A stretch of 64,000 nucleotides of DNA, taken from positions 1-64,000 of the forward strand of contig NZ_WHSB02000012.1 of assembly GCF_010994755.1 (NCBI RefSeq). The letters are read 5' to 3'. The DNA is from Shinella lacus. Lineage in GTDB: Bacteria; Pseudomonadota; Alphaproteobacteria; Rhizobiales; Rhizobiaceae. A model generated the notes under the pieces. It saw nothing but the letters and a program-made list of their open reading frames with translations. It was not told the DNA's origin and did not search any database. Position numbers and translations under genes: made by a program. Positions 1 to 64,000 of the stretch are shown in pieces. Every line of letters starts with the position of its first letter. Position 1 is the first letter of the stretch.

Positions 1-276
1 CTCGAAAGGCTCAGTTACCATGGGTGACGGAGCAAGTTTTGTAATGAAGTGACAACGCCGCCTTCAAGCGATGCGTCGATCGTGACGCCTAGCAACGCGG
101 ATGTCCGCAAACTTACACGCGGGCATATGCGAGCAATCCGATAACGACGCAACGCTAGATGTGCTGAGCAGCGGGTTCTCGGTTAAGCGTTAGCTCCCCA
201 CGATGGAGCTGTCGCAAGGGACGGCCAAGACATCGCCGATCAAGTGATCGCCGTTCAACCGGCAAGCTTTAAAAAG

Positions 277-481
277 TCATTGAGCCGGGAACTCGAGCTT
301 TCTAACATCATAGCCGAGCTCGCTCGCCTTTCGCACCATCCGCTCTAGCCTCTTTTTCGAAGGAACGGCTCGAGAGTAGATCCAAAGTTCCTTCATCGAC
401 GGACTAGCGCTAATGAACCAAGAATTGTCCGGGGACTTGTAGAGGACCCAGTAGTTGAATTTGATCAGCAGCGGATAACGG
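277..481 (-). pseudogene. Lipocalin (Blc-like) gene, 3' fragment cut by an IS
   Basis: About 67 codons reading leftward from the IS3 end to a stop at 277-279. The peptide has the shape of the C-terminal third of a bacterial lipocalin: an aromatic YWVLY strand, then KELWIYSR where Blc proteins have YLWILSR, then a helix ending in ELGYDVRKL. The N-terminal two thirds and the signal peptide are missing; the reading frame simply continues into the IS3 inverted repeat. Blc lipocalins are outer-membrane lipid carriers. The family call rests on pattern recognition only. Confidence 0.5.
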
Positions 482-546
482 TGACCTGAGCCCCTGAACT
501 TCCTCCAGATTTTGGTAGAGTCCGTCGTATCAAGGAGACGGACGGA

Positions 547-813
547 ATGAAGCATTCACGGTTCACGGACGAGCAGATCATCGGGATATTGAAAGAGCAG
601 GAGAGCGGCATGCGGACGGCCGATGTCTGCCGCAAGCACGGGATATCTGAGGCGACCTTTTACAAATACAAGGCGAAGTTCGGCGGCATGGAGGTATCCG
701 ATGCCCGCAAGCTGAAGGCTCTGGAAGACGAGAACGCCAAGCTGAAGAAGCTGCTGGCCGAGACCATGCTGGACAATGCCATTCTGAAAGATGTCGCTTC
801 AAAAAAGTGGTGA
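547..813 (+). CDS. IS3-family transposase OrfA
   Basis: An 88-residue protein with an N-terminal helix-turn-helix of the HTH_8 (transposase 8) type ([16 protein letters not shown], then [13 protein letters not shown]) and a leucine-rich coiled coil in its second half. It ends at a TGA just after an A-AAA-AAG string at 800-807, the classical site for the -1 ribosomal frameshift that makes the OrfAB transposase. OrfA alone normally binds the ends and limits transposition. The ATG lies in the left end of the element; a purine-rich caaggaga precedes it. Confidence 0.9.
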
Positions 814-1646
814 CGCCCGATGTGAAGCGGGATGCTGTGGCTCATGTCTGCAAACAACATGGGGTGAGCCAGCGTCGGGCGTGTGAGGTTCTGTCCGTTG
901 ATCGGTCGAGTGTGCGATATCGTAGCATTCGACCGGATGACGCTGATATCCGTGAGGCAATGAAGCTGGTGGCGTCCGAACGCCGTCGTTTCGGCTATCG
1001 CCGCATCCACGTCATGCTGGGTCGGCAGGGCATCATCATGAACCTGAAGAAACTGCGGCGTCTCTATCGCGAAGAGAAGCTGACGGTACGCAAACGTGGT
1101 GGACGCAAACGGGCTTTGGGGACGAGACGCCCTCTGGCGCTGCCCTCGCGTGCCAACGAGCGATGGAGCCTGGATTTCGTCAGCGACGCTTTCACAGATG
1201 GTCGTCGCTTTCGGATTCTGGCCGTCGTCGATGACTTTACCCGCGAATGCCTGGCGCTGGTCGCCGACACGTCGCTCTCAGGCCGGCGGCTTGCGCGGGA
1301 ACTCGATGCCGTCATCGCCCAACGAGGCAAGCCACGAACAATTGTCTCCGACAACGGCACGGAGATGACCAGCATGGCCGTTCTGGAATGGTGCCAAAGC
1401 ACGCATGTCGAATGGCATTATATCGCACCGGGCAAACCCATGCAGAATGGCTTCGTAGAAAGTTTCAACGGCAGCTTCCGTGACGAATGCCTCAACGAAA
1501 CACTGTTCTCGTCACTGACGCAGGCGAGGATCGAAATCACAGCATGGAAGGAGGACTACAATCGCAACAGACCGCATTCTTCACTGGGCAACATCACACC
1601 CAGCGAATTCGCAATGAAAATGGCTATGGAAAAACAGGCCGCATAA
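807..1646 (+). CDS. IS3-family transposase OrfB (DDE integrase domain)
   Basis: A 279-residue frame overlapping OrfA in the -1 register, most likely expressed as the OrfAB fusion through slippage at A-AAA-AAG; the GTG at 807 is only the first nominal start. An N-terminal HTH_21 region is followed by the rve integrase core. The catalytic triad is visible as D in [11 protein letters not shown] in VSDNGTEM and E in [13 protein letters not shown], with 35 residues between the second D and the E. The NRPHSSLG and PSEFA tail motifs are typical. It appears intact. Confidence 0.92.
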
Positions 1647-1857
1647 GGTCAGATTGAAAACCCAAGACTCTCCTGAAAATTGGAGGGACGATGGGTCTCA
1701 GGTCACTGGACCAAACGGTATAGGGCATGCAATCGGCATCCCCTCCACTGGCTTTGTCGCCAGAAATTCAAGGCCTTTGAGGTTCTGCGAGCAACACGGC
1801 CTTAGGTTCGATTCCCTTCAAGAGCAAATCCATTCAGATGGGCCTGACACCCCTTCA

Positions 1858-2913
1858 TTATGAAAGACCGTACCAGGCACCGCGGCCGGCACCGTGCAGG
1901 ACGAGGTGCCCTTGATCTACGAGCGTCCTGAGATGATCCTTAATGGTGTGACGGCTTGCATCGGTGATCCGTACAGCCTCCGCGACCGTAATTCGCCCGT
2001 GCTCTCGTGCCAACTCGAGTAATGTCACGGATAATTCCGGCATGTCGGCGAGGATAATACGCTCGCGCTCCATTTTCTTCTCAAGTCGCGTCTTCTGCTG
2101 ATGCAGCGCTCTCAGAAAGTACTCGATCCAGGGATTCCAGTCGGGCTCGGCGTTGCGTATCGTTCCCTGCGTGCGCCGAAGCGAGATGTAGTAGCTCTCC
2201 TTGCTTTGCTCGATGATGCTTTCGAGCGAGCTGTAGGGGACGTAAGCGTAGCCGGCACGCAGGAGCAACAAGGTGGTCAGAATTCGTGATAGGCGGCCAT
2301 TGCCATCCTGGAATGGATGGATTTCCAGGAAAACGACAATGAAGATCGCGACGACCAAAAGTGGATGAAGCCGCTTTTCTTGCCCTTGCTCATCCAGCCA
2401 GGCGATCAGGTCTTCCATTCGACGCGGCGTATCGAACGGCGATGCCGTTTCGAAAACTATGCCGAGGCTCTGGCCCCGTTCGTTGAACGTTTCCACGTTG
2501 TTTGAGAGGGTTTTATAGGCGCCGCGATGCCGCTCGTCCTTTGTCGAATGCGCAAGAAGATCGCGGTGGAGCTGACGGATATGATTCTCGGTGAACGAAA
2601 TAGCTTCGTAAGCACTGAAGATCGTCTCCATCACCTCCGCATAGCCGGCAACCTCTTGCTCGTCGCGTGTCGTAAACGACCCCAAGCGGATGTTTGCCAA
2701 AAGCTTTTCGACCTCTCGGTCGGTGAGGCGTGCGCCTTCGATACGTGTGGAGGAACCGACGCTTTCGATCGTGGCCACACGCCGGAGGCTGGACAACCGC
2801 TCGGGCGCGATCCGGCCGATCGCACGCCAAGCACCCTTGAATTCGTCGATTTCGGCGATCAGCGACAGGACTTCGGGCGTGATCCGGACCGGCACCGTAT
2901 TTAAAAATTCCAT
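1858..2913 (-). CDS. Fic-family protein (class II, N-terminal inhibitory helix)
   Basis: A 351-residue Fic protein, probably an AMP transferase or deAMPylase acting on a protein hydroxyl side chain. The complete active-site motif HPFQDGNGRLSR lies at residues 199-210, with the catalytic His first and the Mg/phosphate-binding D/N/R residues all present. An inhibitory-helix motif of the (S/T)xxxE(G/N) type is seen as STRIEG around residues 55-60, so activity is expected to be repressed in cis. The last 60 residues look like a winged helix-turn-helix (ITVAEAVRITDASRHTIKDHL), as in many Fic/DUF4172-type proteins. It stands alone between two IS elements; no antitoxin gene adjoins it. Confidence 0.9.
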   Translation of the reverse strand: MEFLNTVPVRITPEVLSLIAEIDEFKGAWRAIGRIAPERLSSLRRVATIESVGSSTRIEGARLTDREVEKLLANIRLGSFTTRDEQEVAGYAEVMETIFSAYEAISFTENHIRQLHRDLLAHSTKDERHRGAYKTLSNNVETFNERGQSLGIVFETASPFDTPRRMEDLIAWLDEQGQEKRLHPLLVVAIFIVVFLEIHPFQDGNGRLSRILTTLLLLRAGYAYVPYSSLESIIEQSKESYYISLRRTQGTIRNAEPDWNPWIEYFLRALHQQKTRLEKKMERERIILADMPELSVTLLELAREHGRITVAEAVRITDASRHTIKDHLRTLVDQGHLVLHGAGRGAWYGLS

Positions 2914-3248
2914 TTACTCATCCGATCCCATCCAATTCCCGAAACGCTGTTATGCACTATTTGTCCATCCATTTCCATCCAATCTCCGCGGAGAGCTTGT
3001 CTGATCTGTTAGTAGTGAGCCAGATGAGTGGCAGTTCGGTTTCCTATGTCATGGACAAGGCACTGGCGACCGAGGACGAGGATTTCCAAGTCTCTGACGT
3101 CTCTAAGAGTTCGGATGAGATCAGCGATCTTCCAATTTGCGCTGTCGTTAACCGATCATGCGGGAAGATAACCTTCCATGCACCCTCTCATGTCAACGCC
3201 GGAGCAAATTATGGCCAGGCGGCGGAGTAAAACCAGGCCACTTGTGGC

Positions 3249-3302
3249 GCATGCATGAGACCTCCGGGAGGGCGTAGCCCGAGCGGGGGTCTCATGCATG
3301 CG
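3249..3302. repeat. Perfect 15-bp inverted repeat downstream of istB
   Basis: CGCATGCATGAGACC at 3249-3263 pairs exactly with its reverse complement at 3288-3302 around a 24-base loop that is itself GC rich (cctccgggagggc). It lies just inside the left IS21 end, after the istB stop. It could end or protect istAB transcripts, or block outside transcription from entering the element. Confidence 0.7.
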
Positions 3303-3322
3303 TGGCGATTTTCAAGGAGGGT

Positions 3323-4081
3323 TTAGCCGGCCTTTCTGGCGCGGCTTTGGGCGAGACGATAGCTGTCGCCGTTCATCTCGAGGATATTGACGTGGTGGGT
3401 GATGCGATCGAGAAGAGCGCCGGTCAGACGCTCCGATCCTAAGGTCTCCGTCCATTCATCAAACGGGAGATTGCTGGTGATGAGAGTGGCGCCGCGCTCG
3501 TAGCGTTGCGAGATCAGCTCGAACAGCAACTCCGCCCCGGTCTTCGACAACGGCACGAAGCCCAGTTCATCGATGATGAGCAGCTTGTAGGCTGCCATCT
3601 GCTTCTGGAAGCGCAGCAGACGTCGCTCATCACGCGCCTCCATCATCTCGCTGACCAAGGCAGCCGCTGTTATGAAGCCGACGGACAGGCCCTTCTGGCA
3701 GGCGGCCAAGCCGAGCCCGAGCGCGACATGCGTCTTGCCCGTCCCGCTGGGGCCAAGAGCAATGACGTTCTCGCGGCGCTCGATCCATTCGCATCACGCC
3801 AACTCCAGCACCTGCATCTTGTTCAGCTTGGGTATAGCGGTAAAGTCGAAGCTATCCAGGCTTTTGACGACCGGGAGCTTGGCCGCCTTGATCCGGCGTT
3901 CGACCTTGCGCCGGTCCCGCTCGATCATCTCCCGCTCGGCAAGCCGAAAGAGATATCCGACATGATCGACGCCTTCGGTGGCGCATAACCGGGCCAGCTT
4001 CTGTTACTCGCGCTGGAAGGTCGGCAGCTTCAGGGCCTTGAGATAATGGGCGAGGAGGATGTCGGGTGCTTCGGTGCTCAT
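3323..4081 (-). pseudogene. istB: istB, IS21 helper ATPase with two premature stops
   Basis: Read through from the ATG at 4081, the frame encodes a full-length IstB of about 252 residues, the AAA+ ATPase that assists IstA. It includes Walker A GPSGTGKTH and Walker B LLIIDELGF. Two in-frame stops interrupt it: codon 26 is TAA (4004-4006, after the PTFQRE segment) and codon 96 is TGA (3794-3796, before CEWIERR, where a CGA arginine codon would be expected). Only the C-terminal 128 residues remain as an open frame from an internal ATG at 3709. The start overlaps the istA stop as ATGA. Confidence 0.85.
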
Positions 4082-5574
4082 GCCGCTTCTCCTGCATCAG
4101 GCGACAGAAGGCGCATATACGCCTTTGCAGAGGTCTTCTCGCCCGTCGCCCTCGGCAGGTACGGGTAGATCGACAGGTCCAATCGCGGCGGCCGGCGTTC
4201 TACGCGGCACACGATCAGATGCTTGACGGCGTCGAAGCCGATCGCGCCGAGCTGGATGGCCTGCTTCACGGCCGCATGCAGGTCGGCAAGGTCGAAGCTC
4301 TCCAGAAGACGGAGAACCTGCACATATTCCCGCCGCCCATGTTTTGCCATGCGGCCTTCCATCAGCCGGCGCAGCGTCGCGAACTCGTCCGGCAGATCCC
4401 GGCCCTGGAGTGGCGCTGTCTGATCCAGCGCATTGATCTTTTGCTCGATCAGCGGCAGGTAATGGACGGGATCGAAGACGACGTCTTCCCGTTCCCAGCA
4501 TCGCGGATGACGCGCGATGATCTCGCCGCGGCAGCCGATCACCACCTGATCGAAATAGCCCCGGACCCAGACGTCCTGATGGCCGTAGGCTACCGGTACG
4601 GAATAGTCGTTCGTTTTGTAGCGCACCAGCGACTGGGCTGTCACAACAGCGCTGGCCTGGTCGCAGGCATCAAACGGCGATGCCGGCAAGGGACGCATGG
4701 CCGCAAGATCGCGCTGCAGCCGTTCGCCAATCGTCTCGCTCTCGCCCCGCAGCTTGTCGCGCTGGCGTTTGCGGCACTGCTCTTCCAGAAAAGCATTGAA
4801 CGCATCCCATGTCGGGAACTGTGGGATCGGTACCATGAAGTTGCGACGGGCATAGCCCACGAGACCCTCGACATTCCCTTTATCGTTGCCCTTTCCCGGA
4901 CGGCCATAGCGATCCCGGATCAGGTAGTGGGACAGGAAGCCGCTGAACAGCGCTGCCCGCTTGCGTGTGCCGTCGGGCAGGATCTTTGCCACCAGGCAAC
5001 GGTCGTTGTCATAGACGATCGACTGCGGCACGGCCCCGAAGAACGCAAAGGCGTGGACATGACCATCCACCCAGGCTTCGGCCACTGCCGCCGGATAGGC
5101 ACGCACATAGCATCCGTCGCTATGAGGAAGATCCAGCACAAAGAAGCGAGCTTTCTGCTCGACGCCGCCGATCACCACCGTCGCCTCGCCGAAATCGGCC
5201 TGCGCATGGCCCGGTGGATGCGACAACGGCACGAACACCTCCTCGCGGCGTTGATCCCGCTCGCGCATATAATCCTTGATGATCGTGTAGCCGCCGGTGA
5301 AGCCGCACTCGTCACGAAGCCTGTCGAACACCCGTTTGGCAGTATGCCGCTGCTTGCGCGGCATCACCATGTCAGCTTCCAGCCACTGCTCGATCGTCGA
5401 AACGAATGCATCCAGCTTCGGACGCCGGATCGGCGAACGTCGCTGATAGCCGGGCGGTGTCGAATACGACAGCATCTTGGCCACGCTGTCGCGCGATATG
5501 TTGAAATGCTTTGCTGCCTGACGCTGCGTCATCCCTTCGGAAACAGCCAGCCGAACCCTCAGATAAAGTTCCAC
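4078..5574 (-). CDS. istA: IS21-family transposase IstA
   Basis: A 498-residue transposase of normal length. The N-terminus has a helix-turn-helix (MTQRQAAKHFNISRDSVAKM). The integrase core shows the acidic triad: D in HAQADFGEA, D in IVYDND and E in KGNVEGLVGYARR. The C-terminal region has the beta-rich domain common to IstA (SVPVAYGHQDVWVRGYFD). The ATG lies about 120 bp inside the right element end. The gene is intact, but its partner istB is not, and both are needed for efficient IS21 movement. Confidence 0.95.
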   Translation of the reverse strand: MELYLRVRLAVSEGMTQRQAAKHFNISRDSVAKMLSYSTPPGYQRRSPIRRPKLDAFVSTIEQWLEADMVMPRKQRHTAKRVFDRLRDECGFTGGYTIIKDYMRERDQRREEVFVPLSHPPGHAQADFGEATVVIGGVEQKARFFVLDLPHSDGCYVRAYPAAVAEAWVDGHVHAFAFFGAVPQSIVYDNDRCLVAKILPDGTRKRAALFSGFLSHYLIRDRYGRPGKGNDKGNVEGLVGYARRNFMVPIPQFPTWDAFNAFLEEQCRKRQRDKLRGESETIGERLQRDLAAMRPLPASPFDACDQASAVVTAQSLVRYKTNDYSVPVAYGHQDVWVRGYFDQVVIGCRGEIIARHPRCWEREDVVFDPVHYLPLIEQKINALDQTAPLQGRDLPDEFATLRRLMEGRMAKHGRREYVQVLRLLESFDLADLHAAVKQAIQLGAIGFDAVKHLIVCRVERRPPRLDLSIYPYLPRATGEKTSAKAYMRLLSPDAGEAA

Positions 5575-5696
5575 GGTGTAGATCCCCTGTCCCTCCTGCG
5601 TTCATTGCAGAAAGGAAATAGGTGGCCGGATTTTACTCCGCCCGCGGCAGCATTATGCCGCCGCTACCGTGGCCGACTTTTGCACCGCCGCTTTCA

Positions 5697-6338
5697 GGTC
5701 TCCATGCTCTGTTGTTGCTCAACGCCGGTTGGGTGACGCTATCGGCTGTACATTCGGACTGTTCCCAAAGCGCATAGGCCCGCGTGACGGAGTCCAGATT
5801 TAGATCCATTGGACCGCACCAGCAGGCCAGCGCCTTGGCTAAAGCCTCGGTGGAGCGGTCCTATACGACCTGAGTTGAACTCATCTTAAAAATGGAACCG
5901 AATGAACGCCGCAATCTACCGCCAGCGGTATCTATAAGACAGGCGTTTCCAACGAACTTGTTTAGGTATCGGCACGGCAATCTCCACGAGCCTCGGCACG
6001 GCGCTGGATCGTAGGATAAACAGAGACAAACTTCACGTTTTGAAATGAATGGCCACCGAATGAGTTCCTATTCTGTGCCAGTGCGAGTGTCTCTTCGAGA
6101 AAGCCCATACCAGACATTGCTCGACGACACACGAATCAAGGAGTTGACAGCATGAAAAATCCAGTTGGATTTTAACATCTCTGCGAGAACACAGCCCTCC
6201 GTGCAGGCGATGGCTTGTTATTCTTCGCGACTTGTTCGGCCAGGCCTTCTACTTTCTCTAGTGTTTGTCGGCTGGCATCGAATGGGTAGACTTCGCTGGA
6301 ATGTCGCTGCTCCCAAGTTTCAATCAGAGCGGCTTATC
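5697..6338. other. Intergenic, no recognisable gene
   Basis: About 640 bases between the IS21 right end and the ROK regulator stop. A frame at 6165-6590 on the plus strand mostly overlaps the regulator antisense and has no family pattern. A good ribosome site (caaggag) at about 6137 leads only to the seven-codon frame MKNPVGF. I see no RNA gene or IS end here. Confidence 0.5.
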
Positions 6339-7538
6339 TCATCCAGCCATGTCGATTTCGATACGGGAGTTGTCGAAGCAGCGTTGATGGGCGATGGCGG
6401 CGACACCTATGGCGCATTCATAGGGTTCGAGGCTGAAAAGGCGCACGTCCGGTGCGGGCAGGCCGGGAACGATGCCGGAAGCGACGTCGCGGCGCAGCTC
6501 CTCAAGGATGAGAGAAAGAACCGGGCCTACCGCGCCACCGAGGAAGATCGTCGAAGGGTTGAAGATATTGGCAAGGCTAACGATGCCTAGCGTCAGCCAT
6601 CCGGCAAGATCGGTAACGGAAGCTACGGCGGTGGGCTCGCCGGAAACAAACCGCTCGGCCACCTCGGCGGAAAGTGCCTCGAATTGGGCTTCTTCGAGAT
6701 CGTCCGTTCCCCAATAGGACCGCGCCAATGCGTCGAGCCCGACACGGCTTTCAAGACAACCACGGTGACCGCAACTGCATACGGCGCCGTCACGCGCGAT
6801 GCGCATGTGGCCAAGCTCGCCTGTCGCGCCGCTCGCACCGCGCAGGAGGCGGCCGTTCATCACCGCCGCGCCGCCACATCCTCGACCTATGACGAGAAAG
6901 ACCGAGCAACCGGTCTGGAGTTCCGGCATGGTATAGACAGAGCCGAACGCCGCCGCGCCCGCGTCGTTTTCCACGAAACAGGGCCGTCCAATGGCTGCCT
7001 GCAACGGCGTCAGGAGATCGACGCCCTTCCAGCCGAGGATCGGCAGATTGATGACAAAACCTTCCAGATTGACAACGCCAGGCACGGTGACACCGACGCC
7101 CTGGACGCGGCCAGCATAACGCAGGTCGCGCTCCAGCATCGCGACATGGGCGGCAATCCCGTCCACGACCTCCTCCGGCGTGATCGTTCTGCTGACATGC
7201 ACATCGGATGTTGCAACACTGCTTGCCGTCAGATCGATCAGCGCATAGCGGAGAATGCCGACACCGATCTCGACGCCGAGAAAGTAAACGGCGCCAGGGT
7301 TGAGCGCGAGCGCAACGCCTGGCCGGCCGGCATCACGGGCTGCGCCGCGCATTTTAGCGAGCGGCTGCACCTCACGCACCAGCCCGCGCAGGGTTAGCCC
7401 GTTAACGAGCCGCGTCACCGAAGCCGGTGTCACCTCGAGATGACGGGCGATCTCGGCGCGGCTCGCCGACCCACTCAGTCGCAGGAAGCGAAGGATTTGC
7501 CGCTCATTGACTTCCTTGGCAAGCGTCTGGTCTGCCAT
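6339..7538 (-). CDS. ROK-family transcriptional regulator
   Basis: A NagC/XylR-type regulator of about 399 residues. The N-terminus is a winged helix-turn-helix (SASRAEIARHLEVTPASVTRL); the rest is a ROK sugar-binding fold with the zinc motif CSCGHRGCLE and the VENDAGAAAFG segment. I chose the ATG at 7538 (MADQTLAKEVNERQ), which has gggagg 14-20 bases upstream and matches the usual family start; the frame stays open to 7727. It is transcribed divergently from the sugar transport operon that starts at 7826 and probably represses it until a sugar or sugar phosphate binds. Confidence 0.88.
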   Translation of the reverse strand: MADQTLAKEVNERQILRFLRLSGSASRAEIARHLEVTPASVTRLVNGLTLRGLVREVQPLAKMRGAARDAGRPGVALALNPGAVYFLGVEIGVGILRYALIDLTASSVATSDVHVSRTITPEEVVDGIAAHVAMLERDLRYAGRVQGVGVTVPGVVNLEGFVINLPILGWKGVDLLTPLQAAIGRPCFVENDAGAAAFGSVYTMPELQTGCSVFLVIGRGCGGAAVMNGRLLRGASGATGELGHMRIARDGAVCSCGHRGCLESRVGLDALARSYWGTDDLEEAQFEALSAEVAERFVSGEPTAVASVTDLAGWLTLGIVSLANIFNPSTIFLGGAVGPVLSLILEELRRDVASGIVPGLPAPDVRLFSLEPYECAIGVAAIAHQRCFDNSRIEIDMAG

Positions 7539-7598
7539 CTCGAAATCCACCACCTCCCGATCTGCGATCCACATTCCCTCCCTGAAATAATCGCATTT

Positions 7599-7799
7599 AT
7601 ATCTTTTGTAAAAAATATCTTTTCTGTTCTCCAGGAAATGCCCATCGGGCGCTTCCTCGCCTTTTCCAGTTTGCTGCCTAAAATATAGGCGAATGCAAAT
7701 TATGTCAGCTATATTGACGCAATTCATGTTGGAAGGCCTCGAAAAGATTAACCGTTGACAAGGAGCAACCCTTCATATTTATTACTTTAAGAAAGATAT
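7599..7799. promoter_or_regulatory. Divergent promoter region with repeated ATATCTTTT motif
   Basis: ATATCTTTT occurs at 7599-7607 and again at 7616-7624, 17 bp apart. The core AAAGATAT appears inverted at 7792-7799, just before the transporter ribosome site. A TTGACA box at 7755-7760 faces the transporter genes, with an AT-rich stretch at the -10 distance. The repeats are candidate ROK operators; this is inferred from position only. Confidence 0.4.
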
Positions 7800-7825
7800 C
7801 TATCCAGGCTCAGGGAGGAGGTTGG

Positions 7826-8569
7826 ATGAGCAAGCTTGCCAGTCTCGAAAAGATCGTCATGGAATTCGGCGCCATCCGGGCGCTCGACGGCGTGTCGATC
7901 GACATCAACCGCGGCGAAGTGCTAGGCCTGATGGGCGACAACGGCGCCGGCAAATCGACATTGGTGAAAACCATCGCCGGCAATTTCCAGCCGACCTCCG
8001 GCCGATACGTCTTCGAGGACCAGGAGGTCCGTCTCTCCGGTCCGGCCGATGCCCGCCGGCACGGCATCGAGGTGGTCTACCAGGATCTGGCGCTCTGCAA
8101 CAATCTCACAGCCGCAGCCAACGTTTTCCTCGGACGCGAGCCGATGCGGCAGGTCGGGCCGTTCCGCGTGCTCGACAAGAAGCTGATGAACACGCGCTCG
8201 GCGGAAATCTTCCAGGAGCTGAAATCCGAGACACGGCCCGCCGATCTCGTCGATCGCATGTCCGGCGGCCAGCGGCAGGCCGTCGCGATCGCCCGTACCC
8301 GGCTTTCCAATTCCAAGCTGGTCTTGATGGACGAGCCGACCGCCGCCATCAGCGTGCGGCAGGTGGCCGAGGTGCTGGCACTGATCCGGCGAATGAAGGA
8401 ACAGGGCCTCTCGGTCATCCTCATCAGCCATCGCATGCCCGATGTTTTCGACGTCTGCGACCGGGTTGTCGTCATGCGGCGCGGTCGCAAGGTCGCCGAC
8501 AAACGCATAGACCAATCGAGCCCGGAGGAGGTCACCGGCCTCATCACCGGCGCCATCCAGGCCGCTTAA
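7826..8569 (+). CDS. Sugar ABC transporter ATP-binding protein (FrcA-like, single domain)
   Basis: A 247-residue ATPase with Walker A GDNGAGKST, signature MSGGQRQAVAIAR, Walker B LVLMDEPTAA and switch His in LISHRM. It has one ABC domain, unlike the fused double-domain RbsA proteins near 47 and 51 kb, so it resembles FrcA of rhizobial fructose uptake and must work as a homodimer. The ATG at 7826 follows a strong agggaggagg. It is the first gene of the plus-strand operon; the permease follows after 15 bases. Confidence 0.92.
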   Translation: MSKLASLEKIVMEFGAIRALDGVSIDINRGEVLGLMGDNGAGKSTLVKTIAGNFQPTSGRYVFEDQEVRLSGPADARRHGIEVVYQDLALCNNLTAAANVFLGREPMRQVGPFRVLDKKLMNTRSAEIFQELKSETRPADLVDRMSGGQRQAVAIARTRLSNSKLVLMDEPTAAISVRQVAEVLALIRRMKEQGLSVILISHRMPDVFDVCDRVVVMRRGRKVADKRIDQSSPEEVTGLITGAIQAA

Positions 8570-8584
8570 GGAGGAAGGAGAACC

Positions 8585-9589
8585 ATGTCCCAGTCGAACG
8601 CCCCCGACATGAATGTCGACCTCCTGAAACGCCACGACCGGTCGCTTTTACGCCGGCTGATGCTGACGCAGGAAATGTGGATCGCGATTGCCATCGTCGT
8701 GCTCGGACTGGCCGTGTCGATGATCTCCGGAAAGTTCGCCACGTCCGGTAACCTGATGAACGTCCTGCAAAATGCCTGTTTCATCGGTCTGATGGCGCTG
8801 GGCATGACGCCCGTGCTCATCAGCGGCGGGATAGACATTTCCGTTGGCTCGATTTTGGGGCTGAGCGGTGTGACGCTCGGCATCCTGCTGAATGCCGGCG
8901 CACCGTTGCCGGTCGGCATCTTCGGGACGCTCTTCGTCGGCCTGGTCTTCGGCGGGCTCAACGGCGCAGTCATAACGCTCGCCAAGTTGCCACCCTTTAT
9001 CGTGACACTAGCGACACTGTCGATCGGACGAAGTCTTGCGCTCGTCGTCAGCGACAATCAGGTGTTCTACGAGTTCGGCACCGCGACGGAATCGATCCTG
9101 GCGCTTGGCGGCGGCTACACGCTCGGCGTTCCGAACGTCGTCTACGCCCTCGTCGTCTTCGTCATCGTGCTGCACTGCCTTCTGACCATGACCCGCTGGG
9201 GCCGCTACATCTTTGCCATCGGCGGCAACGAGAGTGCCGCCCGTCTTGCCGGTATCTCGGTCGATGCGATCAAGATCTCGGCCTATGCCTTCAGCGGCCT
9301 GATGGCGGCTGTCAGCGCGATCTTCCTCGTTGGCTGGCTTGGCGCGGTCACCAACGCCATCGGCACGGGTTATGAGTTGCAAACCATCGCCTCGACCGTC
9401 ATCGGCGGCGCGTCCCTCACCGGCGGTTTCGGGACTGCACTCGGTGCCGCGATCGGCGCGATCCTGATCGAGGTGATCCGCAACGCATTGCTGATCGCTG
9501 GCGTCAATCCTTTCTGGCAGGGCACCTTCGTTGGCGGCTTCATTCTTGCCGCAGTACTTCTCGAACGCATTCGGTCGCTGCGCCGCTGA
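8585..9589 (+). CDS. Sugar ABC transporter permease (RbsC/FrcC type)
   Basis: A 334-residue integral membrane protein of the BPD_transp_2 (ribose/fructose/xylose) class. The diagnostic segment ISGGIDISVGSILG follows the third hydrophobic stretch and the late IGGASLTGGFGT loop is present. About eight to ten membrane helices can be read. An aaggaggaaggaga ribosome site precedes the ATG. It works with the ATPase at 7826 and the binding protein at 9677. Substrate cannot be told from sequence. Confidence 0.92.
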   Translation: MSQSNAPDMNVDLLKRHDRSLLRRLMLTQEMWIAIAIVVLGLAVSMISGKFATSGNLMNVLQNACFIGLMALGMTPVLISGGIDISVGSILGLSGVTLGILLNAGAPLPVGIFGTLFVGLVFGGLNGAVITLAKLPPFIVTLATLSIGRSLALVVSDNQVFYEFGTATESILALGGGYTLGVPNVVYALVVFVIVLHCLLTMTRWGRYIFAIGGNESAARLAGISVDAIKISAYAFSGLMAAVSAIFLVGWLGAVTNAIGTGYELQTIASTVIGGASLTGGFGTALGAAIGAILIEVIRNALLIAGVNPFWQGTFVGGFILAAVLLERIRSLRR

Positions 9590-9676
9590 CGGCTGCGCCC
9601 GCACACAGTCAGGGCGTGGAGGAGTGCCTCGCCGTGAAGAAAGACGTCTTTATCAGCGAACCAAGGAGGAGATACC

Positions 9677-10693
9677 ATGTCGCTGTCAGGAAGCCTGAAA
9701 TTGACCCTGTCGTCTGCCGCGATCGCGCTTTGCGCCTTTGCCTCGACGGCGAATGCCGCAGACCGGGAATTCGCGCTGGTCTTCAAGGTATTGAACAACG
9801 CCTTCAGCCCGCCGATCGACGCCGGCTGCAAGGAAGCCGCCAAGAAGCTCGGCGACGTGACCTGCACCTATGTCGGCCCGACCGAATATGACGAAGCCAA
9901 GCAGGTTCAGCTCGCGCAGGACATGATCACCCGCGGCGTCGACGGGCTCGGCATTTCCGCCGGCAACCCGAAGGCGATGGCGCGCATCCTCAAGATGGCG
10001 AATGACAAGGGTATCCCGGTCGTCACCTTCGACACCGATGTGCTGCCGGAAGACGCCGGCCTGCGCGCCACCTATATCGGCACCGACAACTACTCCTTCG
10101 GCGTGGAACTCGCCAAGAAGGTGCTGGAGAACAAGAAAGAGGGCGGTACGGTCTGCATTCAGTCGGGCGCGCCGGCATCTGAAAACCTGAAGGCGCGCGT
10201 TCAAGGCATCCGCGACACGCTCGCCGGTGCCTCGAAGGACAAGCCGGTCGACACGCTCACCGGCCAGAACGGCTGGACCGAGCCGGCTGGTTGCCCGGTC
10301 TACAACAATGACGACATCGCGCTTGCCGCCCAGCAGGTTCGCGACGTCATGACCAACCATCCCGACCTCTCCGCCTTCGTTGCGGTTGGCGGGTGGGCGC
10401 AGTATGCGCCGCAGGCCTACAAGCAGGCGATGGAGCCGCTGAAGGAACGTCTCGACAAGAAGGATCTCGTCGTGGTCTTCGGCGACAACTTCGGTCCGCA
10501 GCTTCCGCTGCTCGCCGAAGGCCTGAGCCACTACAACATCGGCCAGCGTCCCTATGACATGGGCTACGAGACCATCATTGCCCTCGACAAGCTGACCAAG
10601 GGCGAAAAGCTCGAGCCGTTCATCCAGACCGGCACCGAGACCTGCACCCCGGCCGATGCGCTGACCACCTGCGGCAAGGTTGCCGCCAAGTAA
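9677..10693 (+). CDS. Sugar ABC transporter periplasmic binding protein
   Basis: A 338-residue Peripla_BP_4 protein. Residues 1-27 form a signal peptide ending FASTANA-ADR. The mature part starts with the usual first strand (FALVFKVLNNAF) and contains GVDGLGISAGNP and FDTDVLPEDAGLRATYIGTD, the RbsB/FrcB-type ligand-pocket segments. Four cysteines in the mature part (for example GCPVYNND and TCTPADALTTCG) suggest disulfides. An accaaggaggaga ribosome site precedes the ATG. A GC-rich hairpin follows the stop, as for most binding-protein genes in this window. Confidence 0.92.
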   Translation: MSLSGSLKLTLSSAAIALCAFASTANAADREFALVFKVLNNAFSPPIDAGCKEAAKKLGDVTCTYVGPTEYDEAKQVQLAQDMITRGVDGLGISAGNPKAMARILKMANDKGIPVVTFDTDVLPEDAGLRATYIGTDNYSFGVELAKKVLENKKEGGTVCIQSGAPASENLKARVQGIRDTLAGASKDKPVDTLTGQNGWTEPAGCPVYNNDDIALAAQQVRDVMTNHPDLSAFVAVGGWAQYAPQAYKQAMEPLKERLDKKDLVVVFGDNFGPQLPLLAEGLSHYNIGQRPYDMGYETIIALDKLTKGEKLEPFIQTGTETCTPADALTTCGKVAAK

Positions 10694-10711
10694 GCACGCT
10701 TCAAAGGGGAT

Positions 10712-10734
10712 GGGCCGGCGGTCAACGTCGGCCC
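10712..10734 (+). terminator. Intercistronic hairpin after binding-protein gene
   Basis: GGGCCG at 10712-10717 pairs with CGGCCC at 10729-10734, followed by gtttcatt. It lies between the binding-protein stop and the next start at 10760. It probably protects the upstream message or partly ends transcription, giving more binding protein than downstream enzymes. Confidence 0.5.
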
Positions 10735-10759
10735 GTTTCATTCCAGACAGGACAGGAAC

Positions 10760-11884
10760 ATGAGAACGCTGAAACTGGGCATGGTCGGCGGTGGCAATGG
10801 TGCGTTCTTCGGCGCCGCACACCGCGCTGCCGCCGCGATGACGGGACGCTTTTCGCTGGTCGCGGGCGCATTTTCGAGCGATGCGGTGCGCGCACGCGAA
10901 AGCGGGAACGATCTCGGACTCGACCCGGATCGCTGCTATGCAGATTTTGAGACGATGGCGCAGCGCGAGGCAAGCCGCGACGGCATCGACCTCGTCGCCG
11001 TGGTAACGCCGAACCACCTGCATGCACCCGCCTGTCGCGCCTTCCTCAGTGCCGGCATCAACATCCTCTGCGACAAGCCGCTGACCGCCACGCTGGATGA
11101 GGCGCACGCGCTCCAGAAGGTGGCCGAGGACAGCACCTCCCTTTTCGGTGTAACCTATACCAATGCCGGCTTCGACATGGTGCGCGAAGCGCGTGCGGTC
11201 GTGGCGGCCGGCGAGATCGGCGCCGTGCGTCTGGTCCGCGTCGCTTTTCCGCAGGAATGGCTGGCGACCGCCACCGAGGCGACCGGCAACAAACAGGCCG
11301 AATGGCGAACCGACCCGGCGAGAAGCGGCGCCGGCAGCCTCGGCGACATCGGCACCCATGCGTTCCATCTTGTCGAATTCGTCACGGGCCTCACGGCAAC
11401 ATCCCTTTCGGCCGAGGTCGATACCTTCGTCGCCGGCCGCCGCGTCGATGACAATGTGACGGCGAAGCTGCGCTTTGGCGGCGGCGCGAAAGGACTGCTC
11501 TGGGCAAGCCAGGTGGCGATCGGCGAAACCAACGGGCTCAAGATCGATGTGCACGGCGACAAGGGCTCCCTCGGCTGGACGGTTGAGGCGGCGAACCAGC
11601 TGACCTTTGCGCCGCTCGGCGGCCGGCGCATGGTGATCGACCGCGCCTCGCACGGAACTGCTTTCAAGGGACTGATGCCGCCCGGTCATCCCCAAGGATT
11701 CATCGAGGCGCTGGCGCGGCTCTATATCGACATGGCTGAACAGATCGAGGCGCGCCGCGCTGGACGCGCCGCGGCGGCCGATGCCCTGCTACTGCCCGGC
11801 ATCGGTGATGGTGTCCGCGGTTTGCGTTTCGTCGATGCCGCACTTCGCTCGGGCGCCGAAGATGGTCGCTGGACAGATATTTGA
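10760..11884 (+). CDS. Gfo/Idh/MocA-family oxidoreductase
   Basis: A 374-residue NAD(P)-dependent sugar or polyol dehydrogenase. The Rossmann fold begins at residue 5 with LGMVGGGNGAFFG. The family catalytic-lysine motif, usually EKP, reads CDKPLT. The DIGTHAFHLVEFVTG helix carries the conserved D and H of the active site. Such enzymes oxidise a ring or chain hydroxyl, often at C3 of a hexose or at an inositol carbon. It is the first enzyme gene after the transporter, in the same direction, and the first of two MocA-type genes here. Confidence 0.88.
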   Translation: MRTLKLGMVGGGNGAFFGAAHRAAAAMTGRFSLVAGAFSSDAVRARESGNDLGLDPDRCYADFETMAQREASRDGIDLVAVVTPNHLHAPACRAFLSAGINILCDKPLTATLDEAHALQKVAEDSTSLFGVTYTNAGFDMVREARAVVAAGEIGAVRLVRVAFPQEWLATATEATGNKQAEWRTDPARSGAGSLGDIGTHAFHLVEFVTGLTATSLSAEVDTFVAGRRVDDNVTAKLRFGGGAKGLLWASQVAIGETNGLKIDVHGDKGSLGWTVEAANQLTFAPLGGRRMVIDRASHGTAFKGLMPPGHPQGFIEALARLYIDMAEQIEARRAGRAAAADALLLPGIGDGVRGLRFVDAALRSGAEDGRWTDI

Positions 11885-11896
11885 CGTGAGACTTCT

Positions 11897-12934
11897 ATGA
11901 CTGGTAACGGCGCTCCCTTCCGCACCTTCATCATGGCACATCCGCGCCTCGTCGAAGACGTCTTCACGGACGCTCATCTTGCCCGGCTTCGTGCGCTCGG
12001 CGATGTCGTCATCCATGAGGGCGATGTGCTGAGCGACGAGGGTTTCGAAAGACACGTCGTGCCGGCCGATGTCGCGATGGGCATTTTCGACATGCCGGCC
12101 GAACGGCTGGCGCGCTGCTGCAATCTCAAGGCCTTCGTCAACAGCGAGGGAAACTTCTTGCCCAATATCGACTATCGCCATTGCTTCGAGCACGGCATCC
12201 GCGTGCTGTCGGCAAGCCACGTCTTTGCCGAACCGGTCGCCGAGATCGGACTGGCCATGGCTATCGATCTCGGCCGCGGTATCACCGAGGCCGACCGACT
12301 AATGCGGGAGGGCAAGGAAGAGTATGGATTTGCGGCCAACCGCAATGCGCTGCCGCTGATGCGTGCGCGGGTCGGGCTGATTGGTTTCGGCGATCTCGCC
12401 CGCGCGCTGTTGCCCTTGTTGAAACCGTTTACATCGACGATCGACGTCTACGACCCCTGGGTGCCCGGCCTGTTGATCGAGCAGGCCGGCTGCCGGTCGG
12501 TGTCGCTCGACGCGCTGCTTGCGGAGAGCGACTTCGTCTTCGTGCTCGCCGGCGTCACCTCCGACAATGCCGGTTTCCTCGACAGACGCGCGTTCGGGCT
12601 GATGAAACAGGGGGCGTGCCTGCTGCTGCTCAGCCGTGCGGCGGTCGCCAACTTCCCCGACATGCTGGAGGCCGCCGCTTCGGGCCGGATCCGGGTTGCG
12701 ACCGACGTTTTCCCGATCGAACCGGTCGCGGCCGACGACCCGGTGCGACGGACGCCGAACATCATCCTGTCGCCCCACCAGGCCGGCGCAATGGAATCGA
12801 CGTTGGGCGCCATGGGTGCATCGATCACTGCCGATATCGAGCTGATCGCCCGTGGCCTGCCGCCCGCCGTCTGCAAGGTGGCGCAGCCGGAGACCGCCGT
12901 GCGCTTCCGCAGCATGCCTGTGTCGAAGAGCTGA
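11897..12934 (+). CDS. D-2-hydroxyacid dehydrogenase family protein
   Basis: A 345-residue protein of the D-isomer-specific 2-hydroxyacid dehydrogenase family (NAD-dependent reduction of 2-oxo acids, or the reverse). The NAD fold has VGLIGFGDLARALLP. The catalytic trio is visible as R in LLSRAAV, E in DVFPIEPV and H in LSPHQAGA. The gap to the upstream gene is 12 bases. In a sugar locus such enzymes often act on sugar acids (gluconate, glycerate or hydroxypyruvate type), but no specific substrate can be assigned. Confidence 0.85.
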   Translation: MTGNGAPFRTFIMAHPRLVEDVFTDAHLARLRALGDVVIHEGDVLSDEGFERHVVPADVAMGIFDMPAERLARCCNLKAFVNSEGNFLPNIDYRHCFEHGIRVLSASHVFAEPVAEIGLAMAIDLGRGITEADRLMREGKEEYGFAANRNALPLMRARVGLIGFGDLARALLPLLKPFTSTIDVYDPWVPGLLIEQAGCRSVSLDALLAESDFVFVLAGVTSDNAGFLDRRAFGLMKQGACLLLLSRAAVANFPDMLEAAASGRIRVATDVFPIEPVAADDPVRRTPNIILSPHQAGAMESTLGAMGASITADIELIARGLPPAVCKVAQPETAVRFRSMPVSKS

Positions 12935-12984
12935 TGAACAGGGCCGGTCTTGAAAGCGCCGGCCAGTATTGAAAGGACAAGCTG

Positions 12985-14058
12985 ATGAACGAGGGTAAGC
13001 CGCTGCTGAAGGTCGGCATTCTCGGCTGCGGGCCGATCTCGCAGGCGGGGCATTTCGAAAGCGCCGTCAAAGCGCGCAATGTCGAGCTTTACGCCATCTG
13101 CGACGTCGCCGACGACCTGCGCGCCCGCATGGCTGCGACCCACGCGCCGAAGAAGGATTTCTCCGACTACGACGAGATGCTCGCAGATCCGGACGTCGAG
13201 GCCGTCATCATCGCGACGGCCGACGCCTTCCACGTCGCAGCCGCGACCCGGGCGCTGGAAGCCGGCAAACATGTGCTGTGCGAAAAGCCGCTCGGCATGA
13301 CGGTGGAGGATGTGGAGGGTCTTCGCCCCGTCGTCGAGAAAAGCGGCAAGGTCTTCCAGGTCGGTCACATGAAGCGCTACGACGCCGGCCTGCAAAGCGC
13401 CAAGACCTTCATCGACGCCGAGATGGGCGAGATGCTCGCACTGAAGGCTTGGTATTGCGATTCGACCCATCGTTATGCCGTCACCGACGCGGTGCAGCCC
13501 TACATGATCCGCAGCGCCAATGCGAAGAAGCCGTCGCGCAACCCGAAGGCCGATCTAGAGCAGTATTTCATGCTCGCCCATGGCAGCCACTTGCTCGACA
13601 CCGCCCGCTATTTTGCCGGTCCCATCCTTTCGGTCGATGCGCGGCTGCGCCAACGGTTCGGCGCCTATTCGTGGTTCATCGACGTCGAGTTCGCCAATGG
13701 CACCATGGGCCATCTGGACCTGACAGTTGCCGTGCGCATGGACTGGCACGAGGGCTTCCAGATCTACGGCGAGTACGGCAGCATTCTCGGCAAGACCTAC
13801 AATCCTTGGCTGTTCAAGAGCAGCGAGGTGGACATCTTCAGCGAAAAGACCGGGGCGACCAGCCGCGTACTCGGCGCCGACGGTCAATTCTACCGGCGCC
13901 AGCTGGAGGGCTTTGCAGACACGATCCTTGATGGCGGGCCGCTAACCGGCGCAGGCATTGAGGACGGCATCGCCTCGGTGCGCGCCATGGCGGCAGTGAT
14001 GCAGTCGGTGCGCGACAAGGCGCCGGTAAACCTCGCCGATGCGCAGGGGAGTGTGTGA
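12985..14058 (+). CDS. Gfo/Idh/MocA-family oxidoreductase (second copy)
   Basis: A 357-residue NAD(P)-dependent dehydrogenase with VGILGCGPIS at the N-terminus and the canonical LCEKPLGM motif. GSHLLDTARYF supplies the conserved active-site D. It differs clearly from the protein at 10760, so the two probably act at different steps or in opposite redox directions, as in oxidation-isomerisation-reduction schemes for inositols and rare sugars. Its stop overlaps the next start as TGATG. A ribosome site (aaaggacaagctg) precedes the ATG. Confidence 0.88.
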   Translation: MNEGKPLLKVGILGCGPISQAGHFESAVKARNVELYAICDVADDLRARMAATHAPKKDFSDYDEMLADPDVEAVIIATADAFHVAAATRALEAGKHVLCEKPLGMTVEDVEGLRPVVEKSGKVFQVGHMKRYDAGLQSAKTFIDAEMGEMLALKAWYCDSTHRYAVTDAVQPYMIRSANAKKPSRNPKADLEQYFMLAHGSHLLDTARYFAGPILSVDARLRQRFGAYSWFIDVEFANGTMGHLDLTVAVRMDWHEGFQIYGEYGSILGKTYNPWLFKSSEVDIFSEKTGATSRVLGADGQFYRRQLEGFADTILDGGPLTGAGIEDGIASVRAMAAVMQSVRDKAPVNLADAQGSV

Positions 14059-14897
14059 TGCGAACCGGTATCTTCGCCAAGACATTTGCCGGGACGACGC
14101 CGGACGCCGTGCTCGCCGCCGCCCGCGATGCCGGCTATGCGTCGGTCCAGTACAACTTCGCCTGCTCCGGTCTTGGCGCGCTGCCGGAGACGATCCCGGA
14201 TACCGCGGTCGCGGCGATCCGCGACGCGTCGGCAAAGAGCGGCGTCGCCATTGCGGCGATCTCCGCCACCTATAACATGATCCACCCGGATATCGGCACT
14301 CGCGAAGCGGGACGGCGCAGTTTCGCAGAAATCGCTAGTGTGGCACATCGGGCTGGCTCGAATCTCCTGACCGTCTGCACGGGCAGCCGCGACGCCGCCG
14401 ACCAGTGGCGTGACCATCCGGACAATCAGGGGGCCGAGGCCTGGCAGGACATGATCGCCGAGTTCGGCCATCTGCTCGCGATTGCCGAACGGCACGACGT
14501 CTTCATCGGCGTCGAGCCGGAGCTTGCCAATGTCATCAACTCCGCAGCTCAGGCGCGCCGGCTGATCGACACGATGGCGAGCGAGCGCATCCGCATCGTG
14601 CTCGATCCGGCGAACCTCTTCGAGCATGAGGACACGGATACGCGAGACCGCATCATCGACGAAGCGATCGATCTGCTGAAGGATAGCATCGCCATCGCCC
14701 ACGCGAAGGATCGCAACCCGGACGGTTCCTTCGCCACCGCGGGCAAGGGCGTCATCGACTATCCGCGTTACGTGGCCGCGCTGAAGAGGGCAGGGTTCGA
14801 CGGCGACGTGATCACCCACGGGCTTTCGGCGGCGGAAGCACCGGGCGTTGCCGCTTTCTTGGCACCCCTCCTTGCCTCGGAGGGCCGAGGCGCATGA
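14058..14897 (+). CDS. Sugar phosphate isomerase/epimerase (AP_endonuc_2 TIM barrel)
   Basis: A 279-residue xylose-isomerase-like TIM barrel of the IolE/IolI/tagatose-3-epimerase superfamily. Metal-binding positions can be read as E in IGVEPELANV, D in VLDPANLFE, H in AIAHAKDR and a late acidic region. The ATG at 14058 overlaps the upstream stop; an in-frame GTG lies one codon earlier. With a MocA enzyme on either side it probably isomerises or dehydrates a keto-sugar. It ends in an ATGA overlap with the hydrolase gene. Confidence 0.85.
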   Translation: MRTGIFAKTFAGTTPDAVLAAARDAGYASVQYNFACSGLGALPETIPDTAVAAIRDASAKSGVAIAAISATYNMIHPDIGTREAGRRSFAEIASVAHRAGSNLLTVCTGSRDAADQWRDHPDNQGAEAWQDMIAEFGHLLAIAERHDVFIGVEPELANVINSAAQARRLIDTMASERIRIVLDPANLFEHEDTDTRDRIIDEAIDLLKDSIAIAHAKDRNPDGSFATAGKGVIDYPRYVAALKRAGFDGDVITHGLSAAEAPGVAAFLAPLLASEGRGA

Positions 14898-15697
14898 ATC
14901 CAGCCCGCCATTCTGCCGATGGGGTGAGCCTTGCGGTCTACGAGGAGGGCGAAGGCATGCCCTTCGTTTTCCAGCATGGCCTTTGCGGCGATCAGGCCCA
15001 GCCGGGTCAGGTCTTTCCGGAGGATGTTGGCTTTCGTCGCATTACCCTCGAATGCCGTGGCCACGGCGCCTCGGACGCGGGCCCGAAGACGGCCTTTTCG
15101 ATCGCCACCTTCGCCAGCGACGTTGCCGGCTATCTTGACGCGAGCGGTATCGAGCGGCCGGTGGTGGGCGGTATTTCCATGGGAGCGGCGATCGCGCTCC
15201 GGCTTGCCGTGCGCCGGCCAGACCTGGTTCGGGCGCTGGTGATCGCCCGCCCGGCATGGATCTGCGCCGCCAACCCTGAAAACATGGCGCCGAACCGCAT
15301 TGCCGGCGAGCTTCTCGATCGCTATCCGCCGGACGAGGCACGCCGGCAATATGAAGCGTCACCGCAGGCCGAAGAGCTGGAGCGGACCGGACCGGACAAT
15401 CTCGCGTCGATCCGCGGCTTCTTCACCCGCGAGCCGATCGACGTCACCGCGGCGCTGCTCAGGGCGATCTCGATGGACGGTCCCGGTGTTACGGAGGCGG
15501 AGGTCTCGGCCGTCGCCGTGCCGACGCTGGTGATCGGCCATGGGCGCGACGTCGTTCATCCGCTTGGCCATGCGCAGTCGCTCGCGTCGATGATCCCGGG
15601 CGCACGGCTGGTGGAGATCACGCCGAAGGCGGACGATGCCGGCGCCTATCGCGCTGATTTCCGTGCCGCACTTGCGGCGTTCCTCAGGGAGCTTTGA
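14894..15697 (+). CDS. Alpha/beta-fold hydrolase
   Basis: A 267-residue alpha/beta hydrolase. The oxyanion HG motif reads VFQHGLCGD, the nucleophile elbow is GGISMGAA, and the acid is likely D in IGHGRDVVHP. The usual catalytic histidine near the C-terminus is not evident; the position after the last strand reads EITPKADDAG. The gene overlaps its upstream neighbour by 4 bp and lies 1 base before the next ATG, so it is translated with the pathway. A sugar lactone or ester is a plausible substrate. Confidence 0.8.
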   Translation: MNPARHSADGVSLAVYEEGEGMPFVFQHGLCGDQAQPGQVFPEDVGFRRITLECRGHGASDAGPKTAFSIATFASDVAGYLDASGIERPVVGGISMGAAIALRLAVRRPDLVRALVIARPAWICAANPENMAPNRIAGELLDRYPPDEARRQYEASPQAEELERTGPDNLASIRGFFTREPIDVTAALLRAISMDGPGVTEAEVSAVAVPTLVIGHGRDVVHPLGHAQSLASMIPGARLVEITPKADDAGAYRADFRAALAAFLREL

Positions 15698-15698
15698 G

Positions 15699-16406
15699 AT
15701 GCGGCCGCCTTCCGACTGGCTCGAAACCCTGCCCAAGGATCGGCTGATGGCCGAAATGTCGCTGTGGTCAGCCGATCTCGCCAGGCTTGGTGCGGAGATT
15801 GCTCGGATCGACCCCTTCACCGACATCTACCATATCGACGTCGCGGACGGCCATTTCTCGCCCGCTTTGCTGTTCTTCCCTGATCTTGTCGCCGTTTGCC
15901 GCCGCTGTTCGGCAAAACCGCTGCATATCCATTTGATGGCAGCAGATGCCATCCTCGAGGCCCAGATCCGCCAGTTCGCCGATGCCGGCGTCGATGCGAT
16001 CAGCATTCATGCGGAGAATGGAAATCTCGAGGCGGGCCTCGACCTCATCGACCGTCTCGGGCTCGTTCCCGGCGTCGTGCTGCAATTGCAAACACCGGTA
16101 TCGGCCGCAGCCTCCTTTATCGAGCGCATCGGCCTGCTGACGCTGCTCGGCACACGGGTCGGCGCGAAGGGCCAGGCGCTCGACCCGCAAGCCGAAAGCC
16201 GGCTCGGCGAGGCGCGCGCGCTGATCGCGAACCGGAGTGCGGCGGGCCGCATCCTGCTGTGCGCCGACGGCGGCATTCGCGAGCATACGGTGCCAAATCT
16301 CGCCCGGGCCGGCGCCGAGACCGTCGTCATGGGCTCGCTCGCTTTCGAGGCTGCGGATCTGGTTCAACGCATGGCCTGGCTACACGCGCAACCGGTGGAA
16401 CGATAA
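15699..16406 (+). CDS. Ribulose-phosphate 3-epimerase-like protein
   Basis: A 235-residue TIM barrel of the Ribul_P_3_epim family, which also includes allulose-6-phosphate epimerase AlsE. Diagnostic stretches are YHIDVADGHFSPALLF (metal-binding H and D), LHIHLMA and LLCADGGIREHTV, where the second catalytic Asp sits. I chose the ATG at 15699, one base after the hydrolase stop; the frame stays open to 15636. It is followed after 9 bases by a ROK kinase, an arrangement also seen in allose loci (alsE-alsK). Whether it acts on ribulose-5-P or a hexulose-6-P is not decided. Confidence 0.85.
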   Translation: MRPPSDWLETLPKDRLMAEMSLWSADLARLGAEIARIDPFTDIYHIDVADGHFSPALLFFPDLVAVCRRCSAKPLHIHLMAADAILEAQIRQFADAGVDAISIHAENGNLEAGLDLIDRLGLVPGVVLQLQTPVSAAASFIERIGLLTLLGTRVGAKGQALDPQAESRLGEARALIANRSAAGRILLCADGGIREHTVPNLARAGAETVVMGSLAFEAADLVQRMAWLHAQPVER

Positions 16407-16415
16407 GAGGCCCGC

Positions 16416-17363
16416 ATGAAGGACGATTTCACCATAGGTCTCGATCTCGGCGGCACGCAGGTTCGTGCAGCGTTGGTGCGAGCCGGCAAAGTTCTGTCGC
16501 GCACCGCGGTACGGACGGATGTCAGCGGCCCGGACGTGGTGATGCGCCAGTTTGGCGCGCTTGTCGAAGAGGTGTCGCAGGCGGCAGGCGGTGCGCCGAT
16601 CCGCGCTGTCGGCATGTGCGCGCCGGGCCCGCTCGATACTGTGAGCGGCATTATCGACCATATTCCGACCCTTCCCGGCTGGGAGCAATTCCCCTTGCGC
16701 GACCGTCTGTCTGAGATTTTTGGCCTCCCGGCCATCGTCGAGAATGACGGCATCGCCGCCGCCTTCGGCGAATGGCAGCATGGTGCGGCGCGCGGGCTCG
16801 ATCATCTCGTCTATGTCACGGTCAGCACCGGCATCGGCGGTGGCGTTGTCGTCGATGGCCGGCTGATGCATGGCGCACGCGGGATGGGCGGCCATGTCGG
16901 CCATTTCACATTGGTTGGGGAGGGGCCGGTCTGCTCCTGCGGCCGCGTCGGCTGCTTCGAGGCGGTTGCCGCCGGCACGGCCTTCGGCAAGCGCGCCCGT
17001 GCGGCCGCGGCCGGAAATCCTCGCTCCTATCTCGGCAGGATAGCCGCGCGCGAAACAGTCGAGGGTCGCCACGCCGTGGAGGGCGCGCGGGCAGGCGATG
17101 CCAGCTGCCTCGCCCTCGTTGCCGAGGAGGCAGATTTGCTCGGCTCGGGTTTCGCCAGCCTGCTGCATCTCTACAGCCCGCAAATGATCGTCATGGGCGG
17201 CGGCGTATCGGTCGCTTTCGACCTGCTCGAACCCGGCATCCGCGCGCGCATCCGCAAGGACGCCATGGCGCCCTTCCGCGAGGTGCCGGTCGTGCCTGCA
17301 ATGCTCGGCGACGACGCCGGCCTCGTCGGGGTGGCCGATCTGGCCCTTATTAAGCAGGGCTAG
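16416..17363 (+). CDS. ROK-family sugar kinase
   Basis: A 315-residue ROK protein without a DNA-binding domain, hence a kinase (glucokinase/allokinase/N-acetylmannosamine kinase type). The ATP site reads GLDLGGTQVRAA. The catalytic Asp lies in VENDGIAAAFGEW. The zinc motif is CSCGRVGCFEA, and VSTGIGGGVVVDGR is the second phosphate loop. It phosphorylates a hexose or amino sugar in the cytoplasm. It is the last gene before a 249-base gap with a new promoter. Confidence 0.9.
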   Translation: MKDDFTIGLDLGGTQVRAALVRAGKVLSRTAVRTDVSGPDVVMRQFGALVEEVSQAAGGAPIRAVGMCAPGPLDTVSGIIDHIPTLPGWEQFPLRDRLSEIFGLPAIVENDGIAAAFGEWQHGAARGLDHLVYVTVSTGIGGGVVVDGRLMHGARGMGGHVGHFTLVGEGPVCSCGRVGCFEAVAAGTAFGKRARAAAAGNPRSYLGRIAARETVEGRHAVEGARAGDASCLALVAEEADLLGSGFASLLHLYSPQMIVMGGGVSVAFDLLEPGIRARIRKDAMAPFREVPVVPAMLGDDAGLVGVADLALIKQG

Positions 17364-17545
17364 CATAGGCTCGTGCCCAACAGCGGTGAAAAACACTTGC
17401 CGAAACACATCGGCGGGTGCGAACGCCAAGGCGCTTCGTGAACTCTGCGACACGACGTGCGGGTAAGCGGCGACGAACAGATCTGCAGACGGAGCACCAT
17501 CGCGACCGTCTTGCCTCGCCACACAGACCTTCCTTTCCTCACTGA

Positions 17546-17573
17546 TTGACTTTCCCCTAAGTAATGGTATTTT
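17546..17573 (+). promoter_or_regulatory. Candidate promoter for second sugar transporter
   Basis: TTGACT at 17546-17551, a 16-base spacer and TATTTT at 17568-17573, 39 bases before the binding-protein ATG. The ribosome site is agggaggaga. Good match to a housekeeping-type promoter; no experimental support. Confidence 0.45.
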
Positions 17574-17612
17574 TGAGAAAGAGATCGATCTCATTTCCAG
17601 GGAGGAGAGAAA

Positions 17613-18572
17613 ATGAGCCGTTTTCGTCGTCTTTTTGCTATTGCCGCGATGTCCACCGTCGCGTTCGCCGCCACTGTCGCTCAGGCGCAGGAAAAGCTGA
17701 CTGTCGCCTTCATTCCGGGCATTGCATCAGACCCGTTCTTCCTGGCGATGGAGAAGGGCGCGCGTGCCGCCGCTGAAAAACTCGGCATCGAGCTGATCTG
17801 GCAGGGCAGTGCGTCCGAATATTCGCCGCAGAGCCAGTTGCCCTTCGTCGATGCCGCATTGGCACAGGATATCGATGTCCTCATCCTCGTGCCGACCGAC
17901 CCGGATTCCTTGCAGCCGAGCGTCCAGCGCGCGGAAGCTGCGGGCATCCCGGTCATCACCGTCGATACGACCGTCACCGACCAGGCCTATCTGACGTCTC
18001 ACATCACCGGCGACAATGTCGACGGCGGCCGGCAGGCGGCCAAGACGCTTGCCGAACAGATCGGCGGGGAGGGCAAGGTCTTCATCATGTCCGGCTCGCC
18101 GAGTGCCACGACCAACACGCTGCGCGAACAGGGTTTTCGCGAGGAGCTGGCGGCGAACTATCCGAAGATCGAGATCGTCGGGCGCGAATATGCCAACAGC
18201 CAGCCGGCGAATGCGACCTCGGCCATCAACACCGTGCTGCTCAACCATCCCGACCTCGTCGGCATCTTCGCCATCGATGGCACGAGCGGTACCGGGGCGG
18301 TCGCAGCACTTCGCAACAGCAACGTGGTCGGCAAGGTGAAGCTCGTCGGCTACGACGCCTATAAGGCCCAGGTCGATGCGCTCCAGGAAGGCGTGTTCAC
18401 CGCGCTCGTCGCCCAGCAACCGGCCAGGGAGGCGGAACTGGCGCTGGAATATGCGAAGGCCAAGGTCACGGGCGAGGGGGCGGACAAGATCGAGAAATCG
18501 GTCGTCATCCCGAACGTCGTCATGACCAAGGACAATTTCGCGGAAACCGGCTCGTCCATCTATTCCGACTGA
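17613..18572 (+). CDS. Sugar ABC transporter periplasmic binding protein (RbsB-like)
   Basis: A 319-residue Peripla_BP_4 protein. The signal peptide covers residues 1-25 and ends VAQAQ. The mature protein has VAFIPGIASDPFFLAMEKG, VPTDPDSLQPSVQRAE and ITVDTTVTDQAYLTSHITGD, the hinge and ligand segments of ribose/allose-type receptors. The permease and ATPase that follow complete the importer. It differs strongly from the receptor at 9677, so the locus imports at least two related compounds. Confidence 0.92.
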   Translation: MSRFRRLFAIAAMSTVAFAATVAQAQEKLTVAFIPGIASDPFFLAMEKGARAAAEKLGIELIWQGSASEYSPQSQLPFVDAALAQDIDVLILVPTDPDSLQPSVQRAEAAGIPVITVDTTVTDQAYLTSHITGDNVDGGRQAAKTLAEQIGGEGKVFIMSGSPSATTNTLREQGFREELAANYPKIEIVGREYANSQPANATSAINTVLLNHPDLVGIFAIDGTSGTGAVAALRNSNVVGKVKLVGYDAYKAQVDALQEGVFTALVAQQPAREAELALEYAKAKVTGEGADKIEKSVVIPNVVMTKDNFAETGSSIYSD

Positions 18573-18600
18573 GCTCGGTCCTCCCAGCAAGCAAAAGAAG

Positions 18601-19605
18601 ATGTCACGCGATATGGAAGCGCAAGCCCGGCCGCATTGGCTGAAAACAGTGATGGTGAGGCAGGATGTCATCCTGCTTCTCCTCTTCTGCATCATGATCG
18701 CCGCATTCTCGGCGGCAAATCCCCGGTTCTTCTCGATCCGGGCGATGGCCAATGTGTTGCAGGACTTTTCCCCCGTGGTGTTGATGGCGATCGGCCAGAC
18801 CTTCGTCATCGCCTCGCGTGGCATCGACCTGTCCGTCGGCTCGGTCCTCGGTCTTGCCGGCGTTTCCATGGCACTGGTCATCCGCGCCGCCAATGAAGGC
18901 GGCGTCGATCCGTGGCTGGCGATCACGCTCGGCATGGCGGTGGCGATCGGTGTCGGCGTCGTCGTCGGCTTCATCAATGGCCTGCTGATCACCTATTGCC
19001 GGCTCGTTCCCTTCGTCGCCACGCTCGCAACGATGGGCGCGGCAGCCGGCATGAGCCTGGTTTTGACCGGCGGCACGCAGATCGCCGGCGCGCCAAAGGA
19101 GGTGATCCTGCTCGGCAACGCCACCTATCTCGGCGCGCTGACGGTGCCGGTCATCGCGGTCTTCGTGATCATCATACTGTCCTGGGCCTTCCTGTCGCGG
19201 GCGCGTTTCGGCCGCTGGACCTACGCGATCGGCTCCAACCCCTTTGCCGCGCGCGGTGCCGGCATTTCCGTGGATCGACATCTGATCAAGATCTACCTGA
19301 TCTCCGGTATCCTTGCAGCACTTGCCGGTGCCTTCGTCTATTTCCGCCTCGGCTCGGGATCGCCCTTGTCGGGTCGCGGCGGGGAGCTCAATGCCATCGC
19401 TGCGACCGTGATCGGCGGCGTCAGCCTGCAAGGCGGCACGGGCAAGCTCTCGGGCGTCGTGGTCGGCGCGCTGATCACCACAGCGGTTTTGAGCGGCCTC
19501 ATCCTGATCGGCGTCCAGCCCAACTGGCAGCAGATCGTCGTCGCCGCGCTGATTGCGCTCGCCGTCGGCGTGCAGGGGCTCGGTGCGAGGGGAGGCCGTC
19601 GATGA
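18601..19605 (+). CDS. Sugar ABC transporter permease (RbsC/FrcC type)
   Basis: A 334-residue membrane protein with the family segment ASRGIDLSVGSVLGLAG and the late loop IGGVSLQGGTGK. The ATG at 18601 follows a purine-rich agcaaaagaag. Its stop overlaps the ATPase start as ATGA, which implies coupled translation. It is paired with the receptor at 17613. Confidence 0.92.
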   Translation: MSRDMEAQARPHWLKTVMVRQDVILLLLFCIMIAAFSAANPRFFSIRAMANVLQDFSPVVLMAIGQTFVIASRGIDLSVGSVLGLAGVSMALVIRAANEGGVDPWLAITLGMAVAIGVGVVVGFINGLLITYCRLVPFVATLATMGAAAGMSLVLTGGTQIAGAPKEVILLGNATYLGALTVPVIAVFVIIILSWAFLSRARFGRWTYAIGSNPFAARGAGISVDRHLIKIYLISGILAALAGAFVYFRLGSGSPLSGRGGELNAIAATVIGGVSLQGGTGKLSGVVVGALITTAVLSGLILIGVQPNWQQIVVAALIALAVGVQGLGARGGRR

Positions 19606-20351
19606 CAGCGCTTTATGAAGTGCGCGGCGTGGGAAAACGCTATGGCGGCGTGGTTGCGCTCGACCACGTGGATTTCGCGTTGAATGCCGGCGAAGTCGTC
19701 GGCCTTGTCGGCGACAACGGGGCGGGCAAGTCGACGCTGGTCAAGGTGCTTTCGGGCGCCCATGAGCCGGACAGCGGCGAGATCTATCTCGACGGAGAGC
19801 GCCGCAGCTGGAAATCGCCGCACGACGCGCTCGAAGCCGGCATCGAGACGCTCTACCAGGATTCCGGCATCGCGCCGGACCTGACGGTTGCCGCCAACGT
19901 CTTTCTCGGGCGCGAGATCCTTCGCAAGGACCTGCTTGGAAGGTTCGGGTTTCTCGACGAGGCGGCGATGCGCAAGCAGGCGCATGCCGAGCTGGAGCGT
20001 GTCGGCATCGCGGTGCCGGCGACGAGCCGGCCGGTATCGCGCCTTTCCGGCGGGCAGCGCCAGGCGGTGGCGATCGGCCGGGCGGTCGCCTGGGCCAACA
20101 AGGTGATCATCCTCGACGAACCGACCAACCATCTCGGCGCCCGCCAGGCCGGCGAGGTGCTGGAAGTCATCCGACAAGCCAAAGCCAAGGGGTTCGGCGT
20201 CATCTTCATCTCACACACGCTGCCGCATGTGTTGGATGTCACCGACCGCATCACCGTGCTGCGCCTCGGCCGTGTGGTCGCTGATGCGCCCTCTTCCAGT
20301 TTCACGCCTGACAGCCTTTTGAAGGCGATTACCGGCCTTTCGCAAGCCTAG
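19602..20351 (+). CDS. Sugar ABC transporter ATP-binding protein (FrcA-like, single domain)
   Basis: A 249-residue ATPase with Walker A GDNGAGKST, signature LSGGQRQAVAIGR, Walker B VIILDEPTN and FISHTL. I chose the ATG at 19602, inside the permease stop; the open frame extends upstream but is a shadow of the permease. Like the protein at 7826 it has a single ABC domain. A hexulose-phosphate synthase-like gene begins 11 bases after its stop, so transport and metabolism are in one operon. Confidence 0.92.
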   Translation: MTALYEVRGVGKRYGGVVALDHVDFALNAGEVVGLVGDNGAGKSTLVKVLSGAHEPDSGEIYLDGERRSWKSPHDALEAGIETLYQDSGIAPDLTVAANVFLGREILRKDLLGRFGFLDEAAMRKQAHAELERVGIAVPATSRPVSRLSGGQRQAVAIGRAVAWANKVIILDEPTNHLGARQAGEVLEVIRQAKAKGFGVIFISHTLPHVLDVTDRITVLRLGRVVADAPSSSFTPDSLLKAITGLSQA

Positions 20352-20362
20352 AGGACATTTTC

Positions 20363-21022
20363 ATGCTGCTTCAAGTCGCGCTCGACAAGCCCGAGCATTT
20401 CGGAATCCTGCCCGCCCTCAGAGGCGTGGCTGATATCATCGAGGTGGGTACGCCGGTTCTCAAACGCTTCGGCGTGGCCGCGATCACCACGGTGCGCGAA
20501 CTGTGCCCGGACGTGCCCGTGCTTGCCGACACCAAGACCGTCGATGGCGGCGCCTTCGAGGCCAACATGGTCTTCAGCGCCGGCGCGTCCTTCATGACGG
20601 TGCTGTCTTGCGCCTCGCAAGCCACTTTCGAGGCCGTTGGCGCCGTTGCCACCACTTTCGGCGCAAATGTCATCATCGATACGATTACCGAGTCCGGCAA
20701 GCCTGTTCTGCTGCGCCCCGATATCTGCCTACCGGAAAGTTTCGCCTATGTTGCCGTGCATTCGCCGACCGACGCACGGCTCGCGGGCGATACCTCGACC
20801 AGCCATATCGAAGCCGTCGCGGCCATGCACGCGCGTGGCTTCCGCGTGTCGCTTGCCGGCGGAATCGGCCCGGCGACGCTTGACGCCGTCATTGCGGTCA
20901 AACCCGAAATTCTGGTGGTCGGCAGTGCGATCACCGAATCTGACAATCCAGGAAAGGTAGCATCATGGATCAAGGAACGTCTGCCCGAGCCGGAGCTTGG
21001 CTGGCCGTGGGACAGGAAATAA
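20363..21022 (+). CDS. hxlA: 3-hexulose-6-phosphate synthase-like protein (OMPDC superfamily)
   Basis: A 219-residue protein of the orotidine-phosphate decarboxylase suprafamily, in the hexulose-phosphate synthase branch. Residues 1-34 read like HPS (LQVALDK, DIIEVGTPVLKRFG). The metal and proton-transfer motif DTKTVD is at residues 56-61, and AGGIGPATLDAV is the phosphate loop. HPS condenses formaldehyde with ribulose-5-P, or cleaves 3-hexulose-6-P in reverse. 3-keto-L-gulonate-6-P decarboxylase is the close alternative, but the directly following isomerase argues for a hexulose-6-P substrate. Confidence 0.78.
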   Translation: MLLQVALDKPEHFGILPALRGVADIIEVGTPVLKRFGVAAITTVRELCPDVPVLADTKTVDGGAFEANMVFSAGASFMTVLSCASQATFEAVGAVATTFGANVIIDTITESGKPVLLRPDICLPESFAYVAVHSPTDARLAGDTSTSHIEAVAAMHARGFRVSLAGGIGPATLDAVIAVKPEILVVGSAITESDNPGKVASWIKERLPEPELGWPWDRK

Positions 21023-21513
21023 CCGAACTGCTGGAGCGCATCGATCCGGCCGCCTTCGCGGCGGTCGTGGAGGCCTTTGGAGATCCCAGCCGGCGATGGT
21101 TCTTTTCCGGCCAGGGCCGTTCGGGGCTCGCCGCCCAGATGTCCGCCATGCGCTTCATGCATCTCGGCCGAAACGTGCATTTCGTCGGCGAGGTGACGGG
21201 GCCGTCCATCCGCAAGGGCGACGGGCTGCTCATCATCTCTGGGTCCGGCGAGACGCCCGTCAGCCTGAGCTACGCAAAGATCGCAAAGGCCGAGGGTGCC
21301 ACGGTGGTGACCCTGACGCACAAGCCGAAGGGCTCGCTTTCGCAGATCGCCGACGTCGTCCTGCCGGTGCCGGTCGTGGAGACCGCGCAGTTCGGTGGCA
21401 GCCTGTTCGAGCAGACGAGCCTGCTGCTGCTGGATGCCGTGGTGCTGGAAATGGCGCGCGCGCTGCCGGATGCCCATGCCACAATGTCTTACAGGCACAC
21501 CAATCTCCAGTGA
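20965..21513 (+). CDS. hxlB: 6-phospho-3-hexuloisomerase (SIS domain)
   Basis: A 182-residue SIS-domain protein matching 6-phospho-3-hexuloisomerase along its length: GQGRSGLAAQMSAMRFMHLG, VTGPSIRKGDGLLIISGSGET and the terminal SYRHTNLQ, where the family has ERHxNLE. PHI converts D-arabino-3-hexulose-6-P to fructose-6-P. The ATG at 20965 has a good site (aggaaagg, 7 bases upstream) but overlaps the synthase gene by 58 bp; a GTG at 21007 is an alternative start nearer the usual N-terminus. Confidence 0.87.
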   Translation: MDQGTSARAGAWLAVGQEITELLERIDPAAFAAVVEAFGDPSRRWFFSGQGRSGLAAQMSAMRFMHLGRNVHFVGEVTGPSIRKGDGLLIISGSGETPVSLSYAKIAKAEGATVVTLTHKPKGSLSQIADVVLPVPVVETAQFGGSLFEQTSLLLLDAVVLEMARALPDAHATMSYRHTNLQ

Positions 21514-21520
21514 GCGCCGG

Positions 21521-22402
21521 ATGCATTCCATCGTCACGATAGGTGACTGTATCATCGACGAAATCCGCTTCGAGACCGAGGACCCGCGTCGCTTCGCCGG
21601 CGGCGCGGGCCTCAATCTCGCGGCCGGCGTCGCAAAGCTGGGCTTACCCTCGACCCTCGTCACGCGTGTGGGGCAGGACCGGGACGGTTACTATCTCCGG
21701 CGCTACGCCCGCGATCGGGCTGTGCGCATCATCAATACGCCCAGCGTCGATCCGACCGGCGTTGTGACCTCGACCCGGAAGAATGGCGAGCCGAGCTATG
21801 CTTTCGGCCCCGCAATGTTCCGGCGCCGCATCCTGTTCGACGTGGCGGTGAGCGACGCGCTCGCCGACGCCAGCGTCGTCGCCGTCAACTCGTTTCCGTT
21901 CGACAATGCCGTACAGGCGGCCGCACTTGCTGCGGCATTCCAAAGTACGCCCCGCATCCGCATCGTCGATCCCAATCCGCGCCCGCGCCTGATCCCGGAC
22001 ATTGCACGCTATCGGCAGGGCTTCGAGGCGCTGCTGCCGACGGCGTCTCTGGTCAAGCTCAGCGATGAGGACTTGCAGGTGCTCTACGATGCGGACTGGC
22101 AGAAGGTTGCCTCGCATCTCTTCGAGCTTGGCGCCGAGACGCTGCTCTTTTCACATGGCGCACAGGGTGCTCGGGTGGTCGAGCGATCGGGCCTTGCCGT
22201 CCATGTGCCGGTGGTCGAGTTGCCAAGCCCGATCGTCGACACGATGGGGGCAGGCGATGCGACGCTCGCCAGTGTCATCGCATCGCTGGCCCGAAACGGC
22301 CGGCCGCAATCCGCGTCGAAGTGGCAGGCCTGCCTTTCTGAGGCCATGGTTGTGGCGGCGGCGACCTGCCGGCAGGCCGGAGCCGAGCTTGTTCTGCCCT
22401 AA
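21521..22402 (+). CDS. PfkB-family carbohydrate kinase
   Basis: A 293-residue ribokinase-like kinase. The substrate-side glycine motif reads FAGGAGLNLAAGVAKLG and the PfkB signature with the catalytic Asp is VDTMGAGDATLASV. I chose the ATG at 21521, 7 bases after the isomerase stop. Its place next to the HPS/PHI pair suggests that it phosphorylates a hexulose or related keto-sugar before isomerisation. Several residues differ from fructokinases, so the substrate stays open. Confidence 0.87.
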   Translation: MHSIVTIGDCIIDEIRFETEDPRRFAGGAGLNLAAGVAKLGLPSTLVTRVGQDRDGYYLRRYARDRAVRIINTPSVDPTGVVTSTRKNGEPSYAFGPAMFRRRILFDVAVSDALADASVVAVNSFPFDNAVQAAALAAAFQSTPRIRIVDPNPRPRLIPDIARYRQGFEALLPTASLVKLSDEDLQVLYDADWQKVASHLFELGAETLLFSHGAQGARVVERSGLAVHVPVVELPSPIVDTMGAGDATLASVIASLARNGRPQSASKWQACLSEAMVVAAATCRQAGAELVLP

Positions 22403-22491
22403 TCGTTTGGTCGGCGATTGTGTCGATATTCCACGCGCAGACGCACTTATGTTGTGCTATCGCAGCCGCAAGCGGCAAGAGGGGGACAGGC

Positions 22492-23553
22492 ATGGCGCAA
22501 GCGCCGATCGACAAGGCGGCAAGGCTGATCGACGTTGCCGAACGGGCCAATGTCTCGCGCGCCACCGCTGCGCGCGTGCTCGGTGGGTACGGGCTGGTGA
22601 CGGAGGTGACGCGTCAGCGCGTCATGGCAGCAGCCAACGAACTAAATTACCGCGTCAACGAATTGGCGCGCTCCATGCGCTCCGGGCGTACGTTGACGAT
22701 CGGCGTCGTCGTCGCCGATATCGCCAACTCCTTCTTCAACAGCGCGATCCGAGCCATCATTGAAACGGCGTCGCGGGCGGGTTACCAGATCCTCGTTTTG
22801 AACACGGATGACGATATCGAGCGCGAGCGCAATGCCGTGCGGGTACTGATTGAGAAGCGAGTGGATGGCCTAATCGTCGTGCCTTCTTCACCGGATGAAA
22901 TCGACCATCTGCTGGTCGAAAGCGAGCCGGAAGTGCCGGTTGTGCTGCTCGACCGCGACGTCAATTCCAGCAAGATCGATTTTGTGACGACGGACGACTT
23001 TGAAGCCGCACATACTGCAATCCTGCAATTTGCCAGCGTTGGCCATAACCGGATCGGGCTGCTTGTCGCGACCGCGAATGTAGAGACTCACAGCAGCACC
23101 ATGCCAGCGCAGGTCGTGACAACAGTACGCAACCGCGTCTGTGGTGCAGAGATGGCGCTTACCGAATGCGGACTTGAGATTCGGTCGGAGTGGATCCGCT
23201 ACAGCCAAAGCAATATGGACATTGCGCGTGAGGCGGCGATCAACATTCTCAGCCAAGAGACGAGGCCAACGGCCATTCTGGCAACGAACGAGGAAATGGC
23301 GCTTGCCGTGGTATCGGCGGCTGGCGACCTCGGCCTTACCATCGGTGTGGATCTCTCGATCATAGGGTTCGACGATGTTCCCTGGGCGCGTGTTTTCAAC
23401 CCACCGCTCTCTGTAATACGTCGGCCAGTCGCACAACTGGGTGCGATGGCGGTGGAATTCCTTTTGAAGAAGATTGAAGATCCCACCGTTCGCCGCTCTC
23501 AAAAACTACCGGCGGAACTTGTAGCGCGCCGATCAGTCGGGCCACCTCCGTAA
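22492..23553 (+). CDS. LacI-family transcriptional regulator
   Basis: A 353-residue LacI/GalR regulator. The helix-turn-helix reads LIDVAERANVSRATAARVLGG, followed by the hinge VNELARSMRSGRT and a periplasmic-binding-like effector domain (IGVVVADIANSFFNSAI to IIGFDDVPWARVFNPPL). The ATG at 22492 has gagggggac upstream; an earlier in-frame start at 22420 would add an unusual leader. It closes the sugar locus and probably controls the second transporter and HPS/PHI operon. No matching palindrome was found by eye. Confidence 0.9.
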   Translation: MAQAPIDKAARLIDVAERANVSRATAARVLGGYGLVTEVTRQRVMAAANELNYRVNELARSMRSGRTLTIGVVVADIANSFFNSAIRAIIETASRAGYQILVLNTDDDIERERNAVRVLIEKRVDGLIVVPSSPDEIDHLLVESEPEVPVVLLDRDVNSSKIDFVTTDDFEAAHTAILQFASVGHNRIGLLVATANVETHSSTMPAQVVTTVRNRVCGAEMALTECGLEIRSEWIRYSQSNMDIAREAAINILSQETRPTAILATNEEMALAVVSAAGDLGLTIGVDLSIIGFDDVPWARVFNPPLSVIRRPVAQLGAMAVEFLLKKIEDPTVRRSQKLPAELVARRSVGPPP

Positions 23554-23938
23554 GCACGCGAATTGGTGGTCTCGCCACAGGCGGCCGAGAATGCGCGCTT
23601 CGGAACTCCGATCCGCGCGAAACATCAGGTCCCTTTTTATTGAGAACATGTCGCGGTAAAGCATCGACGCGCGCTGGATTGTAGAGACATTCCAGGCGCT
23701 CGCGCATCAAAAGCGCCACGTTTTACGAATGTGGCGCTGCAAAATCGAGCAGGAGCGCCTCCGCTCTAAGCGATAGTAGCCCAGTCGACGGCACGGGCGC
23801 CACCGCCCTTGCCGTCGGCCTCGCCCCCGGCGCATGGCATTCCCTCGATTTGTCGCTGACGACGAGTTCGAACACCCGAAACTCCTTTGGCTTCCGTGCG
23901 TTACTGGACTGTTAGAATGACGGACGGAACGGGCAGGC
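23554..23938. other. Intergenic, no clear gene
   Basis: About 385 bases. On the minus strand around 23770-23880 two short overlapping frames (GTG TTC GAA CTC and ATG CCA TGC GCC) look like one small gene broken by a frameshift, but neither has a recognisable family. No terminator or RNA gene was seen. Confidence 0.35.
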
Positions 23939-24904
23939 ATGAAAGCAGATTCTGGAGCGACCGATCCGAAAGGGCGCAACGCGGACGCACCTGGCGAAAT
24001 CCCCGCGCTGGGACTTCGCGATGTGGCATGGCGGCTCTATGACAGCCTCGCCTCTGACCGGATCCTGTTGATCTCAGCCGGCGTGACTTTCTATCTGCTT
24101 CTGTCGATCTTTCCCGCCATCAGCGTGTTCGTATCGCTCTATGGGCTGGTCGCCGATCCCGCATCTGTCATCGACCGCTTGTCCTTCTTCGGGTCGGCTA
24201 TGCCGGAACAGGCATTTGAACTGATCCTTGGGCAATTGCGGAGCCTGACCTCTGCGCCGCCGGCGAGCCTTTCCCTGACATTGCTCGGCAGTCTCGCGAT
24301 TGCACTTTGGTCCGCCAACGCCGGGCTGAAGGCGCTGTTCGAGGCGATGAACGTCGCCTATGGTGAGAACGAGAAACGCGGCTTGATCCGGCTGAACCTC
24401 ACCTCCCTTTTCTTCACATTCGCCAGTCTTGCTCTAGTCGTGTTAATCATCACGCTTGCTGGCGTCGTTCCGGCGATCCTGAACTACCTCTGGCTCGGTA
24501 GATGGACAGAACTGATCATCCGCCTGGCGCGTTGGCCGCTGCTGCTGGCGTTGATCGGCGCCGCGATCACAGCGCTCTATCGACTTGGACCAAGCCGGGA
24601 ACCCGCAAAGCTGCGTTGGCTGAGTTGGGGCGCGGTCTTCTCGACTTTCGCTTGGCTTGCTGCCGCCCTCGCCATCACTTTCTATCTCGGGCACATCGCC
24701 GACTACAACGCAACCTACGGTGCTCTAGGCGCCTCGATCGGCTTCATGGTCTGGGTATGGGTATCCGTTATCATCGTCATCCTCGGCGCTGAACTCAACG
24801 CCGAACTAGAACACCAGACGGCACGCGACAGCACCACCGGTCCGCCGCAGGAGATGGGTCGCCGCGGGGCGTACATGGCCGACACGATCGGCGAGGAGGC
24901 CTGA
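23939..24904 (+). CDS. YihY/BrkB family inner-membrane protein
   Basis: A 321-residue protein of the Virul_fac_BrkB (YihY) family. It begins with a polar N-terminus (about 45 residues) and has about six membrane helices. The family pattern is clear: LISAGVTFYLLLSIFPAI, ALWSANAGLKALFEAMNVAYGE and the glycine-rich last segment ATYGALGASIGFMVWVWVS. Its function is not settled (it was once proposed as RNase BN). It stands alone; in rhizobia such genes often lie among stress-related loci, and remnants of such genes follow here. Confidence 0.9.
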   Translation: MKADSGATDPKGRNADAPGEIPALGLRDVAWRLYDSLASDRILLISAGVTFYLLLSIFPAISVFVSLYGLVADPASVIDRLSFFGSAMPEQAFELILGQLRSLTSAPPASLSLTLLGSLAIALWSANAGLKALFEAMNVAYGENEKRGLIRLNLTSLFFTFASLALVVLIITLAGVVPAILNYLWLGRWTELIIRLARWPLLLALIGAAITALYRLGPSREPAKLRWLSWGAVFSTFAWLAAALAITFYLGHIADYNATYGALGASIGFMVWVWVSVIIVILGAELNAELEHQTARDSTTGPPQEMGRRGAYMADTIGEEA

Positions 24905-25044
24905 TCAGTTATGAAAGACCAGGACCTTACAATCCGCGCTACCTGTACGGATCTCGTGTATGGATTGAAACAGCATGAGCAAAATCCTTAGGGGGACGAT
25001 GTTCGTTCCCGGAGGCTTCGGATATCCCAATAGACGACAGTTCC

Positions 25045-25172
25045 GCGTCCGCCTGATCGATCCGCGCGACGTCGCGCCGATGGTGGTCTTCCTCGCCTCC
25101 GACGAAGCGCGCATGGCGTCTTGCGGCACCTACTCGATAGCCGCCGGGTACAGCGCCAACATCCTGAGCTGA
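25045..25172 (+). pseudogene. Short-chain dehydrogenase, C-terminal fragment
   Basis: About 42 codons ending at 25172 resemble the tail of an SDR oxidoreductase: DPRDVAPMVVFLASDEARM followed by SCGTYSIAAGYSAN, where SDR proteins have ITGQ...VDGG. The Rossmann motif, YxxxK site and the other 200 residues are missing. An ATG at 24975 opens the frame but has no SDR likeness. I read it as a remnant. Confidence 0.55.
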
Positions 25173-25200
25173 CGAGCGTGCAGGTGCAGTTTTTGTAACT

Positions 25201-25329
25201 CTAGAACGGCGAGGCCGTCAGCAGCACCGCGACGGGCACGCTGATCACCGACGCGGTTAGCGCTATCATCGATACCGACTTGATCAATTGCGCCCGCCGC
25301 GCACGGCCCGCATCCCATTCATACGCCAT
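25201..25329 (-). CDS. Small membrane protein (42 aa), unknown
   Basis: From the ATG at 25329 to the TAG at 25201-25203 there are 42 codons. A ggaggac ribosome site lies 6 bases upstream. The peptide begins MAYEWDAGRARRAQLIKS, positively charged, followed by one hydrophobic segment of about 20 residues (VSMIALTASVISVPVAVLL), so a single-pass inner-membrane protein with its N-terminus in the cytoplasm is likely. I do not know a family for it. The clean ribosome site and charge pattern argue that it is real. Confidence 0.5.
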   Translation of the reverse strand: MAYEWDAGRARRAQLIKSVSMIALTASVISVPVAVLLTASPF

Positions 25330-25501
25330 ACTCGTGTCCTCCGGGCGAGCAATGAAGCATTCGCGCCGTCAGGAGTCCAGCCCGCTCTTGCGGCTCCACA
25401 GGAGGGGAAAATCGCTATAATCAGGTCCGGCGTTGCCAGCGACGAAACCTACCGGCAGAAGCGGCGTTGTCTGGTCTATGGCAACTCATTCCAAGGTGAC
25501 G

Positions 25502-25729
25502 ATGGTGAACCAAGGCACGACAACGACAGACGGTGAGCTGCACAGCATCATCGATGAGAAGTTGACCGCTTTCATGCGCGAGATGCAGGAGGCTGGCTGG
25601 GGCGCCGAGGACGTCGCCTTCGCGATTGACGTCGTCTTGAGGGAAAGGTGGATCGATCGGGCCCTGGCGCATCGGGCCGCCCGCGAAGAGCTCCCGAAAG
25701 ACTTTGTCTCCGATGGAAATGAAGGCTGA
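25502..25729 (+). CDS. Hypothetical protein (75 aa)
   Basis: The start at 25502 (MVNQGTTTTDGELH) has aaggtg 4 bases upstream; the frame is open further to 25433. The protein is acidic and mostly helical: IIDEKLTAFMREMQEAGW, then EDVAFAIDVVLRERWIDRA. It looks like the small helical proteins common in rhizobial stress regions, but I recognise no family. The next small gene starts 30 bases downstream in the same direction. Confidence 0.55.
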   Translation: MVNQGTTTTDGELHSIIDEKLTAFMREMQEAGWGAEDVAFAIDVVLRERWIDRALAHRAAREELPKDFVSDGNEG

Positions 25730-25759
25730 TCCATCTCGGCGCATTCGAAAGGAATGATC

Positions 25760-25966
25760 ATGGCGACAAGGTTTCAGGTTATCGCGCTGAGCTCGGTGGA
25801 CCCCTTCGGAGAGGACCGGCGTGACGAGCCGACACTGCTCTACCCCGACGCGTTGAAAACCGCGCAAGCGTTGAAGGCTCAGGGAAAGGCGTTTCGCGTC
25901 TTTACAGATGGAGTTTCGACCGACGACCAGTGGCGCGCGTTCCGCGAGCTCGGCGGCGTGGAATAG
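25760..25966 (+). CDS. Hypothetical protein (68 aa)
   Basis: The start is ATG at 25760 (MATRFQVIALSS) or 25754, with aaagga upstream. The sequence has a strand-like start, then a helix (YPDALKTAQALKAQGKAFRVFT), and ends REL GGVE. It follows the gene at 25502 and is convergent with the one at 25990. Function unknown. Confidence 0.5.
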   Translation: MATRFQVIALSSVDPFGEDRRDEPTLLYPDALKTAQALKAQGKAFRVFTDGVSTDDQWRAFRELGGVE

Positions 25967-25989
25967 CTGACGTTCCATCGCTTGCGGTA

Positions 25990-26490
25990 TCAGCCATGCC
26001 CGTACCAGGTATATGTTCCATCGTCCTGGAAGGGCGTGCGCGCATGTCTGCGCTGGAACCGGCTCTCCGCGATCGACGACGCCTTGGCCAGGAGATCGCG
26101 CAGCCGACGGGTGTCTTCGTCGACCTGGCGAAGGGCGTCCTCCAGCACGTTCGCTGCCGTTGTGCGCATTGGACCGACGTTCGTCGCACAGGCCGGCGTC
26201 ACGGAGATGCGCGTTCCGACGCGGTCCTGGAACTGGGCGAGGACATGACCGGCGGACGACAGCGCCTCTCGCACGTCGCCGCGTGCCTCCGTGGCGATCA
26301 CGAGCCTGAAAGCGCTGATGAGAGAAGACTTACTTGCCGGCAGGCAACGCGCGTCGAGAATGTCCTTTCCCGGCCGCTCCAGCCGCAGAAAGTTCAGAAA
26401 GGTTTGGACGAGGTCGTGCGCCTTGGCGAGGATTTCGGTGTCCGACCATTTGGTCTCGGGATCGGATGGGTTTCCATATGCTCTGGCCAC
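25990..26490 (-). CDS. Hypothetical protein (166 aa)
   Basis: I placed the start at a GTG at 26490 ([14 protein letters not shown]), which has ggag 9 bases upstream; the frame is open to 26826 but that part has low-complexity shadow character. The protein is helical, with [21 protein letters not shown] near the N-terminus and heptad-like [22 protein letters not shown] near the C-terminus. No family recognised. Confidence 0.5.
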
Positions 26491-26669
26491 GCACTGTTCT
26501 CCGGTTTCGAACAGGTAATGTCGATGGACAGCAAAAGGTTTCGAGCAGCATGTCGATGCAGATCCGGTCGATCTGGATCGGGCATCCGACTTGTTTGGCT
26601 CAAAATGAGCGTTAGCTCTCTCGGAGTGACAACGCGGCGCCAGCAGGCGCAGCGCATTTGGGGTGACAG

Positions 26670-26828
26670 GTGAAAAGCATCGAGGACTTCGTCGTCTTGC
26701 CCGGGGACGTGCACACCCTTTCCGAGGGAGAGAAGCTCCGCCTGCTCGGCCGCGCCTATGTTGCAATACGGGAAGGCTGGCGGGTGCTGAGAGCTGACCT
26801 TCGTCCCGTCGCGAAGCGGGCCACATGA
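26670..26828 (+). CDS. Small hypothetical protein (52 aa)
   Basis: A GTG start at 26670 with ggggtgacag just upstream, and TGA at 26826-26828. The product starts [20 protein letters not shown] and continues with a basic helix ([18 protein letters not shown]). The composition is protein-like, with no family known to me. Its end coincides with the point where the antisense cold-shock reading frame loses homology, so the two genes were probably joined by a deletion. Confidence 0.4.
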
Positions 26829-26933
26829 CGGCACGGCCGAAACGTGGACGAAGACATCCGTTCCGCCGTTGTCCGGCGTGATGAAGCCAAAGCCCTTGTC
26901 CTGGGTGAAAAACTTGACCGTGCCGGTTGGCAT
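26829..26933 (-). pseudogene. Cold-shock domain protein, 5' fragment
   Basis: From ATG 26933 the frame reads [18 protein letters not shown] and then [10 protein letters not shown], which are RNP1 and RNP2 of a CspA-type nucleic-acid-binding protein. After about 36 residues the likeness ends abruptly; the remaining strands (KVSYE... region) are replaced by unrelated sequence although the frame stays open. This is a truncated gene. An upstream in-frame ATG at 26945 is also possible. Confidence 0.65.
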
Positions 26934-27113
26934 GTAAGCCGTCATAGACGGAACGGCGGGAGCGCCGCGCCGACCATATTCGTTGCCGATCTTGATCGCA
27001 ACCACGCTGCTGATGCGTGCACGGAACAACGATGGCGCAGGTGTGTTTTCATGTCGGCGCCGGCAAACCATTCTCGGGTGCCGTGAGCATCGACGTCGCG
27101 GGAGACAAACGCA

Positions 27114-27410
27114 ATGACCGATATACGAGCGAAGGGCTTCGACAGCCCGGCCCAGCTGCGCGAACATCTCGCCGAGCTGGAGGAGGAGAGCCCTGTCGAG
27201 GATTCGGGCGTTGCAGACGAGAAACCTATCTCGGCAGAGCAGCAGATTGCAGCCCTTTGGCAGGAATTGGCCGATCTGCGCGCTCGGGTGGCCTTAATTC
27301 GAAAGCAGACCGACGGGATGGGTGCGCGGCCTTCGCGAGGTGACGTACACCCATGGCTCAGGGTTCTGGCCACGGCCACCACGACCTATCTCCTCGGCCG
27401 GCTCGTGTAG
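27114..27410 (+). CDS. Hypothetical coiled-coil protein (98 aa)
   Basis: The ATG at 27114 follows gggagac at a good distance. Residues 10-80 are strongly helical and charged ([35 protein letters not shown]), suggesting a coiled coil. The C-terminal 20 residues ([15 protein letters not shown]) are hydrophobic and could touch the membrane. No family recognised. Confidence 0.55.
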
Positions 27411-27493
27411 CGTCTCCGTCTCGGCGCGCCCGGCGCGGCAGCCGTGCCGATGATCTCCTCGCAGATCGATCGCAGGATCTGGTGAGGCGCGTC

Positions 27494-27667
27494 ATGGCTG
27501 ACAAGCTCTCGACCTAAAAGAAGAAGCGGGATTTCAAGCAGGCGCAGGAGCCGAGTGGCTCGACGACCGTCAAATCCTCGAACCGCCTGCGTTTTATCAT
27601 CCAGAAGTACGACGCCACACGCCTGCATTACGATCTCCGCCTTGAACTGGACGGCGTGTTCAAATCT
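27494..27667 (+). pseudogene. LigD-type 3'-phosphoesterase/ligase, 5' fragment with stop
   Basis: ATG at 27494, then MADKLST, then an in-frame TAA at 27515-27517 where a tyrosine codon would be expected. The frame goes on with KKKRDFKQ, RLRFIIQKYDATRLHYDL and RLELDGVFKS. This is the start of the phosphoesterase domain of bacterial LigD, the end-joining ligase; HYDLRLE is its metal-site motif. Homology stops at 27667, about 150 bp before the IS5 element. Inactive. Confidence 0.7.
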
Positions 27668-27817
27668 GTCGATCCTAATCTGCATCTCAACGCAATCAAG
27701 GTAAAGACGTGGGATTTCAGGTTGAGGAAAGAAACGTCGCTGGTTCGTATCCGTCCAAGAGCCTTTCGCCCTTCGATAATCAACGTCGAGTGGTTGTCAG
27801 CGGATCCGGGTACTTTG

Positions 27818-28655
27818 CTAGCGCTCGTGGACAAAGGGTATCCTAACTGCTGCGATGGTGACGAAGCCAAGGTAGGATTTCTTGGTCTTGCCATAGAGGG
27901 TAGCAACGCGCCGCAAGTTCTTGAGCTTGTTGAAGAGCCGTTCGATCTGGTTGCGCCATTTGTACTTGGCTTTGTCGTGCGGGATCGGCTCGCGCCTGTT
28001 GCTTTTTGATGGGATGACAGCCTCGACCCTGGCACTGGCGATTTCGTCGCGAATGGCTTCGGCGTCGTAACCCTTGTCGGCGAGGAAAGCCTCGATCCGA
28101 TCGGAGATCATGCGGAACAAGGGCGCAAAGCCTTGGGTATCATGCGTTTGCCCGGGTGTCAGGACGAAGCCGAGCGGTCGACCTTTCGCATCGCAGCGGG
28201 CATGGATTTTAGTGGTGAAGCCGCCGCGCGATCGACCAAGCGCCTCGGTCTCCTGAGTCCGCTTTTATGCCGCCCGCACAATGATGCGCCCGGACAATTG
28301 TGCTGTCGGTCATGTCGGCGCTTCGATCCCGCCCGACCAGTTCAGCCAGAGTTTCGAGCATTGCTTCGAACGCACCGGTCTCGACCCAGCGTCGATATCG
28401 GCGGAAGACACTGTACCACTTGCCGTATTCATCAGGCAGGTGTCGCCATTGTGCACCCGTGCGCGCCATCCACATCATGCCTTCGAAATAGCGCCTATTG
28501 TCCTGAGCAGGGCGGCATCCGCGTCCTTGCTCGAGGGGAAGAAGCGGGCCGATCACCGCCCGCTCCTCGTCCGTCAAACCGATCCGTTCACCCAAGTCTA
28601 CCTCCAAATGAAAGCCTTGAATCAAAAACCGATCCCACAGTAAGCCTTTGTCCAC
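27818..28655 (-). pseudogene. IS5-family transposase in two frames
   Basis: The first frame (28655 to 28209) holds the DUF4096-type N-terminus (LTDEERAVIGPLLP, MMWMARTGAQWRHLPDEYG) and the first catalytic Asp in MTDSTIVRAH. The second frame (stop at 27818) holds D in LADKGYDAEAI and E in NQIERLFNKLKN. The change of frame lies near an ATAAAAGC string at about 28255. IS427-group elements use programmed frameshifting here, so the gene may be functional rather than broken. Confidence 0.7.
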
Positions 28656-28664
28656 GAGCGCTAG
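27818..28664 (-). mobile_element. IS5-family element (IS427-like group)
   Basis: Perfect 20-bp inverted repeats: CTAGCGCTCGTGGACAAAGG at 27818-27837 and its complement at 28645-28664. The element is about 847 bp and holds a two-frame transposase on the minus strand. The CTAG at both outer ends may be repeat or a 4-bp target duplication; being palindromic it cannot be told apart. It lies between the LigD remnant and the 3' end of the aldehyde dehydrogenase gene. Confidence 0.82.
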
Positions 28665-28713
28665 TAAACAAGCAGCGTCATTATAGTGCTTGCTGGAGCT
28701 CTCCGGGCTCTGA

Positions 28714-30282
28714 CTACAACTCGGAATCTCTACCGCACTGTGAATCGCATGAATTTTCTTCTGTGAGCTCAGCTGCTAGAAGCTTCGACGAAAAAGATTG
28801 ATATGACACCGGCCGAAGGAAGCGTGCTATCGCCAGGCTTCCGACGGAGGTCGCCCGGGAATCCGAGGTTGCAGGAAAGGGGCCGCCGTGAACCATGGCA
28901 TGGCAAACCTCGACGCCGGTTCCAAACCCGTTGAGGATCAGGCGGCCTGCTTTCCGCTCGAACAGCGGGATGAAGCGGCGGGCTTCCTCATAGTCGCCTT
29001 CGTCCGCATGCATCGAGATCGTAAGCTGGCCTTCGAGCGCGGAAACGACCGCCCGCAATTCTCCAACAGTTGCGCACCGCACCACAAGCGTGGCCGCGCC
29101 GAAGACCTCTTCGTGTAGTTCCTTATGGGCGAGGAAGTTTGCGGCATCCGTCTCAAAGGCAGCTGCCTGGCCCTGAAAATTGTTGCCCGGAGCACCCTTG
29201 GCGATCATTTTGACAAAAGGGTTCGCTTCCAGCGCCTCGATGCCGTCGCGATAGCTCTTGCAAATCCCGGGCGTCAGCATTGTTGCAGCTTGCGACTGCT
29301 TCAGCGTGTCCGCCAGAGATGCCGTGAACGCGGCATAGCCGCTGTCCTCCAATACGATGACGAGGCCTGGATTGGTGCAAAACTGGCCTGCGCCCAGCGT
29401 CAAGGCGGCCACCAGGTCCCGGCCGATCTCGCCCCCTCGCGCCGCGAGCGCTTTTGGGAAGACAACAACGGGGTTGATGGAGCTCATTTCTGCGTAGACT
29501 GGAATGGGCTCTGGTCTCGAGGCCGCGATTTGCATGAATGCGGTTCCCGCCCCTCGCGAGCCGGTGAAGCCCACGGCCTTGATGCGATGATCCGCGACCA
29601 GCGCCTGCGAAATCTGCCGGCCGGAATCGAATAGCAGCGAGAAGACGCCTTCCGGCAAGCCGCAGTCTCGAACGGCGTTCTGGACGGCGCGGCCGACCAG
29701 TTCGGATGTGCCGGGGTGGGCGGAGTGGGCTTTTACAATGACCGGGCAACCTGCGGCCAGCGCGGAGGCCGTATCGCCTCCCGCGACCGAAAAGGCCAAG
29801 GGAAAGTTCGAGGCACCGAACACAGCCACCGGACCGAGCCCGATATGCCGAAGACGGATATCGGGACGGGGCGCCGGCGTGCGTTCGGGAAGCGCCTTGT
29901 CGATGCGGATGTCGAGGTATCCGCCGTCGCGGAGCACAGAAGCAAAAAGCCTCAATTGACCGACCGTTCTGCCGCGTTCGCCTTCCACTCTCGCCCGCGG
30001 CAGGCCGCTTTCTGCCATGCAGCGTTCTATCAGCTCGTCGCCGATGGCAAGAATGTTATCCGCGATCCGTTCCAGGAAGCGGGCGCGGTCATCCGGGGTC
30101 GTCTCCCGGTAGGCGTCGAAAGACGATGCCGCCAATGCGCAGGCATCCTCCAGATCCCCGAGTTCGGCGCCACCAAAACCTGGCTGGAGCCGCTCGCCGG
30201 AGGTGGCTTCGACGCCCCAGAGTTGGCTATTTCCGCCGCGACGGTTCTCAAGCCCGATCAGAAGCTCACCGGTGATGGTCAT
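28714..30282 (-). CDS. Alpha-ketoglutarate semialdehyde dehydrogenase
   Basis: A 522-residue aldehyde dehydrogenase of the KGSADH branch that serves hydroxyproline and non-phosphorylative pentose pathways: 2,5-dioxopentanoate plus NAD(P) to 2-oxoglutarate. The catalytic Cys is C302 in [10 protein letters not shown] and the general base is E265 in [17 protein letters not shown] is the cofactor loop. In Sinorhizobium the equivalent is HypH. The last 13 residues (from NSCDSQC) look unlike the family end, and the IS5 element lies 50 bp beyond the stop, so the tail may have been replaced. Confidence 0.88.
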
Positions 30283-30332
30283 GTAGTCTCCAGATGTTCG
30301 GCAATGTCGCGCAGGATAAATCCACGCGTAAA

Positions 30333-30360
30333 CCCTCGCCCGGCATATGGCGGGCGAGGG
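30333..30360 (-). terminator. Intercistronic hairpin
   Basis: CCCTCGCCCG at 30333-30342 pairs perfectly with CGGGCGAGGG at 30351-30360 over an 8-base loop. It sits between the deaminase stop and the dehydrogenase start. There is no clear T-tract, so it more likely protects the message or attenuates than terminates fully. Confidence 0.55.
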
Positions 30361-30378
30361 GCGTCTGCTCGGATGAAA

Positions 30379-31287
30379 TCAAGCGGCCTTCTTGGCGCGC
30401 CCCGCGAGAACGGCGATTGCATGTTTCACGGTCGAGACAACGAAATCACGCTCAGCGCCGACGAGCGGCAGCCGGGGAGCGCGGGTCCATTCCGGAGCGC
30501 CGTAGACGAGGTTCTCGGCGAGCTTGATGTACTGGACAAGCTTGACATGCGTATCGAGATGGAACGACGGCGTCAGGATCCTGTAAAGGGCGCGCGCTTC
30601 GGCATAACGGTCTTCAGCGCAAAGGTTGAAGAGTTCGACACATTCGGCGGGCCAGACATTCGTCATGCCGGAAACCCAGCCCGTTACGCCAAGCGCCGAG
30701 CTTTCGACGATCAGGTCGTCGACACCACAGAAGATGCTGAACCGGTCGCCGAAAGCCACATACATGTCGGTAACACGGCGGATGTCGCCGGTCTCTTCCT
30801 TGATGCACACGATCTCCGGCACATCGACCAGATCCTTGAGAACCTCGACGGTGCAGTCGACGCCGTAGGCGATCGGGTTGTTGTAGATCATGATCGGCAG
30901 CGACGAGGCGCTGGCGATGCCCTTGTACCATTCGACGGTTTCACGGTTGTCCGTCTTGTAGCCAAGGCTCGGGAATACCATCAGGCCCTGCGCTCCGAAG
31001 GATTCGTAGAGCTTCGCGTTCTTCTTCGCATTTTCCAGCGTGATTTCGGCGAGGCCTGAAAGGACGGGAACACGACCTTTCACCACATCGACGGCGGCCC
31101 GAATGACGGCTTCGCGTTCTTCCATGCTCATCGATGCATTTTCACCGAGCATCGGGAGAACGATAACGCCCGAAACGCCTGATTTCACGAGGCGGTCGAT
31201 GCTCGCCTTGGTCTGTTCGATATCGACCTTGCCGTCCTGGGTCAGCTTTGTCGTCACTGCCGGAAAAACGCCTGTCCACTTCGCCAT
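30379..31287 (-). CDS. DapA-family protein, probable pyrroline-4-hydroxy-2-carboxylate deaminase
   Basis: A 302-residue dihydrodipicolinate synthase/N-acetylneuraminate lyase family protein. The Schiff-base lysine is K163 in VCIKEETGD and the proton-shuttle tyrosine is Y135 in IYNNP; PMLGENASM stands for the GTTGE loop. In hydroxyproline operons this family deaminates and dehydrates 1-pyrroline-4-hydroxy-2-carboxylate to 2-oxoglutarate semialdehyde (HypD/LhpC role), the substrate of the next gene. The start is divergent from the dehydrogenase at 31487, with two operator palindromes between. Confidence 0.86.
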   Translation of the reverse strand: MAKWTGVFPAVTTKLTQDGKVDIEQTKASIDRLVKSGVSGVIVLPMLGENASMSMEEREAVIRAAVDVVKGRVPVLSGLAEITLENAKKNAKLYESFGAQGLMVFPSLGYKTDNRETVEWYKGIASASSLPIMIYNNPIAYGVDCTVEVLKDLVDVPEIVCIKEETGDIRRVTDMYVAFGDRFSIFCGVDDLIVESSALGVTGWVSGMTNVWPAECVELFNLCAEDRYAEARALYRILTPSFHLDTHVKLVQYIKLAENLVYGAPEWTRAPRLPLVGAERDFVVSTVKHAIAVLAGRAKKAA

Positions 31288-31322
31288 AGTCTAACCATCC
31301 TGTCCTGTTGGTCTTGAAAGAA

Positions 31323-31338
31323 AGATTGGATCCAATCT
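31323..31338. promoter_or_regulatory. Operator-like palindrome (site 1)
   Basis: AGATTGGATCCAATCT is a perfect 16-bp palindrome, 36 bases before the deaminase start. FCD-type GntR regulators typically bind such short TTGnATnCAA-like sites. Variants of this site recur across 31-49 kb. Confidence 0.7.
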
Positions 31339-31416
31339 ACAATCAAACAATCATGCTGTCCACTCCGCCCTTGAAACTTTTTTGGTCCGTCAGATTTCAG
31401 GTTGACCGTGTCAATA

Positions 31417-31428
31417 ATTGGATCCAAT
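31417..31428. promoter_or_regulatory. Operator-like palindrome (site 2)
   Basis: ATTGGATCCAAT, identical to the core of site 1, 59 bases before the GTG of the D-hydroxyproline dehydrogenase-like gene. The two sites lie in the same divergent promoter region, so one regulator can control both directions. Confidence 0.7.
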
Positions 31429-31486
31429 CTACATTATACCCATGGCTCTGTTGAGCACCAATGTCGAGCGCTGAGGCGAGGGAATA

Positions 31487-32776
31487 GTGCCGTCAAAAAA
31501 GGTCGCAGTTGTTGGCGCGGGGATTGTCGGCCTCTCGGTGGCATATGCGTTGGTCCGGATGGGAGCCAGCGTTACCGTCATCGATCGCGACGCCCATGGC
31601 GGTAACGCATCCTCGGGCAATGCGGGCGGAGTTGCCGTTACCGAGGTGATGCCGGCGTCGATCCCGGGGCTTTGGAAGAAAGTTCCCGGATGGCTCCTGG
31701 ATCCTCTCGGTCCTCTGGCGGTACGCCCAGGGCATGCGGTTCGGTTGTTTCCATGGCTCGCCGCCTTCGCGCGTGCCGGTCGTTCTGAAGCATTGCCACG
31801 GATTGCCGGGGCATTGGCTTCGATCAATGAGCGCGCCTATGACGATCTTGCCGCTCTGCTTCGCCATATAGGAATGGCGCAGCACATTAGCCGCACCGGT
31901 GCGCTTACCGTCTATGAAAAGCCCGATGGTCTGGCGCGCGATCGGCTGGAGTGGGAGACGAAGCGAGGATGGGGGATCGAAGTGATCGAACTCTCGGCCT
32001 CCGAAGTTCGGGAACTCGAACCTGCTCTTGGCCCGCTCGTGGCATGTGGTCTCCTCACGCCTCAATGGGGGCAGATATCTGATCCGAAAGTGATTTTGGA
32101 TGGGCTGCGCACATGGCTGATATCCCAGGGCGTGACGTTTCTGTGCGAGAATGTCGAACGTATTATCCCCGAGCAAACCCGGGTTGTTGCCCACACAGCC
32201 AGCGGAGACCTTCAATTCGAGACGCTCGTTATCGCTGCGGGTGCTTGGTCGGCTCAGCTTCTGGCACATCTTGGCGATCGTGTCCTTCTGGAAAGCGAGC
32301 GCGGCTACAACACCACCATCAAAGATGCTCCGGTCACGCTAAGGCGTGAGATCATCTTTGCGGACAGGAAGTTCGTGGCGACGCCCTTGAGCAGCGGCCT
32401 GCGACTTGGGGGTGCTGCCGAATTCGGCGGGCTCAGTGCCAAGCCAAACATGAAACGATGCCAGGCTTTGCTTACGCTCGCGGCGAAATATCTGCCGGGC
32501 ATCAAGGGGTGCACGGGGTCGCAGTGGAGTGGGCATCGGCCGGCCACACCGGATTCTCTGCCTGTGATCGGTCGGTCCTACAGGTCGTCGCGCGTCATCT
32601 ACGCGTTCGGTCACGGGCATCTCGGGCTCACCCAAGCTGCCACCACCGGCAAGCTCGTTTCGCAACTTGTTTCGGGAACGGCGCCATCCATCGATCTTAC
32701 GCCGTTTTCTGCCAATCGCTTCGCCATACAAGGGGATCCGCGTCTCAATGACTCGCCATACGTTTTTCTGCATTGA
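31487..32776 (+). CDS. DadA-like FAD oxidoreductase, probable D-hydroxyproline dehydrogenase
   Basis: A 429-residue DAO-family flavoprotein. The FAD site is VAVVGAGIVGLSVAYALVRMG, with a later ATPDSLPVIGRS and AFGHGHLGLTQA as in DadA. It should oxidise cis-4-hydroxy-D-proline to 1-pyrroline-4-hydroxy-2-carboxylate at the inner membrane, passing electrons to the respiratory chain. The GTG start at 31487 has gcgaggga upstream. It overlaps the epimerase gene by 29 bp. An ordinary D-amino-acid dehydrogenase is the alternative; the neighbours favour hydroxyproline. Confidence 0.86.
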   Translation: MPSKKVAVVGAGIVGLSVAYALVRMGASVTVIDRDAHGGNASSGNAGGVAVTEVMPASIPGLWKKVPGWLLDPLGPLAVRPGHAVRLFPWLAAFARAGRSEALPRIAGALASINERAYDDLAALLRHIGMAQHISRTGALTVYEKPDGLARDRLEWETKRGWGIEVIELSASEVRELEPALGPLVACGLLTPQWGQISDPKVILDGLRTWLISQGVTFLCENVERIIPEQTRVVAHTASGDLQFETLVIAAGAWSAQLLAHLGDRVLLESERGYNTTIKDAPVTLRREIIFADRKFVATPLSSGLRLGGAAEFGGLSAKPNMKRCQALLTLAAKYLPGIKGCTGSQWSGHRPATPDSLPVIGRSYRSSRVIYAFGHGHLGLTQAATTGKLVSQLVSGTAPSIDLTPFSANRFAIQGDPRLNDSPYVFLH

Positions 32777-33749
32777 CGCCCACACCTGCGGCAACCCTGT
32801 GCGCGTCGTCGCCGGGGGAGCGCCCTTTCTCCCGAATGTCTCGATGGCGGAGAAACGGGAGCTTTTCCTTCGTGATCACGACTGGGTCCGTCGTGCGCTG
32901 ATGTTTGAGCCGAGGGGACATGACGTGATGTCCGGGACGATCCTGTATCCGTCCTCCCGCCCCGACTGCGACGTGGGCGTGCTCTTCATAGAAGTGAGCG
33001 GCTGCCTTCCGATGTGCGGCCACGGCACGATCGGAACGGTCACCGCCGCGCTGGAAACCGGTGTGGTTACGCCCAAGCGAAGCGGCAAGCTGTCACTCGA
33101 AACTCCGGCCGGGCGCGTCGATATCGAATATTCAAAGTCGGGCGGCAAGGTCGAGCAGGTGCGGCTTTTCAACGTTGCCAGCTATCTGCATGCGCAAGAC
33201 GTCGAAATCGACGTCGAAGGCCTTGGAACGTTGACGGTCGATCTTTCCTATGGCGGGAATTTCTATGTCATTGTCGAGCCTCAGGCGAACTGGCCGGGAC
33301 TTGACCGGATGAGTGCAAGCGAGATCGTCAAGCTCAGCCCGAAGGTTCGCGCTGCAGCGCAGGCAAAGCTCAGTCCGGCCCACCCGGATGATCGGCGGAT
33401 CGCGGGCGTTTCGCATGTCATGTGGTGCGACAAGCCGCGTGATGCCAAAGCGAATGCGCGCAATGCCGTCTTTTACGGGGAGAAGGCAATTGATCGGTCA
33501 CCGTGCGGAACGGGATCGTCGGCACGAATGGCTCAACTGGTGGCGCGCCAGCGCCTCAATGTCGGCGAAACATTCGTCCATGAAAGCATCATCGGCACGA
33601 TGTTCAATTGCCGCGTCGAGGCTGCGGCGAATGTGGGGTCTTTCTCCGGCATTCTTCCGAGTGTATCTGGTTGGGCGCGTGTGACGGGGCATAACACGAT
33701 CTTTGTCGACGACCACGACCCGCTTCGCCATGGCTTCCAGATCGCATGA
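32748..33749 (+). CDS. 4-hydroxyproline 2-epimerase (proline racemase family, Cys/Cys)
   Basis: A 333-residue proline racemase superfamily protein. Both catalytic cysteines are present: C90 in LPMCGHGTIG and C253 in SPCGTGSSA, the pair found in 4-hydroxyproline 2-epimerases, which convert trans-4-hydroxy-L-proline to cis-4-hydroxy-D-proline. I chose the ATG at 32748 (MTRHTFFCIDAHTCGNPV), inside the end of the dehydrogenase gene; the frame is open to 32667. The step before and the step after are encoded alongside, which supports the call strongly. Confidence 0.9.
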   Translation: MTRHTFFCIDAHTCGNPVRVVAGGAPFLPNVSMAEKRELFLRDHDWVRRALMFEPRGHDVMSGTILYPSSRPDCDVGVLFIEVSGCLPMCGHGTIGTVTAALETGVVTPKRSGKLSLETPAGRVDIEYSKSGGKVEQVRLFNVASYLHAQDVEIDVEGLGTLTVDLSYGGNFYVIVEPQANWPGLDRMSASEIVKLSPKVRAAAQAKLSPAHPDDRRIAGVSHVMWCDKPRDAKANARNAVFYGEKAIDRSPCGTGSSARMAQLVARQRLNVGETFVHESIIGTMFNCRVEAAANVGSFSGILPSVSGWARVTGHNTIFVDDHDPLRHGFQIA

Positions 33750-35053
33750 ATCGTCATTCTTCCGGTTTTACGTCCCACCAGCCGACTTATCCGGGCGGCT
33801 TTCCCGGTATTCCAAGGGAAAGCGCGCTTTCGGATGTGCTGGACATTGTCCAGTTGGCGCATGCAAATTACTTCGTCGAAGGCGCCAACGACGCGACGTC
33901 GCTGCCCTACGATCGCCGCCCTGTAAAGCAGGGAGACCCATATGACCTTGTTTCCATCGGCGCCGTCGGTTTCGGAATTCTGGCAATCCTGGTCATGGCC
34001 TTCAGGCAATGGATTGCGCACCCGGAAGCATGCCGCCGTATCGACAGGATCTTGGACAGCCTTGAGCAGATTCCACGGTTTAAAGGCGCCTTCCCACATT
34101 TCGTTCGGGCGACGACACTGAAGGTCGTGCAATTGATTCCGAAGGATGACGGCGCCGATCTTGTCGAGACGAGCCTTCTTATCCAGGGGCTTATCTGTGC
34201 CCGCGAGTTCTTTTCCGGTGATACGCCGCAAGAGGGCGATTTACGGGAGCGGATCAATCGCGTCTGCGATGCCGTCGATTGGTCTGGTTTCGTTCGCCCC
34301 GGTGCCCGGCCGTCCTTGTACTGGCACTGGAGCCCTAAGCACGAATGGCACCTCAACACGCCCATCACGGGCTGGAACGAGGCGCTGATCGCTTACGTGC
34401 TGGCGGCAGGTTCCGAATCTTCGCCGATCGATCCGGAAGTTTACCATGTCGGCTGGGCGAACGAAGGCAGGCATCGAAACGGACAGTCCTATTACGGTCA
34501 TACCCTTCCGGCCGGCATGCCTTATGGCGGGCCGCTCTTCCTGTCGCAATATTCCTTCTGCGCCCTGGACCCTCGAAACCTTCGAGACGACTATGTCGAT
34601 CATTGGCAGCAGGTCGTCGCGCATGCGCGCATCAATTTCGAGCACTGCAAACGCAATCCGAAAGGTCACGGCGGCTATGATGTGCACGGATGGGGCCTGA
34701 CGGCTTCTGATGGGCCGCGCGGCTATCTGGTCAGCTGCCCTGAAAACGATCATGGGGTGCTGTCGCCGACTGCTGCTCTTTCGAGTTTCCCTTTTCTCCC
34801 GCTGGAAGCCGAAGCGGCCCTTCGTTCATTTCTTTCGTACGAGGATGGCCGGCTCTGGTCGAAATATGGTTTTGCCGATGCGTTTGCACCGGGTGAGAAC
34901 TGGATTTCAGCCTGGCATCTTGCGATCAACCAAGGCCCTATCGTCGCGATGATCGAAAACTATCGATCGGGGCTGTTTTGGCGCCTCTTCACGGGCGCTC
35001 CCGATGTGCAGCGCGGCCTGCGTCGCCTTGGTTTTCGCGACACGCGCATCTGA
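33746..35053 (+). CDS. GH144-like glycoside hydrolase (Glycoamylase family)
   Basis: A 435-residue protein like the Pfam Glycoamylase group, which contains GH144 beta-1,2-glucanases. Family stretches are YWHWSPKHEWHLNTPITGWNEA, then LSQYSFCALDPRNLRDDY, YDVHGWGLTASDGP and DGRLWSKYGFADAF. It has no signal peptide, so it should act in the cytoplasm on an imported oligosaccharide. The ATG overlaps the epimerase stop as ATGA, so it is translated with the hydroxyproline genes. Its substrate is unknown: beta-1,2-glucan or a glycan attached to hydroxyproline are both possible. Confidence 0.72.
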   Translation: MNRHSSGFTSHQPTYPGGFPGIPRESALSDVLDIVQLAHANYFVEGANDATSLPYDRRPVKQGDPYDLVSIGAVGFGILAILVMAFRQWIAHPEACRRIDRILDSLEQIPRFKGAFPHFVRATTLKVVQLIPKDDGADLVETSLLIQGLICAREFFSGDTPQEGDLRERINRVCDAVDWSGFVRPGARPSLYWHWSPKHEWHLNTPITGWNEALIAYVLAAGSESSPIDPEVYHVGWANEGRHRNGQSYYGHTLPAGMPYGGPLFLSQYSFCALDPRNLRDDYVDHWQQVVAHARINFEHCKRNPKGHGGYDVHGWGLTASDGPRGYLVSCPENDHGVLSPTAALSSFPFLPLEAEAALRSFLSYEDGRLWSKYGFADAFAPGENWISAWHLAINQGPIVAMIENYRSGLFWRLFTGAPDVQRGLRRLGFRDTRI

Positions 35054-35124
35054 TCTTTTTCCGGGCTTCGTCGCGCTGCGATTTCCACGCGTCTACACTA
35101 GACGCAGCTTTCGGAATATAATAG

Positions 35125-35136
35125 ATTGGATCCAAT
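35125..35136. promoter_or_regulatory. Operator-like palindrome (site 3)
   Basis: ATTGGATCCAAT, the same 12-bp palindrome as sites 1 and 2, 133 bases before the GMC oxidoreductase ATG. It marks a separate promoter for that gene under the same regulator. Confidence 0.68.
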
Positions 35137-35268
35137 AATGGCTCATGCTTGTTGGTTTAGCGGGTCGCGCCGTGACAAATAGCGGATGCCACCGGTTTAC
35201 GACAAAAGGCGACGTCAATCATGCCGGGTGCGGCCAGCCTGACCGGAATTGTTAATTGGGGACGTGAA

Positions 35269-36915
35269 ATGCCAACTAAAACATACGATTACATCGTGGT
35301 GGGTTCGGGTGCTGCCGGATCAGTCGTCGCCGCCCGCCTCGGCGAGGACCGCAACGTCCGGGTCCTTGTCCTGGAGGCCGGGCCTCATGACAATTCGATC
35401 TACGTGCGCATGCCCGCGGCCATGTCCTATCCGTTAACAGACAAGGCCCGCACCTGGGAATTCGATACCGGGCCGGAAGCCGCGCTGAATGGCCGGATGG
35501 TGCCCCATATCCGCGGGAAGATGCTGGGCGGTTCCGGCTCGCTCAACGGGATGGTCTATGTTCGCGGCAATCCGCGCGATTTCGATCGCTGGGCCGAGGA
35601 TGGTTTGAGCAACTGGTCCTATGCCCACTGCCTGCCCTATTTCAAGAAACTCGAGAACTACGACAAGGGCGCCAACCAGTATCGTGGCGGCGAAGGGCCG
35701 ATCGCGATCACCACGCTCAAGGCGGAACTCGAACCCTTCCAGGCATTTCTCGAGGCCGGACAGCAGGCCGGCCATCCCCTGAATGCGGACTATAATGCCT
35801 TCCGCCAGGAAGGCGTGCATGCCTACCAAGCCAATATCGACAACGGCATCCGGGCAAGCGGGGGACGTGCCTATCTTCGGCCTGCGATCAAGCGCGGGAA
35901 CGTGGAACTGCAACTCGGTGCGCTGGTTCACAAGGTTCTGTTCGATGGCAAGCGGGCCACCGGCGTTCGCTATGAACAGAAGGGGCAGATTGTCGAAGCG
36001 CGCGCGGCGCGGGAGGTCATCCTTGCCGGAGGTGCCTTCAACTCCCCGCAACTGCTTCTTCTGTCCGGCGTCGGCCCCGCCCATGAACTCGCGGAACATG
36101 GCATCACGTCGGTGTCGGACCTGCCGGGCGTTGGCAAGAGTCTCCAGGACCACGTCGCCGTCTCCATCAAGTATCGGGCGTCGCGAAAGGGCGTTTCGCC
36201 GGCCGTGGACATGAACCTGTTCAAGATGGCGATGATCGGCGCGCAATGGATGTTCCTGCGCAGCGGCCTTGGAACGACAAACCTCTGGGAAGTCGGCTCC
36301 TTCTTCAAAAGCAGCGACAGCGTCGATTATGCGAACATCCAGCACGAGTTCCTGCCCATGCTGGGTGAACTCATGCACGGCAAGGTCAATATCGAGGAGG
36401 GCTTCCAATATCAGGTCTGCCTCGGCCGGCCGAACAGCAAGGGTGCGGTCACGCTGCTGAGCGGGGATCCTCGCAAACATCCGTCGATCGTGCTCAATTA
36501 TCTTTCGGACCAAGAAGATCGCCGCAACCTGATCGACGGCGTTCGGCATACGGATGAGATCATTCAGCAGCGTGGCTGGGACAAGATCAGGGGAGAAGCG
36601 ATTTTCCCCGGTCTGCGCAAGTGGAGCGACGAGGATGTCTTCGCCTGGTTGCAGGAAAATATGGGCACCCAGTACCACCCATGCTCAAGCTGCCGCATGG
36701 GCAACGATGACCTGGCCGTCGTCGATGATGAAGGCCGGGTGCATGGTCTTGAAGGCCTTCGCGTAGTGGATGCATCCATCCTGCCGCGGATCACCAACGG
36801 CAACCTGCATTGCCCGACGATGATGGTCGCCGAGAAGATTTCGGACCGGATCAAGGGTATTCCGGCTCTTGCGCCGCAGTTCATCGCCTATGAGGGCCAG
36901 AAGGAAGCCGCCTGA
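35269..36915 (+). CDS. GMC-family FAD oxidoreductase (choline dehydrogenase-like)
   Basis: A 548-residue glucose-methanol-choline flavoprotein. The dinucleotide site is YIVVGSGAAGSVVAARL, GMC signature 1 is GKMLGGSGSLNGMVYVRGN and signature 2 is GGAFNSPQLLLLSGVGP. The catalytic His is in QYHPCSSCRMG and the second His/Asn pair in NGNLHCPTM. I chose the ATG at 35269 (gggacgtgaa upstream). It oxidises an alcohol, perhaps a sugar or polyol. It has its own copy of the operator, so it belongs to the regulon, but it is no step of the known hydroxyproline pathway. Confidence 0.88.
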   Translation: MPTKTYDYIVVGSGAAGSVVAARLGEDRNVRVLVLEAGPHDNSIYVRMPAAMSYPLTDKARTWEFDTGPEAALNGRMVPHIRGKMLGGSGSLNGMVYVRGNPRDFDRWAEDGLSNWSYAHCLPYFKKLENYDKGANQYRGGEGPIAITTLKAELEPFQAFLEAGQQAGHPLNADYNAFRQEGVHAYQANIDNGIRASGGRAYLRPAIKRGNVELQLGALVHKVLFDGKRATGVRYEQKGQIVEARAAREVILAGGAFNSPQLLLLSGVGPAHELAEHGITSVSDLPGVGKSLQDHVAVSIKYRASRKGVSPAVDMNLFKMAMIGAQWMFLRSGLGTTNLWEVGSFFKSSDSVDYANIQHEFLPMLGELMHGKVNIEEGFQYQVCLGRPNSKGAVTLLSGDPRKHPSIVLNYLSDQEDRRNLIDGVRHTDEIIQQRGWDKIRGEAIFPGLRKWSDEDVFAWLQENMGTQYHPCSSCRMGNDDLAVVDDEGRVHGLEGLRVVDASILPRITNGNLHCPTMMVAEKISDRIKGIPALAPQFIAYEGQKEAA

Positions 36916-36932
36916 TCGGTCTCGACAGGAAA

Positions 36933-36957
36933 GTGTCCGCGCAGATGGCGCGGGCAC
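36933..36957. terminator. Hairpin between convergent genes
   Basis: GTGTCCGCGC at 36933-36942 pairs with GCGCGGGCAC at 36948-36957 (one G-T pair) around a 5-base loop. It lies between the ends of the convergent GMC and GntR genes and could serve both directions. No long T-tract. Confidence 0.5.
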
Positions 36958-36973
36958 CCGTCGTGACAATAGA

Positions 36974-37657
36974 TTAGGACGCGACCTTCGTGCCGCGGTG
37001 TTGAAGGCCGCGGATAACGTCATCGCGGGCATCGGCGATATGCTTCTTGAGAAGTTTTTGCGCGGCGCTGCTGTTGCCATCTGCGAAATATTGGGCAAGC
37101 GCGCTGTGTTCCTCCAGGGCCTTCGTCTGTGCCGCCTTGGCGTCGATCTGGAGCCGGAGATACCTGTCAGCGGAATTGTAGAGCGTGGAGAGCACGGACA
37201 GAGACCGTGGCCTGTCGGCGGCGTAGGAAAGCGCGATGTGGAATGCCCAGTTCAATTGGCTGAGGATCGCCGGGCTTTCGCCGGCCAGAAGCGCTTTCTC
37301 GTAGTCGCGATAGGCGCTCTGGACGCGCTCGACGTCGTCGGGCGTCGCCTTTTCCATCGCTTTGGCGAGGATGAACGGTTCGAAGATCAGGCGCGCCTCG
37401 AAAATGTCGACGGCATCTTCCGGCGTAAGCTTAGCCACCACCGCGCCCTTGTGCGTATGGATGACGACGAGGCCTTCCGCCTCCAGCTGAACCAGCGCTT
37501 CGCGCACCGGAATGCGGCTGACGCCGACTTCGTCGGCAATCGCTTCCTGGCGGATCTGATGACCACCCTCGTAGTAGCCGGATATGATCCGGTCACGAAG
37601 CAGGTCCAGGACGGACGAGGTAACGGTGCGGCGCTTGATAGAAGGGGAGGCTTTCAT
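36974..37657 (-). CDS. GntR-family regulator, FCD type (copy 1)
   Basis: A 227-residue regulator. The winged helix-turn-helix (HQIRQEAIADEVGVSRIPVR, then EALVQLEAEGLV) is followed by an FCD effector domain with metal-site residues (FEARLIFEP, HIALSYAAD, EEHSALAQYF). I chose the ATG at 37657; upstream codons run through an operator-like site. It is a close paralogue of the protein at 38945. It is probably a HypR-like regulator of hydroxyproline use, sensing hydroxyproline or an epimer. Confidence 0.88.
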   Translation of the reverse strand: MKASPSIKRRTVTSSVLDLLRDRIISGYYEGGHQIRQEAIADEVGVSRIPVREALVQLEAEGLVVIHTHKGAVVAKLTPEDAVDIFEARLIFEPFILAKAMEKATPDDVERVQSAYRDYEKALLAGESPAILSQLNWAFHIALSYAADRPRSLSVLSTLYNSADRYLRLQIDAKAAQTKALEEHSALAQYFADGNSSAAQKLLKKHIADARDDVIRGLQHRGTKVAS

Positions 37658-37687
37658 CACGGACTCATTTACGATGCTGACCCGTAT

Positions 37688-37699
37688 ATTGAATACAAA
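37688..37699. promoter_or_regulatory. Operator-like half-matching site (site 4)
   Basis: ATTGAATACAAA, a weaker match to ATTGGATNCAAT, about 30 bases before the GntR copy 1 start. It suits autoregulation. Lower confidence because only one half keeps the consensus. Confidence 0.4.
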
Positions 37700-37861
37700 G
37701 CCCTCGTTAAGCAAGCAACCGGCAGACGGAATTTAACGGATAGATCGATTTCAACAGCGGATCCACACGCAAAACATGCGAAATGGCGCACGGGAGCCAC
37801 TTTCCCGATTGCGCCGACAGGCGGGCTTGTCGGCGCAACTGGATTCGATTTTCGCGGGGCC

Positions 37862-38890
37862 TCAGGCGAACCATGTGTCCGACAGGCGGTAGCCTTCCGG
37901 GAACGGATCCTCCGGATCCACCCCGTAGTGGCTGACACCCGTAAGCCATGCCCGACCGGAGACCTGGGGCGTGACGGCCGGGATTGGGCCGGCCGTGCCG
38001 GTTTCGAGGATTTCGCAGTCGAATACCGTGTCGAGGATCGAGAGGTGGCGGAATGTCTCGCCGACCGCCAGGTCTCCGCGGGCATGAAGCAGAGCCATGC
38101 GGGCTGATGTGCCGGTGCCGCACGGGCAGCGGTCGAGCCGACCTGGCGAGACCACCACGGCGTTCTTCGAAGTTTTCACCCCCCCCAAAACCTGCAGTGG
38201 GCCGGCGAATTCGACCTGGTTTATCGTGTGGATCTGCGGATTTTCGGGGTGGATGGACGGCAACTGGCTTGCCGCCGCTGCCTTGATCTTTTCACCCAGG
38301 TCCACAAGCAGGCGGGCTTCGCTGCGATCAAGCGTCAGGTTCAGGTCCTCAGCGTTCACGATGCAATAGATCATGCCGCCGTACGCGACATCCACCCGCA
38401 GCGTGCCGAGATCCGGGACATCGATCGTCGCGTCGCGGTGCATCACGAACGAGGGGATGTTGCGGAAGGTGATGCGCTTGCACTTGCCGTTCCTGCATTC
38501 CGCGGTGACTTCCACGAGGCCCGCAGGCGTGTCGACCCGGACGATCGTCTGTGGCTCGATCATCGAGATCATGCCGGCTTCAAGCGCCACCGTTACCGTG
38601 CAGATCAGATTTGAGCCGGACATGGGGACGAAATAGTCGGATTCCATCACGATCATGCCGAGATCCGCATCGTCGCGGCATGGGGGCGTGATCAGGTTGA
38701 CTGCGGCATTGACGCTGCCGCGCGGATCGAAGAGCAGCATGTTTCGAAGCCAGGCGCCATCGCGCTCGAGGTTCTGCATCCGCTCGAACATGGTCTTGCC
38801 CTTGGGTGGCAAGACGCCGCCGGTGATCACGCGGCCAACTTCGCCTTCCGCATGGGCGCCTACGACGGTAATAACGCGATCAAGTTGCAT
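37862..38890 (-). CDS. Proline racemase family protein with Ser/Cys active site
   Basis: A 342-residue proline racemase superfamily member. The first catalytic position is serine (S91, in VPMSGSNLICTV) instead of cysteine; the second is cysteine (C257, in CPCGTGTSA). Ser/Cys members have been linked to 3-hydroxyproline epimerisation, whereas Cys/Thr members dehydrate trans-3-hydroxyproline and Cys/Cys members are 4-hydroxyproline epimerases. It lies between two GntR genes in the transporter operon. It gives the locus a second proline-derivative activity whose exact substrate I cannot fix. Confidence 0.82.
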   Translation of the reverse strand: MQLDRVITVVGAHAEGEVGRVITGGVLPPKGKTMFERMQNLERDGAWLRNMLLFDPRGSVNAAVNLITPPCRDDADLGMIVMESDYFVPMSGSNLICTVTVALEAGMISMIEPQTIVRVDTPAGLVEVTAECRNGKCKRITFRNIPSFVMHRDATIDVPDLGTLRVDVAYGGMIYCIVNAEDLNLTLDRSEARLLVDLGEKIKAAAASQLPSIHPENPQIHTINQVEFAGPLQVLGGVKTSKNAVVVSPGRLDRCPCGTGTSARMALLHARGDLAVGETFRHLSILDTVFDCEILETGTAGPIPAVTPQVSGRAWLTGVSHYGVDPEDPFPEGYRLSDTWFA

Positions 38891-38944
38891 GTCTTTCCTC
38901 TATTTCAAATGAATGCCGCTGGCGTCCTGAGGTGTCGGCGTGGA

Positions 38945-39625
38945 TCACGGCGCCTTTTTCAGCATATTCAGGCTTTTCGTAACATCGTCTCGTGCGCCGG
39001 AAATATGCCGGGCCAGCAGGCGTTGCGCCAGCGCCGCGTCCTGCTGCACGAACGCGGCCGCGATTGCCCGGTGATCTTCAAGCGCGTTTCGCCGGGCCTC
39101 GGCATTGTCGATCTGCAAGCGCAGATATCGGTCTGCCGACTTGTAGAGAGATGAGAGGACGGCGAGTGACCGCCATCGTCCCGACGCGCTGGAAAGCGCC
39201 TTGTGAAACGCCCAGTTCAATTGGCTGAGTTGGGCTGGAGACGCGTCGTTGGCGACCCCGCGCTCGTATTCGTGCAGCGCTTTTCGCACCCGTTCGATGT
39301 CTTCCGCCGTCGCCTTCGTCACAGCCTGACGAAGAATGCTGGGCTCGAGGACGAGGCGCGCCTCGAAGATGTCGATGGCGTCTTCGACGGTCAGTTGGGC
39401 GACGACGGCGCCCTTGTGCGTGTGGATCTGCACGAAGCCTTCCGCCTCCAGCTGAACCAGAGCCTCACGGATGGGAATTCGCGACACGCCGAATTCCTCG
39501 GCAATGGCCTCCTGGCGGATCTGCTGGCCGCCGGGATAGACCCCTTCGACAATGCGGTCCCTGATCAGTTCAAGGACCGTCGCGGTAACCGTGTGGCGTT
39601 TTATGATGGAGGAGTTGGGAGTCAT
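38945..39625 (-). CDS. GntR-family regulator, FCD type (copy 2)
   Basis: A 226-residue regulator, parallel to the protein at 36974 in every segment (QQIRQEAIAEEFGVSRIPIR, FEARLVLEPSIL, NWAFHKALSSASGRW). I chose the ATG at 39625; a TTG at 39640 would be the first in-frame start. It lies 11 bases after the transporter ATPase stop, so it belongs to the transporter operon. Two near-identical regulators may bind the same palindromes with different effectors. Confidence 0.88.
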   Translation of the reverse strand: MTPNSSIIKRHTVTATVLELIRDRIVEGVYPGGQQIRQEAIAEEFGVSRIPIREALVQLEAEGFVQIHTHKGAVVAQLTVEDAIDIFEARLVLEPSILRQAVTKATAEDIERVRKALHEYERGVANDASPAQLSQLNWAFHKALSSASGRWRSLAVLSSLYKSADRYLRLQIDNAEARRNALEDHRAIAAAFVQQDAALAQRLLARHISGARDDVTKSLNMLKKAP

Positions 39626-39636
39626 GTCTTCAATGC

Positions 39637-40722
39637 TCAATGGCTGGGGGATGCTGGCAGCACGACAGACCCGTCGTGGGGCCAGCAGACATGCACGCGG
39701 TCACCCACATTCGGTCGGTTCAGACCCGGCGTGTTCTGTACCTGGGCACGAAGCGCTTCTCCTCCGTCGCTGACGAGATGGTAGAAGGACCGGCTGCCGG
39801 TGAAGAGCACGTCGGTCACGGTCGCTGGGATGGCGTTATCCCGCGCGGGGTTTTCGGCGAACAGCGAAATCGCTTCCGGGCGCACCGACATGATGGCAGC
39901 GCTTTTCGAGGCGATCTGGTTCGTGGGCTGGTAGTGGAAGCTACCCTCCGCAGACCTGAACGCGCTTTTGCCGGACGCGTCTTCGACGATGGTTCCATGC
40001 AGGATATTGGTCTCACCAAGGAACTTGGCGGAGAAAAGACAATTGGGCCGGTTATACATATCCTGTGGCGTATCGACCTGAACGATCTGCCCGCGGTCGA
40101 TCAGCACGACGCGATCCGAAAGGATCATAGCCTCGTCCTGGTCGTGCGTCACATAGATAAAGGTCGCCCCGGTCTCCGCATGGATGCGCTTCATCTCCGT
40201 CAGCATATGTTGCCGGATCTTCAGGTCGAGTGCGGCGAGCGGCTCGTCGAGAAGGAGAACCTTCGGCCCGTTGACGAGCGCACGGGCAAGTGCAACGCGC
40301 TGGCACTGGCCGCCGCTCAGCTCGGTGATAAAACGCTGCTGGAGGTGATCCATCTGCACGATGCGCAGCATATTGCGGACCCGTTCCCGCACCTCGTCCT
40401 TGCCGATGCCCTTCACCTTGAGGCCGTAGGCAACGTTCTCGAAGACATCCAGATGGGGGAAGAGGGCGTAGCGCTGGAAGACCATGTTGACCGGGCGCTT
40501 TTCCGGCGGAAGATTTGAGACGTCCTTTCCGTCAATCTTGAGCGATCCGCTTGTCAGGCTCTCAAAGCCGGCGAAGATGCGCATCAGCGTCGTCTTCCCA
40601 CAGCCGCTCGGGCCGAGCAGCGTGACGATCTCGCCCTGGGCGATGGAAAGATTGATGTCCTGAAGCGCCTTGAAGCTGCCGAAGGCCTTGTTGCCATCCG
40701 TGATTTCGATGATTGGGGACAT
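39637..40722 (-). CDS. ABC transporter ATP-binding protein (PotA-like)
   Basis: A 361-residue ATPase of the spermidine/putrescine class. Walker A is LGPSGCGKTT, signature LSGGQCQRVALAR, Walker B VLLLDEPLAALD and switch His in VTHDQDEA. Residues from about 275 form a TOBE domain. It is the fourth gene of the operon that begins at 43614. In S. meliloti a different ABC type imports hydroxyproline; here position and operators suggest a hydroxyproline-family solute or conjugate. Confidence 0.9.
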   Translation of the reverse strand: MSPIIEITDGNKAFGSFKALQDINLSIAQGEIVTLLGPSGCGKTTLMRIFAGFESLTSGSLKIDGKDVSNLPPEKRPVNMVFQRYALFPHLDVFENVAYGLKVKGIGKDEVRERVRNMLRIVQMDHLQQRFITELSGGQCQRVALARALVNGPKVLLLDEPLAALDLKIRQHMLTEMKRIHAETGATFIYVTHDQDEAMILSDRVVLIDRGQIVQVDTPQDMYNRPNCLFSAKFLGETNILHGTIVEDASGKSAFRSAEGSFHYQPTNQIASKSAAIMSVRPEAISLFAENPARDNAIPATVTDVLFTGSRSFYHLVSDGGEALRAQVQNTPGLNRPNVGDRVHVCWPHDGSVVLPASPSH

Positions 40723-40734
40723 GGGCGTTTTCCT

Positions 40735-41523
40735 TCAAGCGACGTCGCGGCTGGAGAGATTTGTCGCGCGTTTCATCGCGGCAATGGCAAGGGCGATGGA
40801 AATGATGGCGATGGTAAAGACCATTGCGAGCGTCGAAATCGCGTTGATGAGCGGCGTGACCGTGCGGCGCATCATCGACCAGATATACATCGGCAGCGTC
40901 GTCTCGGTGCCCGATACGAAGGCCGTGACGACGAATTCGTCGAACGAAAGCGCGAAACTGAGCACGGCACAGGAAATGAGCGTCGGCGCGATGAGGGGGA
41001 GGGTGACCCGGCGGAACGTGAGGACCTGGGAGGCCCCGAGGTCGCGCGATGCTTCCTCTAGGTTCGGATCGAACAAGGCGAGCCTGGCGCGCATGGCAAT
41101 CATCAGCATCGGAAGCGCCAGGACCACATGGGAGAGCACGATGGTGATCATCGAGAGCTGCACCCCGACCTGGGAAGCGAGCACCAGCAGCGACACGCCG
41201 AGGAACAGGCCGGGAAGGGCAATCGGGGTGATGCACAGGATTTCAAGCACAGTGCGGCCCTTGCGCCCCAGCCGCAGCCAGGCGAGCGACGCGGCGGCGC
41301 CGAGAAGGAAGGTGATGATCGCCGTCAGTGTCGCGATCCAGAAGCTCTTCCACAAGGCCGAACCGAGCTGCGGATCCGAGAAGATCTGGGCATACCACCG
41401 CATGCTGTAGCCGGTGATGGGAAAGGTGAAGGAGGGGCTCGCGTTGAAACTGAACAGAACAATCAGCGCCAGCGGGATGAGCAGGAACGCCAGGATCAGG
41501 TAAACGGTGATGCGGAGGATCAT
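40735..41523 (-). CDS. ABC transporter permease (PotC-like)
   Basis: A 262-residue inner-membrane protein with six helices and the EAA loop EEASRDLGASQVLTFRRVTLPL that contacts the ATPase. It starts one base from the upstream permease stop. It forms a heterodimer with the protein at 41524. Confidence 0.9.
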   Translation of the reverse strand: MILRITVYLILAFLLIPLALIVLFSFNASPSFTFPITGYSMRWYAQIFSDPQLGSALWKSFWIATLTAIITFLLGAAASLAWLRLGRKGRTVLEILCITPIALPGLFLGVSLLVLASQVGVQLSMITIVLSHVVLALPMLMIAMRARLALFDPNLEEASRDLGASQVLTFRRVTLPLIAPTLISCAVLSFALSFDEFVVTAFVSGTETTLPMYIWSMMRRTVTPLINAISTLAMVFTIAIISIALAIAAMKRATNLSSRDVA

Positions 41524-42405
41524 CTACTTGTCCTGCGTTAAGATCGTCGTGCTCTTGCGGGAGCGGGTGAGGCCTGAAGCACGGGCAAGTGCCGTGATGA
41601 TCAGGTAGATCAGGATCGACAGGGCAAACATGATGAAGGCCTGTGCCGCGCCGAGCGGCCAGTTGCCGGTCTTGCGAAACTGGTCGGCGATGAGGAGGCC
41701 GGTGGTCTGGCCCGAGGAACCACCCACCATCTGCGGTGTTACATAGTCGCTTGCGGCAAGAATGAAGGTCAGCATGAAGGCACCGATCAGGCCTTGCGCG
41801 GCATTGGGTGCTACGACCCTCATGAAGGCGCCGATCGGGCTTGTCCCGAGGTCGCGTGACGCCTCGATCAGCTCCTTCTTGATTTCGCTCATTGCGGAAA
41901 TGACCATCAGGACCGCGAAAGGGAGATAGATATGCACGAGGGTCACGCCCACGGCGAAGGGGCTGAAGAGAAAGGCCTCGATGGGCGTTGAAATGATGCC
42001 CAGTTGCAGCAGCGCCGCGTTCAGAAGGCCGTTCGTGCCGAGCAGCGTGCGCCACGCATATATCCGCACCAGATAGCTGGAGAACCAGGTGATGAGGATA
42101 AGGTAGAAGATCAGCTTGGAGCGGGTGACGTAGGTCAGGTAGTAGGCGATCGGCAGCGACAGAAGCACCGAGACCGTTGCGGTGACGAGGCCGATGAGCA
42201 GCGCGTTGAGCGTGACCTTGAGAAACAGCAGGGACTGTATCGAAGAGAGATAATTCGTCAGGACGAAGTCCGGCACGATACGGAACGAGCTTGCCGTCCA
42301 GAAACTATAGGAAAACAGCAGCAGGCTCGGGGCGACGAAGAAAATCACCATATAGGTGACTGCCGGAGCCGCCAGGAACCCGCCCGTTTTTTGTGAACTG
42401 ACCAC
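41524..42405 (-). CDS. ABC transporter permease (PotB-like)
   Basis: A 293-residue permease with six predicted helices and an EAA loop (LIEASRDLGTSPIGAFMRVV). It follows the binding-protein gene after 69 bases that contain a strong hairpin. Confidence 0.9.
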   Translation of the reverse strand: MVSSQKTGGFLAAPAVTYMVIFFVAPSLLLFSYSFWTASSFRIVPDFVLTNYLSSIQSLLFLKVTLNALLIGLVTATVSVLLSLPIAYYLTYVTRSKLIFYLILITWFSSYLVRIYAWRTLLGTNGLLNAALLQLGIISTPIEAFLFSPFAVGVTLVHIYLPFAVLMVISAMSEIKKELIEASRDLGTSPIGAFMRVVAPNAAQGLIGAFMLTFILAASDYVTPQMVGGSSGQTTGLLIADQFRKTGNWPLGAAQAFIMFALSILIYLIITALARASGLTRSRKSTTILTQDK

Positions 42406-42428
42406 CGAAATTTACTCCTGATACCGTT

Positions 42429-42466
42429 GCATTCCGGGCCACTTCGCAAGACGCAGCCCGGAATGC
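42429..42466 (-). terminator. Intercistronic hairpin after binding-protein gene
   Basis: GCATTCCGGGC at 42429-42439 pairs perfectly with its complement at 42456-42466 over a 16-base loop, between the binding-protein stop and the permease start. It likely raises the ratio of binding protein to membrane parts. Confidence 0.6.
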
Positions 42467-42474
42467 CGGTGCGC

Positions 42475-43614
42475 TTACATGCCGGCCTTGAACTGCTGCC
42501 AGGCCTGGATCCAGTCGTCGTAGCTTGCCACCTCGCTCTCCGCCTCGACGGGCGGAATGCCGGGAAGTCCTGCGGAAAAGATCTGGTCGATCTTCGAATA
42601 GTCGATGCGCTGGCGGGCGGCTTCGTCCAGAAGCTCGACCGCCTTCTTCGAGACCGGGGCCTGGTGGATGCTCATGCAGACATTTGCCTGCACCTGCGGG
42701 TCAAGCGACTGGTTGATGAAGGCATGCGCGGTTTCCACATTGTCCGCCGAGACCGGGATGAACCATGCATCGACCCACAGGACCGGGCCTTCTTCGGGAA
42801 CAGCCATTTTCAGCGGTACGCCCTGCGCGGTGACCTGCTGGATGATCTGCGGGTCTGCCACGACCACGGCGAGCACCTCCTTGGATGCGATGAAGTTCGC
42901 GACATCGCCCTGGTTGATGGCAATCAGGCGGGCTTGGTCGCGGAAGGCGACGAAACTGTCGAACGCGGTCTTCAGCTCATCCTTCGTAAGCGCGGGGTAT
43001 TTCTCGCCGAAACCGGCCAGCCGGGCAATCAGCGGCCAGTTGCCCGTGGCGTCGTCCATGATGGCGATCTTGCCCTTGAGCTCCGGCTTCAGCAGGTCCT
43101 TGTAGGATTTTGGCTCCTCCATCTCGGCGGAGTTGTAGAGGAGCGTGTTGAAGCCCCAGATGTAGGGGGAGCCATAGAGCGTCCCGTCCTTGAACCATGT
43201 CGGCTTGTCGAAGAAGACGCTGAACAGGTTGTCGGCGTTGTAGTTTGGGATTTTCGAAACATCGAGCGGCGAGACGATCTTGATCTGATCGATGTAGAGC
43301 TCGCTATAGGCCTGGTTGTATTCGGCAAGGTCGAGCGGTGGCGGATTGCCGACGATGAACTTGGTATGCACGTCATCCTGCGACGCGATCGACGTGGTTT
43401 CGACGGTGACACCGTTTTCCTCGCGCCACGTCTTGAGCTCGTTCGTCAAGTCATAGCCTTCCCACGCCATGACCTGAAGAGTGCCGCCCGTTGCGGCGGA
43501 GGCCGGCGTGAAAAAGAGCCTTCCAAAGCTGACCGTCAGGCCGGCGGCTGCGCCGCCGATCAGAAGCGCCCGGCGGGCTTCGCTGAAGTTTGGAGTTGCG
43601 TATTTCGGTCCCAT
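42475..43614 (-). CDS. ABC transporter periplasmic binding protein (PotD-like)
   Basis: A 379-residue receptor of the SBP_bac_8/PotD class. I chose the ATG at 43614, which has aagggga 8 bases upstream; a TTG at 43644 also opens the frame. The N-terminus has a twin-arginine-like leader (ARRALLIGGAAAGLTVSFG, cleavage near PASA). The mature protein starts LQVMAWEGYD and has YLYGSPYIWG-like pocket segments (TLYGSPYIWGFNTLLYN). It is the first gene of a long minus-strand operon running to the GntR gene at 36974. Confidence 0.9.
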   Translation of the reverse strand: MGPKYATPNFSEARRALLIGGAAAGLTVSFGRLFFTPASAATGGTLQVMAWEGYDLTNELKTWREENGVTVETTSIASQDDVHTKFIVGNPPPLDLAEYNQAYSELYIDQIKIVSPLDVSKIPNYNADNLFSVFFDKPTWFKDGTLYGSPYIWGFNTLLYNSAEMEEPKSYKDLLKPELKGKIAIMDDATGNWPLIARLAGFGEKYPALTKDELKTAFDSFVAFRDQARLIAINQGDVANFIASKEVLAVVVADPQIIQQVTAQGVPLKMAVPEEGPVLWVDAWFIPVSADNVETAHAFINQSLDPQVQANVCMSIHQAPVSKKAVELLDEAARQRIDYSKIDQIFSAGLPGIPPVEAESEVASYDDWIQAWQQFKAGM

Positions 43615-43647
43615 GATCGTATTCCCCTTATTTATAGGAGACAATAT

Positions 43648-43659
43648 ATTGGATACATT
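43648..43659. promoter_or_regulatory. Operator-like site (site 5)
   Basis: ATTGGATACATT, 33 bases before the PotD-like start: nine to ten of twelve positions as in sites 1-3. Overlaps the expected promoter of the transporter operon. Confidence 0.55.
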
Positions 43660-43787
43660 ATGAATGGTGTCAACGGTTTTTTAACGAGACCCTTGCCCCG
43701 AAATCTGGCCAGGAACCGATGCGCACGGCGATGTAGCGGCTTGGCGCCGGACGGGTTCCGGCTCCTCCGAGTATGCGAAAAGTGAAG

Positions 43788-43799
43788 ATTGGATATAAT
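43788..43799. promoter_or_regulatory. Operator-like site (site 6)
   Basis: ATTGGATATAAT, 140 bases upstream of site 5 in the same 264-base gap. A second site could allow looping or could mark an upstream promoter. Confidence 0.5.
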
Positions 43800-43878
43800 A
43801 TAACAATAAGGCAATTCGAAATGCAATAGCTCAGCCCCGGCGGCATTGTTGATCCCGCCGGGGCCGGTTGGTGGGTTT

Positions 43879-44460
43879 TCAATCGTGCAATTCACGCGCG
43901 ATCGGCGGCCCGATAACGAAGTCCTTGAAGCGGGCGGTGAAGCCGGCGCGCTGCGGCGAGCAGCACATGACGCCGACTTGAACCGTCTTCGTCGGTGGGA
44001 AATAGGCGAGGCGGACCGGTGTCCAGACGCCATTCTCTCTGTTGAGATATTGGACCCGGATCGCCTCGCGATGGCGGGTCAGCCGAATGCGGATTCCGCT
44101 GGGATCGACAGGCACTTGCACCAAAGACCAGTCGGATTGGTTGTTGGTAACGACGACGGAGAAAAACATCCGCCCGTCGGTGAATTCGATGCCTGTCTTG
44201 ATCCAGTGGCTTTCGCTCAGGCGCATCATCAGGCCGGCCTGATCGTAGAGAATCTCATAGTCGCCTTGAACCGTGACCTCGGCGCTGAAATCGCCCTCGA
44301 CGTCCCGGGACAGGAAATGGCCGTCGTCACGCCAGAAATCGTAGAAGGTTTCCCGCCAGTAATCCGTCTTGTCGCCGGTGACGACCTCCAGAGTGCCATC
44401 CTGGTAAGAGCAGGATGACGGTTCGCTGTACCATTCGAGCTTCATTCCAAACGCATCCAT
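43879..44460 (-). CDS. DUF1349 (concanavalin-like) domain protein
   Basis: A 193-residue single-domain protein of the DUF1349 family, a jelly-roll lectin/glucanase-like fold. Family segments are YWRETFYDFWRDDGHFLSR, YDQAGLMMRLSESHWIKTGIE and PTKTVQVGVMCCSPQRAGF. The ATG at 44460 has aaggagaag upstream. No signal peptide, so cytoplasmic. It is the last gene of the sugar transporter operon that starts at 49151. Members are thought to bind or modify carbohydrates; the exact role is unknown. Confidence 0.85.
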   Translation of the reverse strand: MDAFGMKLEWYSEPSSCSYQDGTLEVVTGDKTDYWRETFYDFWRDDGHFLSRDVEGDFSAEVTVQGDYEILYDQAGLMMRLSESHWIKTGIEFTDGRMFFSVVVTNNQSDWSLVQVPVDPSGIRIRLTRHREAIRVQYLNRENGVWTPVRLAYFPPTKTVQVGVMCCSPQRAGFTARFKDFVIGPPIARELHD

Positions 44461-44513
44461 GCGGCTTCTCCTTGTGTTGATGGGGCGGGTAGATGGTTTC
44501 GTTCCGGGCAGGT

Positions 44514-45482
44514 TTATGGGTGCGCCTGTGCCCGCTTGTTGCTGACGAGCAGCATCAGGATGATCGTGGTTCCGTAGATGATCAGTCGCAGCGCCTCGGG
44601 CGCCTGCATCAGGGAAAGCACGTTGGAAAGGAGCGTGAGCGCGAGCACGCCCACGACGGTGCCGAGATATCTGCCTTCGCCGCCTGTCACCTTCGTGCCG
44701 CCGACGACGACGGCAGCGATGCTTGGCAGCAGCATGGGATCGCCCATGGCCTGAAAGGCCTGGCCTGAATAGCCCGAAAGCAGGACGCCCCCGACGGCGG
44801 AGCAGAGCCCGGCCCACAGGAAGGCGAAGAAAACCACGGCGCGCGTTCGGATGCCGGCAAGGTAGGCGACGCGAGGGCTGCGGCCCATCGCATAGATCCA
44901 TGCGCCAAGCGGCGTCAGTCGCAGGACGAGGACGAGGATGCCGCCGACGAACATCCAGACCAGCGCGGCCACCGGCACGACGTCGAACACGCGCCCGACG
45001 GCGAGGTGGCGCATCAGGGGGGAAGCATTCGTCTGCGGGCTGTAGCCACCTGCATAGACCACGGTCAATCCGAGCAGGATGGCGTTGACGCCGAGCGTCC
45101 ACACCATGGATGGCGCGCGCAGGATGGCAACGCCGAAAGCGTTGAGACCGCCGATGGCCAGGCCCATTAGCAGGGCGAAGGAGATTGCGGTGCCGTCGTT
45201 GGCCCAGGCCGCACCGCTGCTGAAAACCCCGCAAGCGAGCATGCCGGCCGCGGTTGCAGTCCAGGGCATGGAGAGGTCAATCTCGCCGAGCAGGAGGACC
45301 ACCATCGCGCCGCTGGCAAGAATGCCCACGAAGGCCGCGATCTGCAACTGCTGCATGTAGTAATTCACCGAGACGGTCGCCGGATACATGATGCCGATTG
45401 CGACGCTCAGGGCGAGTACGAAGAGGCAGGCGATCCAGATCGGCCTCTCGACGCGAAAAGCCACGGAAAACACGTTCATCAT
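44514..45482 (-). CDS. Sugar ABC transporter permease (second of pair)
   Basis: A 322-residue BPD_transp_2 permease; the family segment reads LLLGEIDLSMPWTATAAGM and the late loop VVGGTKVTGGEGRY. It overlaps the gene at 45479 by 4 bp. Together the two permeases form a heterodimeric channel. Confidence 0.9.
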   Translation of the reverse strand: MMNVFSVAFRVERPIWIACLFVLALSVAIGIMYPATVSVNYYMQQLQIAAFVGILASGAMVVLLLGEIDLSMPWTATAAGMLACGVFSSGAAWANDGTAISFALLMGLAIGGLNAFGVAILRAPSMVWTLGVNAILLGLTVVYAGGYSPQTNASPLMRHLAVGRVFDVVPVAALVWMFVGGILVLVLRLTPLGAWIYAMGRSPRVAYLAGIRTRAVVFFAFLWAGLCSAVGGVLLSGYSGQAFQAMGDPMLLPSIAAVVVGGTKVTGGEGRYLGTVVGVLALTLLSNVLSLMQAPEALRLIIYGTTIILMLLVSNKRAQAHP

Positions 45483-46444
45483 TGGAATGCCTTCAGGCGG
45501 TTGGGGTCGCGGACCAGCGTGAGGGATGCTGCCGCCACCGCGGTGATCAGCACCATGCCTTCGAAAAGCGGCTGCGCGAGGGGCGGGGCACCGGTGAAAA
45601 GCAACACGGCGCTGATCGCGCGTAGCGCATGTGCGCCGAAGATCGCGCTGAGCGGCGAACCCGCACCACCCCGCAGTGACAGCCCGCCAATGACGATCGC
45701 GGCGATGGAGTTGATGGTATAGGGCACGCCGATCGTGGCATCGCCCGAAAGGGTTTGAAAGCCGAGATAGAGACCGGCAAGCGCGGAAAGCAGCCCCGAA
45801 AGCACATAGGCGGCGATAATCGATCGCTCGATGCGCAGGCCGGACAGCCGCGCAGCCTGTGGCGCCGATCCGGCAGCGAATATGCCGCGCCCGAGGGATG
45901 CCCGCGATATCGCAGCCCAGGTGCAGGAGGCGATGATCGCTATCAGCAGCGTCGAGACGGGCAGGACGCCGAACAGGATGGCCGTCATCGCGTAAGCAAG
46001 CCCGGTATCCACGTCGCCACCGGGAAAGGGCCTGATGAAGAGCGCAAGGCCGCTGAAGACCGCACCGGTGGCTAGCGTGCCGATGATCGGCTGGAGGCGA
46101 CCATAGACGATGAGCGCGCCATTGAGCGCCCCACAGAGCGCGCCTGCGGCAAGCACGGTCAGGACGCCGAAGGCGATTTCGACGGGCGAACCCTGCACCA
46201 GTTCCGAGGCGAGTGCATTGGTGAGCGCGACCATTCCTCCCACCGAAAGATCGAGCCCGCCGGTCAGGACCGGAAAGGTCTGCGCCAGCGCGGCAAGGGC
46301 GAGCGGCGCTGCCGAATTGGCGTAGGACTGGATGACGAAGCTGGAAATGCCGCGTGGATGCACGGCGAGATAGGCCGCCAGCACGATGATGAAAACCGCT
46401 GCGCCAAGCAGGACCGGCATGTGTCGTGATGTCAGGATTTTCAT
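45479..46444 (-). CDS. Sugar ABC transporter permease (first of pair)
   Basis: A 321-residue permease with LTGGLDLSVGGMVALTNA and IGGLSLRGGAGSPLS. I chose the ATG at 46444, overlapping the ATPase stop as ATGA; the frame is open to 46591 but that part shadows the ATPase. All genes of this operon are translationally coupled or nearly so. Confidence 0.9.
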   Translation of the reverse strand: MKILTSRHMPVLLGAAVFIIVLAAYLAVHPRGISSFVIQSYANSAAPLALAALAQTFPVLTGGLDLSVGGMVALTNALASELVQGSPVEIAFGVLTVLAAGALCGALNGALIVYGRLQPIIGTLATGAVFSGLALFIRPFPGGDVDTGLAYAMTAILFGVLPVSTLLIAIIASCTWAAISRASLGRGIFAAGSAPQAARLSGLRIERSIIAAYVLSGLLSALAGLYLGFQTLSGDATIGVPYTINSIAAIVIGGLSLRGGAGSPLSAIFGAHALRAISAVLLFTGAPPLAQPLFEGMVLITAVAAASLTLVRDPNRLKAFQ

Positions 46445-47991
46445 GGCCGGATTTCCGTATCCGCGGGGTTTCGGGCGGTCTCGGGACGCGTCATGTTGAG
46501 CGACGCTTCCATGATATTGACCTCGTTGATGGCGTCGCCTTCGAGTTCCCGCCTGATGGCGCCGCCGTAGAGAACGAGCACGCGGTCGCACATGCCGATG
46601 AGCTCTTCGAAATCGGTGGTGAGAAAGAGAACGGCCGCGCCGCGGTCCGCGAGCTCGCGAATGAGCGCATAGATTTCCTGCTTGGTACCGACGTCGATGC
46701 CTCGCGTCGGATCCATGAGAATGTAGACCGCGGGCTCATTGAGCAGCAGCCGCGCGAGCAGAACCTTTTGCTGGTTGCCGCCGGAGAGCGACGAAACAGG
46801 TGCGTCGGGCGATGAAATCTTGATGGCCAGTTTCCGGGTGATCGCACGGCTACAGGCGGTTTCGGCAACCTGGTCGCGCAGCCCATATCTGCTGAGCTTT
46901 CCCGTCACGGAAAGCAGCATGTTGTCGCGGATCGATTCCGCCAGCAGCAAGCCGTCCGTCTTGCGATCCTCCGGAAGAAGCATCACCGGTCGCTGGCCGG
47001 CAATGGCCGCCGCCGGACCGGCCGGTTTGAACGGCTTGCCATCCAGTGTCACCGACCCCGCCGCGGTGCGAATGGCGCCATAGAGGGTTTGAAGAAGTTC
47101 CTTCTGGCCCTGTCCTTCGAGGCCGCCGATCCCCAGCACCTCACCTTGCCGGAGCGCAAACGAGATGTTGCGCACCTTGTCGACCGCTGAAAGCCCCGAG
47201 ACGTCCAGCACGATGGGCGCATCGGCCGGCACAGGACGCCGGGGCGGGAAAACCTGCGAGATCTCGCGGCCGGCCAGCATCCGGCATATCTCGTCATGCG
47301 AGCGCGCATGCGCGTCGAATGTCTCTATCAACTGGCCATTGCGCAGCACGCTGCACCGGTCGGCAATGCGCTCGATCTCGGTCATCCTGTGCGAGATGTA
47401 GATGACCGTGAGGCCCTCGCGCCGCGCGTCGGCGATGATGTTGAAGAGCCGGTCGACATCGTTGCCGGGAAGGGAGGCCGTCGCTTCGTCGAGGAGAAGG
47501 ATGCGCGGCTTCTTGGCGAGCCCCTTGGCGATTTCCAGCAACTGTTTCTGGGTAAGGGACAACTGACCGACATGGGTGCCCGGATGGATGTCGCCCAATC
47601 CGACCAGATCAAGCCAGTGGCGCGATTCCGCACGCTGCCGGCGCAGGTCGATCCAGCCGAATTTCGACCGTGGCGGATTGGACAGAAACAGATTGTCCTC
47701 GACAGAAAGGTGCGGGACGAGGGAAAGCTCCTGAAACACCGTTGCGAGCCCGAGTGTCTCGGCTGATTGCGGGCCGTCATGGTCGAGACGCTCGCCGAAG
47801 AGATCGACAGTGCCTGTATCGGGCGCGAGGACCCCGGTCAAAATCTTGATGAGCGTGCTCTTGCCCGCCCCGTTTTCCCCGAGCACCGCATGTACCGTGC
47901 CCGCCTCGATATCGAGACTGACATCGGCAAGCGCCCGGGTCGGCCCGTAGGATTTGCCGACGCCCCTCAATCGTATCGCATTCACCGTCAT
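46441..47991 (-). CDS. Sugar ABC transporter ATP-binding protein (RbsA-like, two domains)
   Basis: A 516-residue fused ATPase. Domain 1 has Walker A GENGAGKST, LTQKQLLEIAKGL as a variant signature, and LLLDEATASL. Domain 2 has the degenerate Walker A region IGGLEGQGQKE, SGGNQQKVLLAR and MDPTRGIDVGTK. I chose the ATG at 47991, which fits the family start (MTVNAIRLRGVGKSYG). A perfect hairpin separates it from the receptor gene. The architecture differs from the single-domain ATPases in the 7-20 kb locus. Confidence 0.9.
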   Translation of the reverse strand: MTVNAIRLRGVGKSYGPTRALADVSLDIEAGTVHAVLGENGAGKSTLIKILTGVLAPDTGTVDLFGERLDHDGPQSAETLGLATVFQELSLVPHLSVEDNLFLSNPPRSKFGWIDLRRQRAESRHWLDLVGLGDIHPGTHVGQLSLTQKQLLEIAKGLAKKPRILLLDEATASLPGNDVDRLFNIIADARREGLTVIYISHRMTEIERIADRCSVLRNGQLIETFDAHARSHDEICRMLAGREISQVFPPRRPVPADAPIVLDVSGLSAVDKVRNISFALRQGEVLGIGGLEGQGQKELLQTLYGAIRTAAGSVTLDGKPFKPAGPAAAIAGQRPVMLLPEDRKTDGLLLAESIRDNMLLSVTGKLSRYGLRDQVAETACSRAITRKLAIKISSPDAPVSSLSGGNQQKVLLARLLLNEPAVYILMDPTRGIDVGTKQEIYALIRELADRGAAVLFLTTDFEELIGMCDRVLVLYGGAIRRELEGDAINEVNIMEASLNMTRPETARNPADTEIRP

Positions 47992-48021
47992 TCCAGTCTC
48001 TTCTCGTCGGTTCCGGTCAAA

Positions 48022-48050
48022 GCCGGCGGGCTTAGGCACAGCCCGCCGGC
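48022..48050 (-). terminator. Intercistronic hairpin after binding-protein gene
   Basis: GCCGGCGGGC at 48022-48031 pairs perfectly with GCCCGCCGGC at 48041-48050. Same position relative to a receptor gene as the hairpins at 10712, 42429 and 50353. Confidence 0.6.
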
Positions 48051-48056
48051 GGCGCT

Positions 48057-49151
48057 TCACTTGGAGGTCAGTTCATCCGCGGTGAAGAGCAGGTTGCATT
48101 CCTTGAAACCCGTTGCGGTGTCGAAGGAGGCCGGGAGTTGCGAGAAATAGGCGACGCCGTCCTTCCAGTCTGTCGACGGCAGCGACGGCGGCGGCAGCTT
48201 GATGCGCTGCGGCATCTTTTTTCCCTCGAAGGTCGAGAGGGCAGCGAGAATGGCCACTGCCGAAACCGAAGGCGAGGAGCCGATCGCAACGCCGGTGAAA
48301 CCGTTTTCGGCGAGCATGCGCACGGCGCCGTTCATCGTGTCCGAACCGAAGGGGACGGCGGGATGCTTAGCATCGAGCAGCGCCTGGATAGAGCCCATGC
48401 TGCCATAGGCATTGGCGACGCCGACAAATTTGCCGTGCGCGGCAACCGCTTCCGCCGTCACGCGCTGCGACGTGCCGACATCCCAGTTGCCGACGACCTC
48501 GACCACTTCAAAGGGCGTTCCCTCGAACACCTTCGTGAAGCTTTCGGTCTGCTGCTTCTCCGTTGCATTTCCCTGCAGGCCGCGGACCCAGAGCACCTTG
48601 CCTTCGGTGACGTTCTTCGCCTTCAGGTCGTCGAGGATGGCCTGTGCCTTCTTGGCGGCGATGTCCCCGTGGTCGATATCGACGATGAGGTGGTTGTCGT
48701 TGAAGACGACATTGTCGAACGAAACGAGGAGCGTGCCTGCCTGGTTGGCACGGCCGATCACGGCGTCAAAGGCCTCCGGGTTGACGGCGATGAACAGCAC
48801 CGCGTCGTAGCCGGCCGCAACGTAATTCTCGATCGCCGCAATCTGTGCCGCGACGTCGTTGCCGACGCTGACAGCGGTGAATTCCTTGATCTTTGCGGCA
48901 ATCTCGGGCCGCTTAACGTAGGACTCCGCAGCGCGGATCATCTGGATGCGCCAGTCGTTGCCGGCAAAGCCGTTGACCAGCGCGATGCGATACGGGCCTT
49001 CGCGCGGCGTCACGGCAGACAGCTGTTTCGTATCGGCGTCCCAGGCCGCAAAGCATTCCGGAAAATAGCTCTCCGCAGCCTTTGCGCCTGACGCGCCAAG
49101 ACCGATCGCCAGTATCATTGCTGCCGTCGTCGATTTCCAAATTTTTCCCAT
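48057..49151 (-). CDS. Sugar ABC transporter periplasmic binding protein
   Basis: A 364-residue Peripla_BP_4 receptor. I chose the ATG at 49151 (gagggagc upstream); codons further up run through operator sites. The signal peptide covers about residues 1-24 (ends ASGAKAAES). The mature N-terminus carries an extra 30 residues with a Cys (YFPECFAAWD) before the usual strand YRIALVNGFAGNDWR. Ligand segments are LFIAVNPEAFDAVI and LVSFDNVVFNDNHLIV. It is the first gene of the minus-strand operon. Confidence 0.9.
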   Translation of the reverse strand: MGKIWKSTTAAMILAIGLGASGAKAAESYFPECFAAWDADTKQLSAVTPREGPYRIALVNGFAGNDWRIQMIRAAESYVKRPEIAAKIKEFTAVSVGNDVAAQIAAIENYVAAGYDAVLFIAVNPEAFDAVIGRANQAGTLLVSFDNVVFNDNHLIVDIDHGDIAAKKAQAILDDLKAKNVTEGKVLWVRGLQGNATEKQQTESFTKVFEGTPFEVVEVVGNWDVGTSQRVTAEAVAAHGKFVGVANAYGSMGSIQALLDAKHPAVPFGSDTMNGAVRMLAENGFTGVAIGSSPSVSAVAILAALSTFEGKKMPQRIKLPPPSLPSTDWKDGVAYFSQLPASFDTATGFKECNLLFTADELTSK

Positions 49152-49198
49152 CTGAAAGCTCCCTCTTGTTGGTCGGCTCAGCCGTACGGGCGAGAGAA

Positions 49199-49225
49199 TA
49201 GTATCCAATATATTGATGTCAATAT
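49199..49225. promoter_or_regulatory. Overlapping operator-like palindromes (site 7)
   Basis: On the minus strand, TATTGGATACTAT (49199-49211) resembles site 5. It overlaps ATATTGATGTCAATAT at 49210-49225, whose 7-base arms are perfect inverted repeats. They lie about 50 bases before the minus-strand receptor start. Confidence 0.5.
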
Positions 49226-49303
49226 ACGAAATTGGTGACGCGAGGACGCTGGCGTGGCCTGCTCGCAGGCATCACTTCCCCGTGAAATAAATGACCGGAC
49301 TGC

Positions 49304-49337
49304 TTGACATACGATGAAATTGGAGATTGGATGCAAT
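49304..49337 (+). promoter_or_regulatory. Promoter with operator over the -10 region (site 8)
   Basis: TTGACA at 49304-49309 is followed 17 bases later by TTGGAT, which is inside ATTGGATGCAAT at 49326-49337, a near-perfect match to sites 1-3. A regulator bound here would cover the -10 box of the plus-strand transporter operon, 30 bases before its first ATG. Confidence 0.6.
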
Positions 49338-49366
49338 CATACAATCAACAAAAATGAGGTGGAGCA

Positions 49367-50335
49367 ATGAAAAAACTGCTTAAAATGACGACGCTTGCCG
49401 TTTCGGCTTTCTTTGTGGCCGTGGCCCCGTCGGCGGCTGCCGATAACCCCTACGGCGCACCGCCGTGGACCATTGGTTTTTCGCAGGACACGATGGACCA
49501 TCCGTGGCGGGCCTTCATGGTGACCAGCGCCGAGGCGCAGGCGGAAAAATATCCTGAGCTGATCAAGGAGTTCATCTACACCGACGCCAAGGGCACCAAC
49601 GAGAAGCAGATCGCCGACATCGAAGACCTCATCGCCCGCGGCGTGGACCTCATCATGATGAGCCCGCGCGAAGCCCAGGCGCTCGTGCCGGCCGTCGAGG
49701 CGATCAAGAAAGCGGGTATTCCGCTCGTCGTGCTCGACCGCGAGATCGTCGGCGAGGACTACAATGTCTTCATCGGCGGCAACAATCTCTCGCTTGCCGA
49801 AGGCCTGGGCAAGCACGTGCTCGGTTCCGTCGGGGAGAAGTTCAGCTACCTCGAACTGGAAGGCATTCCCGGCGCCACGCCGACGATCCAGCGCCACCAG
49901 GGTTTTGCGGCTCAGCTCGAAGGCAAGGCTGATATCAAGCTGCTGGATGCGCGGCCTGCCAACTACGACCTCGCCCCGGCAATTCCGATCGTTGAAGACT
50001 GGCTGACGCGTTATCGTGACCAGTTCCAGGTCATCTATGCCCACAATGACCCCATGATCCTCGGCGCCATCAACGTGCTGAAGGAAGCCGGCTACAAGCC
50101 CGGCGACGTCTATCTCATCGGCGTCGACGGACAGCGCGAAGCGTTCCAGGCGATCAAGGACGGCTGGTTGCAGGCAACGTCGATCTACGCCACCGGCGGC
50201 GCGATCGGCCTGGACATGGCGGTGCGGGTGCTCAAGGGCGAGCCTATTCCCAAACGGATCACCACAGAAACGCCGATCGTCACCAAGGACAACGTCGACG
50301 AGTTCTACAACGCCGACCTTCAATACGTGCGCTGA
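49367..50335 (+). CDS. Sugar ABC transporter periplasmic binding protein
   Basis: A 322-residue Peripla_BP_4 receptor. The signal peptide ends near residue 25 (APSAAADNP). The mature start is WTIGFSQDTMDHPWRAFM; DLIMMSPREAQALVPAVEA and LVVLDREIVGEDYNVFIGG are the ligand segments. The ATG at 49367 has aggtgga upstream. It is divergent from the receptor at 48057, with shared operator sequences between. Confidence 0.92.
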   Translation: MKKLLKMTTLAVSAFFVAVAPSAAADNPYGAPPWTIGFSQDTMDHPWRAFMVTSAEAQAEKYPELIKEFIYTDAKGTNEKQIADIEDLIARGVDLIMMSPREAQALVPAVEAIKKAGIPLVVLDREIVGEDYNVFIGGNNLSLAEGLGKHVLGSVGEKFSYLELEGIPGATPTIQRHQGFAAQLEGKADIKLLDARPANYDLAPAIPIVEDWLTRYRDQFQVIYAHNDPMILGAINVLKEAGYKPGDVYLIGVDGQREAFQAIKDGWLQATSIYATGGAIGLDMAVRVLKGEPIPKRITTETPIVTKDNVDEFYNADLQYVR

Positions 50336-50352
50336 GGATTTCCGCTGGAGGC

Positions 50353-50382
50353 GCGGGCTGCCGGTCTATGCCGGCCGCCCGC
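50353..50382 (+). terminator. Intercistronic hairpin after binding-protein gene
   Basis: GCGGGCTGCCGG at 50353-50364 pairs with CCGGCCGCCCGC at 50371-50382 (one mismatch) over a 6-base loop, just before the ATPase ribosome site. Confidence 0.6.
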
Positions 50383-50407
50383 GAACTCGCAGGAAGGTGA
50401 ATTGTTG

Positions 50408-51997
50408 ATGGTAAACAGAACCAACGGTCAGAGCACGCATCTGAAGGCCGTCCCGAAGGGCGAGCCTGCCGTGCTTTTGACGATGGCCGGCATTTCGAAA
50501 TCCTATCCGGGTGTGAAGGCGCTGTCGGATGTCGGCTTGCAGGTCCGGGCCGGCGAAATCCTGTCGCTGGTGGGCGAAAACGGGGCCGGCAAATCCACCA
50601 TGATGAAAATCCTGGCGGGCGCGGTGAAACCGGATGCGGGCACGATCTCTATCGACGGTAAGCCGGTCGAGCTCAGTGACACCTCGGTTGCCCATCGCAT
50701 GGGTATCAGCACGATCTACCAGGAACTGATGCTCGTCCCCCATCTCAGCGTGGTCGAGAACCTCTTTCTCGGCAATCTGGTCCGCAACCGCTGGGGCTTG
50801 CTCGACTGGAAGGACATGTGCGCACGCGCTGTCGAGATCATGCGTGACCTCGGCTATCCGGGCTCGATCGATGTGGCGATCCGCGACCTGAGCGTTGCAG
50901 AGCAGCAGTTGGTGGAGATCGGCAAGGCTATAACCCGGCCCTGCCGCCTGCTGATCATGGACGAGCCGACCGCGCCTCTCAATCGCGAGGAGGTCGAGCA
51001 CTTCTTCAAGATCGTCCGCAAGCTTCAGAAGGCGGGCACCTCCATCATCTTCATCACCCACCACCTCAACGAAATCTTCGAAGTCTGCGATCGCGTTGTC
51101 GTGCTGCGCGACGGCCAGATGGTCGGCGAGTCCGACGTTGCACACCTTTCCGAGTCCCAGCTCGTCGAAATGATGCTCGGCCGCAAGCTCAGCCTCGAAA
51201 AGCGCGAGTGGGATCGGGGCGTGGCGCCGGATGCCGACGTCGTGCTCGAGGTCGATGGCCTGTCGACCGAGGAACTCCTGAAGAACGTCTCCTTCAGGCT
51301 TCGCAAGGGCGAGGTCCTGGGCCTTGCCGGCCTCATGGGCTCCGGCCGCACGGAAATCCTGCGCAACATTTTCGGCGTCGACAAGCCAAGCGCGGGAACG
51401 ATCCGTGCCGAGGGCAAGCGTGCAATGTTCTCCGGCCCGCGACAGGCGCTGGAGGGCGGTATCGGCCTTGGTCCCGAGGATCGCAAAAGCGATGGCCTCA
51501 TCCTGTCGATGCCGATACGGCACAATGTGACGCTCTCGTCTCTGGCGCGCTATGCGGGGCCTCTTGCGCTACGGCGGGGCCGTGAAGTGGCTGCGGTCAA
51601 GGATCTCTGCCAGCGTCTCCAGGTCAAATACAGCTCGACCGAGGTGCCCGTCGGCAAACTCAGTGGCGGCAACCAGCAGAAGGTCATCCTGGCCCGGCTG
51701 CTCGATGCCAAGGTCGATATTTTCCTGCTCGACGAGCCGACCCGCGGCATCGATGTCGGCGCGAAGGGGGCGATCTTCGACCTGATCCGCCAGCTTGCGG
51801 CGAACGGTGCGAGCGTCATCATCGTCTCCTCGGTCATCGAGGAGCTGGTTCACGTTTGCGATCGCATCATCTGCCTCAATCTAGGCCGCGTGACCGGCGA
51901 GCAGGCGCGCGCCCAGTTCGACATGGCCGAGATTATGATCAATGTCATGGGTGGGCATTCAGAGGCTCCCCAGGCGCGCGTGGGAGATGCGCGATGA
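50408..51997 (+). CDS. Sugar ABC transporter ATP-binding protein (RbsA-like, two domains)
   Basis: A 529-residue fused ATPase. Domain 1: GENGAGKST, LSVAEQQLVEIGKA, LIMDEPTAPL, FITHHL. Domain 2: LAGLMGSGRTE (degenerate Walker A), LSGGNQQKVILAR, LLDEPTRGIDVGAKG. The ATG at 50408 follows aggaaggtg; two TTG codons directly before it also open the frame. Its stop overlaps the permease start as ATGA. Confidence 0.92.
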   Translation: MVNRTNGQSTHLKAVPKGEPAVLLTMAGISKSYPGVKALSDVGLQVRAGEILSLVGENGAGKSTMMKILAGAVKPDAGTISIDGKPVELSDTSVAHRMGISTIYQELMLVPHLSVVENLFLGNLVRNRWGLLDWKDMCARAVEIMRDLGYPGSIDVAIRDLSVAEQQLVEIGKAITRPCRLLIMDEPTAPLNREEVEHFFKIVRKLQKAGTSIIFITHHLNEIFEVCDRVVVLRDGQMVGESDVAHLSESQLVEMMLGRKLSLEKREWDRGVAPDADVVLEVDGLSTEELLKNVSFRLRKGEVLGLAGLMGSGRTEILRNIFGVDKPSAGTIRAEGKRAMFSGPRQALEGGIGLGPEDRKSDGLILSMPIRHNVTLSSLARYAGPLALRRGREVAAVKDLCQRLQVKYSSTEVPVGKLSGGNQQKVILARLLDAKVDIFLLDEPTRGIDVGAKGAIFDLIRQLAANGASVIIVSSVIEELVHVCDRIICLNLGRVTGEQARAQFDMAEIMINVMGGHSEAPQARVGDAR

Positions 51998-52956
51998 AGG
52001 AGCGTCTTTCCATAAACAGCAATCTCGTGGTTTTGGCCGTTCTGCTTGTCGTAGCAGGGCTTGCCTCGCCCTATTTCTGGACGATCGAGAACATCGTCAA
52101 CCTGATCCGCGTCACCTCCCTCATCGGCATCATCGCCGTCGGGATGAACGTTGTCATCATTTCGGGCGGCATCGATCTTTCGGTGGGCTCTGTCGTGGCA
52201 CTCGTCGGCACGCTCGCCGCCTCGCTCGCGACGGCAGGCTATCCGCTCGGTATCGTCGTGCTCGTGCCCATCGCTGCCGCGCTCGTTGCCGGCCTCGTCA
52301 ACGGATCCCTCGTCGCGCTGCTAGGCTTCCAGCCCTTCGTCGCGACATTGGTGACGATGACCGTCTTTCGCGGTTCGGGCCTGGTCTACAGTGCCGGCCA
52401 GCCGATCTATGCGGATTATCCGGCCTTCATCGCGTTCCTCGCGCGCGGCACATTCGGCGGCGTTCCAGCACCGGCCGTCCTGTTCTTCGCGATCGTTCTC
52501 GTCACCTGGTACGTGATGCGCTTTCGCGCCATCGGGCGCATGATCTACATGGTCGGTGCCAACGAGAAGGCGGCCTACTACGGTGGCGTGTCGGTATGGC
52601 GGGTAAAGCTTTTCACCTATGTCTATTGTGCCGCACTCGCCGGTATTGCTGGCCTTATCCTCACCGCGCGCATGGGGTCGGGCGAGCCCGGGCAGGCCGG
52701 TGTTCTCTATGAGCTTGACGCGATCGCAGCCGTGGTGATCGGCGGTACGGCCCTTCAGGGCGGCCGGGGCTCGGTCTGGGGCGCGCTTGTCGGCGCGCTG
52801 GTCATCGGCGTCATGTCCAATCTCTTCAACCTGCTGGGCGTGGCGCCGGAGTGGCAGAATGTCTCCAAGGGCGCGGTCATCCTCGCCGCCGTCATCATGG
52901 CCGGTGCCGGCCCCTTCATCGGCGCGATCTTTGCCAGGAGGGCATCCAATGGCTAG
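51994..52956 (+). CDS. Sugar ABC transporter permease (first of pair)
   Basis: A 320-residue permease with ISGGIDLSVGSVVALVG and IGGTALQGGRGSVWG. I chose the ATG at 51994, inside the ATPase end. Its stop overlaps the next start (52949), so the following TPR-like protein is translated in tight coupling with it. Confidence 0.92.
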   Translation: MKERLSINSNLVVLAVLLVVAGLASPYFWTIENIVNLIRVTSLIGIIAVGMNVVIISGGIDLSVGSVVALVGTLAASLATAGYPLGIVVLVPIAAALVAGLVNGSLVALLGFQPFVATLVTMTVFRGSGLVYSAGQPIYADYPAFIAFLARGTFGGVPAPAVLFFAIVLVTWYVMRFRAIGRMIYMVGANEKAAYYGGVSVWRVKLFTYVYCAALAGIAGLILTARMGSGEPGQAGVLYELDAIAAVVIGGTALQGGRGSVWGALVGALVIGVMSNLFNLLGVAPEWQNVSKGAVILAAVIMAGAGPFIGAIFARRASNG

Positions 52957-53860
52957 TCCATATGTCACCGCACCCGTGCAGGACACTGCCCTCCGGCGAT
53001 GGATGGCACCGCTTTTCCTCGTGCTGTTCCTCTTTGCTGCCATGAACGGCGGCGCCTACCTCCTCGCGCCCACGCTTTTCCAGGCGGACCAGGCGCGTGG
53101 ACCCTATACGCTCGCCAACAATTACGAACTGACCCGCGTCTACAGCCGCTCGCTCGAAGGCTACCAGCAGATCGTGCAGCAGTTTCCGGAAAGTGGCTAT
53201 TACGATGCAGCGCGCATCGGCATCGCCAATTCGCTGATGGGCCTCGGCCGCCGCGAGGAAGCCATCGCACAGTACCAGCAACTGCTGACGACCCTCAGCG
53301 CGGGCGAAACTCTCAAGGCCAATCGCCTCGCCGTGCTGTCCAAGCTCGCTTCAGCACTCGAAGAAGCCGGCGACGTGGCGCAGTTCCCCGATGTGTACGC
53401 GCTTCTTGCGGCAGAATATCCCGATAGTTCCGCGACGGCGGACGCCAAACGATATGCGGACACCATCGCGGCGGCCACGGCAAATGCAACCGACTCACAA
53501 TCGGCCGGCGGATCCGATCTCATCGCGATCGACATCGCGCCCGCAGTGGTCGGGAAACCCTTTACGATGTCGGTGCGCGTCGATCCCAAGGCGGTGCCCG
53601 CCGGCACCTTCTCCATCGCGCTCAACAGCAGCTTCGTGTCGGCCTTCGACATCGTGTCGGTGAAGCCTGCCACAGGTGGCACCAGCGACTATTGGGGCAA
53701 GCGCTTCTTCCAGTTTTCCATGGCCGGCGAGCCGCTTGAGGTGGTGTTCACGCTCAAGGCAAAGGCTGCAGGCAAGCAGCTTCTCGATATCGATCTGGAG
53801 AGCAATTTCACGCTGATCGAACTCAACACGACCATGTCGGTAGACGTGGCGGGGCAATGA
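52949..53860 (+). CDS. Membrane-anchored TPR-like protein with beta domain, unknown
   Basis: A 303-residue protein with aggaggg 5 bases before its ATG. Residues 18-41 form one membrane helix (MAPLFLVLFLFAAMNGGAYL). Residues 55-170 look like tetratricopeptide repeats (SRSLEGYQQIVQQFPESGYY, LGRREEAIAQYQQLL). Residues 190-303 are beta-rich (GKPFTMSVRVDPKAVPAGTF), resembling cohesin- or Ig-like domains. It should face the periplasm. It sits between two permease genes and overlaps both, so it is probably an accessory of this transporter. I know no such subunit in RbsABC systems. Confidence 0.75.
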   Translation: MASPYVTAPVQDTALRRWMAPLFLVLFLFAAMNGGAYLLAPTLFQADQARGPYTLANNYELTRVYSRSLEGYQQIVQQFPESGYYDAARIGIANSLMGLGRREEAIAQYQQLLTTLSAGETLKANRLAVLSKLASALEEAGDVAQFPDVYALLAAEYPDSSATADAKRYADTIAAATANATDSQSAGGSDLIAIDIAPAVVGKPFTMSVRVDPKAVPAGTFSIALNSSFVSAFDIVSVKPATGGTSDYWGKRFFQFSMAGEPLEVVFTLKAKAAGKQLLDIDLESNFTLIELNTTMSVDVAGQ

Positions 53861-54858
53861 CCATGGCAAATATGCGCGCATTCATCTCCAGCCAGCCGAT
53901 CATCCTGGTGCTCATTGCCCTCGTTGCCGTGTTCACAATCGTTGCCGATGGCTTTGCCGATGCCGCCAATATCAGCAATGTGCTGCGCCAGACATCGATG
54001 CTCGGCATCGTCGCGATCGGCATGAGCATCGTCGTCCTGACCGGCGGCATCGACCTTTCGGTCGGTGCGGTGGTGGCGCTGGCAACGGTTCTCGTCGCCG
54101 GCATCGCCAACACCCATCCGCCGATCCTGGGCATCAATCTCGCGCTGTTCGCCGGGGCGGCGGTCGGCTTCATCAACGGCATCCTGATCGCCGGCCTTCA
54201 CCTTCAGCCGATCATCGTGACGGTTTCGACAATGGCGATCGTGCGGGGCCTGGCCATGTGGCTGTCGGATTCACGTCCGATTTTTGGCACACTGCCAAAA
54301 GAGTTCTTTCAGCTTGCCGAAGGCCTGATCGCCGGCATTCCGGTGCCGGTCATCATTTTCGCCGTCCTCGCTGTCGCGACGATGCTTTTCCTGGGAAATA
54401 CCCGGACCGGGCGTGCCATCTACCAGATCGGTGGCAACGAGGAGGCGGCGGTGCTCAGCGGCATCAAGGTCGGCGCGACCAAGGTGATTGCTTACACGCT
54501 CTGCGGCACGTTTGCGGCCGTTGCGGGCATCATCCTGACCGCCCGCATGCAATCGGGCGATGCGGTCCGCACTGGCATGGGCTGGGAGCTGGACGCCATC
54601 GCCGCCGTTGCGGTCGGCGGCATCTCGCTGATGGGCGGCCGCGGCCATCTCGTCGGCGCCATCTGTGGCGTGCTGATCATCGGCTTCCTCGCCAATGCCT
54701 TCAACCTCATGGGCATCAACCCCTATTGGCAGCGCATCGTGATCGGCCTCGTGCTGGCCGTGGCGGTGGTTGCCTATAACGAGCGTATCCACGCGTTCCT
54801 GCTCTCCCGGCGGCGCGCGCAACAGCCGGCCCGTGGCGTGCCGGCGCCCGCCGAATGA
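53857..54858 (+). CDS. Sugar ABC transporter permease (second of pair)
   Basis: A 333-residue permease with LTGGIDLSVGAVVALA and VGGISLMGGRGHLVG. It starts inside the upstream stop (ATGA); a second ATG lies two codons on. The polar C-terminus (LSRRRAQQPARGVPAP) is cytoplasmic. Forms a heterodimer with the protein at 51994. Confidence 0.92.
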   Translation: MTMANMRAFISSQPIILVLIALVAVFTIVADGFADAANISNVLRQTSMLGIVAIGMSIVVLTGGIDLSVGAVVALATVLVAGIANTHPPILGINLALFAGAAVGFINGILIAGLHLQPIIVTVSTMAIVRGLAMWLSDSRPIFGTLPKEFFQLAEGLIAGIPVPVIIFAVLAVATMLFLGNTRTGRAIYQIGGNEEAAVLSGIKVGATKVIAYTLCGTFAAVAGIILTARMQSGDAVRTGMGWELDAIAAVAVGGISLMGGRGHLVGAICGVLIIGFLANAFNLMGINPYWQRIVIGLVLAVAVVAYNERIHAFLLSRRRAQQPARGVPAPAE

Positions 54859-54894
54859 TCCTATCGAATTCTTGAAACCATACAGGTGTTTGCA

Positions 54895-56358
54895 ATGTCT
54901 CATCGTCAATACGGACTCTGGATCAACGGCGCGGTCGAGCGGCCCGCGGAAAACCGGACCTATGACCGATACTCTCCGGCGACGGGTGAACCGGTCGCAA
55001 GCGTTTGCCTCGCCACGCCGGAGGATGTCGGCCGGGCTGTCGCGTCCGCCAAGGCGGCGTTCAAGTCGGGTGTCTGGTCGAAAATGCCGGCGATCGAGCG
55101 CGGCAAGATCATCCAGCGTTTCGCCGATCTGGTCATGGCCGAACTCGATCACCTCAGCGTCATCGAGGCAGACGAGGCGGGCAAGACCATGGCAGCCGCC
55201 CGCGGCGAGATTGAATGGTCGGTGGAACTCGCACGCTTTGCCGCGACGCTGGCCTGGAACATCCCGGGCAGGGTGGTCAACCATGAGGGCGCCGAGAAGC
55301 TCGGCCTCGTGACCTATGAAGCGCTGCCGGTCGTCGGCATGATCCTTCCCTGGAACTTCCCGACGGTCACGCTTTTCCAGAAGCTGCCCTATGCGCTGGT
55401 TGCCGGCTGCTCGGTGGTGATCAAGCCCTCGACCTTCACGCCGGGCACGACGCTGGAATATGCCCGCCTCGCCAAGGAGGCCGGAATTCCTGACGGCGTG
55501 ATTTCCGTCCTGCCGGGCAATGGCGACGAAGTCGGCCGCACGCTTTGCCTCCATCCCGATATCGACATGATCTCCTTCACGGGCTCGACCAATGTCGGCA
55601 AGGAGATAGCCGGGCTCTGCGGGCAGACGCTCAAGAAGGTGGCGCTCGAACTCGGTGGCAAGGGCGCCAACATCGTCTTCGCCGACGCCGATCTCGACGC
55701 GGCCGTGGATGGCGCGCTCGCCGCCTTCACGATCAACCAGGGAGAGGAATGCTGCGCCGGCGCCCGCCTTCTCGTCGAGAAGTCGATTGCCGGCGATTTC
55801 GTCGAGCGCCTTGCCATCAAAGCGCGCGCCTTGAAGCTCGGTACGTCGAAGGATGCCGATGCCGATCTCGGCCCCATGATCCACGAACAGCACCACGCCA
55901 AGGTGCTCTCCTACATCGAAACATCGAAACGGGAAGGTGCGACACTTGTAACGGGCGGCGGCCGGCCCGCGGACCCGAGGCTCGATGCGGGATATTTCGT
56001 CGAGCCGACGATCTTCACCGGCATTACGCCCGAGATGACCATCTTCAACGAAGAGGTTTTCGGTCCCGTTCTCGGGGTTACGACCTTCGAAAATGAGGCG
56101 GAGGCGATCGCACTCGCCAATGCCACACCCTATGGCCTGGCCAATGGGGTCTGGACGAAGGATCTCGATCGCGCCATGCATGTGTCCGCCGCGCTCGAAA
56201 GCGGCTTCGTCTATGTCAATTGTTATCTCGAAACCGTGCCCCAGCTGCCTTTCGGCGGCGCCAAGGCGAGCGGGCTGGGACGCGAGAACGGCACGGAGGG
56301 CCTCTTGGAGTTCATGCAGACCAAGTCGACCTTCATGCGCCTGCGCGCCGCGCGCTGA
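54895..56358 (+). CDS. Aldehyde dehydrogenase (NAD(P)-dependent)
   Basis: A 487-residue aldehyde dehydrogenase of the betaine-/gamma-glutamyl-aldehyde-like class. FTGSTNVGKEIA is the cofactor loop; the base is E in VALELGGKGANIVF and the nucleophile Cys is in NQGEECCAGAR. PFGGAKASGLGREN is the usual C-terminal motif. I chose the ATG at 54895. It follows the transporter genes in the same operon and probably oxidises an aldehyde from the imported sugar or polyol. It is distinct from the semialdehyde dehydrogenase at 28714. Confidence 0.88.
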   Translation: MSHRQYGLWINGAVERPAENRTYDRYSPATGEPVASVCLATPEDVGRAVASAKAAFKSGVWSKMPAIERGKIIQRFADLVMAELDHLSVIEADEAGKTMAAARGEIEWSVELARFAATLAWNIPGRVVNHEGAEKLGLVTYEALPVVGMILPWNFPTVTLFQKLPYALVAGCSVVIKPSTFTPGTTLEYARLAKEAGIPDGVISVLPGNGDEVGRTLCLHPDIDMISFTGSTNVGKEIAGLCGQTLKKVALELGGKGANIVFADADLDAAVDGALAAFTINQGEECCAGARLLVEKSIAGDFVERLAIKARALKLGTSKDADADLGPMIHEQHHAKVLSYIETSKREGATLVTGGGRPADPRLDAGYFVEPTIFTGITPEMTIFNEEVFGPVLGVTTFENEAEAIALANATPYGLANGVWTKDLDRAMHVSAALESGFVYVNCYLETVPQLPFGGAKASGLGRENGTEGLLEFMQTKSTFMRLRAAR

Positions 56359-56386
56359 GCACCATCTGACCTCAAGGACATTATCA

Positions 56387-57397
56387 ATGAAGCCAGTTCG
56401 TTTTGGTATTCTCTCGACCGCAAAGATCGCACGGGATTGGGTTATCCCCGCCATGAAGGCGGTGGACGAATGCGAGGTCGTCGCGATTTCCTCGCGTGAC
56501 CCGGAGCGCGCGGCCTCCGTCGCGTCCACACTCGACATCCCGCACCACTATGCATCGCTCAGCGAGATGCTGCGCGACGATGCCGTCGAGGCCGTCTACA
56601 TTCCCACGCCCAACAACTGCCATGTCGATGAGGCCATCGAAGCGCTGGAGGCCGGCCGGCATGTGCTCTGCGAAAAACCGCTCGGGCTCCATGCAAAAGA
56701 GGCTGAACGTCTCCAGGCCGCCCAGCTGGCCACCGGCCTCCAGGTCTCGGAGGCCTTTATGGTGCGCTACCACCCCCGCTGGCTTGCCGCACGCGACATC
56801 ATCCGCAGTGGCAGGCTCGGCCGCGTCACGCAGATTCACGCCACCTACAGCGTCATGAACGACAATCCGGAAGATATTCGCTTTCGACCGGAACTGGGCG
56901 GCGGCGCGCTCGGCGATGTCGGGATCTATCCGGTCACGGCCGCACGCTTTCTCTTCGAAGACGAGCCATTCGCCGCCACCGCGACCTTCGAGCGGCAGTC
57001 CCCCGATGGCGTCGACATCGCCGTCGCCGGCATGCTGGAATTTCCGGGGCACCGCAATCTCCTCTTTTCGGGCGCGCTGCTCCAGGCCTGGTCGCACTGG
57101 ATCATGGTGACGGGCACCGAAGGATGGATGGAGTTGCCGGTGTCCGTCTGGCCGTCCGCACAGCAGGAAACCGTCATCCGCCTGCGCGGCCGCGACGATC
57201 TCTATGACCAGAATGTGGAGACGATCCGTTTTCCGCCCGCCAACCAATATGAACATGAAGTGCGCACCTTCGCGCGGGCCGTGCGCGGCGAAATCGAACA
57301 GCCTTGGCCGATTTCGAACGCCGTGTCCGGAATGCGAGCGCTCGACGCGATAAAGCAGTCGGCAGCCATGGGCGCGCGAATCCGCATCGGTGGCTAG
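56387..57397 (+). CDS. Gfo/Idh/MocA-family oxidoreductase
   Basis: A 336-residue NAD(P)-dependent dehydrogenase with FGILSTAKIARDWVIPAM at the N-terminus (the glycine motif is relaxed to GILSTAKIA, as in the D-xylose/dimeric dihydrodiol dehydrogenase branch). LCEKPLGLHAKE carries the catalytic Lys and GGGALGDVGIYPVTAARF the C-terminal active site. I chose the ATG at 56387 (caaggac upstream). It closes the plus-strand operon. The family branch suggests oxidation of a pyranose at C1. Confidence 0.87.
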   Translation: MKPVRFGILSTAKIARDWVIPAMKAVDECEVVAISSRDPERAASVASTLDIPHHYASLSEMLRDDAVEAVYIPTPNNCHVDEAIEALEAGRHVLCEKPLGLHAKEAERLQAAQLATGLQVSEAFMVRYHPRWLAARDIIRSGRLGRVTQIHATYSVMNDNPEDIRFRPELGGGALGDVGIYPVTAARFLFEDEPFAATATFERQSPDGVDIAVAGMLEFPGHRNLLFSGALLQAWSHWIMVTGTEGWMELPVSVWPSAQQETVIRLRGRDDLYDQNVETIRFPPANQYEHEVRTFARAVRGEIEQPWPISNAVSGMRALDAIKQSAAMGARIRIGG

Positions 57398-57943
57398 CTG
57401 AACACAATCACGGACAGTTTCACAATCCTGCGGATGTCGTAGTTGAACGGGAATAGGATATGGCGTTCCTGAAGAAGCCCCTTGGCGGATCGATTGCTGG
57501 CATTGCAGGGGATGCCAGAAATTTACACATCCAGCGCCTTCTTGCTCCGCGCCCGCATTCCGATCACTGGCTTCAAGGCGATCTGTATCAAGCCTGCCAT
57601 AGGTGCCCTGCATGCAGGTACGAAACACATCTACTGCCCCTACTGCAGGAACTGGCTGTATAGCCTGCCGAAAGATGCCCACAACTACGTTAACGTGCAT
57701 CAGACAATGGTCAACGATATCGAATGATTTTCTCCGTTCGCGGATGTGCCTGCCGCAGTGAAGGTGAGTTGGGCCTGCACGCCGGCCATACACAGTTTCG
57801 GGGGGTCCCCGGCTCAGATCGTTCAAAAATTTCGTTGAAGAGTGCCGGTCTCGATAAGACCACGCGCAGCCATGCCGCCGTGGGTGCAGGCGTCTGCTGT
57901 ACCTACGACGATACATGCACACCCGCCCGAGTTTTTCAGCCTG
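57398..57943. other. Mostly non-coding or degenerate
   Basis: No convincing gene. A frame at 57482-57727 encodes 81 residues with a CPYC pair (HIYCPYCRNWLY), and another at 57460-57663 overlaps it; neither has a good ribosome site or a known family. No IS ends or RNA genes seen. Confidence 0.4.
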
Positions 57944-58393
57944 TCAGGACTTGTCTTGCGGAAGCCGGTTGGCGTCCCAGTAGGGTGGCAAGCGTGGGAG
58001 CCGCTCGGGTAACTTCCCTGCTTGTGTTGCGCGGTACGGGCTCAGCGTTATGGCGATTACCGCCGGCGGCAGGTCGCTCGCTGCAAGGCGCACTTCGAAT
58101 TCTTCATTCGCCGGCGTGCTGCGGAGAATTGTCCGCTCGGAAATCTCGGCTAGAACACAGGCGATATCCCTGAAATCCAACGCGGTCAACGACGGGTTCG
58201 GGCCATCAAAGCGGCCTTCACTGGCGAGAATCTTAGTGGCCAACGCCGCCAAATCGTCCGTTATGGGCGGTCCAAGAGAACGTGCTTGTTGAATATCGGT
58301 CTGATTTGACCCATTTTTACATGCGGCGCTGCCCGAGTAACGCGGCACAAGGGCTTCTGTGAAAACGCAGTTTTCTGGGTGAACGCGGGTCAA
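57944..58393 (-). CDS. Hypothetical protein (149 aa), doubtful
   Basis: An open frame with moderately protein-like composition in its middle (DDLAALATKILASEGRFDG, then LDFRDIACVLAEISERTIL) and a proline-rich tail. An antisense frame of about the same length exists at 57724-58173. No ribosome site is clear. It may be the remnant of a longer gene. Function unknown. Confidence 0.25.
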   Translation of the reverse strand: MTRVHPENCVFTEALVPRYSGSAACKNGSNQTDIQQARSLGPPITDDLAALATKILASEGRFDGPNPSLTALDFRDIACVLAEISERTILRSTPANEEFEVRLAASDLPPAVIAITLSPYRATQAGKLPERLPRLPPYWDANRLPQDKS

Positions 58394-58429
58394 GGTGAAA
58401 CAAAAAATCGGGTTAATTTCAGATAATAA

Positions 58430-58828
58430 TCAATAGATAGTAGCACAGATCGTGAAGACCTCCAGTAACTCCCCCGCGAGCGACGAACCAATATTCGTCC
58501 GGCAGGGTGAAATACCTATTGAGTCGAAGTAAAGCACTTTGCAGATGTCACCAAGCGCGCCGCTGTACCTCTTGTATTGGTAGAGGTTCCAGCAGCGATC
58601 TGCAGATCCCAGCTCACCAAGCCGCACTACGATATCGCGTCCTTTGTCGCCGGCGCCGCCGCGCTGCTGAATCTCGCTAACCCTGGGAACTTTCTGAGCG
58701 AGATATCCATCGGCGCACTCAAGGACAAAGCGTTCAAACTCTTCAGGGCTGACCGTACACAGTCGGCCGAGTGGATCCACGGGTAGGCCGAGCCAAACAC
58801 CAAGGAGGCGTGCGTTCGCATTCGGCAA
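58430..58828 (-). pseudogene. Truncated PD-(D/E)XK nuclease-like gene (ABC-3C-like)
   Basis: The first 95 residues resemble the nuclease-like domain of proteins in ABC-three-component-type and Mrr-like defence systems: LSPEEFERF-like SPEEFERFVLECADGYL, then RGGAGDKGRDIVV and WNLYQYKRYSG, which give the D and (E/Q)xK positions. After GDICKVLYF the likeness ends and 35 unrelated residues lead to a stop. The usual protein is several times longer. The first in-frame start is a TTG at 58828. No partner genes are nearby. I infer a decayed defence gene. Confidence 0.5.
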
Positions 58829-59179
58829 CTAGGAAGGCTTATCAATGGGTTTGAGATTTGGCTTAATGCGGATCCGACAGCAGAATGTTCAGCCGTAGGT
58901 AGCGATGTAGTGCGATTCTCCTGCACCACAAGCCAGTGGTTTCGCGGCAGCGGAAACAAGCCCGCTCCAGCGGCTACCAGCTCCTCTTTCGACACAGATC
59001 ACGGCGTCGACCGGGTCGCCGATGGGTCTAGAAGCCTTGATTTGCCACCCTTGGAGGCTCACATCTTCCTCTGAAGATTTCAAACAGATACTGTTTGCGA
59101 CTACCGGGTCGACAGTTCACATCCCTTCAAGAGCAGCGAATCTGACGCTTCGAGTGGCGTGATGAGATTTTTTAAGAGA
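58829..59179. other. No recognisable gene
   Basis: About 350 bases between the nuclease remnant and the moeA stop. A minus-strand frame at 58889-59083 (64 codons) has no family pattern. No terminator is obvious after moeA. Confidence 0.4.
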
Positions 59180-60478
59180 TTACCCGATGGCAAATGGCTC
59201 GAAACGCAAGGGCATGCCCCGTTCTAGGGTTACGAGCTCCGGTGGCAGGATTGCCAGACCGTCGGCATGGGCCATGGGCAACAGGCTTCCCGACGATCCG
59301 CGGCCCAGCATTGCAAGCAGGGGAGTGCCAGAAGCGTCGCGACTCTGAAGGCGGACGGCGACGAATTCCGTTCGGCCCTCCTTCTTGCGCAACCCAAAGT
59401 CGGAGATCGCCGGCATCCAGACGGGATCCAAACGCTCGATCCCGGCCACAGCCCTGATCGCCGGCAGCGCAATCTTGTCAAGTGTCACGGCGGCGGCCAT
59501 GGGATTCCCAGGAAGCCCGATAAAGAGCGCCGACCCCAGCGTGCCGAAGGAAACCGGCTTACCCGGCCGCATGGCGACATCAAGCACGCCGAGCGACCCG
59601 CCGCTGCGTGTTAGCGCGTCCCGCACATGATCCTCGCCACCCTTGGACATCCCGCCTGACGTCACGACGATATCGTGCTCCGTAGCAGCGCTGTGAATGA
59701 TATCGGTGGTCGCCTCAATCGTGTCCGGCGTCGCCCCGAGATCGCGGACTTCAAGCCAGGGATGCGACAGCATGGAGGCGAGAAGGTAGCGGTTGGAATT
59801 GTAGATCTGGCCAGCTGCCAGGTGCTCACCCGGCTCTTTCAGTTCAGAGCCTGTTGTGATGAACCCGAGTCGGATCTTTCGAACGATGGAAATCCGAGAC
59901 AAGCCTGCGGCCGCGAGCAGCGCAATCCGGTGTGCTGTCAGAACCGTCCCGGCCTTGAACAGCAGAGAGTTTTGGTCGACGTCTTCGCCCGCCCTGCGGA
60001 TGTTCTCGCCTGGGCGGGGCCGGTAGGCGGTGGTGAACTCGCGATCGTGCCGCGAGCATTTTTCACGGATGATCACGGCGTCGAAACCGGCCGGGATCAT
60101 CGCGCCGGTGAAGATTTCCACGGCCTCAGCACTTTCGAAACTGCGGCTGCTGGCCTGATCTCCGGCTGCCACTCTGTCTGCGACCAGAAAGGTCCAGGGA
60201 CCACTGCCGGAAAAATCTGCCGAGCGGACCGCAAACCCATCCATCGCCGAATGATCAAAGCGCGGCAAGGCACAGGGCGAGCGGATGTCGGCGGCCACAA
60301 CTCTTCCCGCAGCAGAGAACAGTTCTAGATTTTCGCTGGCGGTCACGGGCCGACAGAGGCTGATGGCGCGGCTCACCGCATCGGCAACCGACAGCATGGG
60401 GCGAGCAGCGTAGGCTTGCCCGCAGTCGAGCGCAGCGCGGTCGAACAACGCGGCGCGGTCCGTTAGAATAAAATTCAT
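59180..60478 (-). CDS. moeA: Molybdopterin molybdenumtransferase MoeA
   Basis: A 432-residue MoeA, which inserts molybdate into adenylylated molybdopterin in the cytoplasm. PRFDHSAMDGFAVRS near residue 70, TGAMIPAGFDAVI and the MoCF motifs TTGSELKEPGEHL, TSGGMSKGGEDHV and GLPGNPMAA are all present. I chose the ATG at 60478 (gggaggcc upstream). It is the last gene of the arsenite oxidase cluster; in known rhizobial aio operons a moeA copy follows cytC and helps supply cofactor to AioA. Confidence 0.95.
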   Translation of the reverse strand: MNFILTDRAALFDRAALDCGQAYAARPMLSVADAVSRAISLCRPVTASENLELFSAAGRVVAADIRSPCALPRFDHSAMDGFAVRSADFSGSGPWTFLVADRVAAGDQASSRSFESAEAVEIFTGAMIPAGFDAVIIREKCSRHDREFTTAYRPRPGENIRRAGEDVDQNSLLFKAGTVLTAHRIALLAAAGLSRISIVRKIRLGFITTGSELKEPGEHLAAGQIYNSNRYLLASMLSHPWLEVRDLGATPDTIEATTDIIHSAATEHDIVVTSGGMSKGGEDHVRDALTRSGGSLGVLDVAMRPGKPVSFGTLGSALFIGLPGNPMAAAVTLDKIALPAIRAVAGIERLDPVWMPAISDFGLRKKEGRTEFVAVRLQSRDASGTPLLAMLGRGSSGSLLPMAHADGLAILPPELVTLERGMPLRFEPFAIG

Positions 60479-60528
60479 TGAGGCCTCCCAGCAAAGATCA
60501 CGGGCACAGCTGTGGAGATCGCGACCTC

Positions 60529-60555
60529 TTTTTCCGAGGTCGCGACACCAGAGCT
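60529..60555 (-). terminator. Hairpin between cytC and moeA
   Basis: TCGCGACCTC at 60529-60538 pairs perfectly with GAGGTCGCGA at 60546-60555, directly after the cytC stop. No T-tract follows on the minus strand, so partial termination or message protection is more likely than full stop. Confidence 0.6.
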
Positions 60556-60939
60556 TCACTGGGTGCTGAATGTCTTCAGATAGGCGATGAGGTCGGCCAC
60601 ATCCTCAGGCTTCTTCAGGCCGGCGAAGGCCATCTTGGTTCCCTTGATATAGGCCTTGGGATTGGCGAGATATTCGGTTAGGTGAGCCTCGTCCCAGGTC
60701 CAGCCTTCTTCGGCCTTCGCCTTGAAGGCGGGCGAATAGTTGAAGCCCTCGACGCCTGCGACCTTGCGGCCGATGATGCCATTCAGTTCAGGACCGACCT
60801 TGTTGGCCGCACCCTCGCCGACAGCATGGCAGGCGGTGCACTTCTTGAAAACGACCGCGCCTTTTTCCGCTTCGCCCTCGGCCATGGCCGGGGATGTTGC
60901 AATCAGACACAATGAGACTATCGAAAACAGTTTCCGCAT
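60556..60939 (-). CDS. cytC: Class I cytochrome c (arsenite oxidase electron acceptor)
   Basis: A 127-residue periplasmic cytochrome c. The signal peptide covers residues 1-20 (ends SPAMA). The haem site CTACH is at residues 34-38 and the axial Met is in KGTKMAFAG. GPELNGIIGRK and LIAYLKTFS are the standard c2/mitochondrial-type segments. In aio clusters this protein takes electrons from AioBA and passes them to the terminal oxidase. It is separated from aioA by 91 bases with two hairpins. Confidence 0.95.
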   Translation of the reverse strand: MRKLFSIVSLCLIATSPAMAEGEAEKGAVVFKKCTACHAVGEGAANKVGPELNGIIGRKVAGVEGFNYSPAFKAKAEEGWTWDEAHLTEYLANPKAYIKGTKMAFAGLKKPEDVADLIAYLKTFSTQ

Positions 60940-60965
60940 TTGAATTGTCCATATGTTTTGAAGGA

Positions 60966-61020
60966 GTGGGCGGCGCTAGTGGCCGCCCACGTCTGGAGGG
61001 AAGAGTGGCAGGGGCCACTC
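60966..61020 (-). terminator. Two hairpins between aioA and cytC
   Basis: GAGTGGC at 61003-61009 pairs with GCCACTC at 61014-61020, and GTGGGCGGC at 60966-60974 pairs with GCCGCCCAC at 60982-60990; both stems are perfect. On the minus strand they follow the aioA stop. They could set aioBA expression apart from cytC-moeA. Confidence 0.6.
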
Positions 61021-61030
61021 GCTGGTGTCC

Positions 61031-63568
61031 TCAAGCCGACTGGTATTCCTTCGACTTGAAGGTCAGGTGAGCCACGTTCCGCGGAGCATCCGAAATCTTG
61101 CGGATATCGCCCCAGGTCTGCTTGTAGTTCGGGATGACCAGCTCGTTCGTCCCGGCACTGGTCACATTGCCCTGTACGCCGGTCGGGAAACCGAACAGCA
61201 TAAAGGTTTCTCCGCGACGGGCTGTCGGTGTCGGATAGGCCATGGCCTGGGTCGCGCCGGCATCATTGTAAATTTCGACGAGATCGCCCTCCTTGAGCCC
61301 CGCTTCCGCCATGTCGGCCGGGTTCATCTCGATGAACGGATAGGGGAAACGATCCATGACGAAGTCGTTTTCCTGGTCGAGATAGGCGGATTGCCAGACG
61401 ACATTGGCGCGTCCGTTGTTGATCAGGTACTTGTAATTGTCCTTCTGCTGCTGCTTGCCCGGTGCCTGCAGTCCGCGCCACGGCGCATCCATAAAGCGCG
61501 CCTTCCCGTCATCGGTCGAGAACACGCCATCGGTATAGAGCCGCTGCGTGCCCTCGATCTTGGCGTCTGCAAAACGGGTGGCCGGCTCCTGGAAGCCGTT
61601 GGTGCCCATGGCGCTCAAGCGCTCATAGGTGACGAACTCGCCGCCATGGGCGTGTCTGTTGTAGCCGTCCATGAAGGCGTCTTCTTCTGTCCGCCAGTCG
61701 AAGCCCTTGAACTGGCCGGCATAGGTGGTGTCACCCATCTCGGTCAGTACGCGTTCCATGGTGTTGGCAAGCCGCGCGGCAATCAGGCAGTCCGGCATGG
61801 ATTGACCGGGCGGGTCCATGTAGCGCTCGGTCAGCCGCATACGCCGCTCACCGTTCATCGAGGTGAGGTTCATCTCGCCTGACGTGGCCGCCGGCAGGAT
61901 GACATGACAGGCTTCGCCGATCTTGGTCGGAATGATATCCACGTTGACGGCGAACAGACCACCCTGGTTGATGGCGCCGACGATGGCATCCACCATGGCC
62001 TCGCGGTCGCCATAGGGCGCAGCGCTCATGGCGTCCTTCACCATGTCCGTGCGCTTCTTGTAGACCCGCTTGAACTCATGCGCGTTCAGCGTGGTCTTGT
62101 AGTGGTCGCAGCCCCAGATGTGATGGACGCCGCCCTGACCGCCGATCAGCAGCTGATCGACATAGGCCGCCGGCCGACCGACATGGGCGTCGGAGGGGCG
62201 CACGTAACCTTCCTGGTGCCCGCCGAGGCGAACGACGCCGCCGCCGGGACGGCCGATATTACCGGTGGCGAGTGCCAGGTTCACCAGCGCGCCGTTGGTG
62301 CGGTAATTGTCGTTGCCCCAGATCAGGCCTTTCTCGTAGCCGAACATGACGCGTCGACGCTTGCCGCCTTCCTTCGGCATGGCAATCCATTCGGCGGCTT
62401 TGATGATCTGGGCTTGGTCCAGCCCCGTGATTTTTGCGGCTTCCTCCATGGATATGCGGCATCCTTCGACGGCATCCTCGAAGTTGGACAAATGTCCAGG
62501 CTTGCTGTCCGATCCGCCTCGCGCGGGATAAAGCGGCGGCCGTGCTACACTTTCCCGCAAGGTCGATTTGTCGATGAATTCGCGGTCAACCCAGCCTTTG
62601 TCGGCGATGTATGTAAACAGGGCATTGAATAGAGCCAGGTCGCTGCCGGATTTGATCGCGAGATGCAGGACGTTGTCCTTGCCAGCCGTTTCCTCGCTCG
62701 CATTGACGGTCACCGTGCGGCGCGGATCGACAATGATAATGCGGCCCGCTTCATGCGGCTCGTCCGGCATGATCTGCTTTTTCTTCTCGAGACTTTCGCC
62801 GCGCAGGTTCGGGATCCAGTGATTGAGGAAATAGTTTGTCTGGGTCTCCAGTGCATTGGTGCCGACCGCGACGATCGTGTCGGCCAGTTCGGCATCCTCG
62901 TAGCAGTTGTTCAACTCGCCGACGCCCATATCGCGGGTACCGTGGACTTCCGAGTTATAGGCCGGGCGGTTGTGGATACGGATGTTCTTGACCTTCATGG
63001 CCTCGAAATAGAGCTTGCCCGTGCCCCAGGTGTTTTCGTAGCCGCCTCCGGCGCCGCCATGATCGAAGGCCGAAACGATCAGAGCGTCCTCACCCTTCTC
63101 CTTGATGATCTTCGCCGTCACGCGGGCAACAAGATCGAGCGCATCGTCCCAGCTCGTCGGCTGCATTTGTCCGTAGCGCCAGACGAGGGGATCCGTCAGG
63201 CGCTGTTGCTGGGTGTTGCGAGCTTCGGAAAAGCTCGTTTCGGCCATTCTGGCTCCGCGAACGGAACCGAGGCCGGAGTTCACCACGCATTCGTGGTCCG
63301 GCTTGATGACGACATGAACGTCGCGGCCATCCTGCTTTACGACATTGTACATGGACGGCGAATACCAGGCATCGGTTTCCGCCTGCTGTTGCTCGGACAG
63401 ATCGACGCCGAAGACGTTGTTCTGCGGATCCGTGCCGCCCTGTTTGTTGATCGGCCAGGTATAGGCGTGATAGCCGCAGCCGACTATGCAGAAGTGGCAG
63501 GTGACATTGTGCTTCTTGGCGTCCGCGGGAATGATCGGCAGACGGTCAATGTGACGTTTGAAGGCCAT
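61031..63568 (-). CDS. aioA: Arsenite oxidase large (molybdopterin) subunit AioA
   Basis: An 845-residue catalytic subunit that oxidises arsenite to arsenate in the periplasm. C24, C27 and C31 in TCHFCIVGCGYH bind the 3Fe-4S cluster. No Cys or Ser ligand to Mo is expected in this DMSO-reductase branch. IVDPRRTVTVNASEE and FGYEKGLIWGNDNYRTNGA are pterin-site segments. There is no leader peptide; it is carried out with AioB through the latter's Tat signal. The start is 12 bases after the aioB stop. Confidence 0.97.
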   Translation of the reverse strand: MAFKRHIDRLPIIPADAKKHNVTCHFCIVGCGYHAYTWPINKQGGTDPQNNVFGVDLSEQQQAETDAWYSPSMYNVVKQDGRDVHVVIKPDHECVVNSGLGSVRGARMAETSFSEARNTQQQRLTDPLVWRYGQMQPTSWDDALDLVARVTAKIIKEKGEDALIVSAFDHGGAGGGYENTWGTGKLYFEAMKVKNIRIHNRPAYNSEVHGTRDMGVGELNNCYEDAELADTIVAVGTNALETQTNYFLNHWIPNLRGESLEKKKQIMPDEPHEAGRIIIVDPRRTVTVNASEETAGKDNVLHLAIKSGSDLALFNALFTYIADKGWVDREFIDKSTLRESVARPPLYPARGGSDSKPGHLSNFEDAVEGCRISMEEAAKITGLDQAQIIKAAEWIAMPKEGGKRRRVMFGYEKGLIWGNDNYRTNGALVNLALATGNIGRPGGGVVRLGGHQEGYVRPSDAHVGRPAAYVDQLLIGGQGGVHHIWGCDHYKTTLNAHEFKRVYKKRTDMVKDAMSAAPYGDREAMVDAIVGAINQGGLFAVNVDIIPTKIGEACHVILPAATSGEMNLTSMNGERRMRLTERYMDPPGQSMPDCLIAARLANTMERVLTEMGDTTYAGQFKGFDWRTEEDAFMDGYNRHAHGGEFVTYERLSAMGTNGFQEPATRFADAKIEGTQRLYTDGVFSTDDGKARFMDAPWRGLQAPGKQQQKDNYKYLINNGRANVVWQSAYLDQENDFVMDRFPYPFIEMNPADMAEAGLKEGDLVEIYNDAGATQAMAYPTPTARRGETFMLFGFPTGVQGNVTSAGTNELVIPNYKQTWGDIRKISDAPRNVAHLTFKSKEYQSA

Positions 63569-63580
63569 GATCTTCTTCCC

Positions 63581-64000
63581 TTATAGAACGTTGGACAGAC
63601 GGCCGTAGATGAGCTCATCGACGCCTTCGGCAAAGATGTCGCCATTGTCGGCGATGCGGAGCACGTATTGCGGCAGGTTCTGCGTCGCTTGGCCCCAGAC
63701 CTGCTGGCCCCCCTTTTCAGGATCGAACACCGAGAAATGGCCGGGACAGTTGAATGTCTTGTTGTCGGCGGAATAGCTCAGCGGAAAGCCCTTGTGGGGA
63801 CAGATGGTAGAAAAGCCGACGATGTCGCCATCGGGACCGACCCCGCCTTCAACGCGCGTCCCGAGTTTGAGAAGAACGCCCGAGGCATCTTCATCGGGAT
63901 AGGCAACGTCGAAAGGTTCGTTCAGCTTGAGGTCCGAGATGTTGGCGAGACGATTGGCGGGATAGTCCACGCCGGCCGCAGCGGTAGCGGCTCTTGCCTG
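63581..64000 (-). CDS. aioB: Arsenite oxidase small (Rieske) subunit AioB, 5' end off window
   Basis: The frame is open to the window edge, so the Tat signal and start are not seen; upstream of YPANRLANIS it reads QARAATAAAGVD. The Rieske 2Fe-2S ligands are in ICPHKGFPL (C, H) and NCPGHFSVF (C, H). The two cysteines that make a disulfide in many Rieske proteins are F (GFPL) and G (CPGH) here, as known for the Rhizobium sp. NT-26 type enzyme. It transfers electrons from AioA to cytochrome c. aioX/S/R regulators would be expected beyond the window. Confidence 0.95.
   Translation of the reverse strand, partial: QARAATAAAGVDYPANRLANISDLKLNEPFDVAYPDEDASGVLLKLGTRVEGGVGPDGDIVGFSTICPHKGFPLSYSADNKTFNCPGHFSVFDPEKGGQQVWGQATQNLPQYVLRIADNGDIFAEGVDELIYGRLSNVL

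What the first reader, a model, noticed from the sequence alone, without database searches (positions are those of the whole stretch)
15699..22402. HPS/PHI pair in an alphaproteobacterial rare-sugar locus
A hexulose-phosphate synthase-like gene and a clear 6-phospho-3-hexuloisomerase gene lie between an ABC importer and a PfkB kinase. An Rpe/AlsE-like epimerase and a ROK kinase are in the upstream operon. Together they can connect a 3-keto-hexose 6-phosphate to fructose-6-P, or release formaldehyde and ribulose-5-P. No formaldehyde-oxidising gene is visible, which argues against simple methylotrophy. The combination with two MocA dehydrogenases and an IolE-like isomerase suggests a sugar route via 3-keto intermediates that I cannot match to a known pathway.
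Basis: partly seen in the sequence, partly recalled or inferred. Interest (0 to 1): 0.7.

Follow-up and report, generated by a model that had tools for sequence, protein, structure and literature searches.

The report
Sugar-import cassette with formaldehyde-handling enzymes
A soil bacterium carries a compact, conserved set of genes that seems to import a sugar, phosphorylate it and pass it through two enzymes normally used to capture formaldehyde, a sugar route that I could not find described and whose sugar is still unknown.

Summary
The genes are real. HPS-like 20363-21022 and PHI 20965-21513 overlap by 58 nt and lie between a CUT2 importer and a PfkB kinase. The natural unit is seven genes: importer, HPS, PHI, PfkB and LacI (17613-23553). 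All seven recur in six related loci (Shinella, Ensifer, Rhizobium, Mesorhizobium); four actinobacterial loci keep importer-HPS-PHI-PfkB. The HPS is not a keto-gulonate-6-P decarboxylase: all three switch residues and the best structural match are HPS-type. HPS and PHI each form their own long-stemmed clade. A palindrome (TGAGATCGATCTCA) lies before the importer in 8 of 8 aligned loci. It does lie about 7 kb away in Ensifer. My two formaldehyde-dehydrogenase queries found no convincing match in 32 related loci, but two of them have zwf before HPS. Partners vary (kinases, aldose-phosphate isomerase, polyol dehydrogenase) but mostly point to a hexulose-6-phosphate entering PHI then HPS. Sugar and direction are not shown. 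New variant of a known kind.

The parts
17546..17573 (+). sigma-70-like promoter: TTGACT, 16 nt, TATTTT, with TG before the second hexamer
   Evidence: the one promoter-like site in 17300-17700, 9 of 12 matches; shuffles mean 0.2 sites (a consensus match only)
17580..17593 (.). LacI-type operator, AGAGATCGATCTCA here (TGAGATCGATCTCA in the others), between the -10 box and the SBP start codon
   Evidence: GAGATCGATCTCA invariant in 8 of 8 aligned loci; only copy in the window with up to 2 mismatches (35 of 100 shuffles also have one or more); for position
17613..18572 (+). CUT2 sugar-binding protein (SBP2)
   Evidence: model mean pLDDT 87.1, top Foldseek match 5dkv; 52-88% identity in 10 of 32 related loci
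18601..19605 (+). CUT2 permease
19602..20351 (+). CUT2 ATPase; start ATG 19602 overlaps the permease stop
   Evidence: the start is read from the ORF listing
20363..21022 (+). HPS-like enzyme (OMPDC/HUMPS family)
20965..21513 (+). 6-phospho-3-hexuloisomerase (PHI, SIS domain), overlapping HPS by 58 nt; alternative GTG start 21007
21521..22402 (+). PfkB-family sugar kinase; contains DTMGAGD (read)
22492..23553 (+). LacI-family regulator of the unit
7826..17363 (+). separate operon, not part of the unit: CUT2 importer, MocA, 2-hydroxyacid dehydrogenase, MocA, IolE-like, alpha/beta hydrolase, Rpe-like, ROK
   Evidence: same gene order without HPS in L073

Best explanation
A LacI-controlled sugar-catabolic cassette. 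The CUT2 importer brings in a sugar, probably a ketohexose or a close relative. PfkB phosphorylates its terminal hydroxyl to a hexulose 6-phosphate. PHI moves the carbonyl from C2 to C3, and the HPS-like enzyme cleaves (or, in reverse, forms) the 3-hexulose 6-phosphate to a pentulose 5-phosphate plus formaldehyde, which joins the pentose-phosphate pool. HPS and PHI are made from overlapping genes, which would keep the two in balance. In other taxa the same core seems to be fed by other steps: cupin phosphoglucose isomerase, mannitol-dehydrogenase-type enzyme, FGGY kinase or CUT1 importers. Shown: gene content, conservation, HPS-type active-site residues, conserved palindrome. Inferred: substrate class, order of steps, direction of HPS, that LacI binds the palindrome.
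For: All seven genes in L012 and in L025-L030 (G361 is the same locus as L029), and importer-HPS-PHI-PfkB in L050, L052, L053, L055. In 32 related loci PHI is beside HPS in 32; within the locus there is PfkB in 18, CUT2 importer in 10, CUT1 in 12, cupin GPI in 11, mannitol-dehydrogenase family in 2. Overlapping HPS-PHI start candidate in 32 of 32, 58 nt with ATG in 24. Catalytic residues kept in 16 of 16 clade rows and the three KGPDC/HPS switch positions HPS-like. Two other HPS groups, which pair with each other at 91/96, also sit in sugar loci: PTS-GPI-hxlB-hxlA in Enterobacteria and the lyxose isomerase-PHI loci L007/L008, whose LacI is 54-58% identical to the window's; L008 has two copies of the operator core between LacI and HPS, L007 none. 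Of six annotated classical hxlA loci that I opened (of 193 plasmid records), 5 carry a formaldehyde dehydrogenase or zwf/gnd (not).
Against: No substrate or activity is shown. If the hexulose phosphate were fructose or allulose 6-phosphate, HPS would not be needed. In two actinobacterial MAGs (L049, L056) zwf lies before HPS-PHI-PfkB, the arrangement of formaldehyde-oxidising RuMP loci. In 11 Mesorhizobium-type loci the kinase is FGGY and (where the contig reaches) the importer CUT1, so the sugar may differ. L054 shows neither kinase nor a recognised importer. The nearest solved SBP is only about 33% identical.
Confidence: 0.5

Rival explanations
1. A formaldehyde-fixing RuMP shunt fed by a sugar: the importer and PfkB supply a pentulose 5-phosphate acceptor (or PfkB acts on fructose 6-phosphate), and HPS-PHI run in the synthesis direction to trap formaldehyde made elsewhere in the cell.
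For: HPS and PHI profiles and residues fit the classical enzymes. zwf lies before HPS in L049/L056, and zwf/gnd/pgi are in the Rhodococcus and Priestia hxlAB loci. The SBP relatives of known structure include ribose binders.
Against: With two formaldehyde-dehydrogenase queries (FrmA type, MscR type) the 32 loci gave only a 24-27% match in L047, while 3 of the 6 classical loci opened have such a gene; 8 of the 32 loci are shorter than 20 kb and other formaldehyde genes were not queried. The regulator is LacI type, not a winged-helix, LuxR or LysR type as in classical loci. Own clade with clade-specific residues. The genome has two class III formaldehyde dehydrogenases already.
Confidence: 0.25
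2. The HPS-like enzyme has changed substrate: it uses the family's enediolate chemistry on another sugar phosphate, for example a branched-chain one such as 2-C-hydroxymethyl-ribose (hamamelose) 5-phosphate, releasing formaldehyde that the same enzyme re-adds at C1.
For: Long stem (1.73 changes per column) with 100/100 support. R139 in 15 of 16 clade rows replaces a glutamine found in all 13 rows outside the clade; T or S stands at the KGPDC Arg139 position in 16 of 16 where the six classical rows have L or Y. F36 (14 of 16), T107 (16 of 16), T57 (16 of 16, also archaeal) and R35 (16 of 16, also the two enterobacterial rows) differ from the classical rows.
Against: Catalytic residues unchanged. 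PHI, whose known substrate is 3-hexulose 6-phosphate, is always the partner. The published hamamelose route ends with a RuBisCO-like protein (passage of PMC8914248). The stem joins another long branch, so its length and place are unsure.
Confidence: 0.15
3. One reading: HPS-PHI-PfkB form one pathway with the upstream MocA dehydrogenases, IolE-like isomerase, Rpe-like epimerase and ROK kinase through 3-keto sugars.
For: Adjacent and co-directional in the window. In Ensifer (L027/L089) the MocA2-IolE-ABH-Rpe-ROK genes are about 7 kb downstream of the HPS unit on the same strand. On one contig, 54.5 kb apart, in two Shinella.
Against: Same operon without HPS nearby in L073. 119 plasmid records hold a MocA2 homologue, 3 hold HPS of 60% or more, 1 is shared. 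MocA2 is missing at E 1e-80 from 5 of the 10 genomes with HPS loci that I searched; in those of L025, L030 and L031 it lies on another contig. Own importer; no HPS-unit operator before it.
Confidence: 0.07
4. The synthase is a keto-gulonate-6-phosphate decarboxylase.
For: Same superfamily; 98.7 bits to a KGPDC model.
Against: The E, R and T of the one UlaD row at KGPDC positions 112, 139 and 169 are D106, T136 and A165 here; D, T/S and A in 16 of 16 clade rows. Best structural match is Salmonella HPS 3f4w. The UlaD row is a far outgroup.
Confidence: 0.03

Closest known systems
Classical RuMP hxlA/hxlB pair (formaldehyde detoxification or assimilation)
   Same: Same two families, catalytic residues and neighbouring genes
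   Different: Own HPS and PHI clades; long gene overlap; sugar importer, PfkB and LacI in place of the formaldehyde dehydrogenase or zwf/gnd of 5 of 6 classical loci opened
Enterobacterial SgrR / PTS IIBC / cupin GPI / hxlB / hxlA island
   Same: HPS-PHI tied to sugar uptake; T at the specificity position. 3f4w, the best structural match of the window HPS, reads almost like this island's enzyme (by eye)
   Different: Different HPS group, PTS instead of ABC plus PfkB, GPI present. I saw no function for it; PMC4819403 lists hxlB in a table (passage)
L007/L008 loci: LacI, HPS-PHI, CUT2-type ABC, PHI2, DUF4432, D-lyxose isomerase (PfkB seen in L008)
   Same: LacI 54-58% identical to the window's; L008 has the same operator core before HPS
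   Different: HPS about 36% identical and of another group; aldose isomerase present
3-keto-L-gulonate-6-phosphate decarboxylase (UlaD/SgbH)
   Same: Fold and active-site residues
   Different: All three switch residues differ
Reverse RuMP pathway of archaea (recalled)
   Same: Would run HPS-PHI towards ribulose 5-phosphate plus formaldehyde
   Different: The two archaeal rows form a separate clade; there it is said to serve pentose synthesis, not import of a sugar (recalled)

Membership tests
3-hexulose-6-phosphate synthase (HxlA, TIGR03128) | Curated equivalog score of 200 bits | tested here: not met
   149.3 bits, residues 3-205 on positions 1-203 of 205; so I file it as an HPS-like separate clade, not as HxlA equivalog
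3-hexulose-6-phosphate synthase (HxlA, TIGR03128) | Active-site residues D8, E27, D56, K58, D61, H133 (window numbering; their role is recalled) | tested here: met
   16 of 16 clade rows and 13 of 13 others
3-hexulose-6-phosphate synthase (HxlA, TIGR03128) | HPS-type residues at the KGPDC switch positions 112, 139, 169 | tested here: met
   D, T/S (never R), A in 16 of 16; the triad is that of mutant structures 1xbx/1xbz (titles); its meaning is recalled
3-hexulose-6-phosphate synthase (HxlA, TIGR03128) | Condenses formaldehyde with ribulose 5-phosphate | not testable with these tools
   needs purified enzyme
6-phospho-3-hexuloisomerase (HxlB, TIGR03127) | Curated score of 160 bits | tested here: not met
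   156.1 bits, just below
6-phospho-3-hexuloisomerase (HxlB, TIGR03127) | Motifs GxGRSG, SGSGxT, FEQT/FEET, HxNL shared with 1m3s and 1jeo | tested here: met
   alignments, read by eye
Keto-gulonate-6-phosphate decarboxylase | Glu112, Arg139, Thr169 | tested here: not met
   (one UlaD row for comparison)
Methylotrophic or detoxifying RuMP locus | Formaldehyde-linked gene beside HPS-PHI | tested here: inconclusive
   FrmA- and MscR-type queries: one 24-27% match in 32 loci; zwf in L049 and L056; other formaldehyde genes not queried
[quoted passage not shown]
   100.1 bits; rpe 126.4 against 212.6
LacI-controlled operon | Conserved palindromic operator at the promoter | tested here: met
   8 of 8 aligned loci; binding not tested

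The most novel reading that the evidence does not exclude
A formaldehyde shuttle that epimerises hexulose phosphates at C4. A D-tagatose- or D-sorbose-type 6-phosphate is turned by PHI into a 3-hexulose 6-phosphate. HPS cuts it to xylulose 5-phosphate and formaldehyde, Rpe makes ribulose 5-phosphate, and the same HPS and PHI put the formaldehyde back to give fructose 6-phosphate. Formaldehyde would be a recycled internal carrier, which would explain why HPS and PHI are always kept together, mostly with a sugar kinase and without formaldehyde-oxidising genes that I could see.
Probability: 0.12. Interest if true: 0.85.

Novelty: new variant of a known kind. Interest (0 to 1): 0.5.

Why it matters
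HPS and PHI are known as formaldehyde enzymes. This cassette, kept from Alphaproteobacteria to Actinobacteria, ties them to sugar import and a sugar kinase, so some genomes called formaldehyde-fixing or methylotrophic on these two genes alone may be sugar users instead. If formaldehyde is a true intermediate of sugar breakdown, that is a route I did not see in the papers I could search. The SBP gives a direct handle: one ligand screen could name the sugar.

Tried and rejected
KGPDC identity: rejected on the switch residues and structure. One pathway with the MocA operon: rejected as best reading, but the Ensifer proximity is kept on record. Operator as a unique regulon marker: rejected; the 12-base core also precedes a fructosamine-type operon on C24, whose own LacI is 33% identical to the window's with a like recognition helix, and occurs 0 to 6 times per genome in 21 genus genomes, 18 of which have it. 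Its reversed control occurs in none of the 21, but that control holds CTAG, which I recall to be scarce in such genomes. Naming the ligand from the nearest SBP structure: not possible; titles are cut and identity is about 33%. I recall 5dkv as a tagatose complex, which no call shows. The first scan of genome contigs with one sequence found nothing; the scan with alignment A2 gave 40 loci. Alignment A1 held a wrong-strand row for L002 and was discarded. In one search one query (LacIact) was read with two stops in it and its matches are not used. Matches under 60% of a query were dropped and (under 50%) 50; this hid MocA2 in L027, which searches show. Some rows are one locus under two names: G361/L010/L011 = L029, G247/L005 = L046, L003 = L007, L004 = L008; they are not counted twice.
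Full report
Observation. The HPS-like protein scores 149.3 bits to TIGR03128 (cut-off 200) and less to KGPDC models (98.7, 80.9); PHI scores 156.1 to TIGR03127 (cut-off 160). Pfam gives OMPdecase/HUMPS, SIS and PfkB above gathering scores. PHI starts inside HPS: ATG 20965 against HPS stop 21022, an overlap of 58 nt.

Where the unit ends. I compared the neighbourhood with relatives. In Shinella sp. WSD5-1 (L012) the order SBP, permease, ATPase, HPS, PHI, PfkB, LacI is the same, while the flanks differ. A scan of genome contigs (one genome for each of 84,980 species) with alignment A2 gave 40 loci: 32 (L025-L056) at 47-86% identity and 8 archaeal at 31-37%. Within the 32, PHI is beside HPS in 32; the locus also holds PfkB in 18, a CUT2 importer in 10, a CUT1 importer in 12, cupin GPI in 11 and a mannitol-dehydrogenase-family gene in 2. 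Eight of the 32 are shorter than 20 kb, so these are lower bounds. L025-L030 have all seven genes; L050, L052, L053 and L055 (Actinobacteria) have importer-HPS-PHI-PfkB, in L050, L053 and L055 with a divergent LacI match of 48, 30 and 30%. The unit is rare: HPS at E 1e-10 in 4 of 297 sampled genomes of the order (two of them only 37% identical), 2 of 199 of the family and 1 of 385 of the class, and at E 1e-40 in 4 of 21 of the genus, each count including the window's own genome. The genus is Shinella, judged by matching coordinates of L026, L028 and H3 with G880, G882 and G883.

The upstream operon is another unit. Shinella sumterensis carries the set importer, MocA, hydroxyacid dehydrogenase, MocA, IolE-like, alpha/beta hydrolase, Rpe-like, ROK with a divergent ROK regulator, followed by a LysR gene and arginine-type genes, not HPS. 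The window too has a divergent ROK-type regulator, 6339-7727 (family by reading). A MocA2 homologue of 60% or more identity occurs in 119 plasmid records, HPS of 60% or more in 3, one shared; not all 119 need hold the whole operon (L074 has a shorter set). In the genus, MocA2 at 94% or more is in 5 of 21 genomes (8 of 21 at E 1e-150), HPS in 4 of 21, both in 3, and in the two besides the window they are 54.5 kb apart; the fourth HPS genome, G880, has a 70% MocA2 on another contig. Of 10 genomes of HPS loci that I picked from the 32, 5 have MocA2 at E 1e-80. Against this, in Ensifer adhaerens Lc04 the MocA2, IolE, ABH, Rpe and ROK genes follow the HPS unit by about 7 kb on the same strand, behind a CUT1-type importer and a ROK-type regulator (both by reading). 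I take the two as separate operons that sit near each other on some replicons.

Regulation. The stretch before SBP2 holds a palindrome, TGAGATCGATCTCA, of which GAGATCGATCTCA is invariant in 8 of 8 aligned loci, the window included, from Shinella, Rhizobium, Ensifer and Mesorhizobium. Five of them have a second copy of the core 52 to 54 nt upstream. In the window it is AGAGATCGATCTCA at 17580-17593, between the -10 box and the start codon, and there is no other copy with up to two mismatches in 64 kb (35 of 100 shuffles had at least one match, so scarcity alone means little). Conservation in register is the evidence. L008, with a LacI 54% identical, has two cores between LacI and HPS; L007, 58%, has none.

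The enzyme. In a tree of 29 sequences the window HPS lies in a group of 16 (picked from the 32 loci plus the window) with 100/100 support and a stem of 1.73 changes per column; the program warns that this stem meets another long branch, so its neighbour is unsure. The PHI tree of 26 gives the same group at 100/99, with the like warning. The catalytic residues are kept. The three positions that separate KGPDC from HPS read D, T/S and A in 16 of 16. R139 (15 of 16) replaces a glutamine of all 13 other rows; F36, T107, T57 (also archaeal) and R35 (also the two enterobacterial rows) differ from the classical rows. At the Arg139 position the sugar-linked rows have T, S or V, the six classical rows L or Y, and the two archaeal rows I. 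The model (mean pLDDT 92.1) matches Salmonella HPS 3f4w best, then KGPDC E112D/R139V/T169A and other mutants, some with ribulose 5-phosphate.

What it does. HPS of three groups is found in sugar loci: the window's; the enterobacterial PTS-GPI island (132 of 5,426 E. coli genomes); and L007/L008 with lyxose isomerase. In each, what surrounds HPS-PHI could make a hexulose 6-phosphate: kinase after importer, PTS plus GPI, isomerase plus kinase. This converges on PHI then HPS, and favours inflow from sugar (inference). Of six annotated classical hxlA loci that I opened, 5 carry a formaldehyde dehydrogenase or zwf/gnd (the sixth has neither close by). FrmA- and MscR-type queries found only a 24-27% match, in L047, among the 32, but L049 and L056 have zwf before HPS, which speaks for the RuMP rival there. 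The cell can probably oxidise free formaldehyde anyway: two class III dehydrogenases above cut-off. It also has a separate rpe above cut-off, so the Rpe-like gene of the MocA operon is not needed for the shuttle.

The sugar. SBP2 is closest to 5dkv of Agrobacterium vitis, about 33% identical. At several positions that I recall as ribose contacts in E. coli RbsB it reads differently (recalled RbsB sequence and contacts, not tested), so ribose is less likely but not excluded.

Literature. Ten full-text searches listed no paper that I could recognise, by title or start of abstract, as describing this gene set; several lists were cut (12 of 472, 15 of 46, 12 of 53, 10 of 38, 25 of 44), and asked about hamamelose and an SBP structure. 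Passages seen: PMC8914248 (hamamelose route with a RuBisCO-like protein), PMC8879981 (RuMP review), PMC5301498 (acI genomes with HPS, read there as fixation and detoxification of formaldehyde), PMC4819403 (hxlB in a table); abstract and outline of PMC10101011. Only open-licence papers were searched, so absence is weak.

Verdict. A real, conserved sugar cassette built round HPS and PHI that I did not find described; new variant of a known kind; substrate and direction open.

Noticed in passing
L077:9547-16176 (G000:C24): The second exact core GAGATCGATCTC in the genome precedes a fructosamine-type operon: FrlB-like SIS deglycase, CUT1-type importer genes, FrlD-like PfkB kinase and an FAD oxidoreductase, with its own LacI upstream (33% to the window's, like recognition helix).
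   Followed up: partly
L052:139-1149: A SIS deglycase 61% identical to the one of L077 lies beside the HPS unit in an actinobacterial MAG, a possible link between the unit and Amadori-type sugars.
   Followed up: partly
L056:8517-9992 and L049 from 8532: zwf before HPS-PHI-PfkB in two MAGs, unlike the sugar-import context elsewhere in the clade.
   Followed up: no
L018:4148-9637 and L014:5146-10636: SgrR, glucose-type PTS IIBC, cupin GPI, hxlB and hxlA island in 132 of 5,426 complete E. coli genomes and on a Salmonella plasmid; I saw no function for it.
   Followed up: partly
L031:4431-11151; FGGY and GPI matches also in L035 and L037-L045: HPS-PHI with divergent cupin GPI, a shikimate-dehydrogenase-like protein, an MBL-fold protein (weak UlaG match) and an FGGY xylulokinase-like kinase (the middle two annotated in L031 only).
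   Followed up: partly
window 15699-16406: Rpe-like protein below cut-off for both rpe and AlsE; matches at E 1e-20 in 115 plasmid records; perhaps a separate epimerase subgroup.
   Followed up: no
window 4078-5574 (-): ORF that reads like an IS21-type transposase (by eye, not searched) upstream of both operons; may have helped bring them together.
   Followed up: no
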